Shown piece by piece: positions 1-64,000 of a stretch of DNA of 64,000 nucleotides. Numbering within the stretch: the first letter of the stretch is position 1; every line of letters begins with the position of its first letter. Source of the DNA: Sedimentibacter sp. MB35-C1 (lineage in GTDB: Bacteria; Bacillota; Clostridia; Tissierellales; Sedimentibacteraceae); contig NZ_CP133188.1 of the NCBI RefSeq assembly GCF_030913635.1, forward strand, positions 1,302,001-1,366,000, read 5' to 3'. The position numbers and the translations under genes were made by a program. A model generated the notes under the pieces. That model saw nothing but the letters and a program-made list of their open reading frames with translations. It made no database searches and had not been told where the DNA came from.

Positions 1-1
1 A

Positions 2-334
2 GAAGAGAAGAATATCAAAACAGCTTTTCAAGACATTCAAAAACAACACAGGAAGAATACCGAGACTTTAGCAAACTACATTCAAAACATAGGAGGTAGA
101 CCAGACGAAAATCTCGGTATAAAAGGAAAGATGGGAGATATTATGCTAAATATGGAATTAGGCTCAAGTTTAGATTATGAAGTCATTAAAAAGGCCATTG
201 TTGGGGAAACAAAAGGCGTAAATATGGCAGAAAAAGTTTTAAGAGGTAATTTAGATAATGAATCGAGAAATGTAGCAGGTGAAATATTGCAACATGATAG
301 AGAGTCAATAAAGAAATTAAAGGGGCTAAGATAG
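2..334 (+). CDS. Ferritin-like DUF2383-type protein, 3' part
   Basis: The reading frame is open from position 2, so the gene begins before the window. An internal ATG at 131 gives only a 67-residue tail, but the upstream codons continue the same helical, charged pattern, so I take the whole 110-codon stretch as one coding tail. The pattern of amphipathic helices with GGRPDENLGIKGK between helix pairs and NLDNESRNVAGEIL near the end matches four-helix-bundle DUF2383/PA2169-type proteins, which are ferritin-like and of unclear function. It is followed directly by a strong terminator, so it is transcriptionally separate from the phage-tail locus. The family call is from memory of the pattern only. 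Confidence 0.6.
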   Translation, partial: EEKNIKTAFQDIQKQHRKNTETLANYIQNIGGRPDENLGIKGKMGDIMLNMELGSSLDYEVIKKAIVGETKGVNMAEKVLRGNLDNESRNVAGEILQHDRESIKKLKGLR

Positions 335-352
335 ATAAAATTTTTAGTTAGA

Positions 353-381
353 AGCAGCAGAAATCAATCTGTTGCTTTTTT
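353..381 (+). terminator. Rho-independent terminator
   Basis: A 9-bp stem AGCAGCAGA/TCTGTTGCT with a 6-nt loop is followed by six T residues. It closes the ferritin-like gene. Confidence 0.85.
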
Positions 382-651
382 AATACCATAAATTTTGTGA
401 CGATGCAGGTATGACTTAGAATGCATAGGGTGGGGGCAGGCAGATAAATTATGGCAGATTTAATTTTACGCTTTTTTAATTATATAATTATTTTTAATCT
501 GCATAGCATGATTGGCTATAATAAAAAATAGTTTCAATTCTTATTAACATGGCATGTCAAGTTAGCCATGGAAAAATATAATTGTTACAAGCAATACTAA
601 ATTAAGCAGTATATCAACTATAAGTATTATCCACAATGGCTGCTATTAGTA
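382..651. other. Gene-free AT-rich gap
   Basis: No open frame with a ribosome site and no clear RNA is visible here. It separates the host-like gene from the convergent ImmA gene of the tail locus, so the left boundary of that locus should lie in or near it. I see no integrase gene or obvious att repeat. Confidence 0.5.
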
Positions 652-1122
652 TTAGTTTTTAAATTTATATTTACAAACTGTAAGAGGATTGAAGTATATA
701 CAGTGATTGTCCACTTCCGTGTAAAGACCATACTTGCCTTGATAGTATACCAATGCTTCTTTAAGGCATTCTTCTGTAATATCCAAGTACTCTGACAATT
801 CATACAGATTTGTACAGCCGGCAAAGGAAGCTTTTATAATTGATTTTAACGGCAGGAGTTTCTCAAAAGACCATTTTCTGGCTTGCTTTTCCTGTTTTCG
901 GTTAGTAATATTTTTTAAGTCTATAATATTTCCTTCAGATGTATAATAGTGGCCAAGTTCTTCGGCAAGTACGCATTTTTTTTCTTTAGTAGTATTCAAC
1001 TTACGGCTTATTGCTATGCAATTATCAGAATATAATCCTTTGATATCACTTTTAAAGGTAAATTCTATTACTTCAATACCTTCATCATCTGCGGTCTGCA
1101 ATAATTCTTCATATGAAGTCAT
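652..1122 (-). CDS. immA: ImmA/IrrE-type metallopeptidase of the tail locus
   Basis: This 156-residue protein has the layout of ImmA-like zinc peptidases that cleave the neighbouring phage-type repressor when the element is induced. The active-site helix reads VLAEELGHYYTSEGN at residues 51-65. The usual HExxH is EExxH here, with Glu54 in place of the first His, a variant I recall in clostridial phage ImmA proteins. The start has a strong GGGGGGAGG site. It lies 21 bases after the repressor gene on the same strand, the usual repressor-protease pair. The C-terminal third should recognise the substrate. Whether the Glu variant still binds zinc cannot be told from sequence. Confidence 0.85.
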   Translation of the reverse strand: MTSYEELLQTADDEGIEVIEFTFKSDIKGLYSDNCIAISRKLNTTKEKKCVLAEELGHYYTSEGNIIDLKNITNRKQEKQARKWSFEKLLPLKSIIKASFAGCTNLYELSEYLDITEECLKEALVYYQGKYGLYTEVDNHCIYFNPLTVCKYKFKN

Positions 1123-1143
1123 GGTTGTCCTCCCCCCAAGAAG

Positions 1144-1485
1144 TTATTCCCTATTTTTTCGTTTACTAAGAACATATTTTTTGAAATTTTCAATATCTTC
1201 TAGCTCTTCTTCTGTCCAATCAACATCAATTTCATTCTTGTGTGCAGCTATGGTATTAACATGTCTTTCATGTTGTTTGTGTTCAATTCGGCCTTCACCA
1301 AGAGATTCTGTGTCAATATTTAGTTCTTTGCATATCTTTATAATGTTGTTTATATTTGCCTTATCAACCCCTCTTTTCAATATGGTATCCATTGTTGAAT
1401 AGGGCATGTCAATTTTAATTGCAAATTCTCTTAAGCTTTTATATTTATTTAAAATTAAATTTTTCAATTCTGATTCTACCGACAC
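1144..1485 (-). CDS. XRE-family repressor of the tail locus
   Basis: This 113-residue protein has an N-terminal helix-turn-helix of the XRE/Cro-CI type, around residues 10-62, with SLREFAIKIDMPYSTMDTIL forming the DNA-binding core, and an acidic C-terminal tail likely to be recognised by the ImmA-like protease. The start is GTG at 1485, with TAGGAGGA seven bases upstream. The gene is divergent from the regulator at 1657. Three related ACGAAAATTCAT-like boxes lie between them and overlap the rightward promoter, so this protein most likely represses both directions. Its partner and target are inferred from arrangement. Confidence 0.88.
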   Translation of the reverse strand: MSVESELKNLILNKYKSLREFAIKIDMPYSTMDTILKRGVDKANINNIIKICKELNIDTESLGEGRIEHKQHERHVNTIAAHKNEIDVDWTEEELEDIENFKKYVLSKRKNRE

Positions 1486-1556
1486 AGTATATTCCTCCTA
1501 AAAATTAATTACAAATGTACTATAACATATTATATACGTAAAAACAAGAATAATTT

Positions 1557-1628
1557 ACGAAAATTCATAAAAATATATTGACATAAACGTAAAATCGTAT
1601 ATAATAAATAATATTAACGAATATTCGT
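1557..1628 (+). promoter_or_regulatory. Rightward promoter with three operator-like boxes
   Basis: TTGACA at 1578-1583 and TATAAT at 1600-1605, with a 16-bp spacer, form a near-consensus sigma-A promoter reading into the regulator gene. Three similar boxes overlap it: ACGAAAATTCAT (1557-1568), ACGTAAAATCGT (1587-1598, inside the spacer) and the perfect palindrome ACGAATATTCGT (1617-1628). Their spacing of about 30 bp suits binding of repressor dimers on one face of the helix. That they are operators of the XRE repressor is inference. Confidence 0.7.
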
Positions 1629-1656
1629 ATAAAATACCAAATAGAGGGTAAAAAAA

Positions 1657-2103
1657 TTGAAGAAAGATCATATAAGAGATTATGCAACAGAAGCATTTCT
1701 ATATTATGCTTTTATGGGAAAGCCTCATAAAGAGGACTTAGAAAAAAAATATTATCAGGAGGCACTTGACAGTTATCAAAGGAGGCAGCAAGTAGGTGGA
1801 ACAGGGATAAGCAAGCCAACAGAGCAGGCTGTTATGTATGCCGAAGGTGTTTTAAGGCAAAAGCAGGCTGAATTATGGGATATATTGGCTGTAGAAAAAA
1901 CAATTGTACAATTACATCCACTTGAAAGACAAGCCGTAGAAATAGTTTATTTTTCACATGCGCAATCTGATATAAAAAAAGGCGATATTCAAGATAGAGT
2001 TAATAAGGCAAGTATTGAAATTCCAGTCGGTACTGCTACAGTATACAGATATTTAAAAAAAGCAAGAGATTTATTTGCATATGAAAGGGGGCTAAGAAAA
2101 TAA
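1657..2103 (+). CDS. ArpU/RinA-like phage late-gene regulator
   Basis: This 148-residue protein starts at TTG, 8 bases after a GAGGG site. Its C-terminal part, IEIPVGTATVYRYLKKARDL, looks like the sigma-70 region-4 type helix-turn-helix seen in ArpU, RinA and related phage activators. The middle segment LHPLERQAVEIVYF is also typical of that group. It is the first gene after the divergent promoter and precedes an unusual repeat leader and the structural genes. It therefore probably turns on the tail operon once the repressor is removed. The exact family is uncertain. Confidence 0.65.
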   Translation: MKKDHIRDYATEAFLYYAFMGKPHKEDLEKKYYQEALDSYQRRQQVGGTGISKPTEQAVMYAEGVLRQKQAELWDILAVEKTIVQLHPLERQAVEIVYFSHAQSDIKKGDIQDRVNKASIEIPVGTATVYRYLKKARDLFAYERGLRK

Positions 2104-2263
2104 ATTTTACTAGGTTGATAGTAGTAAGGGGTATAAATCTGATATTATGATATTATCCAAAGCGATGGCTGATAACAATGCGGTATATAATTTTACGCAG
2201 TTGCCATATTCTATTACAACCATAAGTACATAACATGTACCAAAATTACGGTTTCTGTTAATT

Positions 2264-2296
2264 AAAGACACTGCTGCTTTTAATGCGGTGTCTTTT
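2264..2296 (+). terminator. Hairpin of leader unit A
   Basis: An 11-bp stem, AAAGACACTGC with GCGGTGTCTTT (one wobble), has a 10-nt loop. The T-run is short and overlaps the stem, so termination would be weak. Confidence 0.55.
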
Positions 2297-2475
2297 GAGG
2301 TATACAGATAAATATTTTATTAGGTTGATAGTAGTAAGGGGTAAAGATCTGATATTATGATATCATCCAAAGCAATGGCTGATGAAAATTAGGTATAAAT
2401 CTGGCACAGCTGACGCATTCAGGTATAATAATAAAAATAATAGATATCTGAACTGCTGCTTGACATCAGCTAATG

Positions 2476-2503
2476 ACACTGCTTCCTCCAGCGGTGTTTT
2501 TTT
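2476..2503 (+). terminator. Strong terminator of leader unit B
   Basis: ACACTGC and GCGGTGT form a 7-bp stem followed by seven T residues. It lies upstream of every structural gene, so either read-through or antitermination is needed, or a further promoter lies at 2504-2770. Confidence 0.75.
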
Positions 2504-2649
2504 ATTGCACTTTGTAGCTTCGCTTTGGAAGTAACCGCAGCATGCTGAAGTAATAGGAATTTTTAAAATAAGTGAGGCCTTAGTTTAGCTAAGAAATACG
2601 CGGTATAAAGAAAATTTAAAAAAGCAAAAAAGAAAGAGAGGTAAAGTTT

Positions 2650-2769
2650 ATGATTAAAAAATAGTTAATATTATTCAGTATAATCTATGTTTATGAACAG
2701 GAGCAGGAGGACAGTTCATACATTAATAAATTTGAAGTGAAGTTGTTGAAAAGAGGTGAAAAGCATTAA
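2650..2769 (+). pseudogene. Small gene interrupted by an amber codon
   Basis: An ATG at 2650 follows a good ribosome site (AGAGAGGTAAAGTTT). After four codons the frame meets TAG at 2662-2664. Without that stop the frame would run 39 codons to TAA at 2767, ending FEVKLLKRGEKH, and the next gene starts nine bases later. A small protein gene broken by one nonsense change is the simplest reading. The product is not recognised. Confidence 0.45.
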
Positions 2770-2777
2770 GTAAAAGC

Positions 2778-3185
2778 ATGATAGAAAATTTAAAACAATC
2801 TATTGTTGATAAACTTATTGAATTGTATCCGGAATATGCAGTTTATGACGAAGAAATGCCGCAGGGCACTAATGAAAAATCATTTTTTATAGCCATTACC
2901 GGTCAAGATTACGGTAAGAGGTTTAATAATAAGTTCAAGAGCTCAGTGTCTTTTGATATTGCATATTTCAGCAATGAGGAAGCAGGGAAAATAAAAGCAG
3001 ATTGCCAGAATGTTCAAATATCCTTGCTTAGAAATTTTGATTCGGCAGGAATATACAGGGTCTTAAATAAGAAGGCAGCAATAACAGATAATGTGCTGCA
3101 TTTTACTTTTAATGTCACTTTTTATGAAATAAGAGAAGAGATATCAGATAAAATGCAGAGACAGCAAACAAATACAAATAATTAA
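2778..3185 (+). CDS. Tail terminator-like protein (XkdJ/DUF6838 type)
   Basis: This 135-residue protein directly precedes the sheath gene, the position occupied in PBSX-like tails by the small protein that caps the tube. The sequence from SIVDKLIELYPEYAVYDEEM to VTFYEIREE has the alternating helix-strand pattern of that family: an early helix, a QDYGKRF loop and a strand-rich C terminus. In a particle without a capsid it would close the head-distal end. The ATG at 2778 is the only start codon in frame near the N terminus, and the AGAGGTGA site lies further away than usual, so translation may be coupled to the broken small gene upstream. Confidence 0.65.
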   Translation: MIENLKQSIVDKLIELYPEYAVYDEEMPQGTNEKSFFIAITGQDYGKRFNNKFKSSVSFDIAYFSNEEAGKIKADCQNVQISLLRNFDSAGIYRVLNKKAAITDNVLHFTFNVTFYEIREEISDKMQRQQTNTNN

Positions 3186-3202
3186 AGAAAGAAGGTAAAA
3201 AA

Positions 3203-4246
3203 ATGGCAGGAACATGGGAAAATCAAAATAAAATACTACCGGGAGCTTACATGAATTTTCTTACCAGTGCACCGTTATCTATTACACCGGGTGACAGAGG
3301 AACTGTAATTTTATTGCAGGAAATGAGTGCAGGCACAGTCGGAGAAATGTATAACGTTACGGCAACGGAAAATAACTATCCGGATGGAGTGGAAGAATCC
3401 GATAGAATTTTGGCAAAAGAGGCATTGAAAGGGGCAAAAACCGTAATAATATATAATTTGGGGTCAGAGCATAGTGCGGAAGATATTACAAATGCATTAA
3501 CAGCTCTTAAGACCGTTCAATTTAATGTTATGGCATATCCGTATGATGGAACGGAATATGATGCAAACAAGCTTACAATAGCTACATGGATAAAATCAAT
3601 GCGAGATGATGAAGGAAAGAAAATACAGACAGTATTTGCAAATTACGAAGCTGATTCGGAAGCATCAATAAACGTTACGCAGGGAGTTAAATTGTCCGAC
3701 GGAACATCTTTAACAGCATCACAGGCTGTAGCGTGGGTTTCGGGCATAACAGCGGGAGCAGGAATAAATAAATCAAATACAGGCAGAAAATATGCGGGAG
3801 CTGTTGATATAGTACCTCGCATGACAAAATCAGAAATGGAAGCGGCTGTTACCGCAGGCAAATTTATTTTTAAGGTTGATTCTGCTCAGAACGTTACAGC
3901 AGTATATGATATCAATTCACTTATTACCGAAACTGTGGAAAAAGGAAAAATGTTTAAGAAAAACCGCGTCGTAAGAACACTGGACGGTATAAATAATGAT
4001 GTTGTTGAGATCTTTGAATCAAACTATGCAGGAAAAATCAACAACAACGCTGATGGCAGATCCTTGCTTCGCGCGACGTTGATTGAATATTTCAATGAAC
4101 TTCAAAGACTAAATGCAATTCAGAATTTTACTGCAGAGGACATAACAGTATCCTCAGGAAATGATTCGGATGCGGTTGTTATTGATTGCTATATTCAGCC
4201 GGTTGACAGTGTGGAAAAGATTTATATTACTGTCAATTTGGCATAA
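3203..4246 (+). CDS. xkdK: Contractile tail sheath protein
   Basis: This 347-residue protein is the sheath subunit that drives contraction. It has the typical N terminus MAGTWENQNKILPGAYMNF, in which the GAY segment begins the extended arm used for inter-subunit meshing. The C-terminal domain (about residues 240-347), with the NRVVRTLDGINND and YIQPVDSVEKIYITV segments, is the conserved inner sheath domain of XkdK-type proteins. The length matches the PBSX family. It follows the terminator-like gene by 17 bases and precedes the tube gene by 19, as in the standard order. A sheath gene shows the particle is of the contractile (R-type) class. Confidence 0.93.
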   Translation: MAGTWENQNKILPGAYMNFLTSAPLSITPGDRGTVILLQEMSAGTVGEMYNVTATENNYPDGVEESDRILAKEALKGAKTVIIYNLGSEHSAEDITNALTALKTVQFNVMAYPYDGTEYDANKLTIATWIKSMRDDEGKKIQTVFANYEADSEASINVTQGVKLSDGTSLTASQAVAWVSGITAGAGINKSNTGRKYAGAVDIVPRMTKSEMEAAVTAGKFIFKVDSAQNVTAVYDINSLITETVEKGKMFKKNRVVRTLDGINNDVVEIFESNYAGKINNNADGRSLLRATLIEYFNELQRLNAIQNFTAEDITVSSGNDSDAVVIDCYIQPVDSVEKIYITVNLA

Positions 4247-4265
4247 AACAAGGAGGTAAATTTTT

Positions 4266-4742
4266 ATGGATAATAATTATACTAGATTGGCTGATACAAT
4301 ATCTTCGAAAGAAGGAAAGGCTTATATAACTATTGATGGAATTAACAGAGAACTTTTTGAAATATCCAGTTTGTCAGCTCAGTTAGAGCTTAATATTCAA
4401 GCAAGAAGAATGCTGGGACATAGAATGACACAGCACAAGGTTACTGGAGCAGAAGGTACAGGGAGTATGACAATGTACTTTATGAACAGCAGCATGCTGA
4501 AGCAGGCTCTGAATTATATAAAGAAAGGATCATACGGCGGAATAAAAATACAGGTAAAAAATGAAGACGAGCAGTCTACAGTTGGGGCCCAGGAGGTTAT
4601 GCTTTTAAATGTATTGCTGGGTTCAATACCGGTTGCAACGATTGATGATCAGTCAGATGATCCTGTTACTGTTGACGCTGATTTTACTTTTGATGATATA
4701 GAAGTATTAAGTTACTTCAATTTGCCTGAAAATTACAGATAA
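4266..4742 (+). CDS. xkdM: Tail tube protein (XkdM family)
   Basis: This 158-residue protein forms the inner tube through hexamer stacking. The sequence has the family's features: an N-terminal DTISSKEGKAYITIDG strand, the RRMLGHRMTQHKVTGAEGTG loop region, and a C-terminal DADFTFDDIEVLSYFNLP strand pair. An AGGAGG site lies 8 bases before the ATG. It directly follows the sheath, and in this family sheath and tube are made together in a fixed ratio. Confidence 0.92.
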   Translation: MDNNYTRLADTISSKEGKAYITIDGINRELFEISSLSAQLELNIQARRMLGHRMTQHKVTGAEGTGSMTMYFMNSSMLKQALNYIKKGSYGGIKIQVKNEDEQSTVGAQEVMLLNVLLGSIPVATIDDQSDDPVTVDADFTFDDIEVLSYFNLPENYR

Positions 4743-4918
4743 CATCTGAATTAGGCAGCGTAGATTATAAGTTTTTAGAGAGAGCTCGTTTTTATGATTT
4801 TAATAGGAGAAGCACATCAGATAATTTTACTGTACTTCTGAATTTCATCAGACGAGCTTTCTTAAAAACAATATATGTATTTATAAAAAATTAATTTAAT
4901 TAAGAAAGGAAGAGTTAT
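4743..4918 (+). other. Intergenic inverted repeat between tube and chaperone genes
   Basis: AGCTCGT near 4785 and ACGAGCT near 4853 can pair across about 60 bases. The distal arm is followed by a T/A-rich stretch. It may act as a partial terminator that keeps sheath and tube transcripts more abundant than the later genes. This is inference. Confidence 0.4.
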
Positions 4919-5320
4919 ATGAGTTCATTAAATGCATTTTTAAATCCTGTGAAGGTAGAAAATCAAGAGGTTGTTATTTCAAACAGATTTATTGAAGACG
5001 GAAAGCCGGTTCCATTCATTATCCGACCCATATCTCAGGAAGAAAATAAGCAGCTTATTAAAAAAGTTACAAAAAGAGATAAAAAGGGTATGGAAACATT
5101 TGACAGGACGGAATATGTTTCAGCATTAACTGCAAGTGCCGTTGTTTTTCCGGATCTTAAGAGCTCGGAGTTGCAGGGGGCATATGGTGTATTAGGCGAA
5201 TCAGCATTGCTTCAAAAGATGCTGCTTGTCGGGGAATATGCGGAGCTGTCGCAGGCAGTACAAAGACTAAGCAGTCTAGATACGGACATAAACGAGGATA
5301 CAGAAGAAGCAAAAAACTAA
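4919..5320 (+). CDS. xkdN: Tail assembly chaperone, short (G-type) form (XkdN-like)
   Basis: This 133-residue protein lies in the position of XkdN, between tube and tape measure. Such proteins coat the tape measure during assembly and do not remain in the particle. The sequence starts SSLNAFLNPVKVENQEVVIS and contains FIIRPISQEENKQLIKKV, typical of the family. The frame ends in TAA at 5318, directly after a slippery heptamer. A second, longer product is made by shifting one base back (see next entry). AAGGAAGAG before the ATG gives the ribosome site. Confidence 0.87.
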   Translation: MSSLNAFLNPVKVENQEVVISNRFIEDGKPVPFIIRPISQEENKQLIKKVTKRDKKGMETFDRTEYVSALTASAVVFPDLKSSELQGAYGVLGESALLQKMLLVGEYAELSQAVQRLSSLDTDINEDTEEAKN

Positions 5321-5517
5321 TAAAGCAGGGTGATGCGGAATTAAATCTCGCGCATTTTGCCCTGCATAAGCTTCATATTCTTCCATCGGTTCTTAATGAA
5401 ATGTCTCAAAGAGAAAAGGCCTTCATCTATGCGAGCATACAAGTACGAACCGAAGCGGAGAAAAAGGAAACAGCCAAACTGAAACAGAAAGGAGGCAGAA
5501 AGAGATGGCAACATTAG
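4919..5517 (+). CDS. Tail assembly chaperone, frameshifted (GT-type) form
   Basis: The heptamer A AAA AAC lies at 5311-5317, in the correct phase (GCA AAA AAC) and just before the zero-frame stop. A -1 slip continues into 66 further codons ending at TAG 5515-5517, giving about 199 residues. Seven bases downstream of the heptamer a two-part stem can form: GCAGGG 5325-5330 with CCCTGC 5360-5365, and ATGCG 5333-5337 with CGCAT 5351-5355. Slippery site, spacer and stem together form the classical -1 signal of tail chaperones. The extension (QREKAFIYASIQVR...) lacks its own start and would otherwise be unexplained. It overlaps the tape-measure start by 13 bases. Confidence 0.85.
5311..5365 (+). 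promoter_or_regulatory. Programmed -1 ribosomal frameshift signal
   Basis: A slippery AAAAAAC, a 7-nt spacer and a bipartite stem of 6 + 5 bp are visible directly. This controls the ratio of short to long chaperone, a well-known device in long-tailed phages. Confidence 0.85.
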
Positions 5518-7202
5518 AAGCGATGCTTATGTCATTTGAAGGCTACTCTTCAAATATTGATAATGTGATTAAAAAGACATATCAAGCATCGTCAATGATA
5601 GTAAAAGTAAGCGGACAAACAGATAACTTAGGGAAAAAGCTTGAAAAAACAGGAACAAGTGCAGGAAAAGCAGGCCTGGGAATAAGTAAGCTCTTTAAAT
5701 CATTGATTAGTATCGAAAATATAAAAAAAGGTATGGATATTGCAGATGAATATACCAATACCTCAACTAAGCTTTCATTAATAAATGATGGACTTCAAAC
5801 TCAGGAAGATTTGCAGAACAAGGTATTTGCAGCAGCAGGACGATCAAGGGGATCTTATGCTGACATGGCCAATTCTATATACGACATGAGTAATATGGCG
5901 GGAAATTCATTTGAATCAAATGATGAATTAATAGCATTTGCCGAATTGGCGCAAAAATCGTTCAAGATGGGAGCTGCCGGTGCGTCTGAGCAATCTGATG
6001 CAATGCAAAAGCTCGCTCAGGTTATGTCAGAAGGCAGCCTTAGCGGAGATGACTTCCTTTATATTACCCAAAATGCTCCAATGATGGCGGACGCAATTGC
6101 AGAATTTACCGGTAAATCAAAAAGTGAGCTTCAAAAAATGGCAGCCGAAGGTGAGATAACATCGGACATTATCAAGAATGCAATGTTTATGTCATCAGAT
6201 GGTATAAATGATAAATTTGAAACCATGCCCATGACTTTTGCTGACTTGGCAGATAAGATAAAAAATCATTTATTAGAAAATTTTGGGTTCATAATTCAGG
6301 CGGTTGCACAGATTGCGCAGTTTATAGGAGATAACTTTGATAATATAGTGCCTGTTTTTTATGGTGTTGCAGCGGGTATGCTTGCATTTGCTCTTGCTAC
6401 TACTATTGCAGATATTGCTAACAAAGGATTGACCGTTACTTTGTCTTCTAATCCTATTATGTGGGTAGCACTGGGTATAGGTATTGTTGTTGCAGCAATA
6501 TACAAATGGGTTCAAGCTGTAGGAGGTTTGGAAATAGCTTGGATGATGGTTAAAAACGTAATTTTTACTGTGCTGGATCAGATAGGATTGGGTATTTTTT
6601 CAGCCGGTGTGGCAATAAGTAATTTTTTTGGTGATATAGGAGTCAAAGTATTGACTAATGTAGAAACAATGGCTAATGGCTGGATTGATGTAATTAATGG
6701 CTTTATTAATACTATAAATAAAATATTTGGAAAGTCATTCGATACTTTAGAATATTTTACATTTGGAACAACTGCAATGGAAGGGCATGAAGCTAACAAA
6801 GCTGCACTGTTAGATGAATTAAAAAACGCAGAGTATGATGCTAAAATAAGAGCCAGCACCAGACAAATAGAAATTGACATTGCAAAACAAAAATCAGAAG
6901 AGAAGGCCGCAGGAACACAACCGGGATACGATTACAGCGCTTCTTCAGACGTTGTAAATGCGGACTCAATTTCAAACAACGGAATGAATGTAGATAGTAT
7001 CGAGGATGAAGATTTGCAGTATATGAGAGATATAGCCGAGAGAGACTATATTAATCAATTCAGTACTGCAACACTGGCTCCAAGCATACAGGTGTCATTT
7101 GGAGATGTACATGAAGAAGCAGACGCGAATAAAGTAGCAGGAAGTATAAAGAGAATATTACAGGAAGAAATAGTAATGGCGGCAGAGGGGGTGTATAGCT
7201 AA
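5505..7202 (+). CDS. Tape measure protein
   Basis: This 565-residue protein sets tail length and spans the tube lumen. It has an alanine- and helix-rich N-terminal half with the conserved tape-measure segment around SEGSLSGDDFLYITQNAPMM. A long hydrophobic region lies at about residues 280-345, followed by a charged helical C terminus. By the usual rule of about 0.15 nm per residue it would give a tail near 85 nm, which is short. An AGGAGG site precedes the ATG. The gene overlaps the frameshifted chaperone end and its stop overlaps the next start (TAATG). Confidence 0.92.
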   Translation: MATLEAMLMSFEGYSSNIDNVIKKTYQASSMIVKVSGQTDNLGKKLEKTGTSAGKAGLGISKLFKSLISIENIKKGMDIADEYTNTSTKLSLINDGLQTQEDLQNKVFAAAGRSRGSYADMANSIYDMSNMAGNSFESNDELIAFAELAQKSFKMGAAGASEQSDAMQKLAQVMSEGSLSGDDFLYITQNAPMMADAIAEFTGKSKSELQKMAAEGEITSDIIKNAMFMSSDGINDKFETMPMTFADLADKIKNHLLENFGFIIQAVAQIAQFIGDNFDNIVPVFYGVAAGMLAFALATTIADIANKGLTVTLSSNPIMWVALGIGIVVAAIYKWVQAVGGLEIAWMMVKNVIFTVLDQIGLGIFSAGVAISNFFGDIGVKVLTNVETMANGWIDVINGFINTINKIFGKSFDTLEYFTFGTTAMEGHEANKAALLDELKNAEYDAKIRASTRQIEIDIAKQKSEEKAAGTQPGYDYSASSDVVNADSISNNGMNVDSIEDEDLQYMRDIAERDYINQFSTATLAPSIQVSFGDVHEEADANKVAGSIKRILQEEIVMAAEGVYS

Positions 7203-7843
7203 TGAGCTACTCAGTATCTTTTAAATATAACAATGAAACACATATATTGCCTGTTAATCCGGAGCAGATAGAAATGTCAATTGTGCAGGCCAATGAAAAA
7301 TATAATATATTGAAGCTGGGGCAAATAGTTGTGCCAACGCATATGGAGCTTACAAAGTATAGCTTTGATGCAGAATTTCCGTATAACCTGCGCCATTATG
7401 TCGAGAACGCGGGAGATTTTAAAACATCAGATTATTATTTAAAGCTTTTTTCTGATTGGAGAAAAGAACTTAAGCCTGTGTTGTTTAAAGCAAGCAATGA
7501 ATTGGGAGAAGCCATAGATTCCTTTGTATTGATTGAAGAGCTGACAATAACGGAAAAAGCGGGAGAAGAGGGGGACAAGTATGTTTCCTTTAAACTATCC
7601 GAATATAAGGAATTTAATTATAAGCCGATTCAATCCGAAGCAGGAATTATTTTTGGAAAGTCATCAGAAGCAGAAAAGAATCCTAAAGGAACAGGTCTTT
7701 ATGTAGTCGTAAGCGGAGACAGTCTCTGGGCTATCGCAAAAAAATATTACGGTGACGGCTCAAAATATAATAGGATTGCAGAAGCAAACAATATAAAAAA
7801 TCCAAGCTTGATTTATCCGGGGCAAAAGCTGGTGATACCATGA
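7202..7843 (+). CDS. xkdP: LysM-domain baseplate/tail protein (XkdP-like)
   Basis: This 213-residue protein follows the tape measure in the PBSX order. The N-terminal two thirds (YSVSFKYNNETHILPVNPEQ...) match the XkdP/YqbP fold found at the hub. The C-terminal 48 residues are a clear LysM repeat, VVVSGDSLWAIAKKYYGDGS to NPSLIYPGQKLVIP, which binds peptidoglycan. It would help anchor the tail tip to the cell wall during penetration. Start and stop overlap the neighbours by a few bases, showing translational coupling. Confidence 0.9.
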   Translation: MSYSVSFKYNNETHILPVNPEQIEMSIVQANEKYNILKLGQIVVPTHMELTKYSFDAEFPYNLRHYVENAGDFKTSDYYLKLFSDWRKELKPVLFKASNELGEAIDSFVLIEELTITEKAGEEGDKYVSFKLSEYKEFNYKPIQSEAGIIFGKSSEAEKNPKGTGLYVVVSGDSLWAIAKKYYGDGSKYNRIAEANNIKNPSLIYPGQKLVIP

Positions 7844-8781
7844 TGGAATTATTAACAGAAATAGACGGACAAAAGTATGATATCAGTGAACTAGTAAGAG
7901 AAGTAACATATACCGACAAACTGAATGACGGTTGCAGTAAGCTTGAATTCTCCTATATTGATGATGAGCTGAAAATACAAAACGGAAGTATCGTAACATT
8001 TAAATATAACGATACAGGCATATTTTACGGTTATGTCTTCAAACACGGCAGAAACAGCAAAGGAGAAATATCTGTTACTGCATATGACCAGCTCCGATAT
8101 TGTAAGGCTAAAGATTCAATAATAATTAAAAATAACACTATAGCGGATTTAGTTAAGAAGATGTGTTTGTATTTTGAATTGAAAACAGGTAATTTGTCTG
8201 ATACAAGTTATATTCTTGCCACAAGTGCTCAGGATGATAAAACATGGCTGGATATAATCTATGACGGTATAAAAGATACATTGGCCAATAAAGGAGAATG
8301 GTATTCGCTGAGGGATGAATTCGGCAAAATTTCTTTGCGTAAAATCACGGAACTTAAACTTAATCTTGTATTGGGAGATGAAAGTCTATGTTATGACTAC
8401 AGCTTCGAAAAGTCCATAGAAGATAGCTTTTATAATCAAATAAAGCTTGTAAGTGATAATGAATCATCAGGAAAGAGAGATTTATATATTGCAAAGGATG
8501 AAAATTCAATTGATAAGTTCGGAATGTTGCAGTATTTTGAAGTCCTTGACAAGAATTTAAACCCATCCCAGGCAAGATCGAAGGCAGACATGTTTCTTCA
8601 ATTATACAACAAGGAAGTCGAATCATTAAGCCTAGAATGCTTGGGCGATACAAGAGTCAGAGCAGGAAGTAGTTTTTATGGCAGAATTGAAGATATAGAG
8701 CTTGACAAAAGCATGATAGTTCAATCTGTTACCCATAAATTTCTTCCTGTTCATACAATGTCGTTAGAGGTGTTTATATGA
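7840..8781 (+). CDS. xkdQ: Baseplate hub protein (XkdQ, gpD-like)
   Basis: This 313-residue protein corresponds to XkdQ, the structural hub related to phage T4 gp27/P2 gpD. The N-terminal half has repeated short beta strands (DISELVREVTYTDKLNDGCS; GSIVTFKYNDTGIFYGYVF). The C-terminal part contains LSLECLGDTRVRAGSSFYGR, the conserved strand that ends hub domains. Its start overlaps the previous stop (ATGATG at 7840), with a second possible ATG at 7843. It connects the tube to the spike and the wedge proteins encoded next. Confidence 0.88.
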   Translation: MMELLTEIDGQKYDISELVREVTYTDKLNDGCSKLEFSYIDDELKIQNGSIVTFKYNDTGIFYGYVFKHGRNSKGEISVTAYDQLRYCKAKDSIIIKNNTIADLVKKMCLYFELKTGNLSDTSYILATSAQDDKTWLDIIYDGIKDTLANKGEWYSLRDEFGKISLRKITELKLNLVLGDESLCYDYSFEKSIEDSFYNQIKLVSDNESSGKRDLYIAKDENSIDKFGMLQYFEVLDKNLNPSQARSKADMFLQLYNKEVESLSLECLGDTRVRAGSSFYGRIEDIELDKSMIVQSVTHKFLPVHTMSLEVFI

Positions 8782-9011
8782 TTAATGAAATAAAAACAAT
8801 TGTTCAAAATTATCTTAGCAATGCAAAGCTATGCAGCCTGATGGTCGGAACAGTGTCATCCGGCGGAATTAAAATAAGTGATAAGCTTATTATTCCGAAT
8901 GAGTTAGTAGTGGGGAACCTAAAAGGCTCCTTAACTGCCGGCCGCAAGGTAAGATTGCTGAGAAATCACGGCGGCCAGCAGTTCTATATTCTGGAGGTGA
9001 TAGAAGAGTGA
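8778..9011 (+). CDS. xkdR: DUF2577-type baseplate protein (XkdR)
   Basis: This 77-residue protein is in the XkdR position and has the family pattern: a helical start, then an SH3/OB-like barrel ending DKLIIPNELVVGNLKGSLTAG and KVRLLRNHGGQQFYILEVI. It is shorter than usual members (about 100 residues). It probably forms part of the central spike or hub. It overlaps both neighbours by four bases. Confidence 0.82.
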   Translation: MINEIKTIVQNYLSNAKLCSLMVGTVSSGGIKISDKLIIPNELVVGNLKGSLTAGRKVRLLRNHGGQQFYILEVIEE

Positions 9012-9403
9012 TACCAAGAGGAAAAATCGATGCAGATGCAAAAGTTACAGAGGAAGTCAAAACAACCCGGACATATAAAATGTCACAGGCAAGTATTCAA
9101 GGATTTACGGACGGATTGAAAGCTCTCGAGCAGGCTATATATAAGGTGCTTAATACGGAAAAGTATGAGTATCCCATATATAGCTTTTATTATGGGATTG
9201 AGCTGGAAAGTCTCATTGGCAAGGATAAAAATTATGTAAAAACTGAGTTGAAGAGGCGAATTCGAGAATGCCTGCTCCGGGATGAAAGAATTACAGAAGT
9301 TGATAATTTTCAATTTACGGAAGACGAAGATATATTGAATTGCACCTTTGATGTACATAGCACTTACGGCAATTTGACCGTATCAAGGGAGGTGAATATT
9401 TAA
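9008..9403 (+). CDS. xkdS: DUF2634 baseplate wedge protein (XkdS, gp25-like)
   Basis: This 131-residue protein starts at GTG, overlapping the previous stop, with AGGTGATAG as ribosome site. It has a segment equivalent to the gp25/lysozyme-like wedge fold: YKVLNTEKYEYPIYSFYYGI, then LKRRIRECLLRDERI and the last strands LNCTFDVHSTYGNLTVSREV. The 3' end is repeated at 13390-13432 in front of the second baseplate-J gene, which shows that this junction took part in a duplication. Confidence 0.88.
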   Translation: MIPRGKIDADAKVTEEVKTTRTYKMSQASIQGFTDGLKALEQAIYKVLNTEKYEYPIYSFYYGIELESLIGKDKNYVKTELKRRIRECLLRDERITEVDNFQFTEDEDILNCTFDVHSTYGNLTVSREVNI

Positions 9404-10443
9404 TGTTTGAGGATATGACATATGAATATATTCTGGCTGATATGCTCTGCAGGGTTACAAGCGATGTAGATAAGAGGGAAGGTTCCGTTATTTATGATGC
9501 TGTTGCTCCTTGTGCGTATCAATTGGCACAAGCTTATTTCAATTTAAATAATTATATTGATTTGTTTTATGTAGATACCTCTATGGACGAATATCTGGAC
9601 AGGAAAGCTGCCGACTACGGAATTACTAGAAAGGCTGCCTCCTATGCTGTAAGACGGGTTGAAGCTACAGGGGCAATAGACGTGGGAACAAGATGGGGGA
9701 TAGGAGAAACTACGTATAAAATCATAGAAGTACTAGGTAATGATATATATAGTGCTGTATGTGAGCAGCCGGGAGAAATAGGAAATGCGTACAATGGAGT
9801 GATGGAAAATATTGATAACATAAACGGAGTTACAGCTGTTCTGACAGATATAATTGCAGCAGGAAATAATGAGGAGAGCGATGACAGCTTAAGAAACAGA
9901 ATTAAACAATATCTGACTATTCCTTATCAGAATGGAAATACAGCTCAATACCTTAAGTGGGCTACAGATTTTGAAGGTATCGGCACTGCGAAGGTATTTC
10001 CCCTCTGGGCAGGCGGAAACACTTTGAAAATTGCGATAACAAATGGCCAATATCTCCCGGCAGAGACTTCATTAACAGAAAAATTCCAGAAATACATGGA
10101 CCCTGGCTGCACAGGTTTAGGAAATGGAGCTGCTCCGGTTGGGTGCAAGGTGGTTGTTACCGGGGGAACTCAGTTAAATATATCAGTATCAGGCTCAATT
10201 GTATTAGCAGAAGGATATTCAGAAGCAGAGGGGGCGGCAGGCGCAATAGCAGATTACCTGGCTTCAATTACATATGCCAAATCAAGTGTAAGCTATATGA
10301 AGATAGGAAGTTTTTTATTAGATTGTCCCAGTATAGCAGATTTAAGTAATTTAACAATAAACGAAGGCATAACTGATATCCCTATGGCAGGTGATGAAAT
10401 CCCTGTTTTAAACAGCCTCAACCTGGTGGTGGCAGAAGTATGA
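9403..10443 (+). CDS. xkdT: Baseplate J-like protein, copy 1 (XkdT)
   Basis: This 346-residue protein is the wedge protein that builds the baseplate ring. It contains the typical start MFEDMTYEYILADMLCRVTS, the DKREGSVIYDAVAPCAYQLA motif and the central RNRIKQYLTIPYQNGNTAQY segment of the Baseplate_J family. It shares its first 100 residues and overall order with the protein at 13433, while the C-terminal halves diverge. Ribosome site GGGAGGTGA. The overlap with the next gene (ATGA) marks coupling. Confidence 0.9.
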   Translation: MFEDMTYEYILADMLCRVTSDVDKREGSVIYDAVAPCAYQLAQAYFNLNNYIDLFYVDTSMDEYLDRKAADYGITRKAASYAVRRVEATGAIDVGTRWGIGETTYKIIEVLGNDIYSAVCEQPGEIGNAYNGVMENIDNINGVTAVLTDIIAAGNNEESDDSLRNRIKQYLTIPYQNGNTAQYLKWATDFEGIGTAKVFPLWAGGNTLKIAITNGQYLPAETSLTEKFQKYMDPGCTGLGNGAAPVGCKVVVTGGTQLNISVSGSIVLAEGYSEAEGAAGAIADYLASITYAKSSVSYMKIGSFLLDCPSIADLSNLTINEGITDIPMAGDEIPVLNSLNLVVAEV

Positions 10444-11231
10444 TCGATTATATTAAATATACCATAGACGGAGTTACATACAGCCTCACTAATAACGGCG
10501 ACAATACCTGGAGCAGAGAAGAAACAGCTCCAAGCGTAGCAGGCAATTATCTTTTGACATTGATTATAAGTGAAAACGGAATTGTCACTGTAATCAATAG
10601 TTCAAATGACCTGTATGAAACTTATTTGAATGTAATAATGGAAGCAGAAAGAGTAGCCTGTCTTGAAAAATATGTTCCGGATTTTATGGCTGGAACAAAG
10701 CAGTTCAGAACCATATTTGATATTGAAAATGAAAGTCTTGACGACTTATATTTTCAAATTAAAAAGATAAAATCTGATGCATTCATTACAACTGCATCTA
10801 ATGATGCAATTGTCAGGCTTGAAGATTTTATGAGTATTAAAGGACTGGGCACACTTGAGCAAAGGAAAAGCTATTTAATTTCCATGCTCCAGAAAGGAAA
10901 CAAGCTTAGTGAAAACAGCATAAAAAATACAACTAATGCAATAACAGGAAGTAACTGTATAGTTACTTTCTTTGGATCTGACGAATCAAGCAACCCTGTC
11001 CCAGGCTACGGACTGCTAAGGGTCCAGGTTCTGAGTCCGGACAATAGTAAGGATTACCGTTATGAAGATATTTTCAGGGCTTTAAAGCCTTTAGTTCCCG
11101 GACATATTAAACTGTTGGTTATAAAGTACTTTTCTCTTTGGGCAGATGTAAAGAACAATTTTGCTGACTGGAATGCCGTAGCTTCCATGAACGACTGGGA
11201 ATCGGTCAAAAGCTATATCCCTCCGCAATAA
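10440..11231 (+). CDS. xkdU: Tail protein I-like (XkdU/DUF2313) with added N-terminal domain
   Basis: This 263-residue protein connects the baseplate to the fibre. The part from about residue 65 on (LYETYLNVIMEAERVACLEK...) follows the P2 gpI/XkdU pattern and ends with the LKPLVPGHIKLLVI strand. The first 65 residues (YIKYTIDGVTYSLTNNGDNT) look like a small Ig-like or carbohydrate-binding module not found in the second copy at 14453. The tail is Trp-rich (FADWNAVASMNDWESV), probably the fibre attachment site. Confidence 0.8.
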   Translation: MIDYIKYTIDGVTYSLTNNGDNTWSREETAPSVAGNYLLTLIISENGIVTVINSSNDLYETYLNVIMEAERVACLEKYVPDFMAGTKQFRTIFDIENESLDDLYFQIKKIKSDAFITTASNDAIVRLEDFMSIKGLGTLEQRKSYLISMLQKGNKLSENSIKNTTNAITGSNCIVTFFGSDESSNPVPGYGLLRVQVLSPDNSKDYRYEDIFRALKPLVPGHIKLLVIKYFSLWADVKNNFADWNAVASMNDWESVKSYIPPQ

Positions 11232-11242
11232 GGGAGGCAATA

Positions 11243-11323
11243 ATGATAATAAGAATAGAAAAATCAAAAACAAGGATAGTTGATACGGTAGTATCTATGA
11301 TTAGCGATAACCATAATACATAA
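11243..11323 (+). CDS. Possible 26-residue protein
   Basis: A short frame starts 7 bases after a GGGAGG site at 11232 and reads MIIRIEKSKTRIVDTVVSMI up to TAA at 11321. The spacing is normal and it lies inside the operon, but nothing else supports it. It could be a remnant of a longer gene. Confidence 0.35.
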   Translation: MIIRIEKSKTRIVDTVVSMISDNHNT

Positions 11324-11392
11324 AACATGGTTAATGTAGGATAAAACTACGTTATTACCGTTGATATATTAGATTAAGGAGTGTGATAGAAA

Positions 11393-12364
11393 ATGAAACA
11401 AACAACAAATTATAATCTTGTAAAACCGGAGCTAACCGATAGCCCACCCGACATAACAGTCATGAACCCAAACTGGGATAAGATTGATGAAAGATTGAAA
11501 GAAATTGAGGAAGAAAATGATAATTTGGATGCCTACAAAGCAGATTTAGTAGATGGGAAAGTGCCTAAAGAACAGCTTCCGGAGATGAATTATTTATCAT
11601 CCACTGGTGATGGTAAGGATGTTACAGTCACATTTACCGAATCTGGTTCAAGAATAAATATTAATACAACGGAAAAGCTATCTGTTTTATTTGGCAAAAT
11701 AAAAAAATATTTCACAGATTTAAAAACAGTAGCGTTTACAGGTAGTTATACAGATTTAAGCAATAAACCTACTTCATTGCCAGCTGACGGTGGTACATCT
11801 GCGGCATGCAGTGGCAATTCGGCAACAGCAACAAAGTTGCAAATAGCAAGGCAAATAAACGGAGTCGCATTTGACGGAACTGCAAATATAACCATAGCAG
11901 ACGATACTAAAGCACCAAAATCTCATGCAAGCACTGGAACAACTTATGGTGTTGGAACTACGTCTAATTACGGTCATGTAAAGACGATAAACAGTTTAAC
12001 CCAATCAAGTCATGCAAATGGTACTGCATTAAGTGCTTATCAAGGTAAAGTGTTGAAAGACCTTGTTGATGCAAAACCTGATGTTGTAACTGGAGTATAC
12101 GCAGGTGATGGCACATCTTCAAGAAATATAACTTTAGGCTTTCAACCAAAAGCAGTGTTTTTATCGAGGTTTGGTTCTGTTATGGGTGAAAATAGAGCAG
12201 GCAATTTACTAGGGGGGTTGGCACTTAGTAGCTACCCTACCACACTTCAAGATAGGGATGCACTTACTATAACAAGTACAGGCTATACTGTAGTTAATAA
12301 TATTAATTACGATATTTTGCTAAATTCGTCAGGTAATACTTATTATTACACGGCTATTAAATAA
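11393..12364 (+). CDS. Tail fibre / receptor-binding protein, copy 1
   Basis: This 323-residue protein has the conserved clostridial fibre start: NYNLVKPELTDSPPDITVMN at residues 5-24, then a short coiled coil (DERLKEIEEENDNLDAYK) for trimer formation. The middle contains TGSYTDLSNKPTSLP, a motif common in collar repeats of phage fibres, and a Ser/Thr/Gly-rich shaft. The last 100 residues form the likely receptor-binding tip. The start region is related to the second fibre only in general shape. Ribosome site AAGGAGTGTGA. Confidence 0.82.
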   Translation: MKQTTNYNLVKPELTDSPPDITVMNPNWDKIDERLKEIEEENDNLDAYKADLVDGKVPKEQLPEMNYLSSTGDGKDVTVTFTESGSRININTTEKLSVLFGKIKKYFTDLKTVAFTGSYTDLSNKPTSLPADGGTSAACSGNSATATKLQIARQINGVAFDGTANITIADDTKAPKSHASTGTTYGVGTTSNYGHVKTINSLTQSSHANGTALSAYQGKVLKDLVDAKPDVVTGVYAGDGTSSRNITLGFQPKAVFLSRFGSVMGENRAGNLLGGLALSSYPTTLQDRDALTITSTGYTVVNNINYDILLNSSGNTYYYTAIK

Positions 12365-12382
12365 CGTAGGAGGTTGTTAAAG

Positions 12383-12955
12383 TTGATTATTTATAAAAAG
12401 ACTAAGGGTTTTGAACAGCGTTCAGATAAACCAAATGAAAATTGGGCAGATGAAGATTGTTTTGTTGTTGAAGACAATTCAGAATTGGCAGGTAAAATTA
12501 TACAAGCATACCCATATTATGAATTTATAACAGATAGTAAAGGAAATTTAATCGACGTTGAAGTTTTAGACAATCCTAATATACTAACAAATTCAAAGGA
12601 GGTTAAGATAGCACAGTCAAAACAACAGCTTGCTGAATTTTTGCAACAAAATCCATTGCAGTTCACAGATGGAAAGCTTTATTCAGTTACGGAAGAAAAA
12701 CAAACATTATTGGCAAATGCTATTCAAGTGTATCAAATGAAAGTTCAAGCAGGGCTTCTTGCCACGTTAAAGTGGAATGCAACAGGTGAAGAATGTACCG
12801 AATGGACGCTTGAAGAACTGTCCACATTGGCACTGGCAATTGCAGAATATGTTGAACCTTTGGTTGCCCACCAACAATCATTGGAAGTTCAAATTAGAAA
12901 TGCCACTACTTTGGAAGAACTGGAAGGAATTGAAATCAATTATGAAATGGTTTAA
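12383..12955 (+). CDS. Fibre-associated DUF4376-like protein
   Basis: I start this gene at TTG 12383 because the TAGGAGG site (12367-12373) leaves no spacing for the TTG at 12374. The 190-residue product has a C-terminal helical domain (EKQTLLANAIQVYQMKVQAG ... LEVQIRNATTLEELEGIEIN) of the type found in fibre accessory and assembly proteins with a DUF4376 domain. It lies directly after the fibre and probably helps fold or attach it. The next gene starts inside its last 14 bases. Confidence 0.6.
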   Translation: MIIYKKTKGFEQRSDKPNENWADEDCFVVEDNSELAGKIIQAYPYYEFITDSKGNLIDVEVLDNPNILTNSKEVKIAQSKQQLAEFLQQNPLQFTDGKLYSVTEEKQTLLANAIQVYQMKVQAGLLATLKWNATGEECTEWTLEELSTLALAIAEYVEPLVAHQQSLEVQIRNATTLEELEGIEINYEMV

Positions 12956-13355
12956 GGGTTTAATTCTGTTCTTGATTGGTGGGGGTGCTTATTACACAAT
13001 TGAAATTCTATGGCGAGGGCATTCCCACTTGACTATGTTTGTACTTGGTGGTGTGTGTTTTATTCTGATTGGTTTAATTAATGAAAAATTTTCATGGAAA
13101 ACAAAACTATGGAAACAACAGCTAATTGCAACAAGTATTGTAACAACTTTGGAATTTGCTTCAGGGGTGATTTTAAACTTATTATTAGGCTTAAACATTT
13201 GGAATTATAGCAACTTACCATTTAACTTATTTGGACAAGTTTGCTTACAATATACAATCTTATGGTTTTTTCTGTCATTTGGGGCAATTGTCTTGGATGA
13301 TTATATCAGACACTGGTTTTTGGGGGAAGAAAAACCACGTTATAAACTAATATAG
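12942..13355 (+). CDS. PF06541-like four-helix membrane protein, copy 1
   Basis: This 137-residue protein has about four membrane segments and ends in the motif LDDYIRHWFLGEEKPRYKLI. It resembles the putative ABC-transporter type IV (PF06541/CmpB) family. The true start is ATG 12942, overlapping the fibre-associated gene; the frame is open further upstream but in the region coding for that gene. A second copy lies at 16946 and is clearly related along its length. Its job in a tail locus is unknown. A role in lysis or membrane targeting is possible. Confidence 0.68.
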   Translation: MKWFKGLILFLIGGGAYYTIEILWRGHSHLTMFVLGGVCFILIGLINEKFSWKTKLWKQQLIATSIVTTLEFASGVILNLLLGLNIWNYSNLPFNLFGQVCLQYTILWFFLSFGAIVLDDYIRHWFLGEEKPRYKLI

Positions 13356-13432
13356 GCAACAAAAGAAAAATTTGGCGTCTTGAAAGAATTCCTTTACGGC
13401 AATTTAACTGTAACAAGGGAGGTGAATATTTA
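13356..13432 (+). repeat. Duplication junction with xkdS 3' remnant
   Basis: Right after the membrane protein stop lies AGGCAACAAAAGAAAAATTT, which recurs after the small gene ending at 16836. It is followed at 13390-13432 by a copy of the last 14 codons of xkdS (TTTACGGCAATTTAACTG then GGGAGGTGAATATTTAA). This remnant has no coding role and marks a tandem duplication or module insertion. Confidence 0.85.
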
Positions 13433-14452
13433 ATGTTTGAGAATATGACATATGAATATATTTTGGGCGATATGCTCGGAAAAGTTACAAGTGACGTGGA
13501 TAAGCGTGAGGGGTCTGTTATATATGATGCCCTTGCTCCTTGTGCATACCAGATTGCACAAACTTATTTTTATCTTAATAATTTTATTGATTTGGTAAGC
13601 GGAGATACTGCTGTAGGGAAATATTTGGACAGGGTGGTTGCGGATTATGGTATCAGCAGGAAATCTGCAAGCTATGCTGTAAGGCAGGTGGAAACGACAG
13701 GAGAAGTCACTGTCGGAACAAGATGGGGATTGGAAGATACAACCTATGTTATTACAGAATCAGTTTCAACAAATATTTATAAGGCTAGGTGTGAACAGTT
13801 GGGAACGGTAGGTAATCAATATACCGGCACGCTTGAAAATATTGATAATGTGGCGGGAATTACAGCTTCATTAACAGGAATAATTGCTTCAGGATCAGAT
13901 GAGGAAACAGATGAGAATCTGCGTGAAAGATTCTATGCTCAGATACAATCGCCGAGTACATCCGGCAATGCTTATAATTATAAAATGTGGGCTCTGGAAG
14001 TACCGGGCGTGGGGGATGCCAAAATATTTCCCCTATGGAACGGGCCGGGAACGGTTAAGGTGCTTGTTATAGACGGCGATATGTGCATAGATACTTCATT
14101 GCCGTCAAAGGTGAAGTCACACATTGAATCTGTCAGACCGATTGGGGCATCAGTTACAGTTTCAAACCCTTCGGTTCTGACCATTGATGTTGCCGCGAAT
14201 GTTGTGCTGGACAGAACTAAGACAATGAATGATGTGCAGTCAGCGTTTGACAGTTCATTAGCTGAGTATCTAAAGGATACGGCATTTAAAATCTACAATA
14301 TTAGCTATGCTAAAATAGGAAGCATTCTGCTTTCGACAGAGGGAGTTCGTGATTATGATTCGCTGCTTGTGAATTCCGGTGTTACAAATATAGAATTAGA
14401 CGATGAAGAAGTACCTGTTGCCGGAGCTGTTACACTGACGGAGGTGATGTAA
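13433..14452 (+). CDS. xkdT: Baseplate J-like protein, copy 2
   Basis: This 339-residue protein has the same start (MFENMTYEYILGDMLGKVTS), DKREGSVIYDALAPCAYQIA motif and domain order as the copy at 9403, with many synonymous and amino-acid differences. The C-terminal half is more divergent, as expected if it contacts a different gpI/fibre set. It has the identical ribosome site GGGAGGTGAATATTTA because that sequence was duplicated with it. Both copies are full length, so both may be used, or one may be held in reserve. Confidence 0.9.
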   Translation: MFENMTYEYILGDMLGKVTSDVDKREGSVIYDALAPCAYQIAQTYFYLNNFIDLVSGDTAVGKYLDRVVADYGISRKSASYAVRQVETTGEVTVGTRWGLEDTTYVITESVSTNIYKARCEQLGTVGNQYTGTLENIDNVAGITASLTGIIASGSDEETDENLRERFYAQIQSPSTSGNAYNYKMWALEVPGVGDAKIFPLWNGPGTVKVLVIDGDMCIDTSLPSKVKSHIESVRPIGASVTVSNPSVLTIDVAANVVLDRTKTMNDVQSAFDSSLAEYLKDTAFKIYNISYAKIGSILLSTEGVRDYDSLLVNSGVTNIELDDEEVPVAGAVTLTEVM

Positions 14453-15004
14453 TTGAATCTTATGACATTATTGCCTGACTATTATAAAGGCAATGTGACT
14501 ATGGAAGAGCTGCAGAACATTTTGGGCAAGAATATAAATGATCTTGAAGACAGCCTAAATGAAACAATTAACCAGTGCTTTGTCAATACTGCATCCGCTT
14601 TACTGTCAAGATATGAAAAAATATATGGCATACAGGTGGATGTGAATAAGTCTGATGATTTCCGAAGAGAGCGCATAAGAGCAAAAATACAGGGAACCGG
14701 AACAGTAACTAAGCAAATGATAGCCAGTGCGGCAGCTGCATACAGCAACGGCGAGGTCGAAGTAATTGAAAACCCTAAAAGCTACAGCTTTATAATCAAA
14801 TTTACAGGTGCAAAGGGAATCCCGGCAAACATATCAGATCTGGCAATTACTATTGAGGAAATCAAGCCGGCGCATTTGACGTTTTCATTTGAATATACAT
14901 GGATAACATGGAATGAGTTTGATAATTACAACAAAACGTTTGATGAGTGGGATGAGTTGGATTTATCATGGGACGAATTTGAAACATACAGGGAGGTGGC
15001 ATAA
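14453..15004 (+). CDS. Tail protein I-like (YmfQ/DUF2313), copy 2
   Basis: This 183-residue protein starts at TTG 14453, directly after the J stop, with GGAGGTGA six bases upstream. The pattern LLPDYYKGNVTMEELQNIL, then YGIQVDVNKSDDFRRERIRA and IKPAHLTFSFEYTW, is typical of DUF2313 proteins. Unlike its counterpart at 10440 it lacks the Ig-like N-terminal part. The end is acidic and Trp-rich (WNEFDNYNKTFDEWDELDLS), a likely fibre contact. Confidence 0.87.
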   Translation: MNLMTLLPDYYKGNVTMEELQNILGKNINDLEDSLNETINQCFVNTASALLSRYEKIYGIQVDVNKSDDFRRERIRAKIQGTGTVTKQMIASAAAAYSNGEVEVIENPKSYSFIIKFTGAKGIPANISDLAITIEEIKPAHLTFSFEYTWITWNEFDNYNKTFDEWDELDLSWDEFETYREVA

Positions 15005-16290
15005 TGCCAAGTGAAATAAAAACAGAAAACTTGGGGCTCAATAAATGGGAAGGAAACGAGTATCCAAAAAGAACAGACTTTGTTAGTGACAATGAAATAA
15101 TAGACGAAGCAATAGGAAAATTAGAAAGTCTTAAAACAGAGAATAAGTCAAATTTAGTTGCAGCAGTTAATGAGGTTAGGGAACAAAATGATAATTTGAC
15201 AGCCTATGCAGTGGCAAGCGGAACAAATACCTATACAGCAACAATTGTAGGAATAACAGCATTAACAGAAGGTTTCAGTATTAAAATTAAGTTTACAAAA
15301 GCAAATACAGGAGCAAGTACTCTTAATATTAATAGCATTGGAGCAAAATCAATTTTAAAAGGAAATGGCAATGCTCTATCAAGTGGAAATATTAAAGCAG
15401 GTCAAATATGCAACCTTGTATATAATGGCTTAAATTTTCAATTATTGGGTGAAGGGGGTGAGTATGGAACAGCAACAGTCTCAGAAGTGTTGTCAGGAAA
15501 AACAATTGGGACAGATGATGGATTGGTCAATGGCACAATGCCCAATCGTGGAGCTGTAAATCAAAACCTTACAGCAGAGGCTCAAGAATATACAATTCCG
15601 CAGGGGTATCATAACGGTTTAGGTAAAATTAAAGCTGTTATAACAGGACTTGTAGCAAGTGTAATAAAAGCAGGAGTTACGGTTGGCGGTATACTTGGTA
15701 CATTTACAAATGATGCTACAGCAACAGCGGCTCAAATACTGAAAGATAAAATTGCTTATGTTAAAGGAAATAAAGTAGTAGGTACAATACTAAGTAAAGG
15801 AGCACAAACATATACACCTGGAACAACAAATCAGGTTATAAATGCAGGGCAATATTTATCAGGTGCTCAGACAATTCAAGGTAGTGCAAATTTTATAGAA
15901 AGCAATATAAAAGATGGGGTTAATATGTGGGGAAAGGTAGGAACTTTAAAACAAGTTAAAACATATTCACCATCAGATATAACAGTAGAAACACCTCATT
16001 ATAGTGATGAAATAGGAGCTACATCATTTATAGAAACTCCTGCAACTGTATTACTAAGCTTAATGAAAAAGGATACAAGATATATAAATTATTTAACTTT
16101 TGATGGAAATGGGAGTATTTTTTTAAAAGAGCTATCTTCTAATGGTAAAGTTATTGAAGTTATATTACCATATGTTTTTACGGTATCAAGTACATCAACT
16201 ATTTTTTTAATATTCAACCCTTATGGAAATACATTTACCATTCGTGATTCAAATGGAAACATTCTAAATGTTCAATTGTTTATAAATTAG
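15004..16290 (+). CDS. Tail fibre / receptor-binding protein, copy 2
   Basis: This 428-residue protein starts in the TAATG overlap. It shows the fibre N terminus (EIKTENLGLNKWEGNEYPKR), a coiled coil around NLVAAVNEVREQNDNLTAYA, a glycine/threonine-rich shaft with repeated DGLVNGTMPNRG-like turns, and a C-terminal tip rich in aromatic residues. It is not a simple copy of the fibre at 11393, so the two modules probably recognise different surface targets. Confidence 0.83.
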   Translation: MPSEIKTENLGLNKWEGNEYPKRTDFVSDNEIIDEAIGKLESLKTENKSNLVAAVNEVREQNDNLTAYAVASGTNTYTATIVGITALTEGFSIKIKFTKANTGASTLNINSIGAKSILKGNGNALSSGNIKAGQICNLVYNGLNFQLLGEGGEYGTATVSEVLSGKTIGTDDGLVNGTMPNRGAVNQNLTAEAQEYTIPQGYHNGLGKIKAVITGLVASVIKAGVTVGGILGTFTNDATATAAQILKDKIAYVKGNKVVGTILSKGAQTYTPGTTNQVINAGQYLSGAQTIQGSANFIESNIKDGVNMWGKVGTLKQVKTYSPSDITVETPHYSDEIGATSFIETPATVLLSLMKKDTRYINYLTFDGNGSIFLKELSSNGKVIEVILPYVFTVSSTSTIFLIFNPYGNTFTIRDSNGNILNVQLFIN

Positions 16291-16330
16291 AAAAAAAAAA
16301 TAATATTGATTAAGATAGGAGAAAATTAGG

Positions 16331-16690
16331 ATGCAAAAAGCAATAAATATTGAATGTAGTAATAAGAATGTAGTAAGAATTCTATCAATAGCGGAACCAG
16401 AAATAATCGAAAACAATCCTACAGGATTAGAATATTTTATCATAGAGGATTATGTCGAACCATTTGTATTAGACAATCCGCTAGCGATTAATTACCCAAT
16501 GTATGATAAAGTTAATAAAACTTTCAAGTGGGCGCAAATCCAATATCAAAACACAGCAACAGAAGAATTATTAGAAATAGAGAATTTAAAAATAGAAAAT
16601 ACGAATTTAAAAAATGAATTACAAGTAGCAAATGGAAACATAGATATGTTAACAGAAACATTAGCGGACATGATTGGAGGAGCTATCTAA
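16331..16690 (+). CDS. Fibre accessory protein with coiled coil
   Basis: This 119-residue protein begins MQKAINIECSNKNVVRILSI. It ends in a leucine-zipper-like helix (LLEIENLKIENTNLKNELQV, residues about 80-105) with leucine or isoleucine at heptad positions. It lies after the second fibre, as the DUF4376-like gene does after the first, so it is probably a fibre assembly or attachment protein. AGATAGGAGA provides the ribosome site. The family is not recognised. Confidence 0.6.
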   Translation: MQKAINIECSNKNVVRILSIAEPEIIENNPTGLEYFIIEDYVEPFVLDNPLAINYPMYDKVNKTFKWAQIQYQNTATEELLEIENLKIENTNLKNELQVANGNIDMLTETLADMIGGAI

Positions 16691-16836
16691 TGACTGATAT
16701 TCAAAAGAAAATATTAATAGCAGGAATTAAGATAAAACTAGCACGAGGTGAAGAGCTTGAAGATATTTTGATATCTTATGTTAAATTAAACGAAACAGAA
16801 AAGCAAGAAATAAGAGGGGCTTTAATAACGGCATAG
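16690..16836 (+). CDS. Small phage protein, 48 residues
   Basis: The start codon overlaps the previous stop (TAATG), with GATTGGAGG upstream. The product is a helical, charged protein that begins MTDIQKKILIAGIKIKLARG and has a loop ELEDILISYVKLNETEKQEI. Small proteins of this kind follow fibre genes in clostridial phages. The tight coupling supports it as a real gene. After its stop comes the 20-bp repeat AGGCAACAAAAGAAAAATTT. Confidence 0.65.
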   Translation: MTDIQKKILIAGIKIKLARGEELEDILISYVKLNETEKQEIRGALITA

Positions 16837-16945
16837 GCAACAAAAGAAAAATTTAGCTTCCTAATTAATTCAAATTAAAACCGTATTACTCAAGAAGATT
16901 TGGAAAGTCTAATAACAGACTACAATGAAGCTTGAGGTAATGCAC
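16837..16945 (+). pseudogene. Remnant of an XkdX-like small gene
   Basis: The frame ending TGA near 16936 reads NRITQEDLESLITDYNEA after a stop at about 16880. Endings of the type ITQED... are typical of XkdX-like proteins that normally follow fibres. No start remains. Confidence 0.3.
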
Positions 16946-17362
16946 ATGAGAAAAATATTTAAGTATGCGGTACTGCTTATATACGGCGGTGTGATATATT
17001 ATTTTATAGAGCTAATTTACAGAGGGTACAGCCATTATGCTATGATTTTGGTAGGTGGGCTGTGCTTTATATGTATAGGGCTTTTGAATGAACTTTATAC
17101 GTATAAAATTCCGCTTATAAAGCAAATGTTTATATCTTCTTTTATTGTTACGGTAATAGAGTTTATTGCGGGAGTGGTATTAAATATGTGGCTGAAGCTG
17201 GATATTTGGGATTATAGTACTTTAAGGTTCAATATATTAGGGCAGATAAGTCTGCAAACAAGCGTTGTATGGTTTTTCCTTGCTCTGCCTGCAATATACT
17301 TGGATGACTATCTGAGATATTGGATGTTCGGGGAAGCAAAACCGCAGTATAAGTTAATATAG
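16946..17362 (+). CDS. PF06541-like four-helix membrane protein, copy 2
   Basis: The 138-residue product is related along its full length to the protein at 12942: YSHYAMILVGGLCFICIGLL aligns with HSHLTMFVLGGVCFILIGLI, and both end in LDDY(I/L)R.W.(F/L)GE.KP.YKLI. I choose ATG 16946 because TTGAGGTA lies eight bases upstream; ATG codons at 16925 and 16940 fit less well. Presence of this gene at the end of both fibre modules argues that it belongs to the module and has a tail-related job. Confidence 0.7.
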   Translation: MRKIFKYAVLLIYGGVIYYFIELIYRGYSHYAMILVGGLCFICIGLLNELYTYKIPLIKQMFISSFIVTVIEFIAGVVLNMWLKLDIWDYSTLRFNILGQISLQTSVVWFFLALPAIYLDDYLRYWMFGEAKPQYKLI

Positions 17363-17389
17363 GGAACAAAAATAATCTACTATTTATTA

Positions 17390-17417
17390 AAAGGGTCTCA
17401 GCAGAGGTCCTTTTTTT
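17390..17417 (+). terminator. Terminator between fibre module and lysis genes
   Basis: AAAGGGTCTC and GAGGTCCTTT pair (two wobbles) around a 4-nt loop and are followed by T residues. The lysis genes may therefore have their own promoter in 17418-17600, where only a -10-like TATAAT (17554-17559) without a good -35 is seen. Confidence 0.75.
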
Positions 17418-17601
17418 AATTAAGTAGAAAAACATACAAATTACTCAGTACTTATATCAAAATAGAGAAAATTAAATTATGCCAAGTTAAATGAATAAGT
17501 TGCCGGAGTTCGGGTAATTGCGGCAGCTATAGAGCATGTACAAGATAATGGCATATAATATGATAAGAGATGAAATGCTCTTTTAAGGGGTGAAATAAAT
17601 A

Positions 17602-18096
17602 ATGGAAAATTTAAACAGATATACAATGGAAATTATATCAGGATATAACATTTTGATAGGCGTAGTGGTGACCATAATGACAGCAGTGTTTGGAGAATTT
17701 TGGTATTTATTTGCTGCGTTTTTGGTTTTTAATATAATAGATTGGTTAAGTGGCTGGAGCAAAGCAAGAAAGCTAAAGATTGAAAACAGTGAAAAAGGAC
17801 TAAGCGGTATAGCAAAAAAAATATGGTGTTGGGTGCTCATCCTGGTGGCATTTATGATATCAAATATATTTATAGTTTTAGGAAATGAACTTTTAAATAT
17901 TGAACTTGATTTTTTAACATGGTTTGGATGGTTTACTTTAGCCAGCCTGACCGTAAATGAGGTAAGAAGTATTCTTGAAAATTTAGTTGAAATAGGTATT
18001 AATGTTCCATTTTTTTTGATTAAAGGTCTGGCTGTTACAGAGAAATTGATCAACAGCAAGATTAATATACCGAATGATGGTGACAGTGATGATTAA
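17602..18096 (+). CDS. Holin (phage_holin_4 / toxin-secretion holin family)
   Basis: This 164-residue protein has three to four membrane segments: IISGYNILIGVVVTIMTAVF, WYLFAAFLVFNIIDWLSGW, IWCWVLILVAFMISNIFIVL and a C-terminal one. It carries the family motif FNIIDWLSGWSKA followed by a conserved lysine-rich loop (EKGLSGIAKK). Such holins open the membrane for the endolysin. The ribosome site is AGGGGTGA. The amidase start lies inside its last codons, the normal holin-endolysin pairing. Confidence 0.92.
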   Translation: MENLNRYTMEIISGYNILIGVVVTIMTAVFGEFWYLFAAFLVFNIIDWLSGWSKARKLKIENSEKGLSGIAKKIWCWVLILVAFMISNIFIVLGNELLNIELDFLTWFGWFTLASLTVNEVRSILENLVEIGINVPFFLIKGLAVTEKLINSKINIPNDGDSDD

Positions 18097-18793
18097 GATA
18101 CTCATAGACCCCGGCCATGCGCCGGGGAATACCAATAAAGGACCTACTGGTTATTACGAATATCAGGGAGTATGGACAATATCTTCTTATCTGAAGGAGA
18201 TGCTCGAAAATAAAGGAATTCAGACCGAGTTTACCCGTACATGGGACCAGAATCCTGATCCCTATGAAAGAGGTCAGAAAGCGGCAGGTTATGATTTATT
18301 TATATCGGAGCATACCAATGCCAGTGGTGACGGCAGGGCACGTGGAGTAGAAGTGTTTTATGATTATTCAAAGCCTCAAGATGTTGAATTTGCACAACAA
18401 TTAGCTGACAATGTTTCTTCGGTAATGGGAAATTCAAGCAGGGGTGCAAAGACGAGAGTATACACCGAAAGCGGTAAAATATACAACTATTACGGAGTTA
18501 TACGAGGTGCAGGAGCTACAGACTGCAAACATATATTTCTTATTGAGAGCGGTTTTCACGATAATGCCGATGATGAAGCATTTCTAAAAGTTGATGAAAA
18601 CCTGAGGAAAATAGCGCAGGCACAGGCAGAGATGATTTTGAAATTTTTGTGGGTGAATGATATGACGGTGCAGGAAGCAGAAAAGGTAGTGAAGGAAAGA
18701 GCAGGACTTGATGATAATACTATGCAGTATCTTAAATATTACAGGTATGGAGAAGCTCTGCTGATAAAGCTTGCAGAAGATATGGAGCATTAA
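18089..18793 (+). CDS. N-acetylmuramoyl-L-alanine amidase (endolysin)
   Basis: I start at ATG 18089, where MIKILIDPGHAPG begins; the frame is open 15 bases further up but has no better ribosome site. This 234-residue protein is an Amidase_3 enzyme that cuts the amide bond between MurNAc and the peptide. Likely zinc ligands are visible in DPGH near the N terminus, SEHTNA around residue 75, and the catalytic Glu in IESGFH. The last 45 residues form a helical tail that may target the enzyme. It overlaps the holin by eight bases and is the last gene of the tail locus. Confidence 0.93.
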   Translation: MIKILIDPGHAPGNTNKGPTGYYEYQGVWTISSYLKEMLENKGIQTEFTRTWDQNPDPYERGQKAAGYDLFISEHTNASGDGRARGVEVFYDYSKPQDVEFAQQLADNVSSVMGNSSRGAKTRVYTESGKIYNYYGVIRGAGATDCKHIFLIESGFHDNADDEAFLKVDENLRKIAQAQAEMILKFLWVNDMTVQEAEKVVKERAGLDDNTMQYLKYYRYGEALLIKLAEDMEH

Positions 18794-18817
18794 TATTATA
18801 TATAATTACTTTATTTT

Positions 18818-18841
18818 GTCCGGGTATTTCCCGGACTTTTT
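18818..18841 (+). terminator. Terminator ending the tail locus
   Basis: GTCCGGG/CCCGGAC stem with a 5-nt loop and five T residues. Confidence 0.92.
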
Positions 18842-18846
18842 ATCTT

Positions 18847-18874
18847 TTGACATATTACTAAAATATGGTATAAT
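18847..18874 (+). promoter_or_regulatory. Sigma-A promoter of the lipoprotein gene
   Basis: TTGACA at 18847-18852 and TATAAT at 18869-18874 with a 16-bp spacer, both consensus. It starts directly after the tail-locus terminator. Confidence 0.85.
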
Positions 18875-18905
18875 TGTAGAACCAACAAAGTGAGGGGGAA
18901 ATATA

Positions 18906-19484
18906 GTGAAGAAGATAGGAATTTTTTTATTGATAGCGGTATTACTGATGGTAACAGGGTGCAGCAAGGGAGAAACGGCAGAACAGGCGACTGTGAATGC
19001 TCTTGATGCTGTTAAGACATTGGATAAGGAAACTCTAGGCAAATACATGAATTATAATGAGCTTGTTGAGTCGGACGACGGCAGTGAATCAGAATACATA
19101 AATAAAATATTTGAAAATTTAGATTATAAGATTATATCTTCAGAAGAGAAAGAAAACGAGGCTGTTGTGAAAGCGGACATTACAAACATAGATATGGAAA
19201 AAGTAATGGGTGAAGCAATGAAAAACTCACTTGCTGAAGTGTTCAGCCAAGCTTTTTCCAATTTAGGGGAGCAGCAGAGTGAAGCAGAAAGCGAAGATAT
19301 GTTTAATGAACACTTTGAGCAAGCAATTGAAAATAACAAAGACTCGAAGGTTGTAAACACTGTTGATATCAAGCTTACGAAAGTTGATGAACAGTGGAAA
19401 ATAAATATGGACAGCGATCTGCAGAATGCACTTATGGGAAACCTGTATAGAGTTGCAAATCAGCTCAAGGACATATTTGAATAA
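18906..19484 (+). CDS. Lipoprotein of unknown function
   Basis: This 192-residue protein starts at GTG after GTGAGGGGGA. Residues 1-19 form a lipoprotein signal peptide with lipobox VTGC, so Cys19 should be lipidated and the protein anchored outside the membrane. The rest is one soluble domain rich in Glu/Asp with the pattern of DUF4878/DUF5105-like lipoproteins (a cystatin-like fold: long N-terminal helix ATVNALDAVKTLDKETLGKY, then strands ending TVDIKLTKVDEQWKI). It has its own promoter and terminator, so it is a single-gene unit next to the tail locus. Confidence 0.75.
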   Translation: MKKIGIFLLIAVLLMVTGCSKGETAEQATVNALDAVKTLDKETLGKYMNYNELVESDDGSESEYINKIFENLDYKIISSEEKENEAVVKADITNIDMEKVMGEAMKNSLAEVFSQAFSNLGEQQSEAESEDMFNEHFEQAIENNKDSKVVNTVDIKLTKVDEQWKINMDSDLQNALMGNLYRVANQLKDIFE

Positions 19485-19497
19485 AGCATGTACAAGT

Positions 19498-19537
19498 AAT
19501 AAGCCCCTCTGGTTTAATGTAGAGGAGCTTATTTTAT
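19498..19537. terminator. Bidirectional terminator
   Basis: AATAAGC-C-CCTCT pairs with AGAGG-A-GCTTATT. T-rich stretches on both sides serve the lipoprotein gene and the convergent bcp gene. Confidence 0.8.
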
Positions 19538-19562
19538 TTCAAGAAAAATAATTTTAATAATA

Positions 19563-20027
19563 TTACTTGCTGTTTCTCAGATATTCCAGCACATCCTTAG
19601 CGTTTGAGTCAGGTTTTACTTTGGGCATTACATCTTCGATGATTCCATTTTCGTCAATTATATAGGTTGTTCTGACTACTCCCATGCTTGTTTTTCCGTA
19701 CAGCTTTTTTTCTTTCCATACATCATAAGCAGTTATGGCTTTGAGTTCAGGATCTGAAAGTAATATAAACGGCAGATTATATTTATCCACGAATTTTTGA
19801 TGTGATTTCATGCTGTCTTTGCTTACTCCTATAACTGTTACACCGAGCTCGGTAAATTCATCGTACATTCCGGCAAATCCGCAGGCTTGTTTTGTACATC
19901 CCGGAGTGTTATCTCTGGGATAAAAGTATAATACTACTTTTTTGCCGGCAAAATCTTCAAGAGATACTTCTTTTCCATCCTTGTCAGGTAAAGTAAAGCT
20001 TGGTGCTTTAGTGTTTTTTTCCAACAT
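19563..20027 (-). CDS. bcp: Thioredoxin-dependent thiol peroxidase Bcp
   Basis: This 154-residue peroxiredoxin of the AhpC/TSA family reduces hydrogen and organic peroxides. The peroxidatic Cys44 lies in YPRDNTPGCTKQACGF, and Cys49 five residues later is the typical Bcp resolving cysteine. The length is standard. Its start lies inside the end of yaaA (20 bases overlap), so both peroxide-defence genes form one transcript. Confidence 0.95.
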   Translation of the reverse strand: MLEKNTKAPSFTLPDKDGKEVSLEDFAGKKVVLYFYPRDNTPGCTKQACGFAGMYDEFTELGVTVIGVSKDSMKSHQKFVDKYNLPFILLSDPELKAITAYDVWKEKKLYGKTSMGVVRTTYIIDENGIIEDVMPKVKPDSNAKDVLEYLRNSK

Positions 20028-20778
20028 TGTTGTTTCCTCCTTTTATAAAAACATAGGTATTGTCATCAGATAGTTTTTCTTTATATAAATAGTTAAGCCT
20101 GTTAAAATTTTTAATGCCTTGTGCATCCGTAACTTTATTTTCTGCCATATAACGCACCATTTCCCCTCGGGCCATTTTAACCTGCGTTCCTTTTTCAATA
20201 ACTTTTTCACCTTTAATTTCGCCGAAAACACATGTGATAAACTGCACATCAGGCTCAAGGTAATCTGATATGCATCTGCTGTATTCCTTGGATGCAAGAT
20301 TTATAATGCATCTGCTTTCTGAAAATAGTCTGTCAGCAAGCTTTCGTCCCCAAAAATCATAAAGCGAATTTAATTCTTCAGTGTTCAGTCTTGCCTGCAT
20401 TTCTAATCTGTATGGTGTAATGCCGTCAAAAGGCATAAGCAATCCGTAAAAGCCTGACATTATCCTTAGGTGTTCGTCTATGTATGTGAATTCTTCATTG
20501 CTAAATATATCTGGAGACATATATTTGTATTGTATTCCTTCATATGAAAGAATAGCAGGTGTAAGATTTTTGTATAAATTCATGTTTTGAAACCGCTGAT
20601 AATTTAATGCAGCTATTTTATCGTTACACTTCCATATTTCTTTTAACTTTTCGTAGCTAAGACATTTAATATGCTCAGCTAGTAACTCTGCTTCCTTAAT
20701 AAATTGCGGAAACTTTACATCAGCCGGAAAATTCGTGTCAGTTTTCATTTTCTTGGCCGGCGAAATAATAATTCTCAT
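20008..20778 (-). CDS. yaaA: Peroxide stress protein YaaA
   Basis: This 256-residue protein begins MRIIISPAKKMK, the signature of the YaaA (DUF328) family, which protects DNA from peroxide by limiting free iron. The ATG at 20778 is chosen because the TTG four codons upstream overlaps the TTGGAG ribosome site. Other conserved segments are GFYGLLMPFDGITPYRLEMQ and the NLASKEYS block. It is the first gene of a two-gene unit with bcp. Confidence 0.95.
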   Translation of the reverse strand: MRIIISPAKKMKTDTNFPADVKFPQFIKEAELLAEHIKCLSYEKLKEIWKCNDKIAALNYQRFQNMNLYKNLTPAILSYEGIQYKYMSPDIFSNEEFTYIDEHLRIMSGFYGLLMPFDGITPYRLEMQARLNTEELNSLYDFWGRKLADRLFSESRCIINLASKEYSRCISDYLEPDVQFITCVFGEIKGEKVIEKGTQVKMARGEMVRYMAENKVTDAQGIKNFNRLNYLYKEKLSDDNTYVFIKGGNNNVGKKH

Positions 20779-20879
20779 ATATTTCTCCAATATGCAAATA
20801 TTCTATACTAAGCTATCTTTAATTTTTTAATAGTTTTTGTTTAATAGATAATCCCATTAATTGTATATCTATATTAAAA

Positions 20880-20907
20880 ATGGTATCATAATAAACATAG
20901 ATGTCAA
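20880..20907 (-). promoter_or_regulatory. Possible promoter of yaaA-bcp
   Basis: Reading leftward, TTGACA (complement of 20902-20907) and TACCAT (complement of 20880-20885) are separated by 16 bp. The -10 is imperfect. Confidence 0.45.
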
Positions 20908-21203
20908 CAGTTTAATTTTAAATGCTAATTTATGGACAAAAAAATTAATATTATATAATTAATATTATAATAAATAAATTGCTATAAATATAAAGACAGA
21001 ATAAAATATATTTATTTTAAATTCATACTTTAAATATAAAAATAATAAACTAAATATTTTTATTTAGAACAATTTGTGCTATAATAACACAGATGTGCAA
21101 TTTAAGGTTGTATTAATTTAATAGGATAAAATAATACGGCGTAGCATATAAATAATTATAAGCGTTTAATTTGAGCTTAACTTTAATTGTCAGGAGTGAG
21201 TAT
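20908..21203. other. Very AT-rich divergent intergenic region
   Basis: The gap between yaaA and the S41 protease gene is long (20779-21203) and very AT-rich. I see no gene. A -10-like TATAAT at 21080-21085 points towards the protease, but no good -35 is visible. Confidence 0.5.
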
Positions 21204-22436
21204 ATGGTATCTAAGAAAAAATATATTCTTACGATTATCGTGGTTTTTTTTGTAACTGCTTTTTTGACTTTTTCACTGGGAAATGTATTTTTAGTTGAAG
21301 TAGGGCAAAGGGTAGTTTTATCTGATGAAGCATACACTGAAATGAAAGAAATATATGAAAAGTATGCAAAGCAAGAAAGTGTAATGAAAATTGCACAGAG
21401 GGATTTCCTTTATGAGGCTGATGAGGGAAAAATGCTTGAAGGAGCATTGGAAGGCACACTGAAAGCCTTGGGAGACCCGTATACGCAGTTTATGACCAAG
21501 GAAGAATTTGAAGCACTTATGCAGGATACTGAGGGTACATATGAAGGTATTGGTGTATACATTACTGCAAGTGATGATAATAAAATAATGATAGTATCAC
21601 CGATTGAAGATACTCCGGCTGAAAAAGCAGGGCTAAAGACAGGAGATAAAATTATCGGAATTAACGGAACCGAATTTACTGCTGACAAAATTGACGAAGC
21701 GGTAAGTATTATGAAGGGAGAGCCCGGAACTAGCGTAACTCTGACAATACAGCGCCTTAAAGATGATAATACAAGTGATATTTCCGACGTGGTTGTTAAT
21801 AGAGAAAAAATTAAAATTAAAACAATAAAGCAGGCAATGCTTGAGGATGGAACGGGCTACATTAGAATAACAACATTTGATATGCATACAGCAGAAGATT
21901 TTAAAGCAGCATATGCAGAGCTTAAAAATCAAGGTATGAAGGGACTTGTAATTGATCTTAGATATAATCCCGGTGGAATAATTGATGCAACAGTTGATAT
22001 TTCTGATATGTTCATGGGTGAAGGAATAGTGACCTACACTAAGACTAAATCTGGAGAAACTGAATATTTTAAATCGGATGCAAATGCTGAGGATATACCG
22101 ATTGTTATGCTTATAAACGAGGGAAGTGCCAGTGCTTCTGAGATTATGGCCGGAGCGATGAAGGATACCCAAAGAGCAACTCTTATAGGAACAAAATCAT
22201 TTGGCAAGGGTATTGTACAGAGAGTCCAAAGATTCGGAAGTGATGGTGAAGGAATTAAAATGACTGTTTCCGAGTACTTTACTCCAAATGGGATAAACAT
22301 TCACGGTATAGGAATAGAGCCTGATATAGAAATAAAATTATCTGAAGATTCGTTAGGATACGGATATGAATACTATGATACAGACAATCAGCTGCAAAAA
22401 TCAGTAGAAGTATTAAAAGGAAAAATGAATCAATAA
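21204..22436 (+). CDS. C-terminal processing peptidase (S41)
   Basis: The start is ATG 21204 (MVSKKKYILT) after CAGGAGTGAG; the frame extends 11 codons further up without a ribosome site. The 410-residue protein has an N-terminal membrane anchor (residues 6-30), then a PDZ domain (about 95-175, with YEGIGVYITASDD and PAEKAGLKTGDKIIGING), and the S41 catalytic domain. The nucleophile lies in EGSASASEI near residue 309 and the base lysine in TKSFGKG near 334. It is a membrane-bound serine protease that trims proteins at the outer face. Confidence 0.94.
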   Translation: MVSKKKYILTIIVVFFVTAFLTFSLGNVFLVEVGQRVVLSDEAYTEMKEIYEKYAKQESVMKIAQRDFLYEADEGKMLEGALEGTLKALGDPYTQFMTKEEFEALMQDTEGTYEGIGVYITASDDNKIMIVSPIEDTPAEKAGLKTGDKIIGINGTEFTADKIDEAVSIMKGEPGTSVTLTIQRLKDDNTSDISDVVVNREKIKIKTIKQAMLEDGTGYIRITTFDMHTAEDFKAAYAELKNQGMKGLVIDLRYNPGGIIDATVDISDMFMGEGIVTYTKTKSGETEYFKSDANAEDIPIVMLINEGSASASEIMAGAMKDTQRATLIGTKSFGKGIVQRVQRFGSDGEGIKMTVSEYFTPNGINIHGIGIEPDIEIKLSEDSLGYGYEYYDTDNQLQKSVEVLKGKMNQ

Positions 22437-22443
22437 TAGCAGA

Positions 22444-22479
22444 AGAGATGGATTATTTTTAAATAATCCATCTCTTTTT
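22444..22479. terminator. Strong terminator
   Basis: A perfect 15-bp stem, AGAGATGGATTATTT/AAATAATCCATCTCT, has a 2-nt loop and a following T-run. It closes the protease gene. Confidence 0.93.
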
Positions 22480-22486
22480 ATTTTAA

Positions 22487-22870
22487 TTATCTTGTGAAAC
22501 TGATAAATCTTGTGCCTTGGAAATTAAGCGTTCCTACGTCGCCCTCTGCAAGCATTCCAAACTCTCCGGACGGAACTTGAAATTCCATACGTTCGCCGTT
22601 GGTAAGTTCAAATGTTACATAGTACAGTGTTCTGCTTGTATGAAGATTCATATTCATATTATCTGTCCTGTGTCGATGGCGGCTTGTAACATCATATCTT
22701 TTGGAAATTATTTTCGCTTCTACAGGTATTATGGGCTGTTTGTTATTGTGCATATTTGTCTGAATATTTTTAATAATTGTATAAACTATATACCCGAATA
22801 CAAATAAAAATATAATTGGAAACAGGCTGAACATTATACCGTGTCCCCAAAAATAATTAAAATGTGCCAT
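22487..22870 (-). CDS. DUF2500 membrane protein
   Basis: This 127-residue protein has one N-terminal membrane segment (FSLFPIIFLFVFGYIVYTII) and a soluble C-terminal beta domain. It matches the DUF2500 pattern: PVEAKIISKRYDVTSRHRH and YYVTFELTNGERMEFQVPSG, then GDVGTLNFQGTRFISF. The function of the family is not known. It lies 13 bases downstream of the transglutaminase gene on the same strand and may be cotranscribed with it. Confidence 0.85.
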   Translation of the reverse strand: MAHFNYFWGHGIMFSLFPIIFLFVFGYIVYTIIKNIQTNMHNNKQPIIPVEAKIISKRYDVTSRHRHRTDNMNMNLHTSRTLYYVTFELTNGERMEFQVPSGEFGMLAEGDVGTLNFQGTRFISFTR

Positions 22871-22883
22871 AATAATTTCTCCT

Positions 22884-24593
22884 TTAATATATTAATACTG
22901 TCTTGTCTGCATCATCCCATATAACAGTCTTATTAATCGATTCACTAATAAATCTTAAAGGTACCATAATTCGATCGTTGACTATTCTAGCAGGTACATC
23001 CAATGTGCTTTCTTCGCCGTTGATGTAAGCGGATTTGCTGTTTGACGGAATAATTATTGTTTTATCCTCATACTGAACAACAGCTGCACTTTTTTCATTA
23101 TCCCATGATACAACACAGTTCATAACTTCGAAAACAGCTCTTAATGGAACCAGGGTTCTTCCATCTTGAATGAAGGGCCATTGATCAATAGAGCTGAAAT
23201 CTATATATTGATCATATACTTTTACATTTACAGGGTTGTCTGGTTTTTTGTCTGTTATATATTCAAACGCCTGAGAATTTAAAGCAGTAATTGTTACAGC
23301 TTCCTGTATTCCCTGATATTCAAATTGTATTGTGTAGCTGCCGGGTTTCTTAAATGTTACAGTACCGTTGTAAATGCTTATACCATCGCTGTCGTACGGA
23401 TATATAAGCACATTTTTGGTAATGTTTGTTTTTTTATCTCCATACATTGCATACACGTTGAATTTGAAATCAGTAGCTGTGTTATAGATTTTTTTGCTAA
23501 AATCATGTACGATGCTTTCAGGTGTTTCCTTATATGTATTGTATAAATTTAGAATATAATATTCGCCTGTGCTGTCGCTGTTAAGCTGACCATAGCTTAT
23601 CAACGATATGTAGTCGTGCTTGCTCAGCAGTTTTGACATTGCATTGTAAATAGTGTCTTGTGACAGTGACTTGCTGATTCTTATGGATATTCTTAATGGT
23701 CTGTGGCTAATTTTATATTCAAGTATATTAGACAAATCTTTTTCTGTTTTTGCGGTATTTACATCATCATACACGTCAAGTCCTGTTTCCATTAATAATT
23801 TATTGTATGATAATTCTTTAAGATATTCATAGTAACTTTTGCTTGCTTCAGGTAAATCTAAGCCTTCGTCAATTATGTGATCCTTTAGAATTTCTTTGTC
23901 GGTAAGCATATAATAATTGTAAGATACCCTGTTTACATCTGGAAGAGGATCATTCCATGTTGTGTCTAAATGAAACCACCAATCTCCAAGTTTAACCATG
24001 TTCCAAATGTGGAGTTCTCCATTTGCAGTTCCTGTAACCAATTTTACCGGTATATTCAGTTCGTTTAACATATTATATGTTAAAAGAGCATAGCCGTTGC
24101 ATACAGAAGTCCCCTGTGTAAGCAGGTCATAATCAGAATACAGCTGCATGGATTCATCATACTTGCCATGAAGCACTATGTAATCATGAACGGCCTTAAC
24201 CTTTTCATGATCATTCATGGATGGATTTATGATTTCAGATAAAATGTTTTTAATTTGCTTGTCAGCTTCGGCTCTTTCGGAGCTTGTGATAATATAATCC
24301 ACATTCACGTCAATTTTACTTGCCTTGGCTGTGCCTGTCACATCCCATCCTACAGATTTAACGTAAGAGTTAATATGAGGATATTTATCAACTGAATTTT
24401 TGAGTATTTCCTCTATGCTGTCCCATGATCCGTTATATTTTATTTCAAAATTTTGATTGTACTGGATTAATTGCTGCAATAAAATATCTTCCAATTCATT
24501 AGTGCCTGCAGCATTTAATTCAGCTCCGAATACATTGCATGTATGTGCTATCAACACAGAGCTTAGAGCTAATGCTATGATGTATTTTTTCAT
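22884..24593 (-). CDS. Transglutaminase-like surface protein with stalk domain
   Basis: This 569-residue protein has a signal peptide (residues 1-23). It then has a transglutaminase-like domain with the Cys in GTSVCNGYALL, the His in GELHIWNMVKLGDWW and the Asp in HLDTTWNDP, forming the Cys-His-Asp triad. Residues about 445-569 are a copper-amine-oxidase N-terminal-like stalk domain (GRTLVPLRAVFEVMNCVVSW and NDRIMVPLRFISESINKTVIW). It is probably a secreted protein that works on or crosslinks wall peptides. Two other stalk-domain proteins occur in the window. Confidence 0.88.
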   Translation of the reverse strand: MKKYIIALALSSVLIAHTCNVFGAELNAAGTNELEDILLQQLIQYNQNFEIKYNGSWDSIEEILKNSVDKYPHINSYVKSVGWDVTGTAKASKIDVNVDYIITSSERAEADKQIKNILSEIINPSMNDHEKVKAVHDYIVLHGKYDESMQLYSDYDLLTQGTSVCNGYALLTYNMLNELNIPVKLVTGTANGELHIWNMVKLGDWWFHLDTTWNDPLPDVNRVSYNYYMLTDKEILKDHIIDEGLDLPEASKSYYEYLKELSYNKLLMETGLDVYDDVNTAKTEKDLSNILEYKISHRPLRISIRISKSLSQDTIYNAMSKLLSKHDYISLISYGQLNSDSTGEYYILNLYNTYKETPESIVHDFSKKIYNTATDFKFNVYAMYGDKKTNITKNVLIYPYDSDGISIYNGTVTFKKPGSYTIQFEYQGIQEAVTITALNSQAFEYITDKKPDNPVNVKVYDQYIDFSSIDQWPFIQDGRTLVPLRAVFEVMNCVVSWDNEKSAAVVQYEDKTIIIPSNSKSAYINGEESTLDVPARIVNDRIMVPLRFISESINKTVIWDDADKTVLIY

Positions 24594-24784
24594 TTTATCA
24601 CCTTCCCAAATTTCTCATTCAATTATATACTATATTTTGGAAAATATAAAGTGTAATTAATTGACAGCGTATGTGTTGAAAAATAAATTAATTTAATGTA
24701 GTATATTTAATATTATATAAATAAATGAAGTATTAAATTAATAGACGTAATTTACATAGAAAAAGTTTCATGTGAGGAGAAAAT

Positions 24785-25372
24785 ATGTATAAAAAATTTT
24801 TAAACAATATATTGATGAGTGAAAAGCCTTCGAAAGGCATTTATAGACTTATAGAAACAAATGAAATTATGGAAGTCATTCCTGAGCTGATGGAACTGAA
24901 GGGGTTTGATCAGCGTACTCCCTACCATGATAAAGATGTTCTTGATCATACCATGGCTGTTCTTGATTCAATTAAGCCAAAGCTTCACTTGAGGATGGCA
25001 GCTCTGCTTCATGATATAAGCAAGCCTGAGTGCTTTACAATTGATTCTAAGGGAAGAGGTCATTTTTATGGACATCATATAAAATCAGCAGAAAAAAGTG
25101 AAAAAATACTTAAACGGATGGGGTATGATGAAAAGTTTATAGATGAAGTCACTATACTTATTAAGTATCATTACATAAAAGAAATTATTTCAAATGTAAA
25201 AGAAAACGGAATTAAAAAATTCATAGATTCAGTAGGAGAAGACCGTCTTGACGATATGCTTGAGCTAATAAGAGCAGATATGTCAGGCAAGCCGGATAAC
25301 GGGAATTTGAAGGTTGTACAAAAGCTGGCGAAGCTTACTAAAGAATATATGAACGAAAAATATGACGAATAA
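24785..25372 (+). CDS. HD-domain phosphohydrolase related to the CCA-enzyme HD part
   Basis: This 195-residue protein has the HD metal sites in LDHTMAVLD, LLHDISKPECF and GHHIKSAEKSEKIL. The N-terminal part (ETNEIMEVIPELMELKGFDQ) and the FYGHH segment are very like the C-terminal HD domain of bacterial CCA-adding enzymes, but the nucleotidyltransferase half is absent. It is therefore a free-standing HD phosphohydrolase, perhaps acting on cyclic or phosphorylated nucleotides or tRNA ends. GTGAGGAGA precedes the ATG. Confidence 0.85.
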   Translation: MYKKFLNNILMSEKPSKGIYRLIETNEIMEVIPELMELKGFDQRTPYHDKDVLDHTMAVLDSIKPKLHLRMAALLHDISKPECFTIDSKGRGHFYGHHIKSAEKSEKILKRMGYDEKFIDEVTILIKYHYIKEIISNVKENGIKKFIDSVGEDRLDDMLELIRADMSGKPDNGNLKVVQKLAKLTKEYMNEKYDE

Positions 25373-25453
25373 ATATTGCAGCAAGTTAAGGGTCAGCCTA
25401 ATGGCTATCATTATGCTGACATTTCCCAGAGAACTTTTTTGCAAAGATGATTT

Positions 25454-26644
25454 TTACATTAAATTCATATAACATTTCCATTGCAGAATTCTCAATACAG
25501 ATTCATTGATTCTATCTTTAGAGACATCGCCTGCTTCTAGTGCATTCAATAACACATTAAAGCTATTTTCAAAATCAGTTACGATAATCATGTCATTTCC
25601 GGCCATCAATGCCATAACTTCAGGGGGCAGCTCAGTGTTAAGCTGTGCTATTGCACCCATGGAAAGGTCATCTGTCATTATAATTCCTGTAAAATTCAAA
25701 TCATTTCTCAGGATATCAATGACATTTTTTGATAGAGAGGCAGGCAGATTTTTACCTATTGCTTCGACTATGTTGTGAGAAACAAGAATGCTTTCTGCTC
25801 CTGCTTCAATTCCGGCTTTGAAGGGAAGAAAATCACTTTTTATAAACTGCTCGTATGGGCGGGAATCATGCGCCGAACTGTTATGAGTATCGGTGTTGTT
25901 TCCGTATCCTGGGAAGTGCTTTAAGGTTGAGGATATGCCTGTCTCCTTCATGGCTTCGACCACGTTTATTACATACTCAGATGTTTCATCAGCACTTTTT
26001 CCTAATGTTCTTAAGTTTATGAAATCCGATTCGTTTTCAGATACGTCAGCAACAGGAGCCAGATTCAAGTTTATTCCAAGGTCTAGCAAAAGCTGCGATT
26101 TTTCTTTCGCGTCTTTTTTTATTTCCTCAAATCCTCCTATTGCATAAAGCTCTTGAGGAGATTTGAACTTTTCAGTGGCAAGAAGTGGATTTAAACTTAC
26201 TCTTACTACTGTTCCTCCCTCTTCATCAACGCCTATTATCATAGGTATGCTGCCGCTTTTCTGATAGTAGCTTATATTTTCTGTTACCTGTTCTTTTGTT
26301 TTCTGTAAAAAATCTTTTCCAAACAATATAAAGCCGCCCGGCTTCATTGAAAGAAAATTATCGAGTTGTTCTTCATCCGGGCATCTAACAAGGAACATTT
26401 GTCCGATTTTTTCTTCTGTTGACATTGAGTCTAATATGTTTAATGCCTGTTGTCTGTATTTGTTAAAAATGCCTGTATCTTTCTGTTGAGAATCTTTCTC
26501 GGGTTCTTCAGGTTCCGGCTGCTGTGCGGGTTCTTCTGCCGGCGGAACAAAAGTATCGTTTCCTCCATCTGTATCCGGTGGTGACGATATCAATGAGCAG
26601 CCCGACAATACTAAAGTTATTATGAGTACTAAAATTTTATTCAT
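25454..26644 (-). CDS. nagZ: Beta-N-acetylhexosaminidase (GH3), lipoprotein
   Basis: This 396-residue glycoside hydrolase family 3 enzyme carries a lipoprotein signal with lipobox LSGC, then a Pro/Glu-rich linker and the TIM-barrel domain. Conserved NagZ motifs are GFILFGKDF, GVDEEGGTVVR, the KHFPGYGNNTDTH catalytic loop (His as acid/base) and MTDDLSMGAI (Asp nucleophile). It removes N-acetylglucosamine from wall fragments at the outer face. The C-terminal domain of two-domain GH3 enzymes is absent, as is normal for NagZ. Confidence 0.94.
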   Translation of the reverse strand: MNKILVLIITLVLSGCSLISSPPDTDGGNDTFVPPAEEPAQQPEPEEPEKDSQQKDTGIFNKYRQQALNILDSMSTEEKIGQMFLVRCPDEEQLDNFLSMKPGGFILFGKDFLQKTKEQVTENISYYQKSGSIPMIIGVDEEGGTVVRVSLNPLLATEKFKSPQELYAIGGFEEIKKDAKEKSQLLLDLGINLNLAPVADVSENESDFINLRTLGKSADETSEYVINVVEAMKETGISSTLKHFPGYGNNTDTHNSSAHDSRPYEQFIKSDFLPFKAGIEAGAESILVSHNIVEAIGKNLPASLSKNVIDILRNDLNFTGIIMTDDLSMGAIAQLNTELPPEVMALMAGNDMIIVTDFENSFNVLLNALEAGDVSKDRINESVLRILQWKCYMNLM

Positions 26645-26722
26645 GTTTTACTCCGATTATAGTGATATCAATAATATTACCATACAAAATAACTTTATCA
26701 AATTAAAAAAATATGGAAACAA

Positions 26723-26751
26723 AAAGCGGGTACTTTTAAGTGACCCGCTTT
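26723..26751 (-). terminator. Terminator of the stalk-domain gene
   Basis: AAAGCGGGT/ACCCGCTTT stem; on the minus strand it is followed by five T residues. Confidence 0.85.
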
Positions 26752-26756
26752 AAAAT

Positions 26757-28154
26757 TTATTGAATTGTATCTTCTTCAGGTTCAGTAGTTTCAGTTTCAA
26801 CAGCAGTTTCAGCATCAGTTTCAGTTTCAGCTTCAATCTGATCTTCAAGTTCCTGCATCATCTCTGATATATCAGTTGCATTCAGAGCTTCTTCAGGAAT
26901 TTCAAAGTCCTCTGCTTCATTAATATTTTTTATTTCCATCTGCATTGTTGCTTTCATTTGCTTCAACATTTCCAATTCGCTCTGAGGTACTTCTCCCATC
27001 ATAGCAGTCATATTATCCATCATAGAAAGTACAAGGCTGCCTAAATCAGCTTCATATTTAACAATTTCACCTGACTCTTCGTCAATATATACGATGTATA
27101 CTAAATCTCCGATTCCTCCATCTGCAAGTCCCTTAATCATTTCTGCAGTTAATATATCCTGCTCGTTTTCTGAAGCAGACATTTCGTCAATATATTCTCC
27201 GAAGATATCCTTGAAGATTTCGTTTGAAAGTGTATATTGCATTCTCAGCATTGACTTGCCTGATTCATCCTCATATTTTCCGAAATATTTTATATCTTTG
27301 ATGTATTTTTCTGATAATTCTTGATTTGCTTTTATTGTTTCAGCGTTGTATTTAAGCAGACCAGAAAACATTTCGTCTTCATATTCGGATTTCATCCATG
27401 TGGTAGAATCGTCTTGGTCTTTTATTCCCATATATGTAGTAAAGGTTGTATCATCAGAAACCATGTACATGTCCATTACAGGCTGAGTGATTTCTTGATC
27501 CATCACATTCATCACAATGTTTGAATTAATCTTTGCCTTTAATGCCGGCTCCATAAATATAGTCATATACATTTTCATATCCATATCTACTGATTGAACA
27601 CTTCCAGCATCATCTGCAACAGGTATTGACATATTTACCAGTATATCGGCATCATAGTTTTTCCAGTCATATGATTTGTTGGTAGCTTCTTTTAAGATTG
27701 TTTCAGCATCAACAGGTTCGGTAGCTATAACGACTGTTTTTAAGTTCTGATCCCATTCAACAGATGAACCGAAGGCTTCAACAACAGCTCTTATGGGAAG
27801 GTATGTCTTGCTGTTGACAATTTTAGCTGCTGTGTCATTTGCTTTCTGTTCTCCGTTTACTATTATGTAATCTTGGTCAATTGGAACTTCCACAGTGGTA
27901 TCATCTTTAACTGCTGTGGCAATGCGGTTGTCATTGTCCCATTCAACATTTGCGCCATAAGCTTCAAGAGCTTTCCTGAACGGAACAAGAGTTCGTCCGT
28001 TTTCATCTACGAATGGCATACCTGTATCTTCTGAAAATTCAACGCCTACAGAATCTATTCTCACAGAAATTGTATCTGTAGTTTGTGCAAAGGCTGTAGC
28101 CTGTGCTAATGCTAATATTAATACTAAACTTAGCAATAAAGTAATTTTTTTCAT
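26757..28154 (-). CDS. Stalk-domain (copper amine oxidase N-like) surface protein
   Basis: This 465-residue protein has a signal peptide (1-23). Two tandem stalk repeats follow: residues about 45-75 (NGRTLVPFRKALEAYGANVEW) and about 100-145 (NSKTYLPIRAVVEAFGSSVEW). The rest, about residues 155-430, resembles DUF6612-type domains built like LolA/lipoprotein-like folds (DMDMKMYMTIFMEPALKAKI). The last 30 residues are acidic and Thr/Glu-rich. It is secreted; no enzymatic residues are evident. A structural or sensor role at the wall is possible. Confidence 0.83.
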   Translation of the reverse strand: MKKITLLLSLVLILALAQATAFAQTTDTISVRIDSVGVEFSEDTGMPFVDENGRTLVPFRKALEAYGANVEWDNDNRIATAVKDDTTVEVPIDQDYIIVNGEQKANDTAAKIVNSKTYLPIRAVVEAFGSSVEWDQNLKTVVIATEPVDAETILKEATNKSYDWKNYDADILVNMSIPVADDAGSVQSVDMDMKMYMTIFMEPALKAKINSNIVMNVMDQEITQPVMDMYMVSDDTTFTTYMGIKDQDDSTTWMKSEYEDEMFSGLLKYNAETIKANQELSEKYIKDIKYFGKYEDESGKSMLRMQYTLSNEIFKDIFGEYIDEMSASENEQDILTAEMIKGLADGGIGDLVYIVYIDEESGEIVKYEADLGSLVLSMMDNMTAMMGEVPQSELEMLKQMKATMQMEIKNINEAEDFEIPEEALNATDISEMMQELEDQIEAETETDAETAVETETTEPEEDTIQ

Positions 28155-28272
28155 ATTATCCTCCTATTTTTGTTGCTTTATATAATGATATATTAATGTC
28201 AAATAAAAATCAATACATGATTTATTACAGAAAACGGTATTATTTATAACATTTTACATAATCTTTGAATGA

Positions 28273-29835
<1,563 letters not shown>

Positions 29836-29913
29836 CGAGGTACTTCATAAAATATATGAAATTTACTATATATGAATTTTTTAATTATTGAAAATAATAT
29901 TGGAGGATTTATA

Positions 29914-31152
29914 ATGGACACAAATTTTTTTGTTAACAACAGGATGAGATTTTCTGAAAGAATGAAGGATTGTTCATCTGCGGTATTTTTTTCCGGCAGA
30001 GCACCAAGGGAAAGCGCTGATCAATTGTATGACTTTTCAGTGAATAGAAATTTTTTCTATCTTACAGGAATAGATAGAGAAGACATGATACTTTTAATTG
30101 AAAAAATTAATGGGAAGATTACAGAAACTTTGTATATTCCTCCTGTTGACGAGCACTTTGAAAAATGGTTCGGAATTTTAATGAGAAAAGACGAAGCGAC
30201 TCAGGTATCAGGGATAAAATCAATTCAGAATAAAAATGAATTCATGGATCAGTTTGCAAAAAAACTTTCATCTTCTGACAGACCGGACAATGTATATGTA
30301 TTTTCATATATAACAGGTGCAGATGAATCCTATGACCACGACAGAAAGCTTGCACATTGGATGAAAAATCAATTCCCAGCTATTAATATAAAAAATTCGC
30401 TTGATTTGATGATTGAGTTAAGAAGCTCCAAAACAGAAGATGAAGTGAATGAAATTAAGACTGCAATAGGGTACACAAAGGAAGCATTGGAATTTGTAAT
30501 GAAGAATTTGAAGCCAGGGAAATTTGAATACCAGGTTAAGGCAGATTTTGAGTACCAGTTGCAACTCAGAGGGTCAAGACCAAGCTTCAAGACAATTGGA
30601 GCGTCTGGCGAAAAAGCGGTAATTCTGCACTACGTAGACCTGAAACAAAAAATAAAGGACGGAAGCCTGATACTTCTTGACTTAGGAGCTTTATCCAACA
30701 ACTATGCTTCAGATATTACAAGAACTTACCCTGCAAACGGAAAATTCAGCCAGAGGCAAAAAGATATATATAACATAGTATTGGAGGCACAGGATGTAAC
30801 CATAGATGCCATGCATGTGGGAGCCTCAGAAATTGCTGTGAATGATGCGGTTAAGAAGCATTTTGCAAAGGGGCTGAAAGCTTTGAACATTATCAGAGAA
30901 GATGCAGATGTAGATAAATATTATTATCACAGTATAGGTCATCCTTTAGGACTTGATGTACATGATTTGAGAAGAAGAGACAAAACTATGCAGGAAAACA
31001 ATGTGTACACTGTTGAGCCGGGCCTTTATATTAAGGAAGAGGGCATAGGCATAAGAATAGAGGATGATGTATGGGTTACTAAAAAAGGTATAATCAATCT
31101 CTCTAGCGATATTATTAAGACTGTTAATGATATTGAGAATTTTATGAAATAA
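29914..31152 (+). CDS. pepP: Xaa-Pro aminopeptidase (M24B)
   Basis: This 412-residue protein starts at ATG 29914 after TTGGAGG. It has the N-terminal creatinase-like domain (FSGRAPRESADQLYDFSVNR) and the C-terminal pita-bread domain. The five metal ligands are visible: Asp in LLDLGALSNNY, Asp in YASDITRTYP, His in SIGHPLGLDVHD, Glu in TVEPGLYIK and Glu in GIRIEDD. It removes N-terminal residues before proline in the cytoplasm. It lies 78 bases after glpK, with no terminator seen between them. Confidence 0.95.
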   Translation: MDTNFFVNNRMRFSERMKDCSSAVFFSGRAPRESADQLYDFSVNRNFFYLTGIDREDMILLIEKINGKITETLYIPPVDEHFEKWFGILMRKDEATQVSGIKSIQNKNEFMDQFAKKLSSSDRPDNVYVFSYITGADESYDHDRKLAHWMKNQFPAINIKNSLDLMIELRSSKTEDEVNEIKTAIGYTKEALEFVMKNLKPGKFEYQVKADFEYQLQLRGSRPSFKTIGASGEKAVILHYVDLKQKIKDGSLILLDLGALSNNYASDITRTYPANGKFSQRQKDIYNIVLEAQDVTIDAMHVGASEIAVNDAVKKHFAKGLKALNIIREDADVDKYYYHSIGHPLGLDVHDLRRRDKTMQENNVYTVEPGLYIKEEGIGIRIEDDVWVTKKGIINLSSDIIKTVNDIENFMK

Positions 31153-31213
31153 AATTTCAGAATACGTAATTCCTATATTAAAATTATATATAGAAGGCTA
31201 ATTAAAAACATAT

Positions 31214-31248
31214 AAAAAACGCGGGAAAAATATTTTTCTGCGTTTTTT
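31214..31248 (+). terminator. Terminator
   Basis: AAAACGC.G.AAAAAT pairs with ATTTTTC.GCGTTTTTT; it has a long stem and T-run after pepP. Confidence 0.85.
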
Positions 31249-31345
31249 ATATAAAAATAAAGTTGATGACATAAACTGTTAGTTGATACAGATTGTGGAC
31301 TTTAGTGTTATATAATTAACATATACAAAATTATGGAGGTTTATA

Positions 31346-32788
31346 ATGGCTAAAGTTTATAAGGATTTAAGAGAATTCTTAGAAGTGCTTGAGGCAGAAG
31401 GTCAGCTTGTAAGGGTGAAAGAAGAAGTTAACCCAGAACCGGACATTGCCGCAGCAGGACGTGCCGCTTCAAATTTAGGCAAAAACCAGCCGGCAGTACT
31501 GTTTGAAAAAGTCAAAGGATACAAGCATAGCGTAGTAACTAATGTTCACGGATCGTGGCAAAATCATGCTCTTATGCTGGGACTTGACAAGAACACATCA
31601 ACAAAGGATCAATTCTACGAATTAAACAAAAGATGGGACAAGTTTCCAGTGCCGCCTAATGTAGTAAAAAGAGAAGAAGCACCATGTAAGGAAAATGTTA
31701 TTGACAAAGATATTAACTTGTTTGATGTCCTTCCGTTGTACCGAATAAATGATCAAGACGGTGGTTTCTATATATCAAAGGCATCTGTAGTTACAGCGGA
31801 TCCTGAATTTCCAGATGATTTCAACAAGCTAAATGTCGGAACGTACCGCATTCAGGTAAAAGATAAGGACAGAGTTGGAATACAGGCTCTTTCAATGCAT
31901 GATATAGCAGTGCAGTTGGAAAAAGCAGAAGCAGAAAACAAAGAGCTTCCTATAGCTATTACAATTGGTAATAACCCGTTAGTTACTTTTATGGCAAGTA
32001 CTCCTGTTGGTTACAGCCAAAATGAATATGAATTTGTAGGGGCATTGCAGGATGGAGTTCCAACAGACATAGTTAAATCAGATTTATATGATCATTTATA
32101 TGTTCCAGCAGGTTCAGAGGTTGTTTTGGAAGGACATATAATTCCAAGAGTAAGAACTGTTGAAGGACCTTTTGGAGAATTCCCTGGTTCTTATTCAGGA
32201 TCAAGATTGCAGTGTGAAGTTCAAATAGATAGGATAACACATAGAACAAATCCAATATTTGAAAATCTCTACTTAGGTATTCCTTGGACTGAAATTGATT
32301 ACTTAATGGCATTAAATACAAGCGTTCCGTTATATAAGCAGTTAAAAGAAACAATGCCGGAAGTTGTTGCAGTTAACGCTATGTACACTCATGGTATCGG
32401 AGCTATTATATCTACAAAGGTTCGTTACGGAGGGTATGCTAAGGGTGTTGCATTTAGACTACTGTCAACTCCTCACGGAATGCCTTATTCAAAGATTGTA
32501 ATAGTTGTTGATGAATTTGTTGACCCATTCAATCTGGAACAGGTTATGTGGGCATTAACTACAAGAGTTCATCCAAGCAAGGACGTTTCAATAATTGAAA
32601 ACTGCCCTGGTATGCCTCTTGATCCATCAACAAATCCTCCGGGAATGCATACGAAAATGATAATTGATGCAACTACTCCTGTTCCGCCGGAACCTAATCC
32701 TAGAGAAACACAAATACTGGAACCGCCTGCTGGAACTGATGAGTGGGAAGAAAAATTAAAAGAGTTACTAAAAAATCTTAACAATTAA
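31346..32788 (+). CDS. shdC: UbiD-family hydroxyarylic acid decarboxylase, catalytic subunit
   Basis: This 480-residue protein is a UbiD-type decarboxylase that uses prenylated FMN to remove (or add) CO2 on aromatic acids. It has the conserved PEPDIAAAGRAASN start, the PVGYSQNEYEFVGALQ segment, the GPFGEFPGSYSG catalytic loop with Glu, and EIDYLMALNTSVPLYKQL. The genes after it are a small zinc-ribbon subunit D, a transporter and UbiX, i.e. the B-C-D set of reversible hydroxybenzoate/vanillate decarboxylases (bsd, vdc, shd). The N terminus strongly resembles the 4-hydroxybenzoate decarboxylase of Sedimentibacter as I remember it. Substrate is inferred. Ribosome site ATGGAGG. Confidence 0.93.
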   Translation: MAKVYKDLREFLEVLEAEGQLVRVKEEVNPEPDIAAAGRAASNLGKNQPAVLFEKVKGYKHSVVTNVHGSWQNHALMLGLDKNTSTKDQFYELNKRWDKFPVPPNVVKREEAPCKENVIDKDINLFDVLPLYRINDQDGGFYISKASVVTADPEFPDDFNKLNVGTYRIQVKDKDRVGIQALSMHDIAVQLEKAEAENKELPIAITIGNNPLVTFMASTPVGYSQNEYEFVGALQDGVPTDIVKSDLYDHLYVPAGSEVVLEGHIIPRVRTVEGPFGEFPGSYSGSRLQCEVQIDRITHRTNPIFENLYLGIPWTEIDYLMALNTSVPLYKQLKETMPEVVAVNAMYTHGIGAIISTKVRYGGYAKGVAFRLLSTPHGMPYSKIVIVVDEFVDPFNLEQVMWALTTRVHPSKDVSIIENCPGMPLDPSTNPPGMHTKMIIDATTPVPPEPNPRETQILEPPAGTDEWEEKLKELLKNLNN

Positions 32789-32804
32789 TAAGGAGGCAAT
32801 TATT

Positions 32805-33011
32805 ATGAAGTGTCCACGTTGTGAGTCGGATAAAATAAAAAAAATTACCGATGCCCCGAAAGACAATGCATGGGAAGTGTATGTTTGCGAAAAGTGCTGG
32901 TATTCATGGCGTTCAACTGAAAACCCTGTTGTAATAGAAAAATTCAAATTGGATGATGAGAAAATTGCTCATATGGGTTTAATACCGCCAATTCCACCGC
33001 TGAAAAAGTAA
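32805..33011 (+). CDS. shdD: Hydroxyarylic acid decarboxylase subunit D
   Basis: This 68-codon gene encodes a small zinc-ribbon-like protein. Cys4 and Cys7 (CPRC) and Cys28 and Cys31 (CEKC) form a four-cysteine site, and the C terminus is HMGLIPPIPPLKK, typical of the D subunit of non-oxidative hydroxyarylic acid decarboxylases. The D subunit is needed for activity of such enzymes, but its exact role is not settled. It lies 16 bases after the catalytic subunit, with AAGGAGG as ribosome site. Confidence 0.93.
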   Translation: MKCPRCESDKIKKITDAPKDNAWEVYVCEKCWYSWRSTENPVVIEKFKLDDEKIAHMGLIPPIPPLKK

Positions 33012-33055
33012 ATATAAGAGGGCTTATGCCCTCTATTTTTTGAAAGGATATTATT

Positions 33056-34435
33056 ATGAATAAGAATAAAAAGCTATTAGGATTATTATTAGGCATTCTT
33101 GTAGCAATTGTTATAAACATTCTTCCATTGGAAGGCTTGTCAGCTCAAGGTAAAATGTGCTTGGGATTAACACTTATGACAGTAGTGTTCTGGGCTTTTC
33201 AAATCGTTCAGTCAGGCTATGCATCAGGACTTTATCTAGCACTGCTTGTTATATTTAATGTTGCTGAACCATCAGTCGTGTTCTCTCCTTGGGTTGGGAG
33301 CACAATGTACTTAGTAATCGGCGCGTATCTAATTGCTTCTGCCGTAAAAAGTTCTGGATTAGGAGAAAGAATAGCATATAAGTTTATAATAAAATTCGTA
33401 AGTTCTTATAGAAGTATTATTATATCTATATTTGTGCTTACTTTTATTTTAAGTATACTAATTCCTCATCCTTGGCCAAGAGCTTTTCTAATTATGTCAG
33501 TTATGGCAGTAGTAATAAAAAGCGCAAATGTTCCTAAGGAGGATGCAATTAAAATAGGATTCACTGTTTTTGCATCATCTGTTCCTGTTTCAATGATATT
33601 TTTAACCGGAGACAGTGTTATTAATCCTCTGGCAGCACAGGCATCAGGAGAGTTAATAAGCTGGATGCAGTGGTTTGTCTACATGGGACCTCCCAACATT
33701 GTTGCAAGTATAATAACCTGCTTACTGATTCTCGTATTATTTAAACCGACTAAAGAAATTATAATAAATAAAGAAGAGATAAAAGAAAAACTAGATTCTC
33801 TGGGACAAATATCAGGTATAGAAAAAAGAACAATTATATGGCTTGCTATTGCAGTTGTGTTGTGGATGACAGATTCCATACACGGTATAAATATAGGATG
33901 GATTACACTTCTCATAGCCATGCTGATGAGTTTACCTGCTATTGGAGGGGTACTTACACCGAAGCAGTGGGGGGAAGTACCGGTACATGTGCTTTTGTTT
34001 CTAACCGCAGCCATGACAATAGGAAAGGTTGGAGGAGTAACCGGTATGAATACATGGATAGCAGACACTATCTTGCCTTCATCAATTCCTGAAAATCCGT
34101 ATATACTGGCAGTTATAATAGCAGTAATATCCATGGGAATACATATGTTCTTGGGAAGTGTAATAGCCGTAATGGGAATAGCTATTCCAGCTCTGTTAAT
34201 ATTTACTGAACCTATGGGAATAAGTCCTATAATAACTACATTACTGGTATATACTTCAATCGGTATACACTACATTCTTCCTTTCCACCATTTGAATATG
34301 CTTGTGGGACAAGGAGAAGAAAACGGTATGTATGGGCAAAAAGAAGTAATGAAGCTGGGAATCCCATTGATTGCGGTAGTTTTTATAATTGTTTTGTTAG
34401 AAGTGCCATATTGGAAAATGATAGGTTTATTTTAA
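33056..34435 (+). CDS. SLC13/DASS-type anion transporter
   Basis: This 459-residue protein has about 12 membrane segments and the arrangement of the divalent anion-sodium symporter family. It includes the NPLAAQ motif after GDSVI in the first half and the SVIAVMGIAIPALL segment in the second, corresponding to the two re-entrant substrate hairpins. Lying between subunit D and UbiX, it most likely carries the aromatic acid substrate or product across the membrane. Ribosome site GAAAGG. Confidence 0.86.
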   Translation: MNKNKKLLGLLLGILVAIVINILPLEGLSAQGKMCLGLTLMTVVFWAFQIVQSGYASGLYLALLVIFNVAEPSVVFSPWVGSTMYLVIGAYLIASAVKSSGLGERIAYKFIIKFVSSYRSIIISIFVLTFILSILIPHPWPRAFLIMSVMAVVIKSANVPKEDAIKIGFTVFASSVPVSMIFLTGDSVINPLAAQASGELISWMQWFVYMGPPNIVASIITCLLILVLFKPTKEIIINKEEIKEKLDSLGQISGIEKRTIIWLAIAVVLWMTDSIHGINIGWITLLIAMLMSLPAIGGVLTPKQWGEVPVHVLLFLTAAMTIGKVGGVTGMNTWIADTILPSSIPENPYILAVIIAVISMGIHMFLGSVIAVMGIAIPALLIFTEPMGISPIITTLLVYTSIGIHYILPFHHLNMLVGQGEENGMYGQKEVMKLGIPLIAVVFIIVLLEVPYWKMIGLF

Positions 34436-34474
34436 TAAATAAAGAAAATATGTTTTATATATAGAGGAGAGATT

Positions 34475-35056
34475 ATGAGATTAGTTGTAGGAATTTCAGG
34501 TGCCAGCGGAGTAATACTTGGATACCATATGTTGAAGGCTTTAAAGGCTTACCCAGAATGTGAAACGCATCTGGTAATTTCTGAGGGAGCAAGAGTAACA
34601 TTTGGACTTGAAACAGAATTAAAGATTGAGGATGTGGAAAGCCTTGCTGATGTTGTTCACAGCAACAATAACCTGGCGGCTTCTATTTCAAGCGGCTCAT
34701 TCAGGACGGATGGAATGGTTGTTATACCCTGCAGCATGAAGACTTTATCAGGAATTGCATGCGGGTATGCAGAAAATTTGCTCATACGTGCAGCTGATGT
34801 ATGCTTAAAAGAAAATAGAAAAGTTGTGTTGGTTCCCAGAGAAATGCCATTTGGAAAGGTACATATAAGAAATATGAAGGAAGTTTCGGATTTAGGATGT
34901 GTTATAATTCCTCCTCTATTAACATTTTACAACAATCCTCAAACAATTGAGGAACAAGTTAATCATATAATAGGGAAAGTGCTCATGCAGTTTGGATTTG
35001 ACCACAAAAAATTTATCGCATGGGAAGGTAAAAGTTGTGGTGATTCGAAGCTTTAA
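34475..35056 (+). CDS. shdB: UbiX-family flavin prenyltransferase
   Basis: This 193-residue protein makes the prenylated FMN cofactor used by UbiD. It begins LVVGISGASGVILGYHML, the flavin-binding UbiX signature, and contains the conserved SFRTDGMVVIPCSMKTL and CLKENRKVVLVPREMPF segments. It corresponds to the B subunit (BsdB/VdcB/ShdB) of the decarboxylase set. It has a good AGAGGAGA site and follows the transporter by 39 bases, so the four genes form one operon. Confidence 0.94.
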   Translation: MRLVVGISGASGVILGYHMLKALKAYPECETHLVISEGARVTFGLETELKIEDVESLADVVHSNNNLAASISSGSFRTDGMVVIPCSMKTLSGIACGYAENLLIRAADVCLKENRKVVLVPREMPFGKVHIRNMKEVSDLGCVIIPPLLTFYNNPQTIEEQVNHIIGKVLMQFGFDHKKFIAWEGKSCGDSKL

Positions 35057-35191
35057 GCTGAGTGCACGCAATATATTGTTAATATAAATCACATAAAATT
35101 TGAAGATGTTCCCATTTTTACAATGTGCAAGTCTTATGTTTATAATATCATCTATGTGTCATATAAATTAATGAATGGGATGGTGTATATT

Positions 35192-36559
35192 ATGAACTAT
35201 AACGACGAAATAAAAAACATGGTTGAAAAATCCAAAATAGCATTGCAACAACTTGAAGATTGTACTCAAGCTCAAGCTGATAATATGTGTAGAGTAATTG
35301 CTAAAGCTGTAGCAGGTGAAGCTCGTAAGCTTGCTGAAATGGCTGTAAAAGAAACTGGTATGGGCAATGTGGAGGACAAAGTTTTAAAAAACTCTAATAT
35401 TGGAGATGGCATTTGGACAACAATGAAAAACCAAAAGTCGGTAGGCATCATTAGAGAAGATGAAGAACTTGGGTTGACATATGTAGCAAAGCCAAAGGGA
35501 GTCATAGGTTGTGTAACTCCTACAACAAATCCATCATTGACTTCACTTGGCAACGCTATGCTAGCTCTTAAAGGAAGAAATACGGTTATTATTGCTCCAC
35601 ATCCTAGAGCGAAAAACGTTACCGAATATACAGTTGATCTTATGAATAAGGCGCTTAAGAGTATTGGAGCACCTGAAAATGTTATTCAGATTATAACAGA
35701 GCCTTCTATTGAAAAAACTAAAGAACTTATGAGCACTGTGGATGTTGTTGTTGCAACAGGAGGAATGGCAATGGTTAAATCTGCTTATTCCAGCGGAAAG
35801 CCGGCATTTGGCGTAGGGCAAGGTAATGTTCAGGTTATTGTAGGCGATGATTGTAATGATTATGATAAGGTTGCACGCGACATAATTATGAGCAGAAGCT
35901 TTGATAATGGTATAATATGCGCAGGAGATCAGTGTGCTATAGTTCATAAGGACTGCGAACAATTGCTTGTAGATGCGCTTGTGAGAAACGGAGCTTATTA
36001 TAGCGATAAATCTGATGTTATAGAAAAATTCAAATCGGTTATATTTGAAGATGGACATACAGCAAAAGAAGCAGTTGGCAAACCGATACTTGAAGTGGCT
36101 GAAAAGGCTGGTGTAAAGATTCCTGAAGAAACTAGAATTGTGGTACTGAAAGCTTTCAGACACGGAGCTGAAGAACCATTGTGTTCTGAAAAAATGTGTC
36201 CTGTGCTTACATTACTGACATATGATGACTTTGAGGAAGCTGTTGAAATTGCAAGAACAAATTTGCTGTTCCAAGGAGCCGGTCATACTGCCGTACTTCA
36301 TTCAAACAATAAGGAATATATTGAATATGCCAGCTTGAGAATTCCTGTGTGCAGGCTTCTTGTCAATGTTCCCGGAATTGCTTCGACTGGTATAGGTATG
36401 ATGGCAAACATTAAACCTACACCAAGTATAGGATGTGGTTCGTGGGGCAACAACAGCATTTCTGAAAACCTTACATACGAGCACCTTATTAATGTTTCGG
36501 TCATTGCTTTACCATCAAAAAATAAAGCTCAGACTTCCGAAGAAATTTGGGCTGATTAG
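35192..36559 (+). CDS. CoA-acylating aldehyde dehydrogenase (EutE/AdhE-N type)
   Basis: Starting at ATG 35192 gives 455 residues; ATGs at 35171 and further upstream are possible. The protein lacks the first segment of ordinary aldehyde dehydrogenases and has the acylating-type features: PKGVIGCVTPTTNPSLT, the glycine motif in VATGGMAMV, and the catalytic Cys in NGIICAGDQ near residue 245. It should oxidise an aldehyde to an acyl-CoA with NAD. It lies 135 bases after UbiX. The Ptb and Buk genes further down could turn the acyl-CoA into ATP. The aldehyde is not known; succinate semialdehyde or a short aliphatic aldehyde are options. Confidence 0.88.
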   Translation: MNYNDEIKNMVEKSKIALQQLEDCTQAQADNMCRVIAKAVAGEARKLAEMAVKETGMGNVEDKVLKNSNIGDGIWTTMKNQKSVGIIREDEELGLTYVAKPKGVIGCVTPTTNPSLTSLGNAMLALKGRNTVIIAPHPRAKNVTEYTVDLMNKALKSIGAPENVIQIITEPSIEKTKELMSTVDVVVATGGMAMVKSAYSSGKPAFGVGQGNVQVIVGDDCNDYDKVARDIIMSRSFDNGIICAGDQCAIVHKDCEQLLVDALVRNGAYYSDKSDVIEKFKSVIFEDGHTAKEAVGKPILEVAEKAGVKIPEETRIVVLKAFRHGAEEPLCSEKMCPVLTLLTYDDFEEAVEIARTNLLFQGAGHTAVLHSNNKEYIEYASLRIPVCRLLVNVPGIASTGIGMMANIKPTPSIGCGSWGNNSISENLTYEHLINVSVIALPSKNKAQTSEEIWAD

Positions 36560-36696
36560 TTTAAAAAATAAAATTGCGGTATTTTACTCGGTTTCATGCC
36601 CTTAAAATGACAATAATTAATTCAGCTGCATTTGTAATAGCATAAATTGATTCAAAATGTTATAGTTTATAGAATATTGATATGGAGGATTAATTC

Positions 36697-37542
36697 ATGA
36701 TAGTTGCAGATATGAAAAAGATTATGGCAACAGCTCCGTCACAGATCCAACCATGGGTGAAAGCAGAAGCAATAGATTACATAGAATCATGTCAAGAACT
36801 AAATCCAATATCTATTAAATCGAATGCTTTGTTTAGTCAATTTACAACAGGAAAGGGAGAAAGCGCAAATCTTGAACTCATAGCAGATGCTTCAACAAAT
36901 TTCGTATTTGAGTGTATTCCATCAGAGCCAAAGGCATATTTCTATGGAACAAGTTTATTACGCCAAACGATCCCCTTGAAACCTAATACTACATATTTTA
37001 TTGTCAAGCCATACTCACTTTTTGGTGTAAAAGGCTGGAAAATGCCGCCGACAGAATGTCGCGATCAGCATACACTTCTGAATAATTTGTTGGAAACAAA
37101 TGATATTGAATATAAAATAATTCAGGCATCAACTTTTCAAAACAGAATAGATCTGTTTAAGGAGCATTATATTGATAATTGGTTGGACGTTGATTATTCA
37201 GTTTGTTTTGAAGAGTATCTAGCCATAATTCTGTATATGAATCATCTTACAATTACAATGGATGAGATTGCAGAGCTTTCAGGCTACAGCAAACGTTATT
37301 GCAGAAAAAGATTTACATCGGAATATGGTATTTCACCACAGAAATATATAAAAATATTTCGATTTCAAAACACTTTGCGTATGCTGCTTGACAGAAGATT
37401 TAAACGCAGCCTTATTCAAATATCAAATGAGAATGGGTATTTTGATGAGGCTCACTTTATCAAAGATTTTAAGGCGTACATGGGATTAAGCCCTGATAGC
37501 TTTAAAAACAAGTATGCAAGCTTGGTTGAAAAGGAGAATTAA
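36697..37542 (+). CDS. AraC-family transcriptional regulator
   Basis: This 281-residue protein has an N-terminal ligand-binding-type domain (about 1-165) and a C-terminal AraC double helix-turn-helix (about 180-275). Visible are LTITMDEIAELSGYSKRYCR, the GISPQKYIKIFRFQ linker helix and the second helix-turn-helix with NENGYFDEAHFIKDFKAYMG. It lies between the aldehyde dehydrogenase and ptb, two bases before the latter, so it probably controls this pathway. Ribosome site ATGGAGG. Confidence 0.93.
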   Translation: MIVADMKKIMATAPSQIQPWVKAEAIDYIESCQELNPISIKSNALFSQFTTGKGESANLELIADASTNFVFECIPSEPKAYFYGTSLLRQTIPLKPNTTYFIVKPYSLFGVKGWKMPPTECRDQHTLLNNLLETNDIEYKIIQASTFQNRIDLFKEHYIDNWLDVDYSVCFEEYLAIILYMNHLTITMDEIAELSGYSKRYCRKRFTSEYGISPQKYIKIFRFQNTLRMLLDRRFKRSLIQISNENGYFDEAHFIKDFKAYMGLSPDSFKNKYASLVEKEN

Positions 37543-37544
37543 TC

Positions 37545-38441
37545 ATGTATGTAAAAAATTTTGCACATCTTATGGAACTTTCAAGGGAAAAAAAATCAAA
37601 AAAAATAGCAGTAGTTGCCGCAGATGATAATGAGGTCCTGGAGGTAGTTGCTAAAGCTGAAGAGAATGGACTTGCTGAATTCATATTAATAGGCGATAAA
37701 GCAAAGATAGAAAAATTAATTTCTTCAAGCGATTTGAAGTTGAAATCAGAAATTATAGATGAAAGCGATCATAAAAAAGCCGCTGATTTAGCAGTAGATT
37801 TGGTGGTTAAAGGTAAAGCCGGATCTTTAATGAAAGGGATGCTTCATTCATCGGTATTTTTAAAAGCTATACTAAATAAAGAAAAGGGCTTAAATACCGG
37901 CAGGCATATAACTCAGATTTCTATTTTGGAAAAGAAAAATAAAGATGGATTAATGTTTATTACTGATTGTGCTATTACAGTTAATCCTGATTTATTAGGC
38001 AAAAAAGAAGTTCTTGAAAATGCAGTGGATTTAGCTCATAAACTGGGTAATGAAAAGCCTAAGGTTGCTGTATTGGCATCACTTGAAGTAGTAAATCCTG
38101 GTATGCAGGATACTATAGATGCGGCAGTATTAAGCAAGATGGCTGAAAGAGGACAAATTAAAGGATGCGTAGTTGACGGCCCGTTTGCTTTTGATAATGC
38201 AGTATCATTGGAGGCAGCAAAAGCGAAAGGGATTTCAGGCCCTGTTGCCGGAAATGCGGATATAATTGTTGTACCCAATCTTACGGTTGGAAACGCATTG
38301 ACTAAATCAATTACATATGTTGCCAGAAAGACAGTTGTTGCAGCAACAGTTGGTGCAGCTGTTCCAATTGTATTTACTTCAAGAACAGAATCTACTGAAG
38401 GGAAACTTCTTTCAATAGCATTAGCATCTTATATATCATAA
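37545..38441 (+). CDS. ptb: Phosphate butyryltransferase (phosphotransacylase)
   Basis: This 298-residue protein belongs to the phosphate acetyl/butyryltransferase family and converts an acyl-CoA to acyl phosphate. Conserved segments are KIAVVAADDNEVLEVV at the start, KGMLHSSVFLKAIL, ILEKKNKDGLMFITDCAITV, GCVVDGPFAFDNAVS and NADIIVVPNLTVGNAL. With the butyrate kinase 28 bases downstream it forms the classical substrate-level phosphorylation pair. Two bases separate it from the AraC-type regulator; ribosome site AAGGAGAA. Confidence 0.95.
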   Translation: MYVKNFAHLMELSREKKSKKIAVVAADDNEVLEVVAKAEENGLAEFILIGDKAKIEKLISSSDLKLKSEIIDESDHKKAADLAVDLVVKGKAGSLMKGMLHSSVFLKAILNKEKGLNTGRHITQISILEKKNKDGLMFITDCAITVNPDLLGKKEVLENAVDLAHKLGNEKPKVAVLASLEVVNPGMQDTIDAAVLSKMAERGQIKGCVVDGPFAFDNAVSLEAAKAKGISGPVAGNADIIVVPNLTVGNALTKSITYVARKTVVAATVGAAVPIVFTSRTESTEGKLLSIALASYIS

Positions 38442-38469
38442 AAATATAATGTATTAATGAGGTGGCAAT

Positions 38470-39540
38470 TTGTATAAGATATTAGTAATAAACTTGGGTT
38501 CTACCTCTACAAAGGTAGCATACTATGAAGATGATACTTGTGTTGTAAAGTCCAATATAGAACATCCTTCTTCGGAAATAAAGGAATTTTTAAATTTTTG
38601 GGAGCAAGATGAATATCGTACAGACATAATAGAAAATTTTATGAAAGAAAATAATATAGACAGAAATTCTTTGGATGTAGTCGTTAGCCGAGGAGGTCAT
38701 ACAAAACCTTTAGAAGGTGGAGTGTATAAAGTAGATGAGGAAATGCTGCGGCAGCAGGCAAGCGGTAAATGGGGACAGCATCCATGTGACTTGGGTAGCA
38801 AAATAGCATACCAGATGAGCCAGAGTTGTAAAGCTACTCCTTTAATAGTTGACCCTCCAATAACAGACGAATTTGAACCTGTTGCAAGATTATCAGGACA
38901 TCCTTTAATAGAGAGAAGAAGCAGCTTCCATGCTTTGAGCCATAAGGCTACTGCAAAAAGATATGCAAGGGAATATGACCTGAAATATGAAAATTTAAAT
39001 TTAATAGTGGTTCATTTAGGAGGAGGAATTTCTGTTGCTCCTCATAAAAATGGACGTATGATTGATGGAGATAATGGACTAGAAGGGGATGGGCCATTTT
39101 CAACAAATCGTACAGGTGCATTGCCGGTTGGAGACTTAGTAAGATTATGTTTCTCCGGAAAATATACTTATAATGAAGTAATAAAAATGCTTAACGGCAA
39201 AGGTGGCTTGATGGCCTATTTAGGTACAGCTGATTGCAGAGAAGTAGAAGAAAGAGCTGTGACTGATGAAAAAGCAAGGTTATGTTTAGATGCTATGATA
39301 TATCAAGTATGTAAACAAATAGGTTCAATGGCTGCAGTTCTCCAAGGTAAAGTAGACGCTATTTTAGTAACAGGTGGTATTGCTCACTCTAAAACGATAG
39401 TACAAAAAATTAAAGATAGTGTAGGATTTATTGCGCCTATAGTTGTCTATCCAGGAGAAAACGAAATGGAGTCATTGGCGAGAGGAGCTTTAGAAGCCCT
39501 TCGAGGAGAAAGTAAAGCGAGTTATATATCCCATAAATAG
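38470..39540 (+). CDS. buk: Butyrate kinase
   Basis: This 356-residue acetokinase-family enzyme makes ATP from acyl phosphate. It starts at TTG after GAGGTGGCA. The ASKHA-fold motifs are clear: LVINLGSTSTKVAYY at the N terminus, VSRGGHTKPL, SFHALSHKATAKRYA, VVHLGGGISVAPH and ILVTGGIAHSK. Length is as for Buk. It is followed by a terminator. Confidence 0.96.
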   Translation: MYKILVINLGSTSTKVAYYEDDTCVVKSNIEHPSSEIKEFLNFWEQDEYRTDIIENFMKENNIDRNSLDVVVSRGGHTKPLEGGVYKVDEEMLRQQASGKWGQHPCDLGSKIAYQMSQSCKATPLIVDPPITDEFEPVARLSGHPLIERRSSFHALSHKATAKRYAREYDLKYENLNLIVVHLGGGISVAPHKNGRMIDGDNGLEGDGPFSTNRTGALPVGDLVRLCFSGKYTYNEVIKMLNGKGGLMAYLGTADCREVEERAVTDEKARLCLDAMIYQVCKQIGSMAAVLQGKVDAILVTGGIAHSKTIVQKIKDSVGFIAPIVVYPGENEMESLARGALEALRGESKASYISHK

Positions 39541-39582
39541 TTAACATAAATAATTTAAGAAGTACTAAAGGCATATTATACT

Positions 39583-39610
39583 AAAAAGTAGGAATAAATC
39601 CTGCTTTTTT
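39583..39610 (+). terminator. Terminator after buk
   Basis: AAAAAGTAGGA/TCCTGCTTTTT stem with a 5-nt loop and six T residues. Confidence 0.88.
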
Positions 39611-39717
39611 GATGTTAAATATCGATTCATGTAAAATACAATAAAGTTTGGATTCAAATTTTAGTGATTCATGGTATAATTATGGCTAATAATTGTTATA
39701 AGAGAAAGGATGTTTGT

Positions 39718-40626
39718 ATGGATACAAAAGATTTAAACAGTTTTTTGCAAGTGTGTCGTGACGGAAGCATAACAAAAGCTGCTAAGTCCTTGTACATAAC
39801 GCCTCAGGGATTAAGTAAAATTATTATTAATCTTGAGCAGGAACTGAATATACCTCTTTTTTACAGAGCTGCAAACGGTTTAACTTTGACAGAGCATGGA
39901 GAAATATTAGCAGAAAGAGCTAAGCATATTATCTCGGAGTTAGAAGAAATGGAGAATTATTATACAAATTATATTAATATATCTGGACAATTAAGTCTGG
40001 CATCTGCTTATGGAGTTATTGCAGCTTTTTCACCTAAATTTCTTTTTGAATTTAAGAAAAGGTTTCCTAATATCAATCTAAAATGGTGGGAGTATTCAGA
40101 TTTTAAGGCTGAAAGAGCAATTTTGGATGGGGATGCCGATTGCGGGCTGATAAAAGGTCCCATAAATAATGAAGAACTTGACAGCGAACTTATAGCTTCA
40201 TACAAACCTATGGTTTTAGTTCCGAATGAGCACAAATTATCATCTAAAAACAAACTTAGTATAAATGATTTGAGAGATGAAAAAATTATACTTGAAAGCC
40301 GCGAATTTAAGATATATCATAATTTTAAAAAGGTATGCAAACAAGCGGGTTTTTCTCCTGTTATAGTTTTTGAAACTACTGAGCTGAGTCTTGCTCATAA
40401 ATTATGCCAGCAGGGGCTCGGATTAGCAATAACAGTTGATTTTGCTGTTGAGGATATGCCATTGACTGGTTTTAAAGCAATACCATTTAAGAAAGACGGG
40501 CCCGTATGGGAAGTTTATTTTGTTACTAAAAAACATATAAGTAAAACTCATACGGTCAAATGTTTTGAAAGCTATATAAAGGAATATGTTAAAAATGATA
40601 TAAGTAACAGTATTTTAGGTAAGTAA
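39718..40626 (+). CDS. LysR-family regulator
   Basis: This 302-residue protein starts at ATG 39718 (MDTKDLNSFLQVC) with AGAAAGGA upstream. Residues 1-60 form the winged helix-turn-helix (GSITKAAKSLYITPQGLSKI), and the rest is the periplasmic-binding-like effector domain (LASAYGVIAAFSPKFLFEF, then DADCGLIKGPI). The gene is next to the LpdD-like flavin chaperone, so it probably controls decarboxylase genes in response to an aromatic acid. Binding sites cannot be told from the sequence. Confidence 0.93.
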   Translation: MDTKDLNSFLQVCRDGSITKAAKSLYITPQGLSKIIINLEQELNIPLFYRAANGLTLTEHGEILAERAKHIISELEEMENYYTNYINISGQLSLASAYGVIAAFSPKFLFEFKKRFPNINLKWWEYSDFKAERAILDGDADCGLIKGPINNEELDSELIASYKPMVLVPNEHKLSSKNKLSINDLRDEKIILESREFKIYHNFKKVCKQAGFSPVIVFETTELSLAHKLCQQGLGLAITVDFAVEDMPLTGFKAIPFKKDGPVWEVYFVTKKHISKTHTVKCFESYIKEYVKNDISNSILGK

Positions 40627-40713
40627 GTACATGACAAGATGTGGAACACTGCGGATAAGGTAATATTTTTTGCGGTTTTTTGTGTGAAAATTCATTATTG
40701 TGAGGTTATAAAT

Positions 40714-41094
40714 ATGCTTGAAAGCTGTAAATTAAGAGCAGGAGCTGGTAAATGCGTTGTTGAGGCAATGGTAGTAAAGTGTGGAAGGGATATAAATGTT
40801 GCAATCGGAGGAGGAGAAAAATATCATTTGGGTGCCGCTGCTGTTGCAGTACCCAGATTCGATTACAAGAAAGAAGTGAAAAGAACAGCATCGACAAGCG
40901 TCATATGTGTTCAGGGACACAGAGAGGATGAATTAACATATAAGGCGGCAAAATATTTGGCAACTGCACTTGACTGTACTGTTGTTGCGGCAATGGGAAT
41001 TCATATTGACAATATTACAGAGCAGGAATATTGCCAGGTGATAGATAATGTAAATAAGGTACTTGACAATATTGTAAAAAAGTTGCAAGAATAA
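40714..41094 (+). CDS. LpdD-like prenyl-flavin chaperone
   Basis: This 126-residue protein starts at ATG 40714 with GTGAGG upstream; the open frame extends further up without support. The sequence, with KCGRDINVAIGGGEKYHLG, AAVAVPRFDYKKEVKRTAST and CVQGHREDELTYKAAKYLAT, follows the LpdD family encoded near UbiD-type gallate and related decarboxylases and proposed to help load prenyl-FMN. Finding it about 6 kb from the UbiD/UbiX genes, behind a LysR regulator, supports one aromatic-acid decarboxylase region. The family call is from memory of the pattern. Confidence 0.72.
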   Translation: MLESCKLRAGAGKCVVEAMVVKCGRDINVAIGGGEKYHLGAAAVAVPRFDYKKEVKRTASTSVICVQGHREDELTYKAAKYLATALDCTVVAAMGIHIDNITEQEYCQVIDNVNKVLDNIVKKLQE

Positions 41095-41103
41095 AAAACA
41101 AAC

Positions 41104-41133
41104 CGGAGGATGGCATTTTTTTAACATCCTCCG
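41104..41133. terminator. Bidirectional terminator
   Basis: CGGAGGATG/CATCCTCCG stem. It overlaps the last codons of the PHP gene and lies after the LpdD-like gene. Confidence 0.85.
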
Positions 41134-41948
41134 AAAATAAAATCAGTTAAATTTATTCCATAATCTCCTATTTCAACATTCCATGTTGTTAGCTCTTCAC
41201 CGTGCCAGTCTGTGCCGCCTGTTTTGATTAATTGATGGGCATCGGCAAACTTTTCATATCTTTCTACCAGTTCTTTATTGTGGTAAGGATAATATACCTC
41301 AACACCGCCAAGACCGTGGGGCAAAAGTATTTCCATTTCTCCCATATCTGCATTACCGATTCGTGCCGGATGAGCAAATACGGCAGTTCCTCCAGCCTGT
41401 CTGATGACTTCCACTGCTTCGGTGGGGTGAACAGGATAATTTTCTCTGAAATGTCCATGAAAATGCATTATTTTTTTTTCTAAAAATTCAGGCCAGTCCT
41501 TTAGAGTATAAGGGGCGCCATCAGCTATCATGGCTTTTAATATGTCTGACAAGGCTATGGATTGTTTGTATGAGGCATACTTTATCACCTTGTTAATATC
41601 AAAATCCAAAATGTGGTTTTTATAAAGCCAGTTATAATGCTCTGTAAATGTTTTGCCGAAGTAGTTTGAAATAGTGCCTAGAAGCTCCTGAAGCTGATTG
41701 TTATCAGTGTCTATATTATAGCCGAGTATATGGATTATGTGGTCGTTTGATACAGTGGATATTTCAACTCCCGGAACAACCCTTATATTTTCTTTTGAGG
41801 CTTTTTCTTGAATTTCCTTTACTCCGTAGGTAGTATCATGATCTGTTAATGAAATAGCAGGAATATTTTTTTGTTTTACGATTTTAATTATGTCATCTAT
41901 AGTATCGGTTCCGTCGGAAAAAACGGAATGAATGTGTAAATCAATCAT
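41121..41948 (-). CDS. PHP-domain phosphoesterase
   Basis: This 275-residue protein has the PHP metal motifs: DLHIHSVFSDGT at the N terminus, LTDHDTTYG, PGVEIS, then HAMILAR-like VFAHPARIG and GTDWHGE near the C terminus. Such proteins (YciV/RNase AM type) hydrolyse 3',5'-bisphosphonucleotides or trim RNA 5' ends. The gene stands alone on the minus strand. Confidence 0.9.
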   Translation of the reverse strand: MIDLHIHSVFSDGTDTIDDIIKIVKQKNIPAISLTDHDTTYGVKEIQEKASKENIRVVPGVEISTVSNDHIIHILGYNIDTDNNQLQELLGTISNYFGKTFTEHYNWLYKNHILDFDINKVIKYASYKQSIALSDILKAMIADGAPYTLKDWPEFLEKKIMHFHGHFRENYPVHPTEAVEVIRQAGGTAVFAHPARIGNADMGEMEILLPHGLGGVEVYYPYHNKELVERYEKFADAHQLIKTGGTDWHGEELTTWNVEIGDYGINLTDFIFGGC

Positions 41949-42145
41949 CGCATGCTCCCAAATTATATTACTTTATTATATCATTTTTTAATACTTTTTG
42001 CTAATTATTTATATGTCGAAAAGAGTATGCTCATATATAAACTTTTTTAATCATATTTTAATTTTATACTAATATATCTTGAAGCTTTCGCGCGTAATAT
42101 ATAAAATATAATATATAATATGATTTAATAAATGGGAGATGTGCA

Positions 42146-42367
42146 ATGGAAATATTAATAGGATTAGTTGTGTTTTTTATATTTATATTTGCAGCAGTAA
42201 ATATAGGAGTTATATTATTTAAAATTCTGTTTACGATTATAGGCGCTTTTGTAGGACTTGTAGTAATTATTGCTTTAATTCCACTTGGAATAGGATTATT
42301 GATAATTCCGGCTATAATTATAGGTATAATTGTGGCAATAGTTAAGTGTATACAATTTATATTTTAG
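42146..42367 (+). CDS. Small hydrophobic membrane protein
   Basis: This 73-residue protein consists of two to three membrane segments (IGLVVFFIFIFAAVNIGVIL; TIIGAFVGLVVIIALIPLGI; LLIIPAIIIGIIVAIVKCI) with almost no charged residues. TGGGAGATG precedes the ATG. It is not recognised. It has no partner gene close by. Confidence 0.6.
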   Translation: MEILIGLVVFFIFIFAAVNIGVILFKILFTIIGAFVGLVVIIALIPLGIGLLIIPAIIIGIIVAIVKCIQFIF

Positions 42368-42377
42368 TTAAAAAATA

Positions 42378-42406
42378 TTGACAAAAGTTTGAGATTTATG
42401 TATAGT
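42378..42406 (+). promoter_or_regulatory. Promoter of the metG leader
   Basis: TTGACA at 42378-42383 and TATAGT at 42401-42406, spacer 17 bp. It starts the T-box leader RNA. Confidence 0.85.
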
Positions 42407-42439
42407 CTTACATAAGATAAACAATAATAAATAAAATAA

Positions 42440-42700
42440 CCAGAAGCGATGAAAAGAAGAGTAGTTTTATAATCATGACATAGAGAACCGGGTATGGTGT
42501 GAGCCGGAGATTGGTTATAAAATGAATATGGCCTTGGAGCTTTGTGCCTGAGCTGATGCTAGGGCATAACGTGAGTACACGTTACAGTACACGGGTTTTT
42601 TGACCTGTTGAGGCACATATTGCGAGATATGTGCGAAAAAGAGTGGTAACGCGTAACTTCGCCTCTTTGCCTTTTGGCAAAGAGGCTTTCTCTTTTTATT
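42440..42700 (+). promoter_or_regulatory. T-box riboswitch (Met) upstream of metG
   Basis: The leader shows Stem I features (GCGATGAAAAGAAGAGTAG; AGAGAACCGGGTATGGTGTG then AGCCGG), a Stem III hairpin (GCACATAT...ATATGTGC near 42612-42634), the T-box sequence AGAGTGGTAACGCG (42640-42653) and a strong terminator at 42661-42697. The specifier codon should be ATG at 42528-42530, followed by a purine (a second ATG lies at 42522). Uncharged tRNA-Met would bind and prevent termination. Confidence 0.9.
42661..42697 (+). terminator. T-box terminator
   Basis: GCCTCTTTGCC/GGCAAAGAGGC 11-bp stem, TTTT loop, then a T-rich tail; it competes with the antiterminator formed by the T-box sequence. Confidence 0.93.
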
Positions 42701-42747
42701 CGGAGGCGCAATGAATTGCAAAAATGAAATATTAATGGGAGGAAAAT

Positions 42748-44697
42748 ATGAACAAGGGTAAATATTACTTAACGACTGCAATTGCGTATACATCAGGCAA
42801 ACCTCATATTGGAAATACATATGAGATTGTACTTGCTGACAGTATCGTAAGATTTAAACGACTGAATGGATACGACGTATATTTTCAAACCGGAACAGAT
42901 GAGCACGGCGAAAAAATACAAATTAAAGCGAAGGAAGCAAATAAGACTCCTCAGGAGTTTGTCGATGAGATAGCGGCTGAGATTAAGCGCATATGGGATT
43001 TGATGAATACAACATATGATAAATTTATACGTACCACAGATCCGATGCATGTTAGAAAAATTCAGGACATATTTAAGAAACTTTACGACCAAGGAGATAT
43101 ATATAAAGGATACTACGAAGGATGGTACTGTACTCCGGATGAAGCTTTCTTTACTGAATCACAGCTGGTTGACGGAAAATGTCCTGACTGCGGAAGAGAA
43201 GTACATATGGCAAGAGAAGAAGCATATTTCTTTAAGATGAGCAAGTACGCAGACAGACTCATGAAACATATAGAAGAGCATCCTAAATTTATTCAGCCCG
43301 AATCACGAAAAAATGAAATGGTAAACAACTTTTTAAAACCCGGATTACAGGATTTGTGTGTTTCAAGAACATCATTTGACTGGGGAATTCCTGTGACATT
43401 TGACGAGGGGCACGTAGTTTATGTATGGATTGATGCGTTGAGCAACTATATTACATTCCTTGGGTATGAAGCCGACGGAAACCATAGTGACTTGTATAAA
43501 AAATACTGGCCTGCTGATGTTCATTTGATAGGAAAAGATATTTTAAGGTTCCATACAATTTACTGGCCTATATTATTGATGGCATTGGGAGAAGAACTTC
43601 CTAAGCAGGTGTTTGGCCATCCTTGGCTTTTAGTCGGAGAAGGTAAAATGAGCAAATCAAGGGGAAATGTTATTTATGCCGATGATTTGGTAGATTTGTT
43701 CGGCGTAGATGCTGTAAGATACTTTGTGCTTCATGAAATGCCATTTGCTAATGACGGAACACTGACATATGAATTATTAATAGAAAGAATCAATTCAGAT
43801 TTAGCAAATATTTTAGGTAATCTTGTTAATAGAACTATTACAATGACTAACAAGTATTTTGACGGTGAGATTCTGCCGCAATCGGAAAGCGAGCCGATTG
43901 ATAATGATCTGATCAATCTTGCGCTGGAAACTCCGGCCAAAGTTGAAAAGAAAATGGATGAGCTCAAGGTATCAGATGCAATAGATGAAGTATTTACTTT
44001 GCTGAGAAGAAGCAATAAATACATTGATGAAACTCAGCCTTGGATTCTTGGAAAAGATGAGAACAAAAAAGCTAGACTCGGAACTGTTTTATACAACCTT
44101 CTTGAGTCCATCAGAATATCTGCTGTGCTTTTGGAGCCTTTTTTGCCTGAAACTGCTCAAAAAATATTTACTCAGCTTAATACAGACAAAAAGGATTGGG
44201 AGTCACTTCAGAAATTTAACGGTATGGTTCCAGGCGAAAAGGTGGGAACACCGGAAATATTATTTGCAAGGATAGATGCTGCTAAAAAAATGGAAGAAAT
44301 TAATAAAATGAATGAAAAGAAAACTGGTGTAGCCGAAAAAGTACAGCCTGAAAAGAAAGAAGAAAGCGAAGAAGAACTAATAACAATTGATGATTTTGAC
44401 AAGCTTGATTTGAGAGTGGCAGAAATAATCAAAGCAGAAAAGCATCCGAATGCTGATAAGCTTCTGGTATTTCAAGTGAAGGTAGGAGATGAAACCAGAC
44501 AGGTCGTATCGGGAATAGCGAAGTATTATAAGCCTGAGGATTTAGTAGGTAAAAAGGTAATATTAGTTTATAACTTAAAACCTGTAAATCTAAGAGGTGT
44601 TGAATCAAGAGGAATGCTTATGGCAGCAGAAAAAGGTAAGAAACTAACTATGCTTTCTACGCTTGAGGACATCGAAAGCGGGGCAACTGTATCTTAG
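42748..44697 (+). CDS. metG: Methionyl-tRNA synthetase
   Basis: This 649-residue class I enzyme charges tRNA-Met. The HIGH-type motif lies in SGKPHIGNTYE (residues 17-27) and the KMSKS motif in GKMSKSRGN near residue 300. A zinc-knuckle with CTPDEAFFTESQLVDGKCPDC lies around residues 127-147. The C-terminal EMAP/Trbp111-like tRNA-binding domain spans about 545-649 (DFDKLDLRVAEIIKAEKHPN). The gene is controlled by the T-box upstream. Ribosome site GGGAGGA. Confidence 0.98.
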   Translation: MNKGKYYLTTAIAYTSGKPHIGNTYEIVLADSIVRFKRLNGYDVYFQTGTDEHGEKIQIKAKEANKTPQEFVDEIAAEIKRIWDLMNTTYDKFIRTTDPMHVRKIQDIFKKLYDQGDIYKGYYEGWYCTPDEAFFTESQLVDGKCPDCGREVHMAREEAYFFKMSKYADRLMKHIEEHPKFIQPESRKNEMVNNFLKPGLQDLCVSRTSFDWGIPVTFDEGHVVYVWIDALSNYITFLGYEADGNHSDLYKKYWPADVHLIGKDILRFHTIYWPILLMALGEELPKQVFGHPWLLVGEGKMSKSRGNVIYADDLVDLFGVDAVRYFVLHEMPFANDGTLTYELLIERINSDLANILGNLVNRTITMTNKYFDGEILPQSESEPIDNDLINLALETPAKVEKKMDELKVSDAIDEVFTLLRRSNKYIDETQPWILGKDENKKARLGTVLYNLLESIRISAVLLEPFLPETAQKIFTQLNTDKKDWESLQKFNGMVPGEKVGTPEILFARIDAAKKMEEINKMNEKKTGVAEKVQPEKKEESEEELITIDDFDKLDLRVAEIIKAEKHPNADKLLVFQVKVGDETRQVVSGIAKYYKPEDLVGKKVILVYNLKPVNLRGVESRGMLMAAEKGKKLTMLSTLEDIESGATVS

Positions 44698-44714
44698 GAT
44701 TAGGGAAATAATAT

Positions 44715-44738
44715 GAGAGCTGTACATGTACAGCTCTC
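44715..44738. terminator. Perfect 24-bp palindrome, bidirectional terminator
   Basis: GAGAGCTGTACA/TGTACAGCTCTC forms a 10-12 bp stem between convergent metG and the superoxide reductase gene. Confidence 0.75.
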
Positions 44739-44749
44739 TAATAATATTG

Positions 44750-45133
44750 TTAAATTTCTTTTTTCCATAAACCATGAAGATTGCAATGCTCATAAGCGGC
44801 AACTGCTTTGTCTCCGTCATTCAGTGTGAAGACAGCTTTTGGTTCATCTCCTGGGTTAAGACATTTTCTCTGAACGCCTTCCTTAGTTTCAAGGTAAATC
44901 CATTGAATCCAATGTTCTTCAGCCATAGGGTGAGTTACACTTCCAACCTTAACTGTCACTTTATTACCTTCAACTTCCACAACCGGTACATGCTTTTCAG
45001 TAGCAGCATCTACTGTGTTAGGAGTCAATTCTTTCATATCACTTCCGCAACATACAAGAGTTCCTCCACCTTCATTTAATAAACTTACTAAATTTCCGCA
45101 AGTTTCACATAAAAAGAATTTTACTTTGCACAT
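44750..45133 (-). CDS. dfx: Desulfoferrodoxin (superoxide reductase)
   Basis: This 127-residue protein reduces superoxide to peroxide in anaerobes. The N-terminal desulforedoxin domain binds one iron through Cys9, Cys12, Cys28 and Cys29 (CETC, CC). The C-terminal domain holds the catalytic iron with His ligands in EKHVPVV and THPMAEEHWIQW and the Cys/His pair in EHCNLHGLW. It is the two-iron (desulfoferrodoxin) form. It agrees with the strictly anaerobic reading of the window. Ribosome site TAGGAGGG. Confidence 0.97.
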   Translation of the reverse strand: MCKVKFFLCETCGNLVSLLNEGGGTLVCCGSDMKELTPNTVDAATEKHVPVVEVEGNKVTVKVGSVTHPMAEEHWIQWIYLETKEGVQRKCLNPGDEPKAVFTLNDGDKAVAAYEHCNLHGLWKKEI

Positions 45134-45231
45134 AATACCCTCCTATAAATTATATCTAAATTTTAATTATTGTATCAACCAACGATTATTATATACCCAA
45201 TAATATTTGATTAAAACATATATTAATTTTA

Positions 45232-45663
45232 TCAGCCAACTTTTTTTACTTTAACTTTTACTGCGATTAAACTTACAAGAGCCATTGCTACTGCCATGCA
45301 TCCAATATTGAGGATGGTGCTTACACCTGTTTCAAGAGCAAGAAATATGTCATCCTGAACAAATGCAAGTATAGTTTCATAAAGCCCAAGCCCAGGTACG
45401 ATAGGAATTACTCCAGGAAAAATAAATATAGTTGCAGGCATCTTAAGCTTTCTGGCAAAAACTTCCCCAAATGTAGCAACAAAAACAGTTCCCAGGAAAA
45501 AAGCTAAAAAAGCGCTTCCTTTTAAAATAAAATATTCATAAATAATGTATCCCAGCGAAGCCGTCAATGAAGAATAAATAAGAGTTTTTTTTGGAGCATT
45601 CATTAAAACTGCAAAAAAAAGTGTGGCTGCAAAACAATAAAACATTTCTGCTATAACATACAT
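45232..45663 (-). CDS. ThrE-like exporter, DUF3815 part
   Basis: This 143-residue membrane protein has four or more membrane segments and the pattern GTVFVATFGEVFARKLKMPA, then FPGVIPIVPGLGLYETI, of the DUF3815/YjjB family. Together with the DUF1212 protein encoded just upstream it forms a split version of the threonine/serine (or dicarboxylate) exporter. It has a TAGGAGGG site and a 9-base gap to its partner. Confidence 0.9.
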   Translation of the reverse strand: MYVIAEMFYCFAATLFFAVLMNAPKKTLIYSSLTASLGYIIYEYFILKGSAFLAFFLGTVFVATFGEVFARKLKMPATIFIFPGVIPIVPGLGLYETILAFVQDDIFLALETGVSTILNIGCMAVAMALVSLIAVKVKVKKVG

Positions 45664-45672
45664 AATACCCTC

Positions 45673-46452
45673 CTATATTCCTAAGAACCCCACGGAATAA
45701 GCCGTGTAAATAACAGCACCGGCTCCGGCAGCCAATGAAGATGCAACAAGCATGGCTTCAGCAGCTCGTGCTATACCTGAAATCAAATCGCCTCTAATTG
45801 TATCTCTAATTGCATTGGTCATTGCAAGACCGGGAAGCAGCGGCATTATTCCGCCGACAATAATGTAATTATAATTTCCTATTCCCGAAAGCGTAGTAAC
45901 TGTAATGGCAGTGAAAGCTAATACAGCTCCTGACATAATATTTGAGAAAAACTGATACGACTGAAGTTCTTCAAATCCTTTCGATATGGCGGAAATCAAA
46001 ATTCCGGTTAAAAACGCAACCATAAACTCGAATGCACCGCCTCCGAAAAGCACCGTAAAAAAAGCGGAAGAAACTCCGGTATACAATAGCGGATATTTAT
46101 ATTGATCGACGCGGTTGCTGCTAATATTTTCTAATTCTTTCAGTGCATCGTTCAATGAAATGGAATATGAAGCTATTTGTCTGGATATATTGTTTACATC
46201 ATTAATTTTTTGGAGGTTTATAGTTCTTTTTCTTATTCTTTTTACAATTGTATAGTGATCATCTCCGTTTATGGATACAGTTAGGTAAAATCCAGTGGGA
46301 GTTGCAATAGCGTCAATTTCTTTTACTTTAAATGCTTTGCATATAAACTTGATGGTTTCTTCTGCTCTGTAAGTTTCTCCTCCGTTTTCAAGTGTTATTT
46401 GAGCGGAGAGTTTGATTACCTTTAACAGAACATTTGCGTTTACTTTCAACAT
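45673..46452 (-). CDS. ThrE-like exporter, DUF1212 part
   Basis: This 259-residue protein has an N-terminal cytoplasmic region with the family's GGETYRAEETIKFICKAF motif, then about five membrane segments with GGIMPLLPGLAMTNAIRDTI. It is the larger half of a two-gene ThrE/YjjP-type exporter for amino acids or organic acids. The start has GGAGGTGAT. It is divergent from the CYTH gene. Confidence 0.9.
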   Translation of the reverse strand: MLKVNANVLLKVIKLSAQITLENGGETYRAEETIKFICKAFKVKEIDAIATPTGFYLTVSINGDDHYTIVKRIRKRTINLQKINDVNNISRQIASYSISLNDALKELENISSNRVDQYKYPLLYTGVSSAFFTVLFGGGAFEFMVAFLTGILISAISKGFEELQSYQFFSNIMSGAVLAFTAITVTTLSGIGNYNYIIVGGIMPLLPGLAMTNAIRDTIRGDLISGIARAAEAMLVASSLAAGAGAVIYTAYSVGFLGI

Positions 46453-46576
46453 ATCACCTCCACATATGACTAATTATAGCACACGGTTTTTATTATATTA
46501 ACATTTTTTTATGATTATTATGTAAATATATTTATTCTGTGATATAATGTCTAAAATGCAATCTTGGAGGAAAAAC

Positions 46577-47107
46577 ATGAAAGAAAGGGAAGTTAAAGTT
46601 CTTAATATAGATAAAGATGAGATTGAAAAAAAGCTCATTAATGTGGGAGCGAAACTCATAAAGGATGAGAATCAGGTTAACTATAGATTTGAGACTGGTG
46701 ACGGCTTTCTTAAAAAAACATACAACGGATATTTAAGAATCAGGATAACAGAGAATTTATTGAACGGAGAGAAAAAACACACCTTGACATTTAAGAGAAG
46801 CTTAAATAGAACTACATTGAGAGTAAATGAAGAAATTGAGACTGAGATATCTGACTGGGAAAGTACGGCAGAGATATTGAAGCTTTTAGGGTATAAACAA
46901 AAAAAACCGGGATATAAGCACAGAAGATCCTATGAATATGACAATATTATATTTGAAATAGATACATGGGACGAGAAAACATATTCAAAACCGTATCTGG
47001 AAATAGAAATGTCTTCTGAGGAGGATCTGGAAAAAGCCATTACACTTTTGGACTTGGATAGAAGCCAGGTTACTACTAAACCTATTGATGAACTTAGCAA
47101 GGAATAA
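46577..47107 (+). CDS. CYTH-domain protein (class IV adenylate cyclase-like)
   Basis: This 176-residue protein starts at ATG 46577 after TTGGAGGAA. It has the N-terminal ExExK signature (KEREVKVLNID: E-R-E-V-K) and alternating charged strands of the triphosphate tunnel fold, for example TLTFKRSLNRTTLRVNEEIE and PYLEIEMSSEEDL. Members hydrolyse or cyclise triphosphates. A polyphosphatase or adenylate cyclase role cannot be separated here. Confidence 0.9.
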   Translation: MKEREVKVLNIDKDEIEKKLINVGAKLIKDENQVNYRFETGDGFLKKTYNGYLRIRITENLLNGEKKHTLTFKRSLNRTTLRVNEEIETEISDWESTAEILKLLGYKQKKPGYKHRRSYEYDNIIFEIDTWDEKTYSKPYLEIEMSSEEDLEKAITLLDLDRSQVTTKPIDELSKE

Positions 47108-47195
47108 AATTATTTGAATTTATAAAAAAGTGTGGTAAAATATCATAAAAAAAGTCTTGTATCTGCTTGCAGAACGAGAACAGGAGGAAATTTAA

Positions 47196-47777
47196 ATGAA
47201 TAGGAAATTTGAAACAAGCAAACTCACTTTTTTAGGAGTTATGCTGGCACTTACTATTGTCTTTGTTGCTTTGACGGCAATTCCCACAACTTCTGCATCA
47301 ATGGCACTTTTGCTTTTTTTGCCGACAATAATAACAAGTGTTATACTCGGGCCTAAATCAGGAGCCGTTATGGGTGCACTTGCAGGTTTTGCAACACTTA
47401 TTAGAGCTTTGACTGCACCGGCATCACCGCTGGACTATCTTTTTTTAAACCCACTGGTTGCTGTTTTGCCAAGAATATTTATAGGTGTTATCCCATACTA
47501 TATTTTTAAATTGTTTAATAAAATAATCAAAAATGAAACGGTGTCTTTACTTGCTGCAGGAGTGTCAGGAGCGCTTACGAATACGGGACTCGTTATTTTT
47601 ATGCTTTATGTTGTTTACAGTGATGAGATAGTTAGGTTAAGTACAGAGTTTGGAATTGGAACCACATTTGCGGCATTTGCCATTTTTTTAGTAACTACAA
47701 GTGCTTTGATAGAAAGTACCGCCGCAGGAGTTGGAACAGCAGCGGTAGTTAAGGTATATAATAAAATCAACAGATAA
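47196..47777 (+). CDS. panT: ECF transporter S component, probably pantothenate
   Basis: This 193-residue protein has six membrane segments and the pattern [40 protein letters not shown] and [13 protein letters not shown] typical of ECF substrate-binding (S) components. It lies 10 bases upstream of coaX (pantothenate kinase), which points to pantothenate as the vitamin taken up. The energising A and T components are expected elsewhere. Ribosome site ACAGGAGG. Confidence 0.9.
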
Positions 47778-47787
47778 GGAGAAGTTC

Positions 47788-48558
47788 ATGATATTAGCGG
47801 TCGATATAGGAAATACAAATATAGTTGTTGGTGTTTACGACGGGGATAAAATCGTCGGAAACTGGAGAATGGTAACCAGAAGTGAAAAAACTTCAGATGA
47901 ATATGGTATATTTATATTGAATCTATTAGATCACAACAACATCGATAATAAAAAAATAAAGAGTGCTATAGTTTCGTCAGTTGTTCCCAATGTAATGCAT
48001 TCTTTTGAAAATGCGTTAAGAAAATATTTTGGCATTGATCCTATAATAGTGGGCCCGGGAATTAAAACAGGAATAACAATATCTACTGATAATCCTCGAG
48101 AAGTAGGTGCAGACAGAATTGTTGGTCTTGTTGCGGCATATCATATGTACGGCGGGCCATTACTTGTAATTGATTTTGGAACTGCAACAACATACGATGT
48201 TGTCAGTGAAAAAGGTGAATTCAAATACGGAATAACATCTCCGGGAATACAAATAACCGCAGATGCTCTGTGGCAAAAAACAGCTCAGCTTCCCAGTGTT
48301 GAAATAAAAAAACCTGATTCAATACTCGCCAAAAATACTGTTACAAGTATTCAGGCAGGGTTAGTGTACGGATATATTGGACAAGTTGAGTACATTATCA
48401 AAAAAATAAAAGAAGAAATGAATACCCAGTGCATGAAAGTAATTGCTACAGGAGGCCTGGGAAGAATAATATATGATGAAACAGACACGATAGATGTATA
48501 TGACTCTCAGCTTTTGTTCAAGGGACTTAAAATAATACACGATAAAAATCAAAGATAA
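47788..48558 (+). CDS. coaX: Type III pantothenate kinase
   Basis: This 256-residue ASKHA kinase phosphorylates pantothenate, the first step of CoA synthesis. The motifs are clear: [15 protein letters not shown] at the N terminus, [32 protein letters not shown] and [10 protein letters not shown]. It is coupled to the presumed pantothenate transporter. Confidence 0.97.
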
Positions 48559-48565
48559 AGATTGC

Positions 48566-48609
48566 AATAATAGCCTGTCATTGTTAAAGGACAGGCTATT
48601 ATTTTCTTG
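48566..48609 (+). terminator. Terminator after coaX
   Basis: A perfect 14-bp stem, AATAATAGCCTGTC/GACAGGCTATTATT, is followed by a T-rich tail. Confidence 0.92.
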
Positions 48610-48701
48610 TTTTTTCTACAGTAATTTTAAAATCCATTGTAAAATTATTCCACAAATGATATTATGTATATAATTGTAAAAACAAATGGGGGGATTTAAA
48701 A

Positions 48702-49136
48702 TTGTTTGTATACTATTTATCGTATTTAGTAGTATTATTCATATTTTATAAAGTCGCAATATTTGTATCTAATTATCTCATGAAAAAAAGCCCTAAAACG
48801 GCTATATATGCACATTTAACATTGTTTTATATAATAGGTATTCCGTTCTTTATTTTTTTATTTTGGAATAATCTAGAGCCGATTATATTTTATAACTTAT
48901 TTTATTTATATGGTCTTTGTAGTTTAAAAAACTTTGTTTATTTATATAAATATTTGAATACAAAGATTAAATATTCTACTTTTGTTTCAATTGTTATAAT
49001 TTATTTACCTATATTTTTTATAACCTTAAGCCAAATAAATAACTTAAGTAAATTTATTATAATTGTTGAAGGCATAATTATAGTATTATTATCTATCATG
49101 CATCTATTTATTAGCATTAAATTATCAAAAAAATAA
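48702..49136 (+). CDS. Hypothetical membrane protein
   Basis: This 144-residue protein starts at TTG after GGGGGG. It has four membrane segments (VVLFIFYKVAIFVSNYL, ILFYIIGIPFFIFLFW, FVSIVIIYLPIFFITL, IIIVEGIIIVLLSIMHLFI) and is very rich in Phe and Ile. The base composition is more AT-rich than the housekeeping genes before it. It opens the accessory stretch that ends near 53.2 kb. Not recognised. Confidence 0.65.
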   Translation: MFVYYLSYLVVLFIFYKVAIFVSNYLMKKSPKTAIYAHLTLFYIIGIPFFIFLFWNNLEPIIFYNLFYLYGLCSLKNFVYLYKYLNTKIKYSTFVSIVIIYLPIFFITLSQINNLSKFIIIVEGIIIVLLSIMHLFISIKLSKK

Positions 49137-49149
49137 GTTAAGGACTTAA

Positions 49150-49556
49150 TAAGTTCTTGATTCAGAATGTAGACAAAGTCGTAAGATTAGAATAGAATAT
49201 TTCTAAGGGCAGTGTGTTTTGCTATTATGAAAATATTGAAAGTTATGCGGATAATATTTTTAATAAAACTTAAGGGAGAAAACTATCTTATTAATGCAGG
49301 ACAAAATGCTATATGTGATAGGCTTTCTTTTTTTATGAGCGAAATAAATGCCTGCATCCTTTTAGAGAAGGTAAATGGCCGTTCACAAAGAGTATTTATG
49401 TCATACTTGGCAAAAGTCGCAGGATATGAGCTTAGCTTTGATAAAGTCACACGTGATGAATATTACGAATATCATAAATATATAGAAGCAAAAAAAGATG
49501 AAGAATTAAGTAAGTTAAATATCCTAATAAATAAATACACAGATGAAATAGAGTGA
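49150..49556 (+). pseudogene. Broken Fic-domain gene
   Basis: The C-terminal half reads NGRSQRVFMSYLAKVAGYEL, the classic part after the Fic motif, and before it comes CDRLSFFMSEINA. The catalytic HPFREG is present in the DNA (49358-49375) but in another frame: one base is lost after SEINA and one gained before NGR, so the reading frame is restored but the motif becomes CILLEKV. Further up, VFCYYENIESYADNIFNK (another frame) fits the Fic helix before ENYL, joined by a third frameshift, and a TAG lies before it. It is clearly not an active AMP-transferase. Confidence 0.72.
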
Positions 49557-49602
49557 GTTTAAAACTTCATAAGAAGATTTTAAACTCTATTTTTGTTCAG
49601 AA

Positions 49603-49722
49603 ATAATAAATTTTACAAATGGTTATGAGTTGAATCTTCCAGAAGAAAATGAAAAAGAAATTTCAAGGCTGATTGAAAAAATAACAGGAGAGAAAGATAA
49701 ACATAAGACAAAAAAAGACTAA
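49603..49722 (+). pseudogene. Unidentified C-terminal fragment
   Basis: An open stretch without start reads FTNGYELNLPEENEKEISRL and ends KDKHKTKKD before TAA. The form (NGY...L...EE...) resembles the end of Doc/Fic-like or similar small toxins, but I cannot assign it. It follows an inverted repeat GAGTTTAAAA...TTTTAAACTC (49555-49587). Confidence 0.35.
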
Positions 49723-49955
49723 ATATTATAAAAATTATAATAAAAAATTAATGTTTGTATTAACCCTTAATTACAAGGAGATTTTATTATATGAAATACA
49801 TTTTTTAATTATAAAAGAACTACAATTTGTATATATATTATATCACAATAATTAACTTTATTACAGTCTTTAAATTTATGTATTATTGCTATATTGTTAT
49901 ATAAAAGTTAGTAGTAAGTAGAAAAAAATATTTTAAATAGCCAAGGAGGATTCTT

Positions 49956-50567
49956 ATGATATTTGTATTTAGACAGACACAGTTGTATAAGTTTTTAAAA
50001 TATTGCAACGAGGTTAATTTAGAGAAAATTGTATTAGATTGCGGAGCCGGAGGAAACTGTCCACCACTTGCCCTTTTTTTAGAATGTGGATATAAGACAT
50101 ATGGAATTGAAATAAGCAATTCACAAATTGAAAAGGCTAACACTTTTTCTAAAGAACATAATGTTGAACTTAATATTTCTAAAGGAGATATGAGGGAGCT
50201 TGCTTTTGAAGATAATTCAATTAGTTATATCTATTCCTATAATACTATTTTTCATATGAAAAAAAGAGATATTGCAAAGGCTATAGAAGAAATAAAAAGA
50301 GTCTTAAAACCAGGAGGAATTTGTTTTGTGAATTTTCTTTCCGTAAATGATTGTAATTATGGCCAAGGTGAAAAAGTGGGAGAAGGAGAATTTTTACAGA
50401 GCGAAGGTGACGAGAAAATTATTCATACTTATTATGATATTGAAGAGGCCGAAACACACTTTAAAGATATGAGAATATTATTTAAAGAAAACAGGATTTT
50501 AGAGAGAATATATGAAGGCGAAAAAATAAAACAGGGATATATAGATTATATAGTTCAAAAAATTTGA
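49956..50567 (+). CDS. Class I SAM-dependent methyltransferase
   Basis: This 203-residue protein has the SAM-binding motif I VLDCGAGGNCPPLA at residues 29-42, the acidic end of strand 2 (YGIEISNSQIEKA), motif in KGDMRELAFEDNSISYIYSY and the post-motif RVLKPGGICFVNFLS. It belongs to the UbiE/COQ5-like Methyltransf_11 group. The substrate is unknown. It has CAAGGAGGA and lies alone in the accessory patch. Confidence 0.88.
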   Translation: MIFVFRQTQLYKFLKYCNEVNLEKIVLDCGAGGNCPPLALFLECGYKTYGIEISNSQIEKANTFSKEHNVELNISKGDMRELAFEDNSISYIYSYNTIFHMKKRDIAKAIEEIKRVLKPGGICFVNFLSVNDCNYGQGEKVGEGEFLQSEGDEKIIHTYYDIEEAETHFKDMRILFKENRILERIYEGEKIKQGYIDYIVQKI

Positions 50568-50693
50568 GATAGAAATATAAATATTGTATTGAAAGCATTA
50601 ATAAAAACTTATTGGTTTGTCTATTTTAGACAAACCAATTTTTATATTCAGTTATCCTAGATATTGTCTAAAAAAGTTAAAGGTGGAAAGGTA

Positions 50694-50960
50694 ATGAAAT
50701 ACAAAGAAATTGAAAACTATGTGTACGAAGAAATAATAAACAAAGAAGGAACAAAGGAGTTAAGAGAAATACATACTCAGAATCTTATAAACTGTTCTGC
50801 AGGCAATTTATCAGCAAAACAATATGTAAAAACATTAATTAAAAATATCTTAGGAGATATAAAAGTAGGACAGGAAAGATTAGAAGAACTCACTAATCAA
50901 ATATATTCTAACAAATGGGGACTTGGAATACTTGAAAAATATGATTTGCCGGATGATTGA
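50694..50960 (+). CDS. Hypothetical protein
   Basis: I start at ATG 50694, with AGGTGGAAAGG just upstream. The 88-residue product is helical and charged (ELREIHTQNLINCSAGNLSA, then ILGDIKVGQERLEELTNQIY). Not recognised. It could be a small regulatory or immunity-type protein, but nothing shows this directly. Confidence 0.5.
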   Translation: MKYKEIENYVYEEIINKEGTKELREIHTQNLINCSAGNLSAKQYVKTLIKNILGDIKVGQERLEELTNQIYSNKWGLGILEKYDLPDD

Positions 50961-51058
50961 ATCAATTTATATTTGTTATAATTGTGACTTAAAATAATAG
51001 AAAGGAAAATATTGTATTTATGTCTATAATGTAATAGAATAATGCAGGGTGATTAAAA

Positions 51059-51988
51059 TCGACTTATCTAATTGGATTAATAGCAGATCTTGTAAAAGGG
51101 CATTACAAAAAAGATGTAAGTTACAATATAAAGAAATATATGAATGTAAATACCTTTGTTTTCAATTATGAGTATAATGTTGCTAAATGAAAGAAGGACT
51201 TTTCTAACTATACTTTAATCGTTTTGATGGCATATATAGGAGCAAGCCTTCTTCTATTAAATAAAGTTTTAGTGCCGATATTTGAGGGTGATAAATATTT
51301 TAGAATCTGGATAATGGTGTTGCTTGTGCTACTTATTTTAATTATGGTAATAATAAGTAAAAAATTGTTTAGGTATTTTCTTGGTGATTTGGGAGATTTA
51401 AATAATGTAGATATGACAAAAAAAGAAGCATTAAAAAAGCATAAAGATCTATTAGCAATATTAACATACTACATTATATCATATACATTAATTGCCATTA
51501 GCATAGTAACTGCAAAAACAATTTTTTTAATTATACCAATACTAATGTTTTTTTTAATGATTCCGGTTAACGAAATCTATGAAAAGAGGTTTCAAAAAAT
51601 ACAACGTTCAGTAAAAGAATATTATAAAGATTTGATAATTTGCAACATGCTAAAAAAAAATGCAAGACAAATAATTTATTTAATTGTTTTTGCTTGTGGG
51701 GTGAGATTAATTTACTTATCGTTTTATGCAAAAGATAACTGGATAAATATTTTTAGTGGTGTTGGAACGGGGCTACTAACTTCTTTAGTAGTGAGTGTAA
51801 TTATAAATGCCTAAAATAACGCTCGTGAGAAAAGAAAAAAGGACGAAGAAAAACGATTTGTGCTAAACGATATAATTGAGATTAGCATAGATATTTATAT
51901 AGATGTGATTTACAGAATTAATGAGTTTATAACATTAACTGATGTATATGATAAAACTATCACAATAATGTTAAAACAGACAGTTTGA
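51059..51988 (+). pseudogene. Membrane-protein gene with two in-frame stops
   Basis: One frame runs from about 51059 (STYLIGLIADLVKGHYKKDV) to TGA at 51986. It is cut by TGA at 51188-51190 and TAA at 51812-51814. The middle piece (196 residues from 51224) has five membrane segments, and the last piece continues sensibly with NNAREKRKKDEEKRFVLNDI, a charged helix. No start codon remains at the front. Three frame-consistent pieces in a row show a single decayed gene of about 310 codons. Function unknown. Confidence 0.7.
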
Positions 51989-52082
51989 TGCTATCTGTTT
52001 TTTTGATTGTAAATATAACTTGCTCACTGAAAGAAAAAGGCTCTAAAACATTGCAAAATCAATAAAAATCTAAACTTAAAAC

Positions 52083-52111
52083 TTGCAAAAATGTTGAAAA
52101 TATGGTAAAAT
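52083..52111 (+). promoter_or_regulatory. Promoter of the type I toxin
   Basis: TTGCAA at 52083-52088 and TAAAAT at 52106-52111 have a 17-bp spacer. The transcript would start near 52118, exactly where the 5' pairing arm begins. Confidence 0.7.
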
Positions 52112-52194
52112 ATATGTGAATAGGTAGTAGCAGGGTATGGCTGACTCATCCTAACGAAAGGAGGTAAGAGTCCTTCGAAAGGTGGTGATGCCTG

Positions 52195-52281
52195 ATGTTA
52201 TCGGTGTATGAGACATTAACGCTAATGATTGCATTTGCAACATTAGTTGCGATAATCATTAAAGATAGCAGAAAAAAGTAA
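52195..52281 (+). CDS. Small hydrophobic type I toxin (holin-like toxin family)
   Basis: A 28-residue peptide begins MLSVYETLTLMIAFATLVAI, has one membrane segment and ends in KDSRKK. The pattern xVYExLxLM(I/L)xF is that of the putative holin-like toxins (TxpA/BsrG-like relatives). The mRNA has a long leader with AAAGGAGG and GGTGGTGA sites. Its 5' end can pair with its 3' end in three blocks: GAATAGGTAG with CTACCTATTC, GCAGGGTA with TACCCTGC, and GGCTGAC with GTCAGCC. That is known for type I toxin mRNAs that stay untranslated until processed. It is too short for routine gene finders. Confidence 0.85.
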   Translation: MLSVYETLTLMIAFATLVAIIIKDSRKK

Positions 52282-52370
52282 ATACCCTGCTGGCACAGAG
52301 TATTTACTAACGACTTTTAACTTATTTTATTAAAGGTCAGCCAACTTAGTTAGCTACCTATTCATATCTT
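52272..52370 (-). ncRNA. Antisense antitoxin RNA
   Basis: On the minus strand a promoter (TTGATT 52405-52400, TATAAT 52382-52377, spacer 17) would start an RNA near 52370. It runs left over the 3' end of the toxin mRNA and stops at a terminator formed by AGTAAATAC/GTATTTACT (52277-52308), followed by six T residues (the lysine codons of the toxin). The RNA of about 100 nt overlaps the last toxin codons and the 3' UTR, the usual layout of a convergent type I antitoxin. Confidence 0.8.
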
Positions 52371-52376
52371 ATGTAT

Positions 52377-52405
52377 ATTATAACTCATTTATACTTAAAA
52401 ATCAA
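52377..52405 (-). promoter_or_regulatory. Promoter of the antitoxin RNA
   Basis: TTGATT and a consensus TATAAT lie on the minus strand, spacer 17 bp. It is stronger than the toxin promoter (TTGCAA/TAAAAT), as expected for an antitoxin. Confidence 0.8.
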
Positions 52406-52496
52406 TAGTAAATGCAAATATGAGTTACATTTAAGGCACAAAGTAACTTATAAAACATTTTAATATAAAAATGCAGATAAATTAGAAGGACAGTGA

Positions 52497-53006
52497 ATGA
52501 AAAAAATAATTACAGTATTTATAACAATGTTATTAATATTTTCTTTTTCTGTATGCTATGCTGCTGAAATTCCTTCAGATATAATTACTGTTAAAATTAA
52601 CAATGAAGATATAGTATTTTCACAAGATCCTATATCTGAAAATGGTAGAATTTTAGTTCCTATGAGAACAATATTTGAGAGTCTGGGGCTAAAGGTTAGT
52701 TGGAATGAATATTCTCAGAACATTACTGCATCAAACGGTGATATAGTCATAACTTTAAAAATTGGAGATAATATTGCAAATGTTAGAGATATAAACGGAA
52801 ATAATACAGTTATACTGGACAATCCTTCAAAATTAATAAACAATTCAACTTTTGTTCCTATCAGATTTATCAGTGATAGCGAGATAGAAGTCAAGAAAAT
52901 GATTATTGCGCATCTTATTGATCGGATAACAGTATCTACAGATTATATAATAGATGTTGAATTCAATATTAGTGTAGAACAATTTATAAATTACAAAATA
53001 CAATAA
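52497..53006 (+). CDS. Stalk-domain protein fused to a recombinase-like tail
   Basis: This 169-residue protein has a signal peptide (1-22) and one stalk domain (NGRILVPMRTIFESLGLKVS and STFVPIRFIS). After FIS the expected ...FGAKVDWD ending is missing. Instead comes EIEVKKMIIAHLIDRITVST and DVEFNISVEQFINYK, the pattern of the C terminus of large serine recombinases. The gene is therefore probably a scar where a mobile element was lost or deleted. The first part has a normal start with GAAGGACAG. Confidence 0.65.
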   Translation: MKKIITVFITMLLIFSFSVCYAAEIPSDIITVKINNEDIVFSQDPISENGRILVPMRTIFESLGLKVSWNEYSQNITASNGDIVITLKIGDNIANVRDINGNNTVILDNPSKLINNSTFVPIRFISDSEIEVKKMIIAHLIDRITVSTDYIIDVEFNISVEQFINYKIQ

Positions 53007-53047
53007 AAAAGGTTCATAACAAAGTTACAAACCTTCATTTATAATGA

Positions 53048-53121
<74 letters not shown>

Positions 53122-53179
53122 AAATACGGGAAACCATAATTTTATGTTACCATAAATAAATTTTTAGTGTAAACCCTTC

Positions 53180-53208
53180 ATTCGTGCTCCCAGCTGAGCT
53201 ACGCCCCC
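53180..53208 (-). pseudogene. 5' half of a tRNA gene
   Basis: The reverse strand reads GGGGGCGTAGCTCAGCTGGG and then GAGCACGAA, i.e. acceptor 5' strand and D-arm of a tRNA. It then runs into unrelated AT-rich sequence, with no anticodon or T-arm. It is a truncated tRNA lying 59 bases upstream of the intact tRNA-Ala (same strand). Confidence 0.75.
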
Positions 53209-53393
53209 ATATAATTCTAATAGACAATAAATTTATTATAATACACAAAAAATACTTTATCAATACTTTAATATCAAAATATTTATTTTTTTGCTATGGT
53301 ACAAACACAGGTGAGTTATTTGGAAAAATAACTTTATTGTAATAAAAAATTTAAGGTGATATAATATAACGTACTTTATAAAGGGGTGAACAT

Positions 53394-54110
53394 GTGAGCG
53401 AATTAGATGTATTGGCAGTGAATGCTAAAAATGATGAAAATTCAATGAACATACTTATATCCAAATATGAAAATTTCATATTGAAATGTGCATCCTCGTC
53501 AGCTCGCAGCTATATTTCAAAAAGTGATGATGAGTGGTCAATCGCTTTGGCAGCATTTACAGAGGCAGTTAGGAGCTATTCCTGTGAAAAAGGAAGCTTT
53601 TTGAATTTCTCTGAGTTAGTCATCAGAAGGAGGATTATAGATTACATACGAAGCAAGTCAAGATATGCTCCTGAAATTTTGGTCAAGCCTTCATTATTTG
53701 AATCGGAAGTTGAGGATGATACAGACTATACACTTCAATCGGAAATAGCCGAAAAAGTTTCGTCATCATCTGATAATTCTTTAAAGCTGGAAATATATCT
53801 TATTAATGAAATATTTTCTGACTATGGTTTTTCATTCATGGATTTGTCTGAATGTTCGCCGAAAGCATATAAAACAAAAAGGTCATGTGCAAAAGCGGTA
53901 GCATTTATGTTAAAGAATCCTATTTTAACAAGTGAAATGAAAGTAAAGAAGCAGTTACCGCTAATTTTAATTGAAAGAAACACAAAAGTACCCCGCAAAT
54001 TGCTGGAACGTCATCGAAAATATATAGTAGCAGCAGTGGAGATAATGACGGGGGATTATCCTCATTTGGCAGGATATATGCGATTTATTCGTGAGGAGTT
54101 GGAAAAATGA
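53394..54110 (+). CDS. sigI: RNA polymerase sigma factor SigI
   Basis: This 238-residue protein starts at GTG after AAAGGGGTGAA. It follows the SigI pattern: region 2 in SKSDDEWSIALAAFTEAVRS and RRRIIDYIRSKSRY, and a C-terminal SigI-specific domain with PRKLLERHRKYIVAAVEIMT and LAGYMRFI. Such factors direct surface or heat and polysaccharide responses in Bacillus and Clostridia. It overlaps rsgI by four bases (ATGA). Confidence 0.95.
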   Translation: MSELDVLAVNAKNDENSMNILISKYENFILKCASSSARSYISKSDDEWSIALAAFTEAVRSYSCEKGSFLNFSELVIRRRIIDYIRSKSRYAPEILVKPSLFESEVEDDTDYTLQSEIAEKVSSSSDNSLKLEIYLINEIFSDYGFSFMDLSECSPKAYKTKRSCAKAVAFMLKNPILTSEMKVKKQLPLILIERNTKVPRKLLERHRKYIVAAVEIMTGDYPHLAGYMRFIREELEK

Positions 54111-55213
54111 AGGCAGTAATAGTAGAAATTCGAGATAAATTTGCAGCAGCTCTAGGTGAGGATGGCAGAGTTATAAAAATTAAAAACAAAAATTATTCCA
54201 TAGGGCAGGAGATAGGATTAAGCAACCGCAGCAAGTACATGAAAATTGCTGCTTCAGCGGCTGCAGCTCTTATATTGTTTGTAACTCCTGCATGGGCATA
54301 TTTTACTCCTTATTCATATGTAAGTTTGGATATTAATCCCTCATTTGAATTTTCCATAAACAGGTTTGACCTTGTACTTGATGTTAAAGCTCTTAATAAC
54401 GACGGAGAAAAAGTTGTTGAAAGCATGGAAGTGGGAACTCTTAAAAACAAAGAAATAAAAGAAGCTGTAAAAAGTGTGTTATCAGAGCTTAAGGATCAGG
54501 GTTATATTATTGACGGAAAAGAGGGCGGTGTGGTGGTTGCTGCATCAAGTAAAAGCAGCGAAAAAATTAATGAGCTTGCCGCTTCTTTAAAGACAGCGGT
54601 AGAAGAAGAAGTTTCCGTCAAAACAGAAGAAAAAGAAATTACTGTAGAAGAAAAACAGAAAGATATAGATAAGGCGGAAAAAGGAGATTTAAGCGAAGGC
54701 CCTGATGAAAAAAAAGAAACTGAAGTTAAACAGCAGGAGCTAGAAGAACCTACAGCAAAATCTGAGGAATTAAATGAAAGCAAAGAAAACGAGGCTGAAA
54801 AAGAATCCTTATACAGTGAAGACAAAGATAAACTGAAAGGCCCTCGTAATGAAAAGGAAAAGAATGATAAAAAGCAGAAAAACAGTAATAACTATGAAAA
54901 ATTTGAAGTGGAAATAATTGAAGTTAGTCTTGATGAGGTAGACAATGCCAAGATCATGGGAATTACTCCGGGCAAGTGGAGTTTAATAGAAAAACTTCAG
55001 GAGAGTTCAAAGAGTGATTTTGATGAAAAAGAGATAGAAAAATGGCTTGAAAAATCTGTAAGTGATATTATGAAGGAAATAGATAAAAACAATAAAGAGT
55101 ATAATAAAGAAGAAAGAAAAGAATATAAGGAAAAAAAGAGTAACGTCAAAGAAACTGATAAAGAACTTGATGACGAAAAAAGAGACGGAAAGAATTCTAA
55201 CAAAAGAAAGTAA
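54107..55213 (+). CDS. rsgI: Anti-sigma factor RsgI
   Basis: This 368-residue protein has a cytoplasmic RsgI N-terminal domain (1-50, AVIVEIRDKFAAALGEDGRV, which binds SigI), one membrane segment (about 46-68) and the conserved outer segment AYFTPYSYVSLDINPSFEFS (PF12-type RsgI core), followed by an alpha/beta region to about 165. The last 200 residues are extremely rich in Lys and Glu, with no carbohydrate-binding or peptidase domain. It should keep SigI inactive; the outside signal is not evident. Confidence 0.93.
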   Translation: MKAVIVEIRDKFAAALGEDGRVIKIKNKNYSIGQEIGLSNRSKYMKIAASAAAALILFVTPAWAYFTPYSYVSLDINPSFEFSINRFDLVLDVKALNNDGEKVVESMEVGTLKNKEIKEAVKSVLSELKDQGYIIDGKEGGVVVAASSKSSEKINELAASLKTAVEEEVSVKTEEKEITVEEKQKDIDKAEKGDLSEGPDEKKETEVKQQELEEPTAKSEELNESKENEAEKESLYSEDKDKLKGPRNEKEKNDKKQKNSNNYEKFEVEIIEVSLDEVDNAKIMGITPGKWSLIEKLQESSKSDFDEKEIEKWLEKSVSDIMKEIDKNNKEYNKEERKEYKEKKSNVKETDKELDDEKRDGKNSNKRK

Positions 55214-55235
55214 TTGATGGGGAATTTTGAAAGTG

Positions 55236-55313
55236 TTGACAAATTTTTTAGGGTATAGTAAGATATGAAAACAGGTATTACCTGTGGGATGGTAATTCCC
55301 ACAGGTATTTTTT
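55236..55313 (+). promoter_or_regulatory. Promoter and putative attenuator of the ABC-F gene
   Basis: TTGACA (55236-55241) and TAAGAT (55259-55264) have a 17-bp spacer. The leader then has three alternating arms: ACAGGT (55271-55276), ACCTGTGGGA (55280-55289) and TCCCACAGGT (55297-55306) followed by A and six T. Arms 2 and 3 form a terminator; arms 1 and 2 can form an alternative hairpin. Such leaders often control ABC-F genes. Confidence 0.7.
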
Positions 55314-55329
55314 ATTTTAAGGGGTAAGT

Positions 55330-57261
55330 ATGATAGAAATTGGTGTTAGTAATTTGGCTAAGGCTTTTGGCGCGGATAAAATATTTGAAAATATAACTTT
55401 TGATATAAAGACAAAGGATAAAATAGGATTAATAGGAAGAAATGGTATTGGGAAAACAACACTTATGAGAATTCTGGCGGGGTGTGAAGACTATCAGGCA
55501 GGTCAGGTTAACAGACGCAAGGGGCTTACAATTGGTTATCTAGAACAAATTCCAAGTTGTGATGATGGCGATACAGTATTGGATGTATTGAATGAAGCCT
55601 TCAGTGAATTGAATGAAATAGCGATTCAAATGAAGAAGTATGAAAAATCCTTTGATAACCTTAATGATAATGATTTGAAGAATGCCGTGGACAAGTACAG
55701 CTTGCTTCACGAACAATATGAAGCTTTGGGCGGTTATGACATAAATGAAAAGCTTGGCAGGATACTAACAGGTCTGAAAATATCAGATGATTTGCAAAAA
55801 AGGAAGTTCAATCTTCTTAGCGGAGGCGAAAAAACACGAGTTATTTTGGGAAAAATATTGCTTGAAGAGCCTGAGCTTCTGCTGCTTGACGAGCCTTCAA
55901 ATCATTTGGATATTAAATCTGTTGAATGGCTTGAAGAATATTTAATATCATATGTCGGAACAATAGTTATTGTATCCCATGACAGGTATTTCCTTGACAG
56001 AGTTGTTAATAAAATAATTGAAATAGAGCCTGACTGTGCACAAATATATTATGGAGGATATTCCAAATATGCAGCTGAAAAAGAGCTGAGGTTTCTGCAG
56101 GCTATGAAAGAATATAACAGTCAGCAGAAAAAAATAAAGAAGATGGAAGAACAGATTCAAAGATATCGCATATGGGGCGAAATGCGTGACAGTGATAAAA
56201 TGTACAAAAGGGCTAAGGAACTTGAAAAGCGGCTTGAAAAGATAGATAGGATAAATAAGCCCGTGTTTGATAAGAAGGCTGCAAAATTTCAGATAAGTAA
56301 TACCGAAAGAACAGGCAAAGAAGTAATAAAGGTTACGGAAATTAAAAAGGCATTTGGTAATAATAAATTATTTGATGACGTGAGTTTCACGCTGTACTAT
56401 AAAGACAGCCTTTGCCTGCTCGGTGAAAATGGATCCGGGAAATCAACTATTTTGAAAATTATTATGAATGAAACAAGTCCGGATTCAGGAGAAGTCAGAA
56501 TAGGAGCTAAAGTAAAAATAGGATACTTGCCTCAAGAAGTAGTTTTTGACAGAGAAAACATTTCAATAATTGACTATTTTTCTTATCATTATGGTATTTC
56601 CCTAAGTGATGCCAGAAGAGAGTTAGCCAAACTATCATTTGTGGACGAAGATGTATACAAAATAATAGACGATTTATCCGGAGGAGAAAAATCTAGGCTA
56701 AAGCTGGGAATGCTTATATATGAAGATGTAAACACACTTATGCTGGATGAACCCACAAACCATCTGGATATTGAATCACGAGAGATGCTGGAGGAAAGTC
56801 TTATTAAGTTTGAGGGAACACTTCTTTTTGTATCGCATGACAGATACTTTGTAGATAGAATTGCCACATGCATAGGTGAAATTGAAAATAAAAGATTTAG
56901 CATATATAGATTTAATTATGAGGGATATAAACAGGAAAAACAAAAAAATGAAGTTTCTTACCAAGAAGCTATGACTAGTAGCCAAGAGGTTAATTGTTCA
57001 GGTAAAAAAGCATTTGATAAAGAAAAAGAAGAAAAAAGAGCAAGAGAGAAATTAAAGAGAGACTTGGCTAGACTTGAAGGAAATATTATTGAAGCAGAGA
57101 AAAAAGTAGCTGAGCTTGAAAATATACTGAATACTGATTCCAGTGAATGGGATATATCCGAGTATAACAATAAATACAATGAATACACTCAATTGAAAGA
57201 TAGTATAGAATACATGTATGCAGAATTATATAAATTATCAGAAGAGGTAGAAAATGATTGA
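55330..57261 (+). CDS. ABC-F family ATPase
   Basis: This 643-residue protein has two ABC domains and no membrane part. Walker A motifs are GRNGIGKTT (about 37) and GENGSGKST (about 364), signatures are LSGGEKTRV and LSGGEKSRL, and the Walker B/DEPSNHLDI and DEPTNHLDI motifs are present. The linker between the domains carries the KKMEEQIQRYRIWGEMRDSD helices. The C terminus is a coiled coil (about 560-640). ABC-F proteins bind the ribosomal E site; it may be a housekeeping YdiF-like factor or confer antibiotic protection. The attenuator would suit the latter. Confidence 0.93.
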   Translation: MIEIGVSNLAKAFGADKIFENITFDIKTKDKIGLIGRNGIGKTTLMRILAGCEDYQAGQVNRRKGLTIGYLEQIPSCDDGDTVLDVLNEAFSELNEIAIQMKKYEKSFDNLNDNDLKNAVDKYSLLHEQYEALGGYDINEKLGRILTGLKISDDLQKRKFNLLSGGEKTRVILGKILLEEPELLLLDEPSNHLDIKSVEWLEEYLISYVGTIVIVSHDRYFLDRVVNKIIEIEPDCAQIYYGGYSKYAAEKELRFLQAMKEYNSQQKKIKKMEEQIQRYRIWGEMRDSDKMYKRAKELEKRLEKIDRINKPVFDKKAAKFQISNTERTGKEVIKVTEIKKAFGNNKLFDDVSFTLYYKDSLCLLGENGSGKSTILKIIMNETSPDSGEVRIGAKVKIGYLPQEVVFDRENISIIDYFSYHYGISLSDARRELAKLSFVDEDVYKIIDDLSGGEKSRLKLGMLIYEDVNTLMLDEPTNHLDIESREMLEESLIKFEGTLLFVSHDRYFVDRIATCIGEIENKRFSIYRFNYEGYKQEKQKNEVSYQEAMTSSQEVNCSGKKAFDKEKEEKRAREKLKRDLARLEGNIIEAEKKVAELENILNTDSSEWDISEYNNKYNEYTQLKDSIEYMYAELYKLSEEVEND

Positions 57262-58450
57262 CTTTATAATTAGAAAGTTTATAAAATCACATGAAAACGT
57301 GAAAGATCCCTCTGTAAGAGAGGCGTACGGTATGCTGGGAAGTGTTGTGGGTATATTGCTTAATATAATACTTAGTATAAGTAAAATTGCTATAGGGACA
57401 ATATTCAAAAGTATATCTATCACAGCTGACGGTGCTAATAATTTGTCCGATGTAGGGTCATCGGTTGTTACATTTATAGGTTTTAAAATATCAGGAAAGC
57501 CTGCTGATAAGGATCACCCTTTCGGTCATGCAAGAATTGAGTATATTACTGGGCTTGCTGTGGGAGCGATCATTTTCATTTTGGGTTTAGAGCTTGTAAA
57601 ATCATCTGTTGATAAAGTAAGGAATCCTGAAATTACAGAGTTTTCGTGGATCATGGTTTTTGTGCTGTTGTTCTCTATTGCTGTTAAGGTTTGGCTGAGT
57701 TATTTTAATTTAAAACTTGCTGATAAGATTTCTTCTTCTACAATGAAAGCAACTGCAATGGATTCCAGAAATGATTGCATTTCAACGGCAGCTGTTCTTG
57801 CTTCACTGTTTGTATCAAAATATACTGGACTTGAGATAGACGGATATATGGGAATTTTAGTTGCTTTATTTATTATGTATTCCGGTTTTTCCATATTAAA
57901 GGATATTTTGAGTCCGCTGCTTGGAGAGATGCCTGATCCCAAGTTTGTTGAAAAAATTGAAAATAAGATTTTATCTTATGAGGGTGTAATTAATATACAC
58001 GATTTGGTGATACACAATTATGGGCCAAACAGGTATTTTGCCACTGTTCATGCTGAGGTAGATGCAAATGAAGATATTATGAAATCACATGATATGATAG
58101 ACAATATTGAAAGAGATTTCGCAAGAGACATGGACATAAATTTGGTTATACATCTAGACCCCATAATAACGAACGATGAAGAAATAAACCACCTTAGAAA
58201 GATGACAGAGGGAATTATCATAAAAATAGATGAAAGGCTCACCATGCATGATTTCAGAGTCGTAAAGGGAGAAACACATACTAACATAATATTTGATGTG
58301 GTAATTCCTGTAGGTTATGATATGAACTCAAGTGATTTGGTCAAAAAAATTGAGAAGTCGATTAAAACGGTAAACCAAAAATACTATGCTGTTGTGACTG
58401 TTGATAAAAATTATGTGTCCACATACGTAAATGACCCTAAAATGATGTAA
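57254..58450 (+). CDS. Cation diffusion facilitator (zinc/iron efflux)
   Basis: This 398-residue CDF protein has about six membrane segments. The metal site is DGANNLSDVGSSVV in TM2 and its partner is MDSRNDCISTAAVL in TM5. A cytoplasmic C-terminal domain with SYEGVINIHDLVIHNYGPNR follows. It expels zinc or related divalent ions. The start lies inside the ABC-F gene's end (8-base overlap). Confidence 0.93.
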   Translation: MIDFIIRKFIKSHENVKDPSVREAYGMLGSVVGILLNIILSISKIAIGTIFKSISITADGANNLSDVGSSVVTFIGFKISGKPADKDHPFGHARIEYITGLAVGAIIFILGLELVKSSVDKVRNPEITEFSWIMVFVLLFSIAVKVWLSYFNLKLADKISSSTMKATAMDSRNDCISTAAVLASLFVSKYTGLEIDGYMGILVALFIMYSGFSILKDILSPLLGEMPDPKFVEKIENKILSYEGVINIHDLVIHNYGPNRYFATVHAEVDANEDIMKSHDMIDNIERDFARDMDINLVIHLDPIITNDEEINHLRKMTEGIIIKIDERLTMHDFRVVKGETHTNIIFDVVIPVGYDMNSSDLVKKIEKSIKTVNQKYYAVVTVDKNYVSTYVNDPKMM

Positions 58451-58457
58451 CACTACT

Positions 58458-58490
58458 GCAAGTTATTTTTAATAACTTGCTGGTATTTTT
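58458..58490 (+). terminator. Terminator after the CDF gene
   Basis: GCAAGTTATT/AATAACTTGC stem, 3-nt loop, T-rich tail. Confidence 0.85.
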
Positions 58491-58528
58491 AGAGAAAAAG
58501 CTAAATATTTGTATTGCATAACATTGAA

Positions 58529-58587
58529 ATTGCTATTTATGCAACTTCTCGCAAAAAGCTTGCGAAAAGTTGAAAAATAGCGATTTT
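58529..58587 (+). repeat. Long imperfect hairpin upstream of the mmd operon
   Basis: CTATTT..GCAACTT..CGCAA (58533-58554) pairs with TTGCG..AAGTTG..AAATAG (58560-58580), followed by six T. It could be an additional terminator or RNA element. The operon promoter TTTAAG (58601) - 17 bp - TATAAT (58624) lies directly downstream. Confidence 0.55.
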
Positions 58588-58699
58588 TTGCAATATTTTC
58601 TTTAAGTTTTAATGCTTATGTGCTATAATTATGCAGTAGAAAAAACTTTTTACAATTTTTGCGAACGTTATCAAATAAAAAGCATAAATGGAGGATAAT

Positions 58700-60244
58700 A
58701 TGCCTGACAAAATTGATGAAATGTTATTAAGGAAAGAAAAGATTTATGCCGGAGGCGGAGAGAAAAAAATTGAAAAACAGCATAACCAAGGAAAGCTTAC
58801 TGCTAGGGAGCGCCTTTCGTTATTGTTTGACGAAGATAGTTTTGTGGAGACCGGCATGTTTGTAAAGCACAGATGTGCAGACTTTGGAATGGAAAAAATT
58901 CAGGCCTCTGCCGAAGGGGTTGTAACAGGCTACGGTACAGTTGACGGAAGATTAGTATTTGCATATGCTCAGGATTTTACGGTGCTCGGAGGATCACTGG
59001 GTGAAATGCATGCGAAAAAAATTGCTGAGTTAATGGATATGGCATTAAAAATGGGAGCTCCCATAATAGGATTAAATGATTCAGGAGGAGCCAGAATTCA
59101 GGAAGGTGTTGACGCCTTAAGCGGATATGGAAAAATATTTTACAGAAATACAATTTCATCAGGAGTAATACCTCAGATATCAGTAATAATGGGTCCCTGC
59201 GCCGGAGGAGCGGTTTATTCTCCTGCAATAACAGATTTTATATTTATGGTTGACAAGACAAGTCAGATGTTTATAACCGGCCCACAGGTAATAAAGACGG
59301 TAACGGGAGAAAATATCAGCGCTGAAGAATTAGGAGGAGCTAATACTCATAATTCCGTAAGTGGAGTTGCACATTTTATAAGCGCCGATGATAAAAGCTG
59401 CATGGAGGATTTAAAAAGACTTTTGAGTTTTCTGCCTTCAAATAACATGGAAACTCCTCCAGTTTATGAAACAGGGGATACTCCTAACAGAACAGATGAG
59501 AGCTTGAACACAATAGTTCCTGAAAATCCTAACAAGTCATATGATATGAAGAACATAATAACTACTTTGGCAGATAACGGAGAATTTTTAGAAGTTCAGC
59601 AATATTACGCAAAGAACATTATTACCGGATTTGTAAGAATAAACGGACAATCTGTAGGAATTATCGCAAACCAGCCAAGCGTTCTGGCCGGCTGTCTTGA
59701 TATAAATGCATCAGATAAAGCCTGCAGATTTATAAGGACATGTGATTCGTTTAATATTCCTATATTGAATCTGGTAGATGTTCCGGGATTTTTGCCAGGA
59801 ACGTCTCAGGAATTCGGAGGTATAATTAGGCACGGTGCAAAAATGCTTTTTGCATATTCTGAGGCAACAGTTCCTAAGGTTACTCTTATTGTAAGAAAAG
59901 CATACGGTGGTGCATACCTAGGAATGTGCAGCAAGGAGCTGGGAGCAGATGTTGTTCTTGCATGGCCTAATGCAGAAATTGCTGTCATGGGTCCGGACGG
60001 AGCTGCAAATATTATATTTAAGAAGGATATACAAGAGGCAGAGAACCCATCAGAGGTTCGAAGTGAAAAGATAAGCGAATATAGAGAGAAATTCTCTAAT
60101 CCGTATATTGCGGCTGCAAGGGGATATATTGATGATGTAATAGAACCTGCAGTAACAAGGGTAAGACTGGCAAGCGCATTTGAGATGCTGTCAGGTAAGA
60201 GAGAAAGCAGACCTGCTAAGAAACATGGTAATCTGCCTGTATAA
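58700..60244 (+). CDS. mmdA: Methylmalonyl-CoA decarboxylase alpha subunit (carboxyltransferase)
   Basis: The start is ATG 58700, because the ATG at 58688 overlaps the ATGGAGG ribosome site. The 514-residue protein is an acyl-CoA carboxyltransferase with both halves: IQEGVDALSGYGKIFYRNTI, the GPCAGGAVYSPAITDF oxyanion loop, and RKAYGGAYLGMCSKELGADV in the second half. Its length fits MmdA rather than GcdA. It moves CO2 from methylmalonyl-CoA to biotin. Substrate could also be another malonyl-type acyl-CoA. Confidence 0.9.
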   Translation: MPDKIDEMLLRKEKIYAGGGEKKIEKQHNQGKLTARERLSLLFDEDSFVETGMFVKHRCADFGMEKIQASAEGVVTGYGTVDGRLVFAYAQDFTVLGGSLGEMHAKKIAELMDMALKMGAPIIGLNDSGGARIQEGVDALSGYGKIFYRNTISSGVIPQISVIMGPCAGGAVYSPAITDFIFMVDKTSQMFITGPQVIKTVTGENISAEELGGANTHNSVSGVAHFISADDKSCMEDLKRLLSFLPSNNMETPPVYETGDTPNRTDESLNTIVPENPNKSYDMKNIITTLADNGEFLEVQQYYAKNIITGFVRINGQSVGIIANQPSVLAGCLDINASDKACRFIRTCDSFNIPILNLVDVPGFLPGTSQEFGGIIRHGAKMLFAYSEATVPKVTLIVRKAYGGAYLGMCSKELGADVVLAWPNAEIAVMGPDGAANIIFKKDIQEAENPSEVRSEKISEYREKFSNPYIAAARGYIDDVIEPAVTRVRLASAFEMLSGKRESRPAKKHGNLPV

Positions 60245-60267
60245 TACATAAAAAAGAGGTGTTAACA

Positions 60268-60675
60268 ATGATATTTTCAGAATCCATGCCTATTGGAGAG
60301 AAATTATTAAGCGCATTGTCCATAACAATTTTGGGCATGTTGGTTGTGTTTGCTGTGTTGGTAATACTTTCGTATTCATTGGGACTGCTAAGAATAATCT
60401 TTGGAGATAAGCCAAAGGCAGTACCAGCACAGAAATCAGAAGAGTTAAAGACAAAAACGGAATATGATACGGCAGAACACGAAGTTCAAAATAAAGATGA
60501 GGATGCCGAGCTTGTAGTTTTAATAACCGCCGCCATTGCAGAATTTGAAGGTACACACAACAATAACATAATAGTAAAAACTATCAGAGAACTTCCGCAA
60601 AAGAGAAGTATATGGGCATCGGCAGGAAGACAGCAGCTAATGGCCGCAAATAATATTGCTAAAATAAGGAGATAA
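60268..60675 (+). CDS. mmdD: Sodium pump decarboxylase small membrane subunit (OadG/MmdD-like)
   Basis: The chosen start is ATG 60268, after AGAGGTG; GTG 60259 is too close. The 135-residue protein has one membrane segment ([20 protein letters not shown]) near the N terminus and a charged C-terminal helix ([20 protein letters not shown]-like). It fits the gamma/delta chain that assembles the pump. Confidence 0.87.
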
Positions 60676-60677
60676 TC

Positions 60678-61076
60678 ATGAAAAAGTATTTGATAACTGT
60701 AAAAGGTGTTTCATATGAAGTTGAAGTAGAGGAAATTAAAGATGGAATAGCAGCAAGTAAAACAGAAAGTGTTCAGGCAAAGCCTGTTTCGCCAGAAATT
60801 AAGGCTGCTGCTCCAAAACCTCAGGCCAGTGCTGCAAAGCCTCAAGCATCGAGTTCAGACAGTGCAAACAGCGTTACATCTCCAATGCCAGGAACTATTT
60901 TAAAAGTAATGGTTAAGGCAGGAGACACAGTTAAAAATGGAGATGTGCTGTTAGTGTTGGAGGCTATGAAAATGGAAAATGAAATAATGGCTCCAAGTGA
61001 TGCAGTAGTTGCTTCTGTGGCAGTTGCTGAAGGATCAACTGTTAGTACAGGAGATGTCTTGGTGACTTTTAACTAA
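60678..61076 (+). CDS. mmdC: Biotin carrier subunit
   Basis: This 132-residue protein has an N-terminal strand part, a Pro/Ala-rich linker ([20 protein letters not shown], about 40-60) and a C-terminal biotinyl domain with the biotinylation motif LEAMKMEN (Lys about 98) and [12 protein letters not shown]. It carries the CO2 between the alpha and beta subunits. It lies two bases after the previous gene. Confidence 0.96.
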
Positions 61077-61103
61077 AATTACGGCAGAAAGCGGGGAAAT
61101 AAA

Positions 61104-62264
61104 ATGTTAGATACATTATTTATAGGTCTGCAAAAATTTATTGAAGGCATGGGATTTACTACAGTAACAGGTGGTCAGGTAATAATGATTTTGATATCTT
61201 TTGTTCTTTTGTATTTAGCGATATCAAAGAAATTTGAGCCATTGCTGTTACTTCCCATTGGCTTTGGAATGTTTTTGGCTAACATTCCTTTTGCAGGGCT
61301 TATGGCGCATCCGATAGGAAGCTTCGGAGAAGAAGGATTTCAAGCCGGAGGACTTTTATATTACTTATATATGGGAGTAAAGCTGGGAATCTACCCTCCA
61401 TTAATTTTTATGGGCGTTGGAGCAATGACGGATTTTGGCCCGTTAATAGCGAACCCTAAAAGTATATTGCTGGGAGCTGCGGCACAGTTTGGTATCTTCG
61501 CAGTTTTTATAGGGGCAGCGCTACTTGGATTTTCAGGACCTGAAGCTGCATCCATAGGCATAATAGGCGGAGCTGATGGACCGACTGCTATATATCTTAC
61601 TTCTATGCTTGCCCCTGATTTACTGGGGCCGATAGCTGTGGCGGCATACTCTTATATGGCACTTGTCCCTATAATACAGCCTCCTATTATGAGAGCTCTA
61701 ACAACAAAAGAAGAGAGAAATGTTGTTATGGAACAACTTAGACCGGTATCCAAAAAAGAAAAAATAATCTTTCCTATATTTGTTACGGCGCTGGTTTCAT
61801 TTATATTACCGTCAGCAGCTCCATTAGTAGGTATGCTTATGCTGGGTAATCTGCTTCGTGAATCAGGAGTAACGGAAAGATTGTCAAAAACAGCTCAAAA
61901 TGAACTTATGAACATTGTTACCATATTCCTTGGAATATCAGTGGGAGCAACAGCAAACGCCGAAACATTTTTAAGACCTGAAACTTTGATGATAATAGGA
62001 CTGGGATTAGTGGCTTTCAGCTTTGGAACTGCAACAGGAGTTATTTTTGGTAAAATCATGTACAAAGTTTCCGGAGGAAAAGTGAATCCATTGATAGGTT
62101 CAGCGGGAGTATCTGCTGTACCTATGGCCGCAAGAGTTTCACAGGTTGTAGGTCAGCAGGAAAACCCTGGGAACTTTCTTCTGATGCATGCTATGGGGCC
62201 CAATGTTGCGGGAGTTATAGGCTCAGCCATAGCGGCGGGACTATTGTTATCAATATTTGGTTAA
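61104..62264 (+). CDS. mmdB: Sodium-translocating decarboxylase beta subunit
   Basis: This 386-residue membrane protein has about nine to ten segments. The sodium-site regions include [20 protein letters not shown] with the Asp in helix IIIa, and [16 protein letters not shown]-like sequences ([20 protein letters not shown]). It couples decarboxylation of carboxybiotin to outward sodium transport, making the operon an energy-conserving pump. Confidence 0.96.
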
Positions 62265-62284
62265 TATAAATATAGGAGGTTTTT

Positions 62285-62686
62285 ATGATTGAACATAAGA
62301 TTTATGCAGGATTATCAGCATCCTATGAGAAAGTCATAACTGCATCTGACTCATATTTGTCAAATGCTGTAATGATTGACAACCTTATGTCTACTCCTGC
62401 TCTATTGTCAACGGTGATAGAAGCGTCGTGGAACATGCTTAAACCTTATATACCCACAGAGCATATAACAGTCGTAACTGATTTTTATTTGAATCATCAT
62501 GAACCTACACTTGTTGGAGAAAAGGTAAAATTTTCATTAGTAGTTGAAAAAATTGAATATGACAAAATTCATGTTAATTTTACTGGAACAGACCACATAG
62601 GAGAATTTTGCAGAGGAACGTTGGTTAAGGCAATTGTTAGATACGACAAGCTTTTAGAAGCAGCATACAAAAGAGTAAAAATGTAA
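62285..62686 (+). CDS. Hotdog-fold thioesterase
   Basis: This 133-residue protein fits the fluoroacetyl-CoA-thioesterase-like (FlK) pattern: VMIDNLMSTPALLSTVIEAS, then VVTDFYLNHHEPTLVGEKV and ending GTLVKAIVRYDKLLE. It lies after mmdB with a TAGGAGG site and is probably part of the operon. It may release CoA from acyl-CoAs made by the pump. Confidence 0.82.
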   Translation: MIEHKIYAGLSASYEKVITASDSYLSNAVMIDNLMSTPALLSTVIEASWNMLKPYIPTEHITVVTDFYLNHHEPTLVGEKVKFSLVVEKIEYDKIHVNFTGTDHIGEFCRGTLVKAIVRYDKLLEAAYKRVKM

Positions 62687-62754
62687 TAAAAACTTACCTG
62701 AAAACTATTTATTATGAACAGATGAGATTAGTAAACAACAGAGGAACAGAAAAA

Positions 62755-62795
62755 AGCAACAGATAGGTAGCTTTTCAGCTCCTCTGTTGCTTTTA
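62755..62795. terminator. Bidirectional terminator
   Basis: AGCAACAGA/TCTGTTGCT stem with T-runs on both sides, between the thioesterase and the convergent aldolase gene. Confidence 0.85.
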
Positions 62796-62804
62796 TTATA
62801 TTAT

Positions 62805-63770
<966 letters not shown>

Positions 63771-63939
63771 CTATTAATAAGTTTATTATACTATATCAAT
63801 ATGTAAAAAACATCAAATATTTTTAAAAATTTATTTAATTTTTGAATACTTTTAATTTTTCCGATATAAAATATGTATAATAGAATTAAATAAAGAAATA
63901 ATGAGTAAGTTAAAGTAAAGATTAAATTTACTCACAAAA

Positions 63940-64000
63940 ATGGAATTATTAATGCAAAATAGAGTAAAATTAGATAATATGGCACTTGAAAACAATTCTG
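63940..64000 (+). CDS. Possible start of a gene running off the window
   Basis: From ATG 63940 the frame stays open for 20 codons to the edge (MELLMQNRVKLDNMALENNS). No clear ribosome site is present. A TATAAT-like box (TGTATAATAG) lies about 55 bases upstream. Too little to judge. The rest of 63735-63939 is AT-rich and holds the fba promoter region. Confidence 0.3.
   Translation, partial: MELLMQNRVKLDNMALENNS

Follow-up and report, generated by a model that had tools for sequence, protein, structure and literature searches.

Two tip cassettes in tandem on one trunk in a headless, diffocin-like contractile-tail operon

Phage Mu has an invertible fibre segment, the G segment, together with an invertase, and two alternative tips. 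A review of tailocins, in the portion of its text drawn on here, asks why there is typically one fibre allele per tailocin locus and names assembly interference as the cost of having more (PMC12090994). The same portion describes multi-fibre tailocins as apparently a trait of Gram-negative rhizosphere bacteria, and the three fibres of Pseudomonas chlororaphis are said there to give three distinct particles. For the diffocin of Clostridioides difficile, the excerpted account (PMC11329794) describes a wedge protein J with an N-terminal core bundle on the sheath initiator and C-terminal domains that contact neighbouring triplexes; this C-terminal half is the dimerization part, forming the ring between triplexes, and gpI is linked to the fibre. 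Some strains of solvent-producing clostridia have two or three tailocin genomes, according to an extract of the review concerned (PMC10538166).

The locus described here occupies positions 652-18793 of the window (the whole 64,000-nucleotide stretch of DNA that was analysed; Table 1). It is not a phage but a tailocin operon, encoding a headless, diffocin-like contractile tail. A sequence-only reading of this DNA had assumed a phage particle, a setting that does not hold: the gene inventory of 652-18793 and profile searches gave no capsid, portal or terminase gene in the element, and no head gene separates the regulators (652-2103) from the tail genes. In the whole genome, the sole match to the terminase profiles is weak and 0.9 Mb distant, and the nearest portal is about 17 kb upstream, inside a separate prophage. 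This prophage is of the siphovirus type. Family matches in the element include the parts that define an R-type tailocin, i.e., a contractile sheath, a tube, a baseplate and a tape measure, as well as its own regulators and lysis genes. The operon has a single trunk, in which sheath, tube and tape measure each occur once, and the domain-family search matched no hydrolase domain in the hub. The host is a bacterium related to Sedimentibacter, and the locus is predicted to encode a headless phage-tail weapon.

The element could also be what is left of a complete phage after loss of the head, no longer working as a weapon; its tail genes are phage-like and a siphovirus-type prophage lies upstream. 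However, the tail and lysis genes are open, and the 13 that were compared with the sister locus are conserved (dN/dS 0 to 0.52). Furthermore, four relatives (L042, L083, L014 and L019) have the same regulator - terminator - sheath order with no head genes recognised in between, and all four have an HTH regulator in the equivalent position. We consider a remnant improbable, and presumably the predicted tailocin kills.

Table 1. Features of the tailocin operon (positions in the window)
Feature	Coordinates	Strand	Evidence or remark
ImmA-like metalloprotease of the element's switch	652..1122	-	phrog_87 1e-40
Repressor-like HTH regulator	1144..1485	-	phrog_8, phrog_4 transcription regulators, weak
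Putative activator	1657..2103	+	phrog_31049 3e-33 (function unknown); activator role a guess from position
Tail terminator, first structural gene	2778..3185	+	PF20765 6e-24
Contractile sheath (shared trunk)	3203..4246	+	PF17482, PF04984; diffocin sheath CD1363 (PDB) 1e-26
Tail tube	4266..4742	+	PF09393 2e-39
XkdN-like tail assembly chaperone	4919..5320	+	PF08890
Tape measure	5505..7202	+	PF20155
LysM protein (tube tail)	7202..7843	+	PF01476
Hub (YqbQ-like), 313 aa	7840..8781	+	PF24032 4e-106
Spike-like DUF2577 protein	8778..9011	+	PF10844 0.0013, under family cut-off
Sheath initiator (gp25/XkdS), single docking protein for J1 and J2	9008..9403	+	PF10934 3.5e-32
Ribosome-binding site and J1 start	9386..9405	+	20 nt identical to those of J2
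J1 (type A), baseplate wedge protein	9403..10443	+	PF04865 6e-43; PDB 8v3w TRI-2 CD1371 2e-29
gpI1 (type A, 263 aa), wedge/fibre connector	10440..11231	+	PF10076 6e-11; phrog_521; 16-row family alignment
Fibre 1	11393..12364	+	phrog tail fibre matches
Fibre accessory 1	12374..12955	+	PF14301, phrog_1348
PF06541 membrane protein 1 (mem1)	12942..13355	+	family match; absent from the sister's cassette 1
22-nt repeat, left copy	13352..13373	+	exact; 2 in window vs 0.01 expected
Sheath-initiator gene remnant (last 12 codons), upstream of J2	13395..13430	+	sequence comparison
Ribosome-binding site and J2 start	13416..13435	+	20 nt identical to those of J1
J2 (type B), baseplate wedge protein	13433..14452	+	PF04865 1.5e-62; PDB 8v3w TRI-2 4e-48
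gpI2 (type B, 183 aa)	14453..15004	+	PF10076 1e-31; phrog_521; PDB 8v3w TRI-1 CD1372 9e-16
Fibre 2	15004..16290	+	phrog_28171, phrog_4900
Accessory 2	16331..16690	+	position alone
Small 48-aa protein, 3' of fibre genes	16690..16836	+	phrog_28526 0.006
22-nt repeat, right copy	16833..16854	+	exact; at edge of resumed sister-locus conservation (16834)
PF06541 membrane protein 2	16925..17362	+	PF06541 1e-11
Intrinsic terminator-like hairpin after cassette 2	17389..17414	+	terminator scan
Holin	17602..18096	+	TIGR01593 above cut-off; phrog_199
Amidase endolysin	18074..18793	+	phrog_435 8e-34

As the sequence-only reading had proposed, genes for J, gpI, a fibre, an accessory protein and a PF06541 membrane protein each occur twice in tandem (9403-17362), and all ten are open and on the plus strand. 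The J copies are homologous (47% identity across 344 aligned columns, falling along the protein), and so are the two PF06541 proteins (51% over 142 aa). The claim that the gpI proteins and the fibres are different in kind is correct for the fibres, where the best match spans only 14 residues (E 0.008), and incorrect for the gpI proteins, which are about 20% identical and both match PF10076 and phrog_521. The gpI1 protein has about 73 additional residues at its N-terminus relative to gpI2, and its profile found no relative in the PDB, diffocin included. Comparison of the two accessory proteins gave a best match of only 9 residues, and accessory 2 has no relevant family match in the domain-family and phrog searches. 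The mem1 gene probably starts at 12942 rather than 12777. The PF06541 gene had been counted as a constant component of the module; it is not obligate, because only one was found in the sister locus (L003, the same as L042/L043), where the tandem is also present.

The two cassettes are two old lineages, type A (J1 with the longer gpI) and type B (J2 with the shorter one), and the type of the J C-terminal half matches that of gpI in all 16 type A and all 13 type B sets. In single-module relatives, each type also occurs as the sole set seen. Type A is the sole set seen in L101, L105, L106, L109, L110, L111 and L113 (no second J in the 4.2-7.3 kb beyond gpI) and type B in L004, L011, L012, L082, L083 and L084 (none in 6.0-9.9 kb). 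Left out of these lists were L112, where the contig ends at gpI, L015, which has 233 bases beyond gpI, and L102, which has 2.7 kb and whose near-twin L113 was used instead. The order within pairs varies: A-B is found in the window, L042 and L010, and B-A in L018 and L103. A recent tandem duplication of one module was rejected because the C-halves of J1 and J2 belong to different clades, each with single-set elements.

These patterns bear on the possibility that the two sets have fixed mechanical roles, e.g., binding a first, reversible receptor and then a second one, or forming an inner and an outer ring. The pair is stable within lineages, as such roles would predict; however, among relatives whose trunk is similar, A and B each occur as the sole set seen, and the order is variable; therefore, neither cassette type needs the other. 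We regard fixed roles as highly improbable.

Universality of the double set would have spoken against the sequence-only reading, but the set is not universal: tandem J genes are present in 5 of the 40 J-positive genomes of the order and, among the matches listed, in one of 77 J-positive genomes sampled across the phylum (this genome), a count that leaves out a differently built pair in G1007. Two genomes, G045 and G046, retain both sets as another lineage, with a J C-half identity of 63-66%. The excess of unlike-type pairs did not reach significance (same-type chance 0.37 for the close group and 0.13 overall). Three contigs with a portal gene also bear type A sets (L106, L110 and L111); therefore, the cassette is not tailocin-specific. 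A link between the double cassette and headless loci is consistent with the records, several of which are fragments. Searching phage records with J1 found 73 places distributed over 72 records; one record therefore has two places, and it is outside the 60 listed; the plasmid search gave short partial matches only. In the independent set, a second J-like match in L163 was discarded as a gpI-like protein by eye, and the 44 rows of that set include no L163 row.

The resemblance between J1 and J2 is unevenly distributed. Identical residues per 50-column block number 42, 32, 27, 21, 13 and 11, and then 17 of 49. The N-halves are 67.3% identical and the C-halves about 33%. J is an adaptor in two parts: its residues 1-140 vary in step with the sheath initiator (r=0.90), and the portion beyond residue 140 with gpI (r=0.89). 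The partner switches near residue 150-160; controls were run, and the switch was reproduced, more weakly, in the independent set of 44. The covariation is partly physical linkage, because the N-half adjoins the gp25 gene and the C-half adjoins gpI. The position of the switch agrees with the domain map of diffocin J. On an evolutionary scale J is a recombination joint that switches near residue 150-160, and the earlier idea of J as an exchange site is upheld. Gene conversion of the N-halves in the window was rejected, as their identity matches the mean for A-B pairs from different loci (66.6%, sd 3.2) and each N-half is nearest to its own lineage in the sister loci.

The J and gpI genes of both cassettes are under purifying selection. 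Compared with the sister, dN/dS is 0.20 for J1, 0.11 for gpI1, 0.23 for J2 and 0.20 for gpI2; the trunk values are 0.12 for the sheath and 0.26 for the tube. In both cassettes, fibre conservation with the sister locus is good only at the N-terminal end and the remainder is divergent. Residues 157-337 of fibre 2 are 62% identical to a portion of the sister's fibre 1, so the fibre pools are not strictly separate. The sequence-only reading had suggested two sets with different tips; selection on J and gpI together with the dissimilar fibres bears this out, and two alternative tips are well supported.

A direct DNA repeat (9364-9663 and 13394-13693, 78% identical) begins 5' of J because the last 12 codons of the sheath-initiator gene recur before J2. 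This remnant is 18 codons long in L042 and 100 codons, with stops, in L010, and its presence before J2 shows that cassette 2 arrived as a unit. The L010 remnant was set aside as evidence on origin, being about equally distant from the gene of its own element (59%) and that of the window (58%), which makes duplication and capture from a close relative indistinguishable. The J copies and the membrane-gene copies are direct repeats, inverted repeat pairs in the region are short (18-28 nt, 71-86% complementary), and no recombinase or invertase was recognised among the family matches of the operon proteins. Because the repeats are direct, only deletion or duplication would be expected, and the proposed inversion between the copies, and with it phase variation, was rejected. 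Candidate deletion routes are the 22-nt repeat (3481 nt spacing) and the J starts, which are identical over 28 nt (4030 nt spacing).

The scar upstream of J2 and these possible deletion routes would suit a spare cassette, i.e., one captured set, silent or little used, that acts as a recombination store. However, dN/dS for J and gpI of both sets is within the range of the trunk genes, L042 and L010 retain both sets, as do G045 and G046 as another lineage, and the start signals of J1 and J2 are identical. A spare is thus unlikely. The terminator scan found no site between mem1 and J2; one terminator-like match is within J2 at 13540, and the region has 8 in total against 5.3 expected.

The explanation that we favour, with some reserve, is a diffocin-like R-type tailocin whose single tail body is served by two complete tip cassettes, sorted like with like into two specificities. 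Each cassette would give a wedge triplex (two J and one gpI) plus its own fibre; the N-terminal half of J1 or J2 would dock on the single shared sheath initiator, and the J C-terminal half, gpI and the fibre would be the cassette-specific part. Both cassettes would be transcribed in one operon with equal ribosome-binding sites, and so an induced cell would make both sets. Since the C-halves differ at about two-thirds of positions, each kind of triplex would most likely close rings with itself. One trunk pool would then give two released particle populations with distinct receptor specificities, the two tips presumably having different targets, and one cell probably makes a weapon with two target specificities.

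Alternatively, both triplex kinds could enter one ring, so that every tailocin has both fibres and binds either receptor. The 67% identity of the N-halves, the one sheath initiator in common and the probable joint production of both sets (shared start signal, no terminator between) would all permit such mixed baseplates. However, the C-half divergence argues against free mixing of J1 and J2: A-B identity is 31-35% in four of the five within-locus pairs measured, with no mutual adaptation seen. The exception, L103 (41.9%), is unusually high, a value reached by 2% of 157 cross-locus pairs, and would favour mixing; the displacement is inconsistent, since within-locus identity falls short of most cross-locus pairs for the window, L042 and L010 but exceeds 98% of them for L103. 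Moreover, an extra fibre gene on a common gpI would suffice for mixing, yet the whole triplex is repeated. Mixed baseplates are doubtful, but they are the alternative to be taken most seriously.

Within the like-with-like explanation, we tentatively propose that the J N-half is a trunk plug and the C-half a self-recognition code for ring closure, two codes giving two non-interfering tailocins from one trunk pool. If true, this would be a minimal natural way of running two tailocins simultaneously, and the J joint would explain the movement of tip cassettes between distantly related contractile tails across Bacillota. In the literature searched (titles and abstract starts, mostly without subscription papers), no account of tailocins with repeated wedge sets, or of a J joint, was found. 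Here a Gram-positive lineage repeats the whole wedge set, other lineages do likewise with different sets, and a joint is named where tip cassettes move between contractile tails. As J is naturally split into a shared and a private half, the interference question becomes directly testable by comparing J1-J2 with self ring closure.

Among known systems, the diffocin is also a contractile tail; J, gpI2 and the sheath are related to its CD1371, CD1372 and CD1363, and its gene numbering gives the same sheath initiator - J - gpI order. In the excerpt (PMC11329794) its wedge has one J and one gpI protein, whereas there are two of each here, and its hub has two hydrolases, whereas the hub here is 313 aa long and no such domain was matched. 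The clostridial weapons of solvent producers are also contractile tails; in the extract cited, Gram-positive tailocin loci are said to retain capsid genes (PMC10538166), and the locus here has none. The P. chlororaphis and Kosakonia tailocins have more than one fibre per locus, as here, and the separate particles of the former are a precedent for several fibres yielding separate particles; however, as described in that part of the review, fibre genes are multiplied there (PMC12090994), whereas the Gram-positive lineage described here repeats J and gpI along with the fibre. Where two tailocins share a locus, as in P. chlororaphis, each has its own trunk genes, for instance its own tape measure in strain CHA0 in the text consulted (PMC7815802), in contrast to the one trunk here. 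Carotovoricin has two alternative tips per locus, as here, but the passage on it relates that an invertase flips the fibre segment (PMC12090994), whereas the repeats here are direct and both cassettes are in reading orientation. Finally, in Pectobacterium carotovoricins fibre parts recombine between loci while the trunk stays, according to the available part of that study (PMC13195805); the locus here is similar, with an additional joint within J, two genes upstream of the fibre.

The J, gpI, fibre, accessory and PF06541 genes of the element are each present twice, so that the two tandem sets described in the sequence-only reading are borne out with small corrections. J1 and J2 are 47% identical overall, and identity declines along the protein: the N-terminal block of 50 columns has 42 identical residues and columns 251-300 have 11. 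The membrane proteins mem1 and mem2 are 51% identical. The two gpI proteins, which that reading took to be different in kind, are very different and yet belong to one family. No relationship at the BLAST level was found between fibres 1 and 2 or between accessory proteins 1 and 2. A PF06541/phrog_20274 membrane protein, which adjoins the fibre genes here, also occurs after gpI in the relative L094.

Coordinates of features in the window, its genome and related loci
Sequence	Position	Feature	Remark
Window	652-1485	repressor/ImmA pair	opens element
Window	2778	tail terminator	followed in order by sheath, tube, chaperone, tape measure, LysM protein, hub, spike-like protein
Window	7840-8781	hub	
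Window	9008-9403	sheath initiator (gp25/XkdS)	last trunk gene before both cassettes
Window	12942-13355	mem1	PF06541
Window	13352, 16833	22-nt exact repeat	flanks cassette 2 on both sides
Window	15004-16290	fibre 2	
Window	16925-17362	mem2	PF06541
Window	17602-18793	holin + amidase	after both cassettes
L041	1-4907 (genome 1290001-1294907)	siphovirus-type prophage	upstream of tailocin; portal at 1284891
L003	8340-9815	sister's fibre 1	
L010	9072-9320 + 9336-9623	type B gpI	split over two frames; metagenome contig
L005	11007-12770	extra genes between J and gpI	
L026	11019-12699	extra genes between J and gpI	
L080	804-2741	extra genes between J and gpI	
L081	806-2170	extra genes between J and gpI	
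G046:C1	1130000-1164999	contractile-tail gene sets L086, L087	in tandem, about 15 kb apart
G1007:C13	365239-368014	J-like frames	760 and 1306 aa, adjacent

The phage setting assumed at first has been replaced by that of a tailocin. No head gene was found in the gene inventory of the element. The surrounding genome (G000) is one contig of 3.6 Mb, in which the terminase profiles give a single weak match (1.3e-4), 0.9 Mb from the element; the closest portal is about 17 kb upstream, within a siphovirus-type prophage and with other genes intervening, and a second, partial portal match is over 1 Mb off. Since head genes are absent from the element and these matches are distant, the locus is of the tailocin type and not a phage. 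The genome G018, of the same genus, has a related prophage on the same side (78% identity over 2.4 kb).

Terminase and portal profiles were also searched across nine loci in which a double set is seen in full or in part (G000, G018, G045, G046, G241, L018, L103, L104 and L010) and 13 other records, and none of the nine was matched inside the tail operon. In G018 the portal is about 11 kb upstream of the element, in the adjoining prophage, and a terminase and a second portal are both on other contigs; G045 has one portal, on a different contig. Weak terminase-profile matches in long frames of G000, G045, G046 and G241 are all distant or on other contigs. Regulators adjoin the tail genes directly in the window, G018 and G241, and in G046 the sheath gene is preceded by two frames that are host-like by eye. 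Among the single-set records, L012, L025 and G241:C31 have a terminase match and L106, L110 and L111 a portal match. Because several records are fragments, the link between double sets and headless loci is a lead and not a rate.

Such pairs are infrequent. J was detected at E<=1e-20 in 40 of 249 genomes of the order, five of which (G000, G018, G045, G046 and G241) carry a pair of J on the same strand and no more than 5 kb apart. In the phylum sample PF04865 was matched at E<=1e-12 in 77 of 398 genomes, and in the listed places that were read ordinary J are paired in this way in G000 alone. In G1007 two J-like proteins longer than ordinary J lie side by side, which by likeness we take to be perhaps an extracellular contractile injection system. 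Among phage records, J2 is matched at 112 places in 112 records and J1 at 73 places in 72, and therefore one record has two. A search of 50,697 phage records with the gpI1 protein (E<=1e-5) gave no hit; its relatives are present in 16 viral-contig loci.

The two cassettes represent two lineages. In a tree of the J C-half, built from the 56 of 80 aligned J that are >36% identical to J1 or J2, these two fall in separate clades of 20 and 15 rows (support 100/99 for both). With near-identical rows counted once, 16 type A and 14 type B remain, and the gpI type matches the J type in 16/16 and 13/13, respectively; the fourteenth type B, L010, was excluded from this count as its gpI is in two frames. 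Type A is the sole set seen in L101, L105, L106, L109, L110, L111 and L113 and type B in L004, L011, L012, L082, L083 and L084, with 4.2-9.9 kb of sequence beyond gpI; a lysis gene was recognised in L105, L113, L012, L082, L083 and L084. Both types occur with A first in the window, its sister (L042/L043) and L010, and with B first in L018 and L103. The fragment L104 opens partway through a gpI, after which comes a type A set, and tandem J of two kinds are found further in G046 (L077), G045 (L079) and G241 (L080). G046 has two tandem contractile-tail gene sets in addition to its double-cassette locus. Several relatives have further genes, encoding up to 645 aa, between J and gpI, and these may be additional tip parts.

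The repeat reaches upstream of J, as the final 12 codons of the sheath initiator are duplicated ahead of J2; therefore, cassette 2 arrived with the 3' end of a sheath initiator attached. This remnant, which has been eroding, has 18 codons in L042 and 100, stops included, in L010. It includes a ribosome-binding site: 20 nt of the start region are identical between J1 and J2, and in L042 the same site precedes both J. The stretch from mem1 to J2 has no terminator-like site. Such a site comes after mem2, and a further match falls inside J2; the region as a whole has eight matches against 5.3 expected.

The more general result is that J acts as a two-part adaptor, a joint between trunk and tip. 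J was split into residues 1-140 (N-half) and the remainder (C-half). Pairwise distances of the N-half correlate with those of the sheath initiator at r=0.901 (62 J), and distances of the C-half with those of gpI at r=0.886 (n=68); the cross terms come to 0.35 (N-half/gpI) and 0.38 (C-half/gp25), and the partial correlations are 0.88 and 0.88. None of 2000 permutations attained any of the four correlations, and so the cross terms are above chance too. Physical linkage pushes in the same direction, and therefore the informative part is the step: in 40-residue windows (n=59) the gp25 correlation drops from 0.79 (121-160) to 0.33 (151-190), and that of gpI rises from 0.34 to 0.74. The main set excludes the duplicates L003, L113, L019, L032 and L030, the fragment L108 and J <320 aa. 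Removing near-duplicates (57 left) and then L100-L113, the loci fetched through gpI1 (46 left), shifts the values by <=0.05. An independent set of 60 mostly top-scoring loci was drawn from the phylum list; 16 were dropped, leaving 44 J for which both neighbouring genes were recognised. Here the correlation is 0.81 for N-half/gp25 and 0.77 for C-half/gpI, with cross terms of 0.45 and 0.59 and partials of 0.69 and 0.70, and the step is in the same position and smaller (gp25, 0.66 to 0.49; gpI, 0.42 to 0.65). The type A J of L105, L106, L110, L111 and L112 are 53-63% identical to J1 in the C-half and 32-39% in the N-half. Three of the contigs with this combination, L106, L110 and L111, have a phage portal gene.

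The best PDB match of both J2 and J1 is the J protein of diffocin, the R-type tailocin of Clostridioides difficile. In the available part of the diffocin report (PMC11329794), the sheath initiator is bound by a core bundle made up of the N-terminal portions of the triplex, the C-terminal domains meet neighbouring triplexes, and the fibre is attached to gpI at the C-terminal region of the latter. Thus, the joint in J sets a trunk-docking half apart from a ring-and-tip half.

J and gpI of both cassettes are under purifying selection. The window was compared with L003, a Sedimentibacter MAG contig that is its nearest named relative in the J2 search (J2 93% identical): dN/dS is 0.20 for J1, 0.11 for gpI1, 0.23 for J2 and 0.20 for gpI2. 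These values are in the range of other genes of the element, with 0.12 for the sheath, 0.15 for the tape measure, 0.18 for the amidase and 0.26 for the tube; the sheath initiator has 0.52, as a short gene with a small dS. DNA identity is 96% over 456-11524, 95% over 13393-15197 and 96% over 16834-20000. In both cassettes the differences are in the fibre past its first tens of residues and in the accessory genes, so that a variable fibre of its own sits on a conserved base in either cassette; in cassette 1 the divergent part includes mem1, which the sister does not have. Part of the sister's fibre 1 shares 62% identity with the shaft of fibre 2 (residues 157-337) in the window. Thus, either fibre parts are passed from one cassette to the other or they have a common source, and the two fibre pools overlap.

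The equal start signals and the single operon predict that an induced cell would produce both wedge sets. Free mixing of J1 and J2 would leave each tip with fewer fibres of either kind. Of the five A-B pairs within loci, four have a C-half identity of 31-35% and that of L103 has 41.9, and the mean of 157 cross-locus pairs is 36.5; identity is not raised within loci except in L103. Given this and the cost of mixing, we favour self-sorting of the J1 and J2 sets, which would yield two kinds of particle. In place of the inversion suggested earlier, we read the locus as permanent double arming.

The diffocin hub has two hydrolases, whereas a family search matched no hydrolase domain in the hub of the window. 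According to the available part of a review of solvent-producing clostridia (PMC10538166), Gram-positive tailocin loci, including those of these clostridia, retain capsid genes, unlike the locus in the window. The self-sorting proposed here is likened to the three-fibre tailocin of P. chlororaphis, for which separate particle kinds are reported in the available part of the source (PMC12090994).
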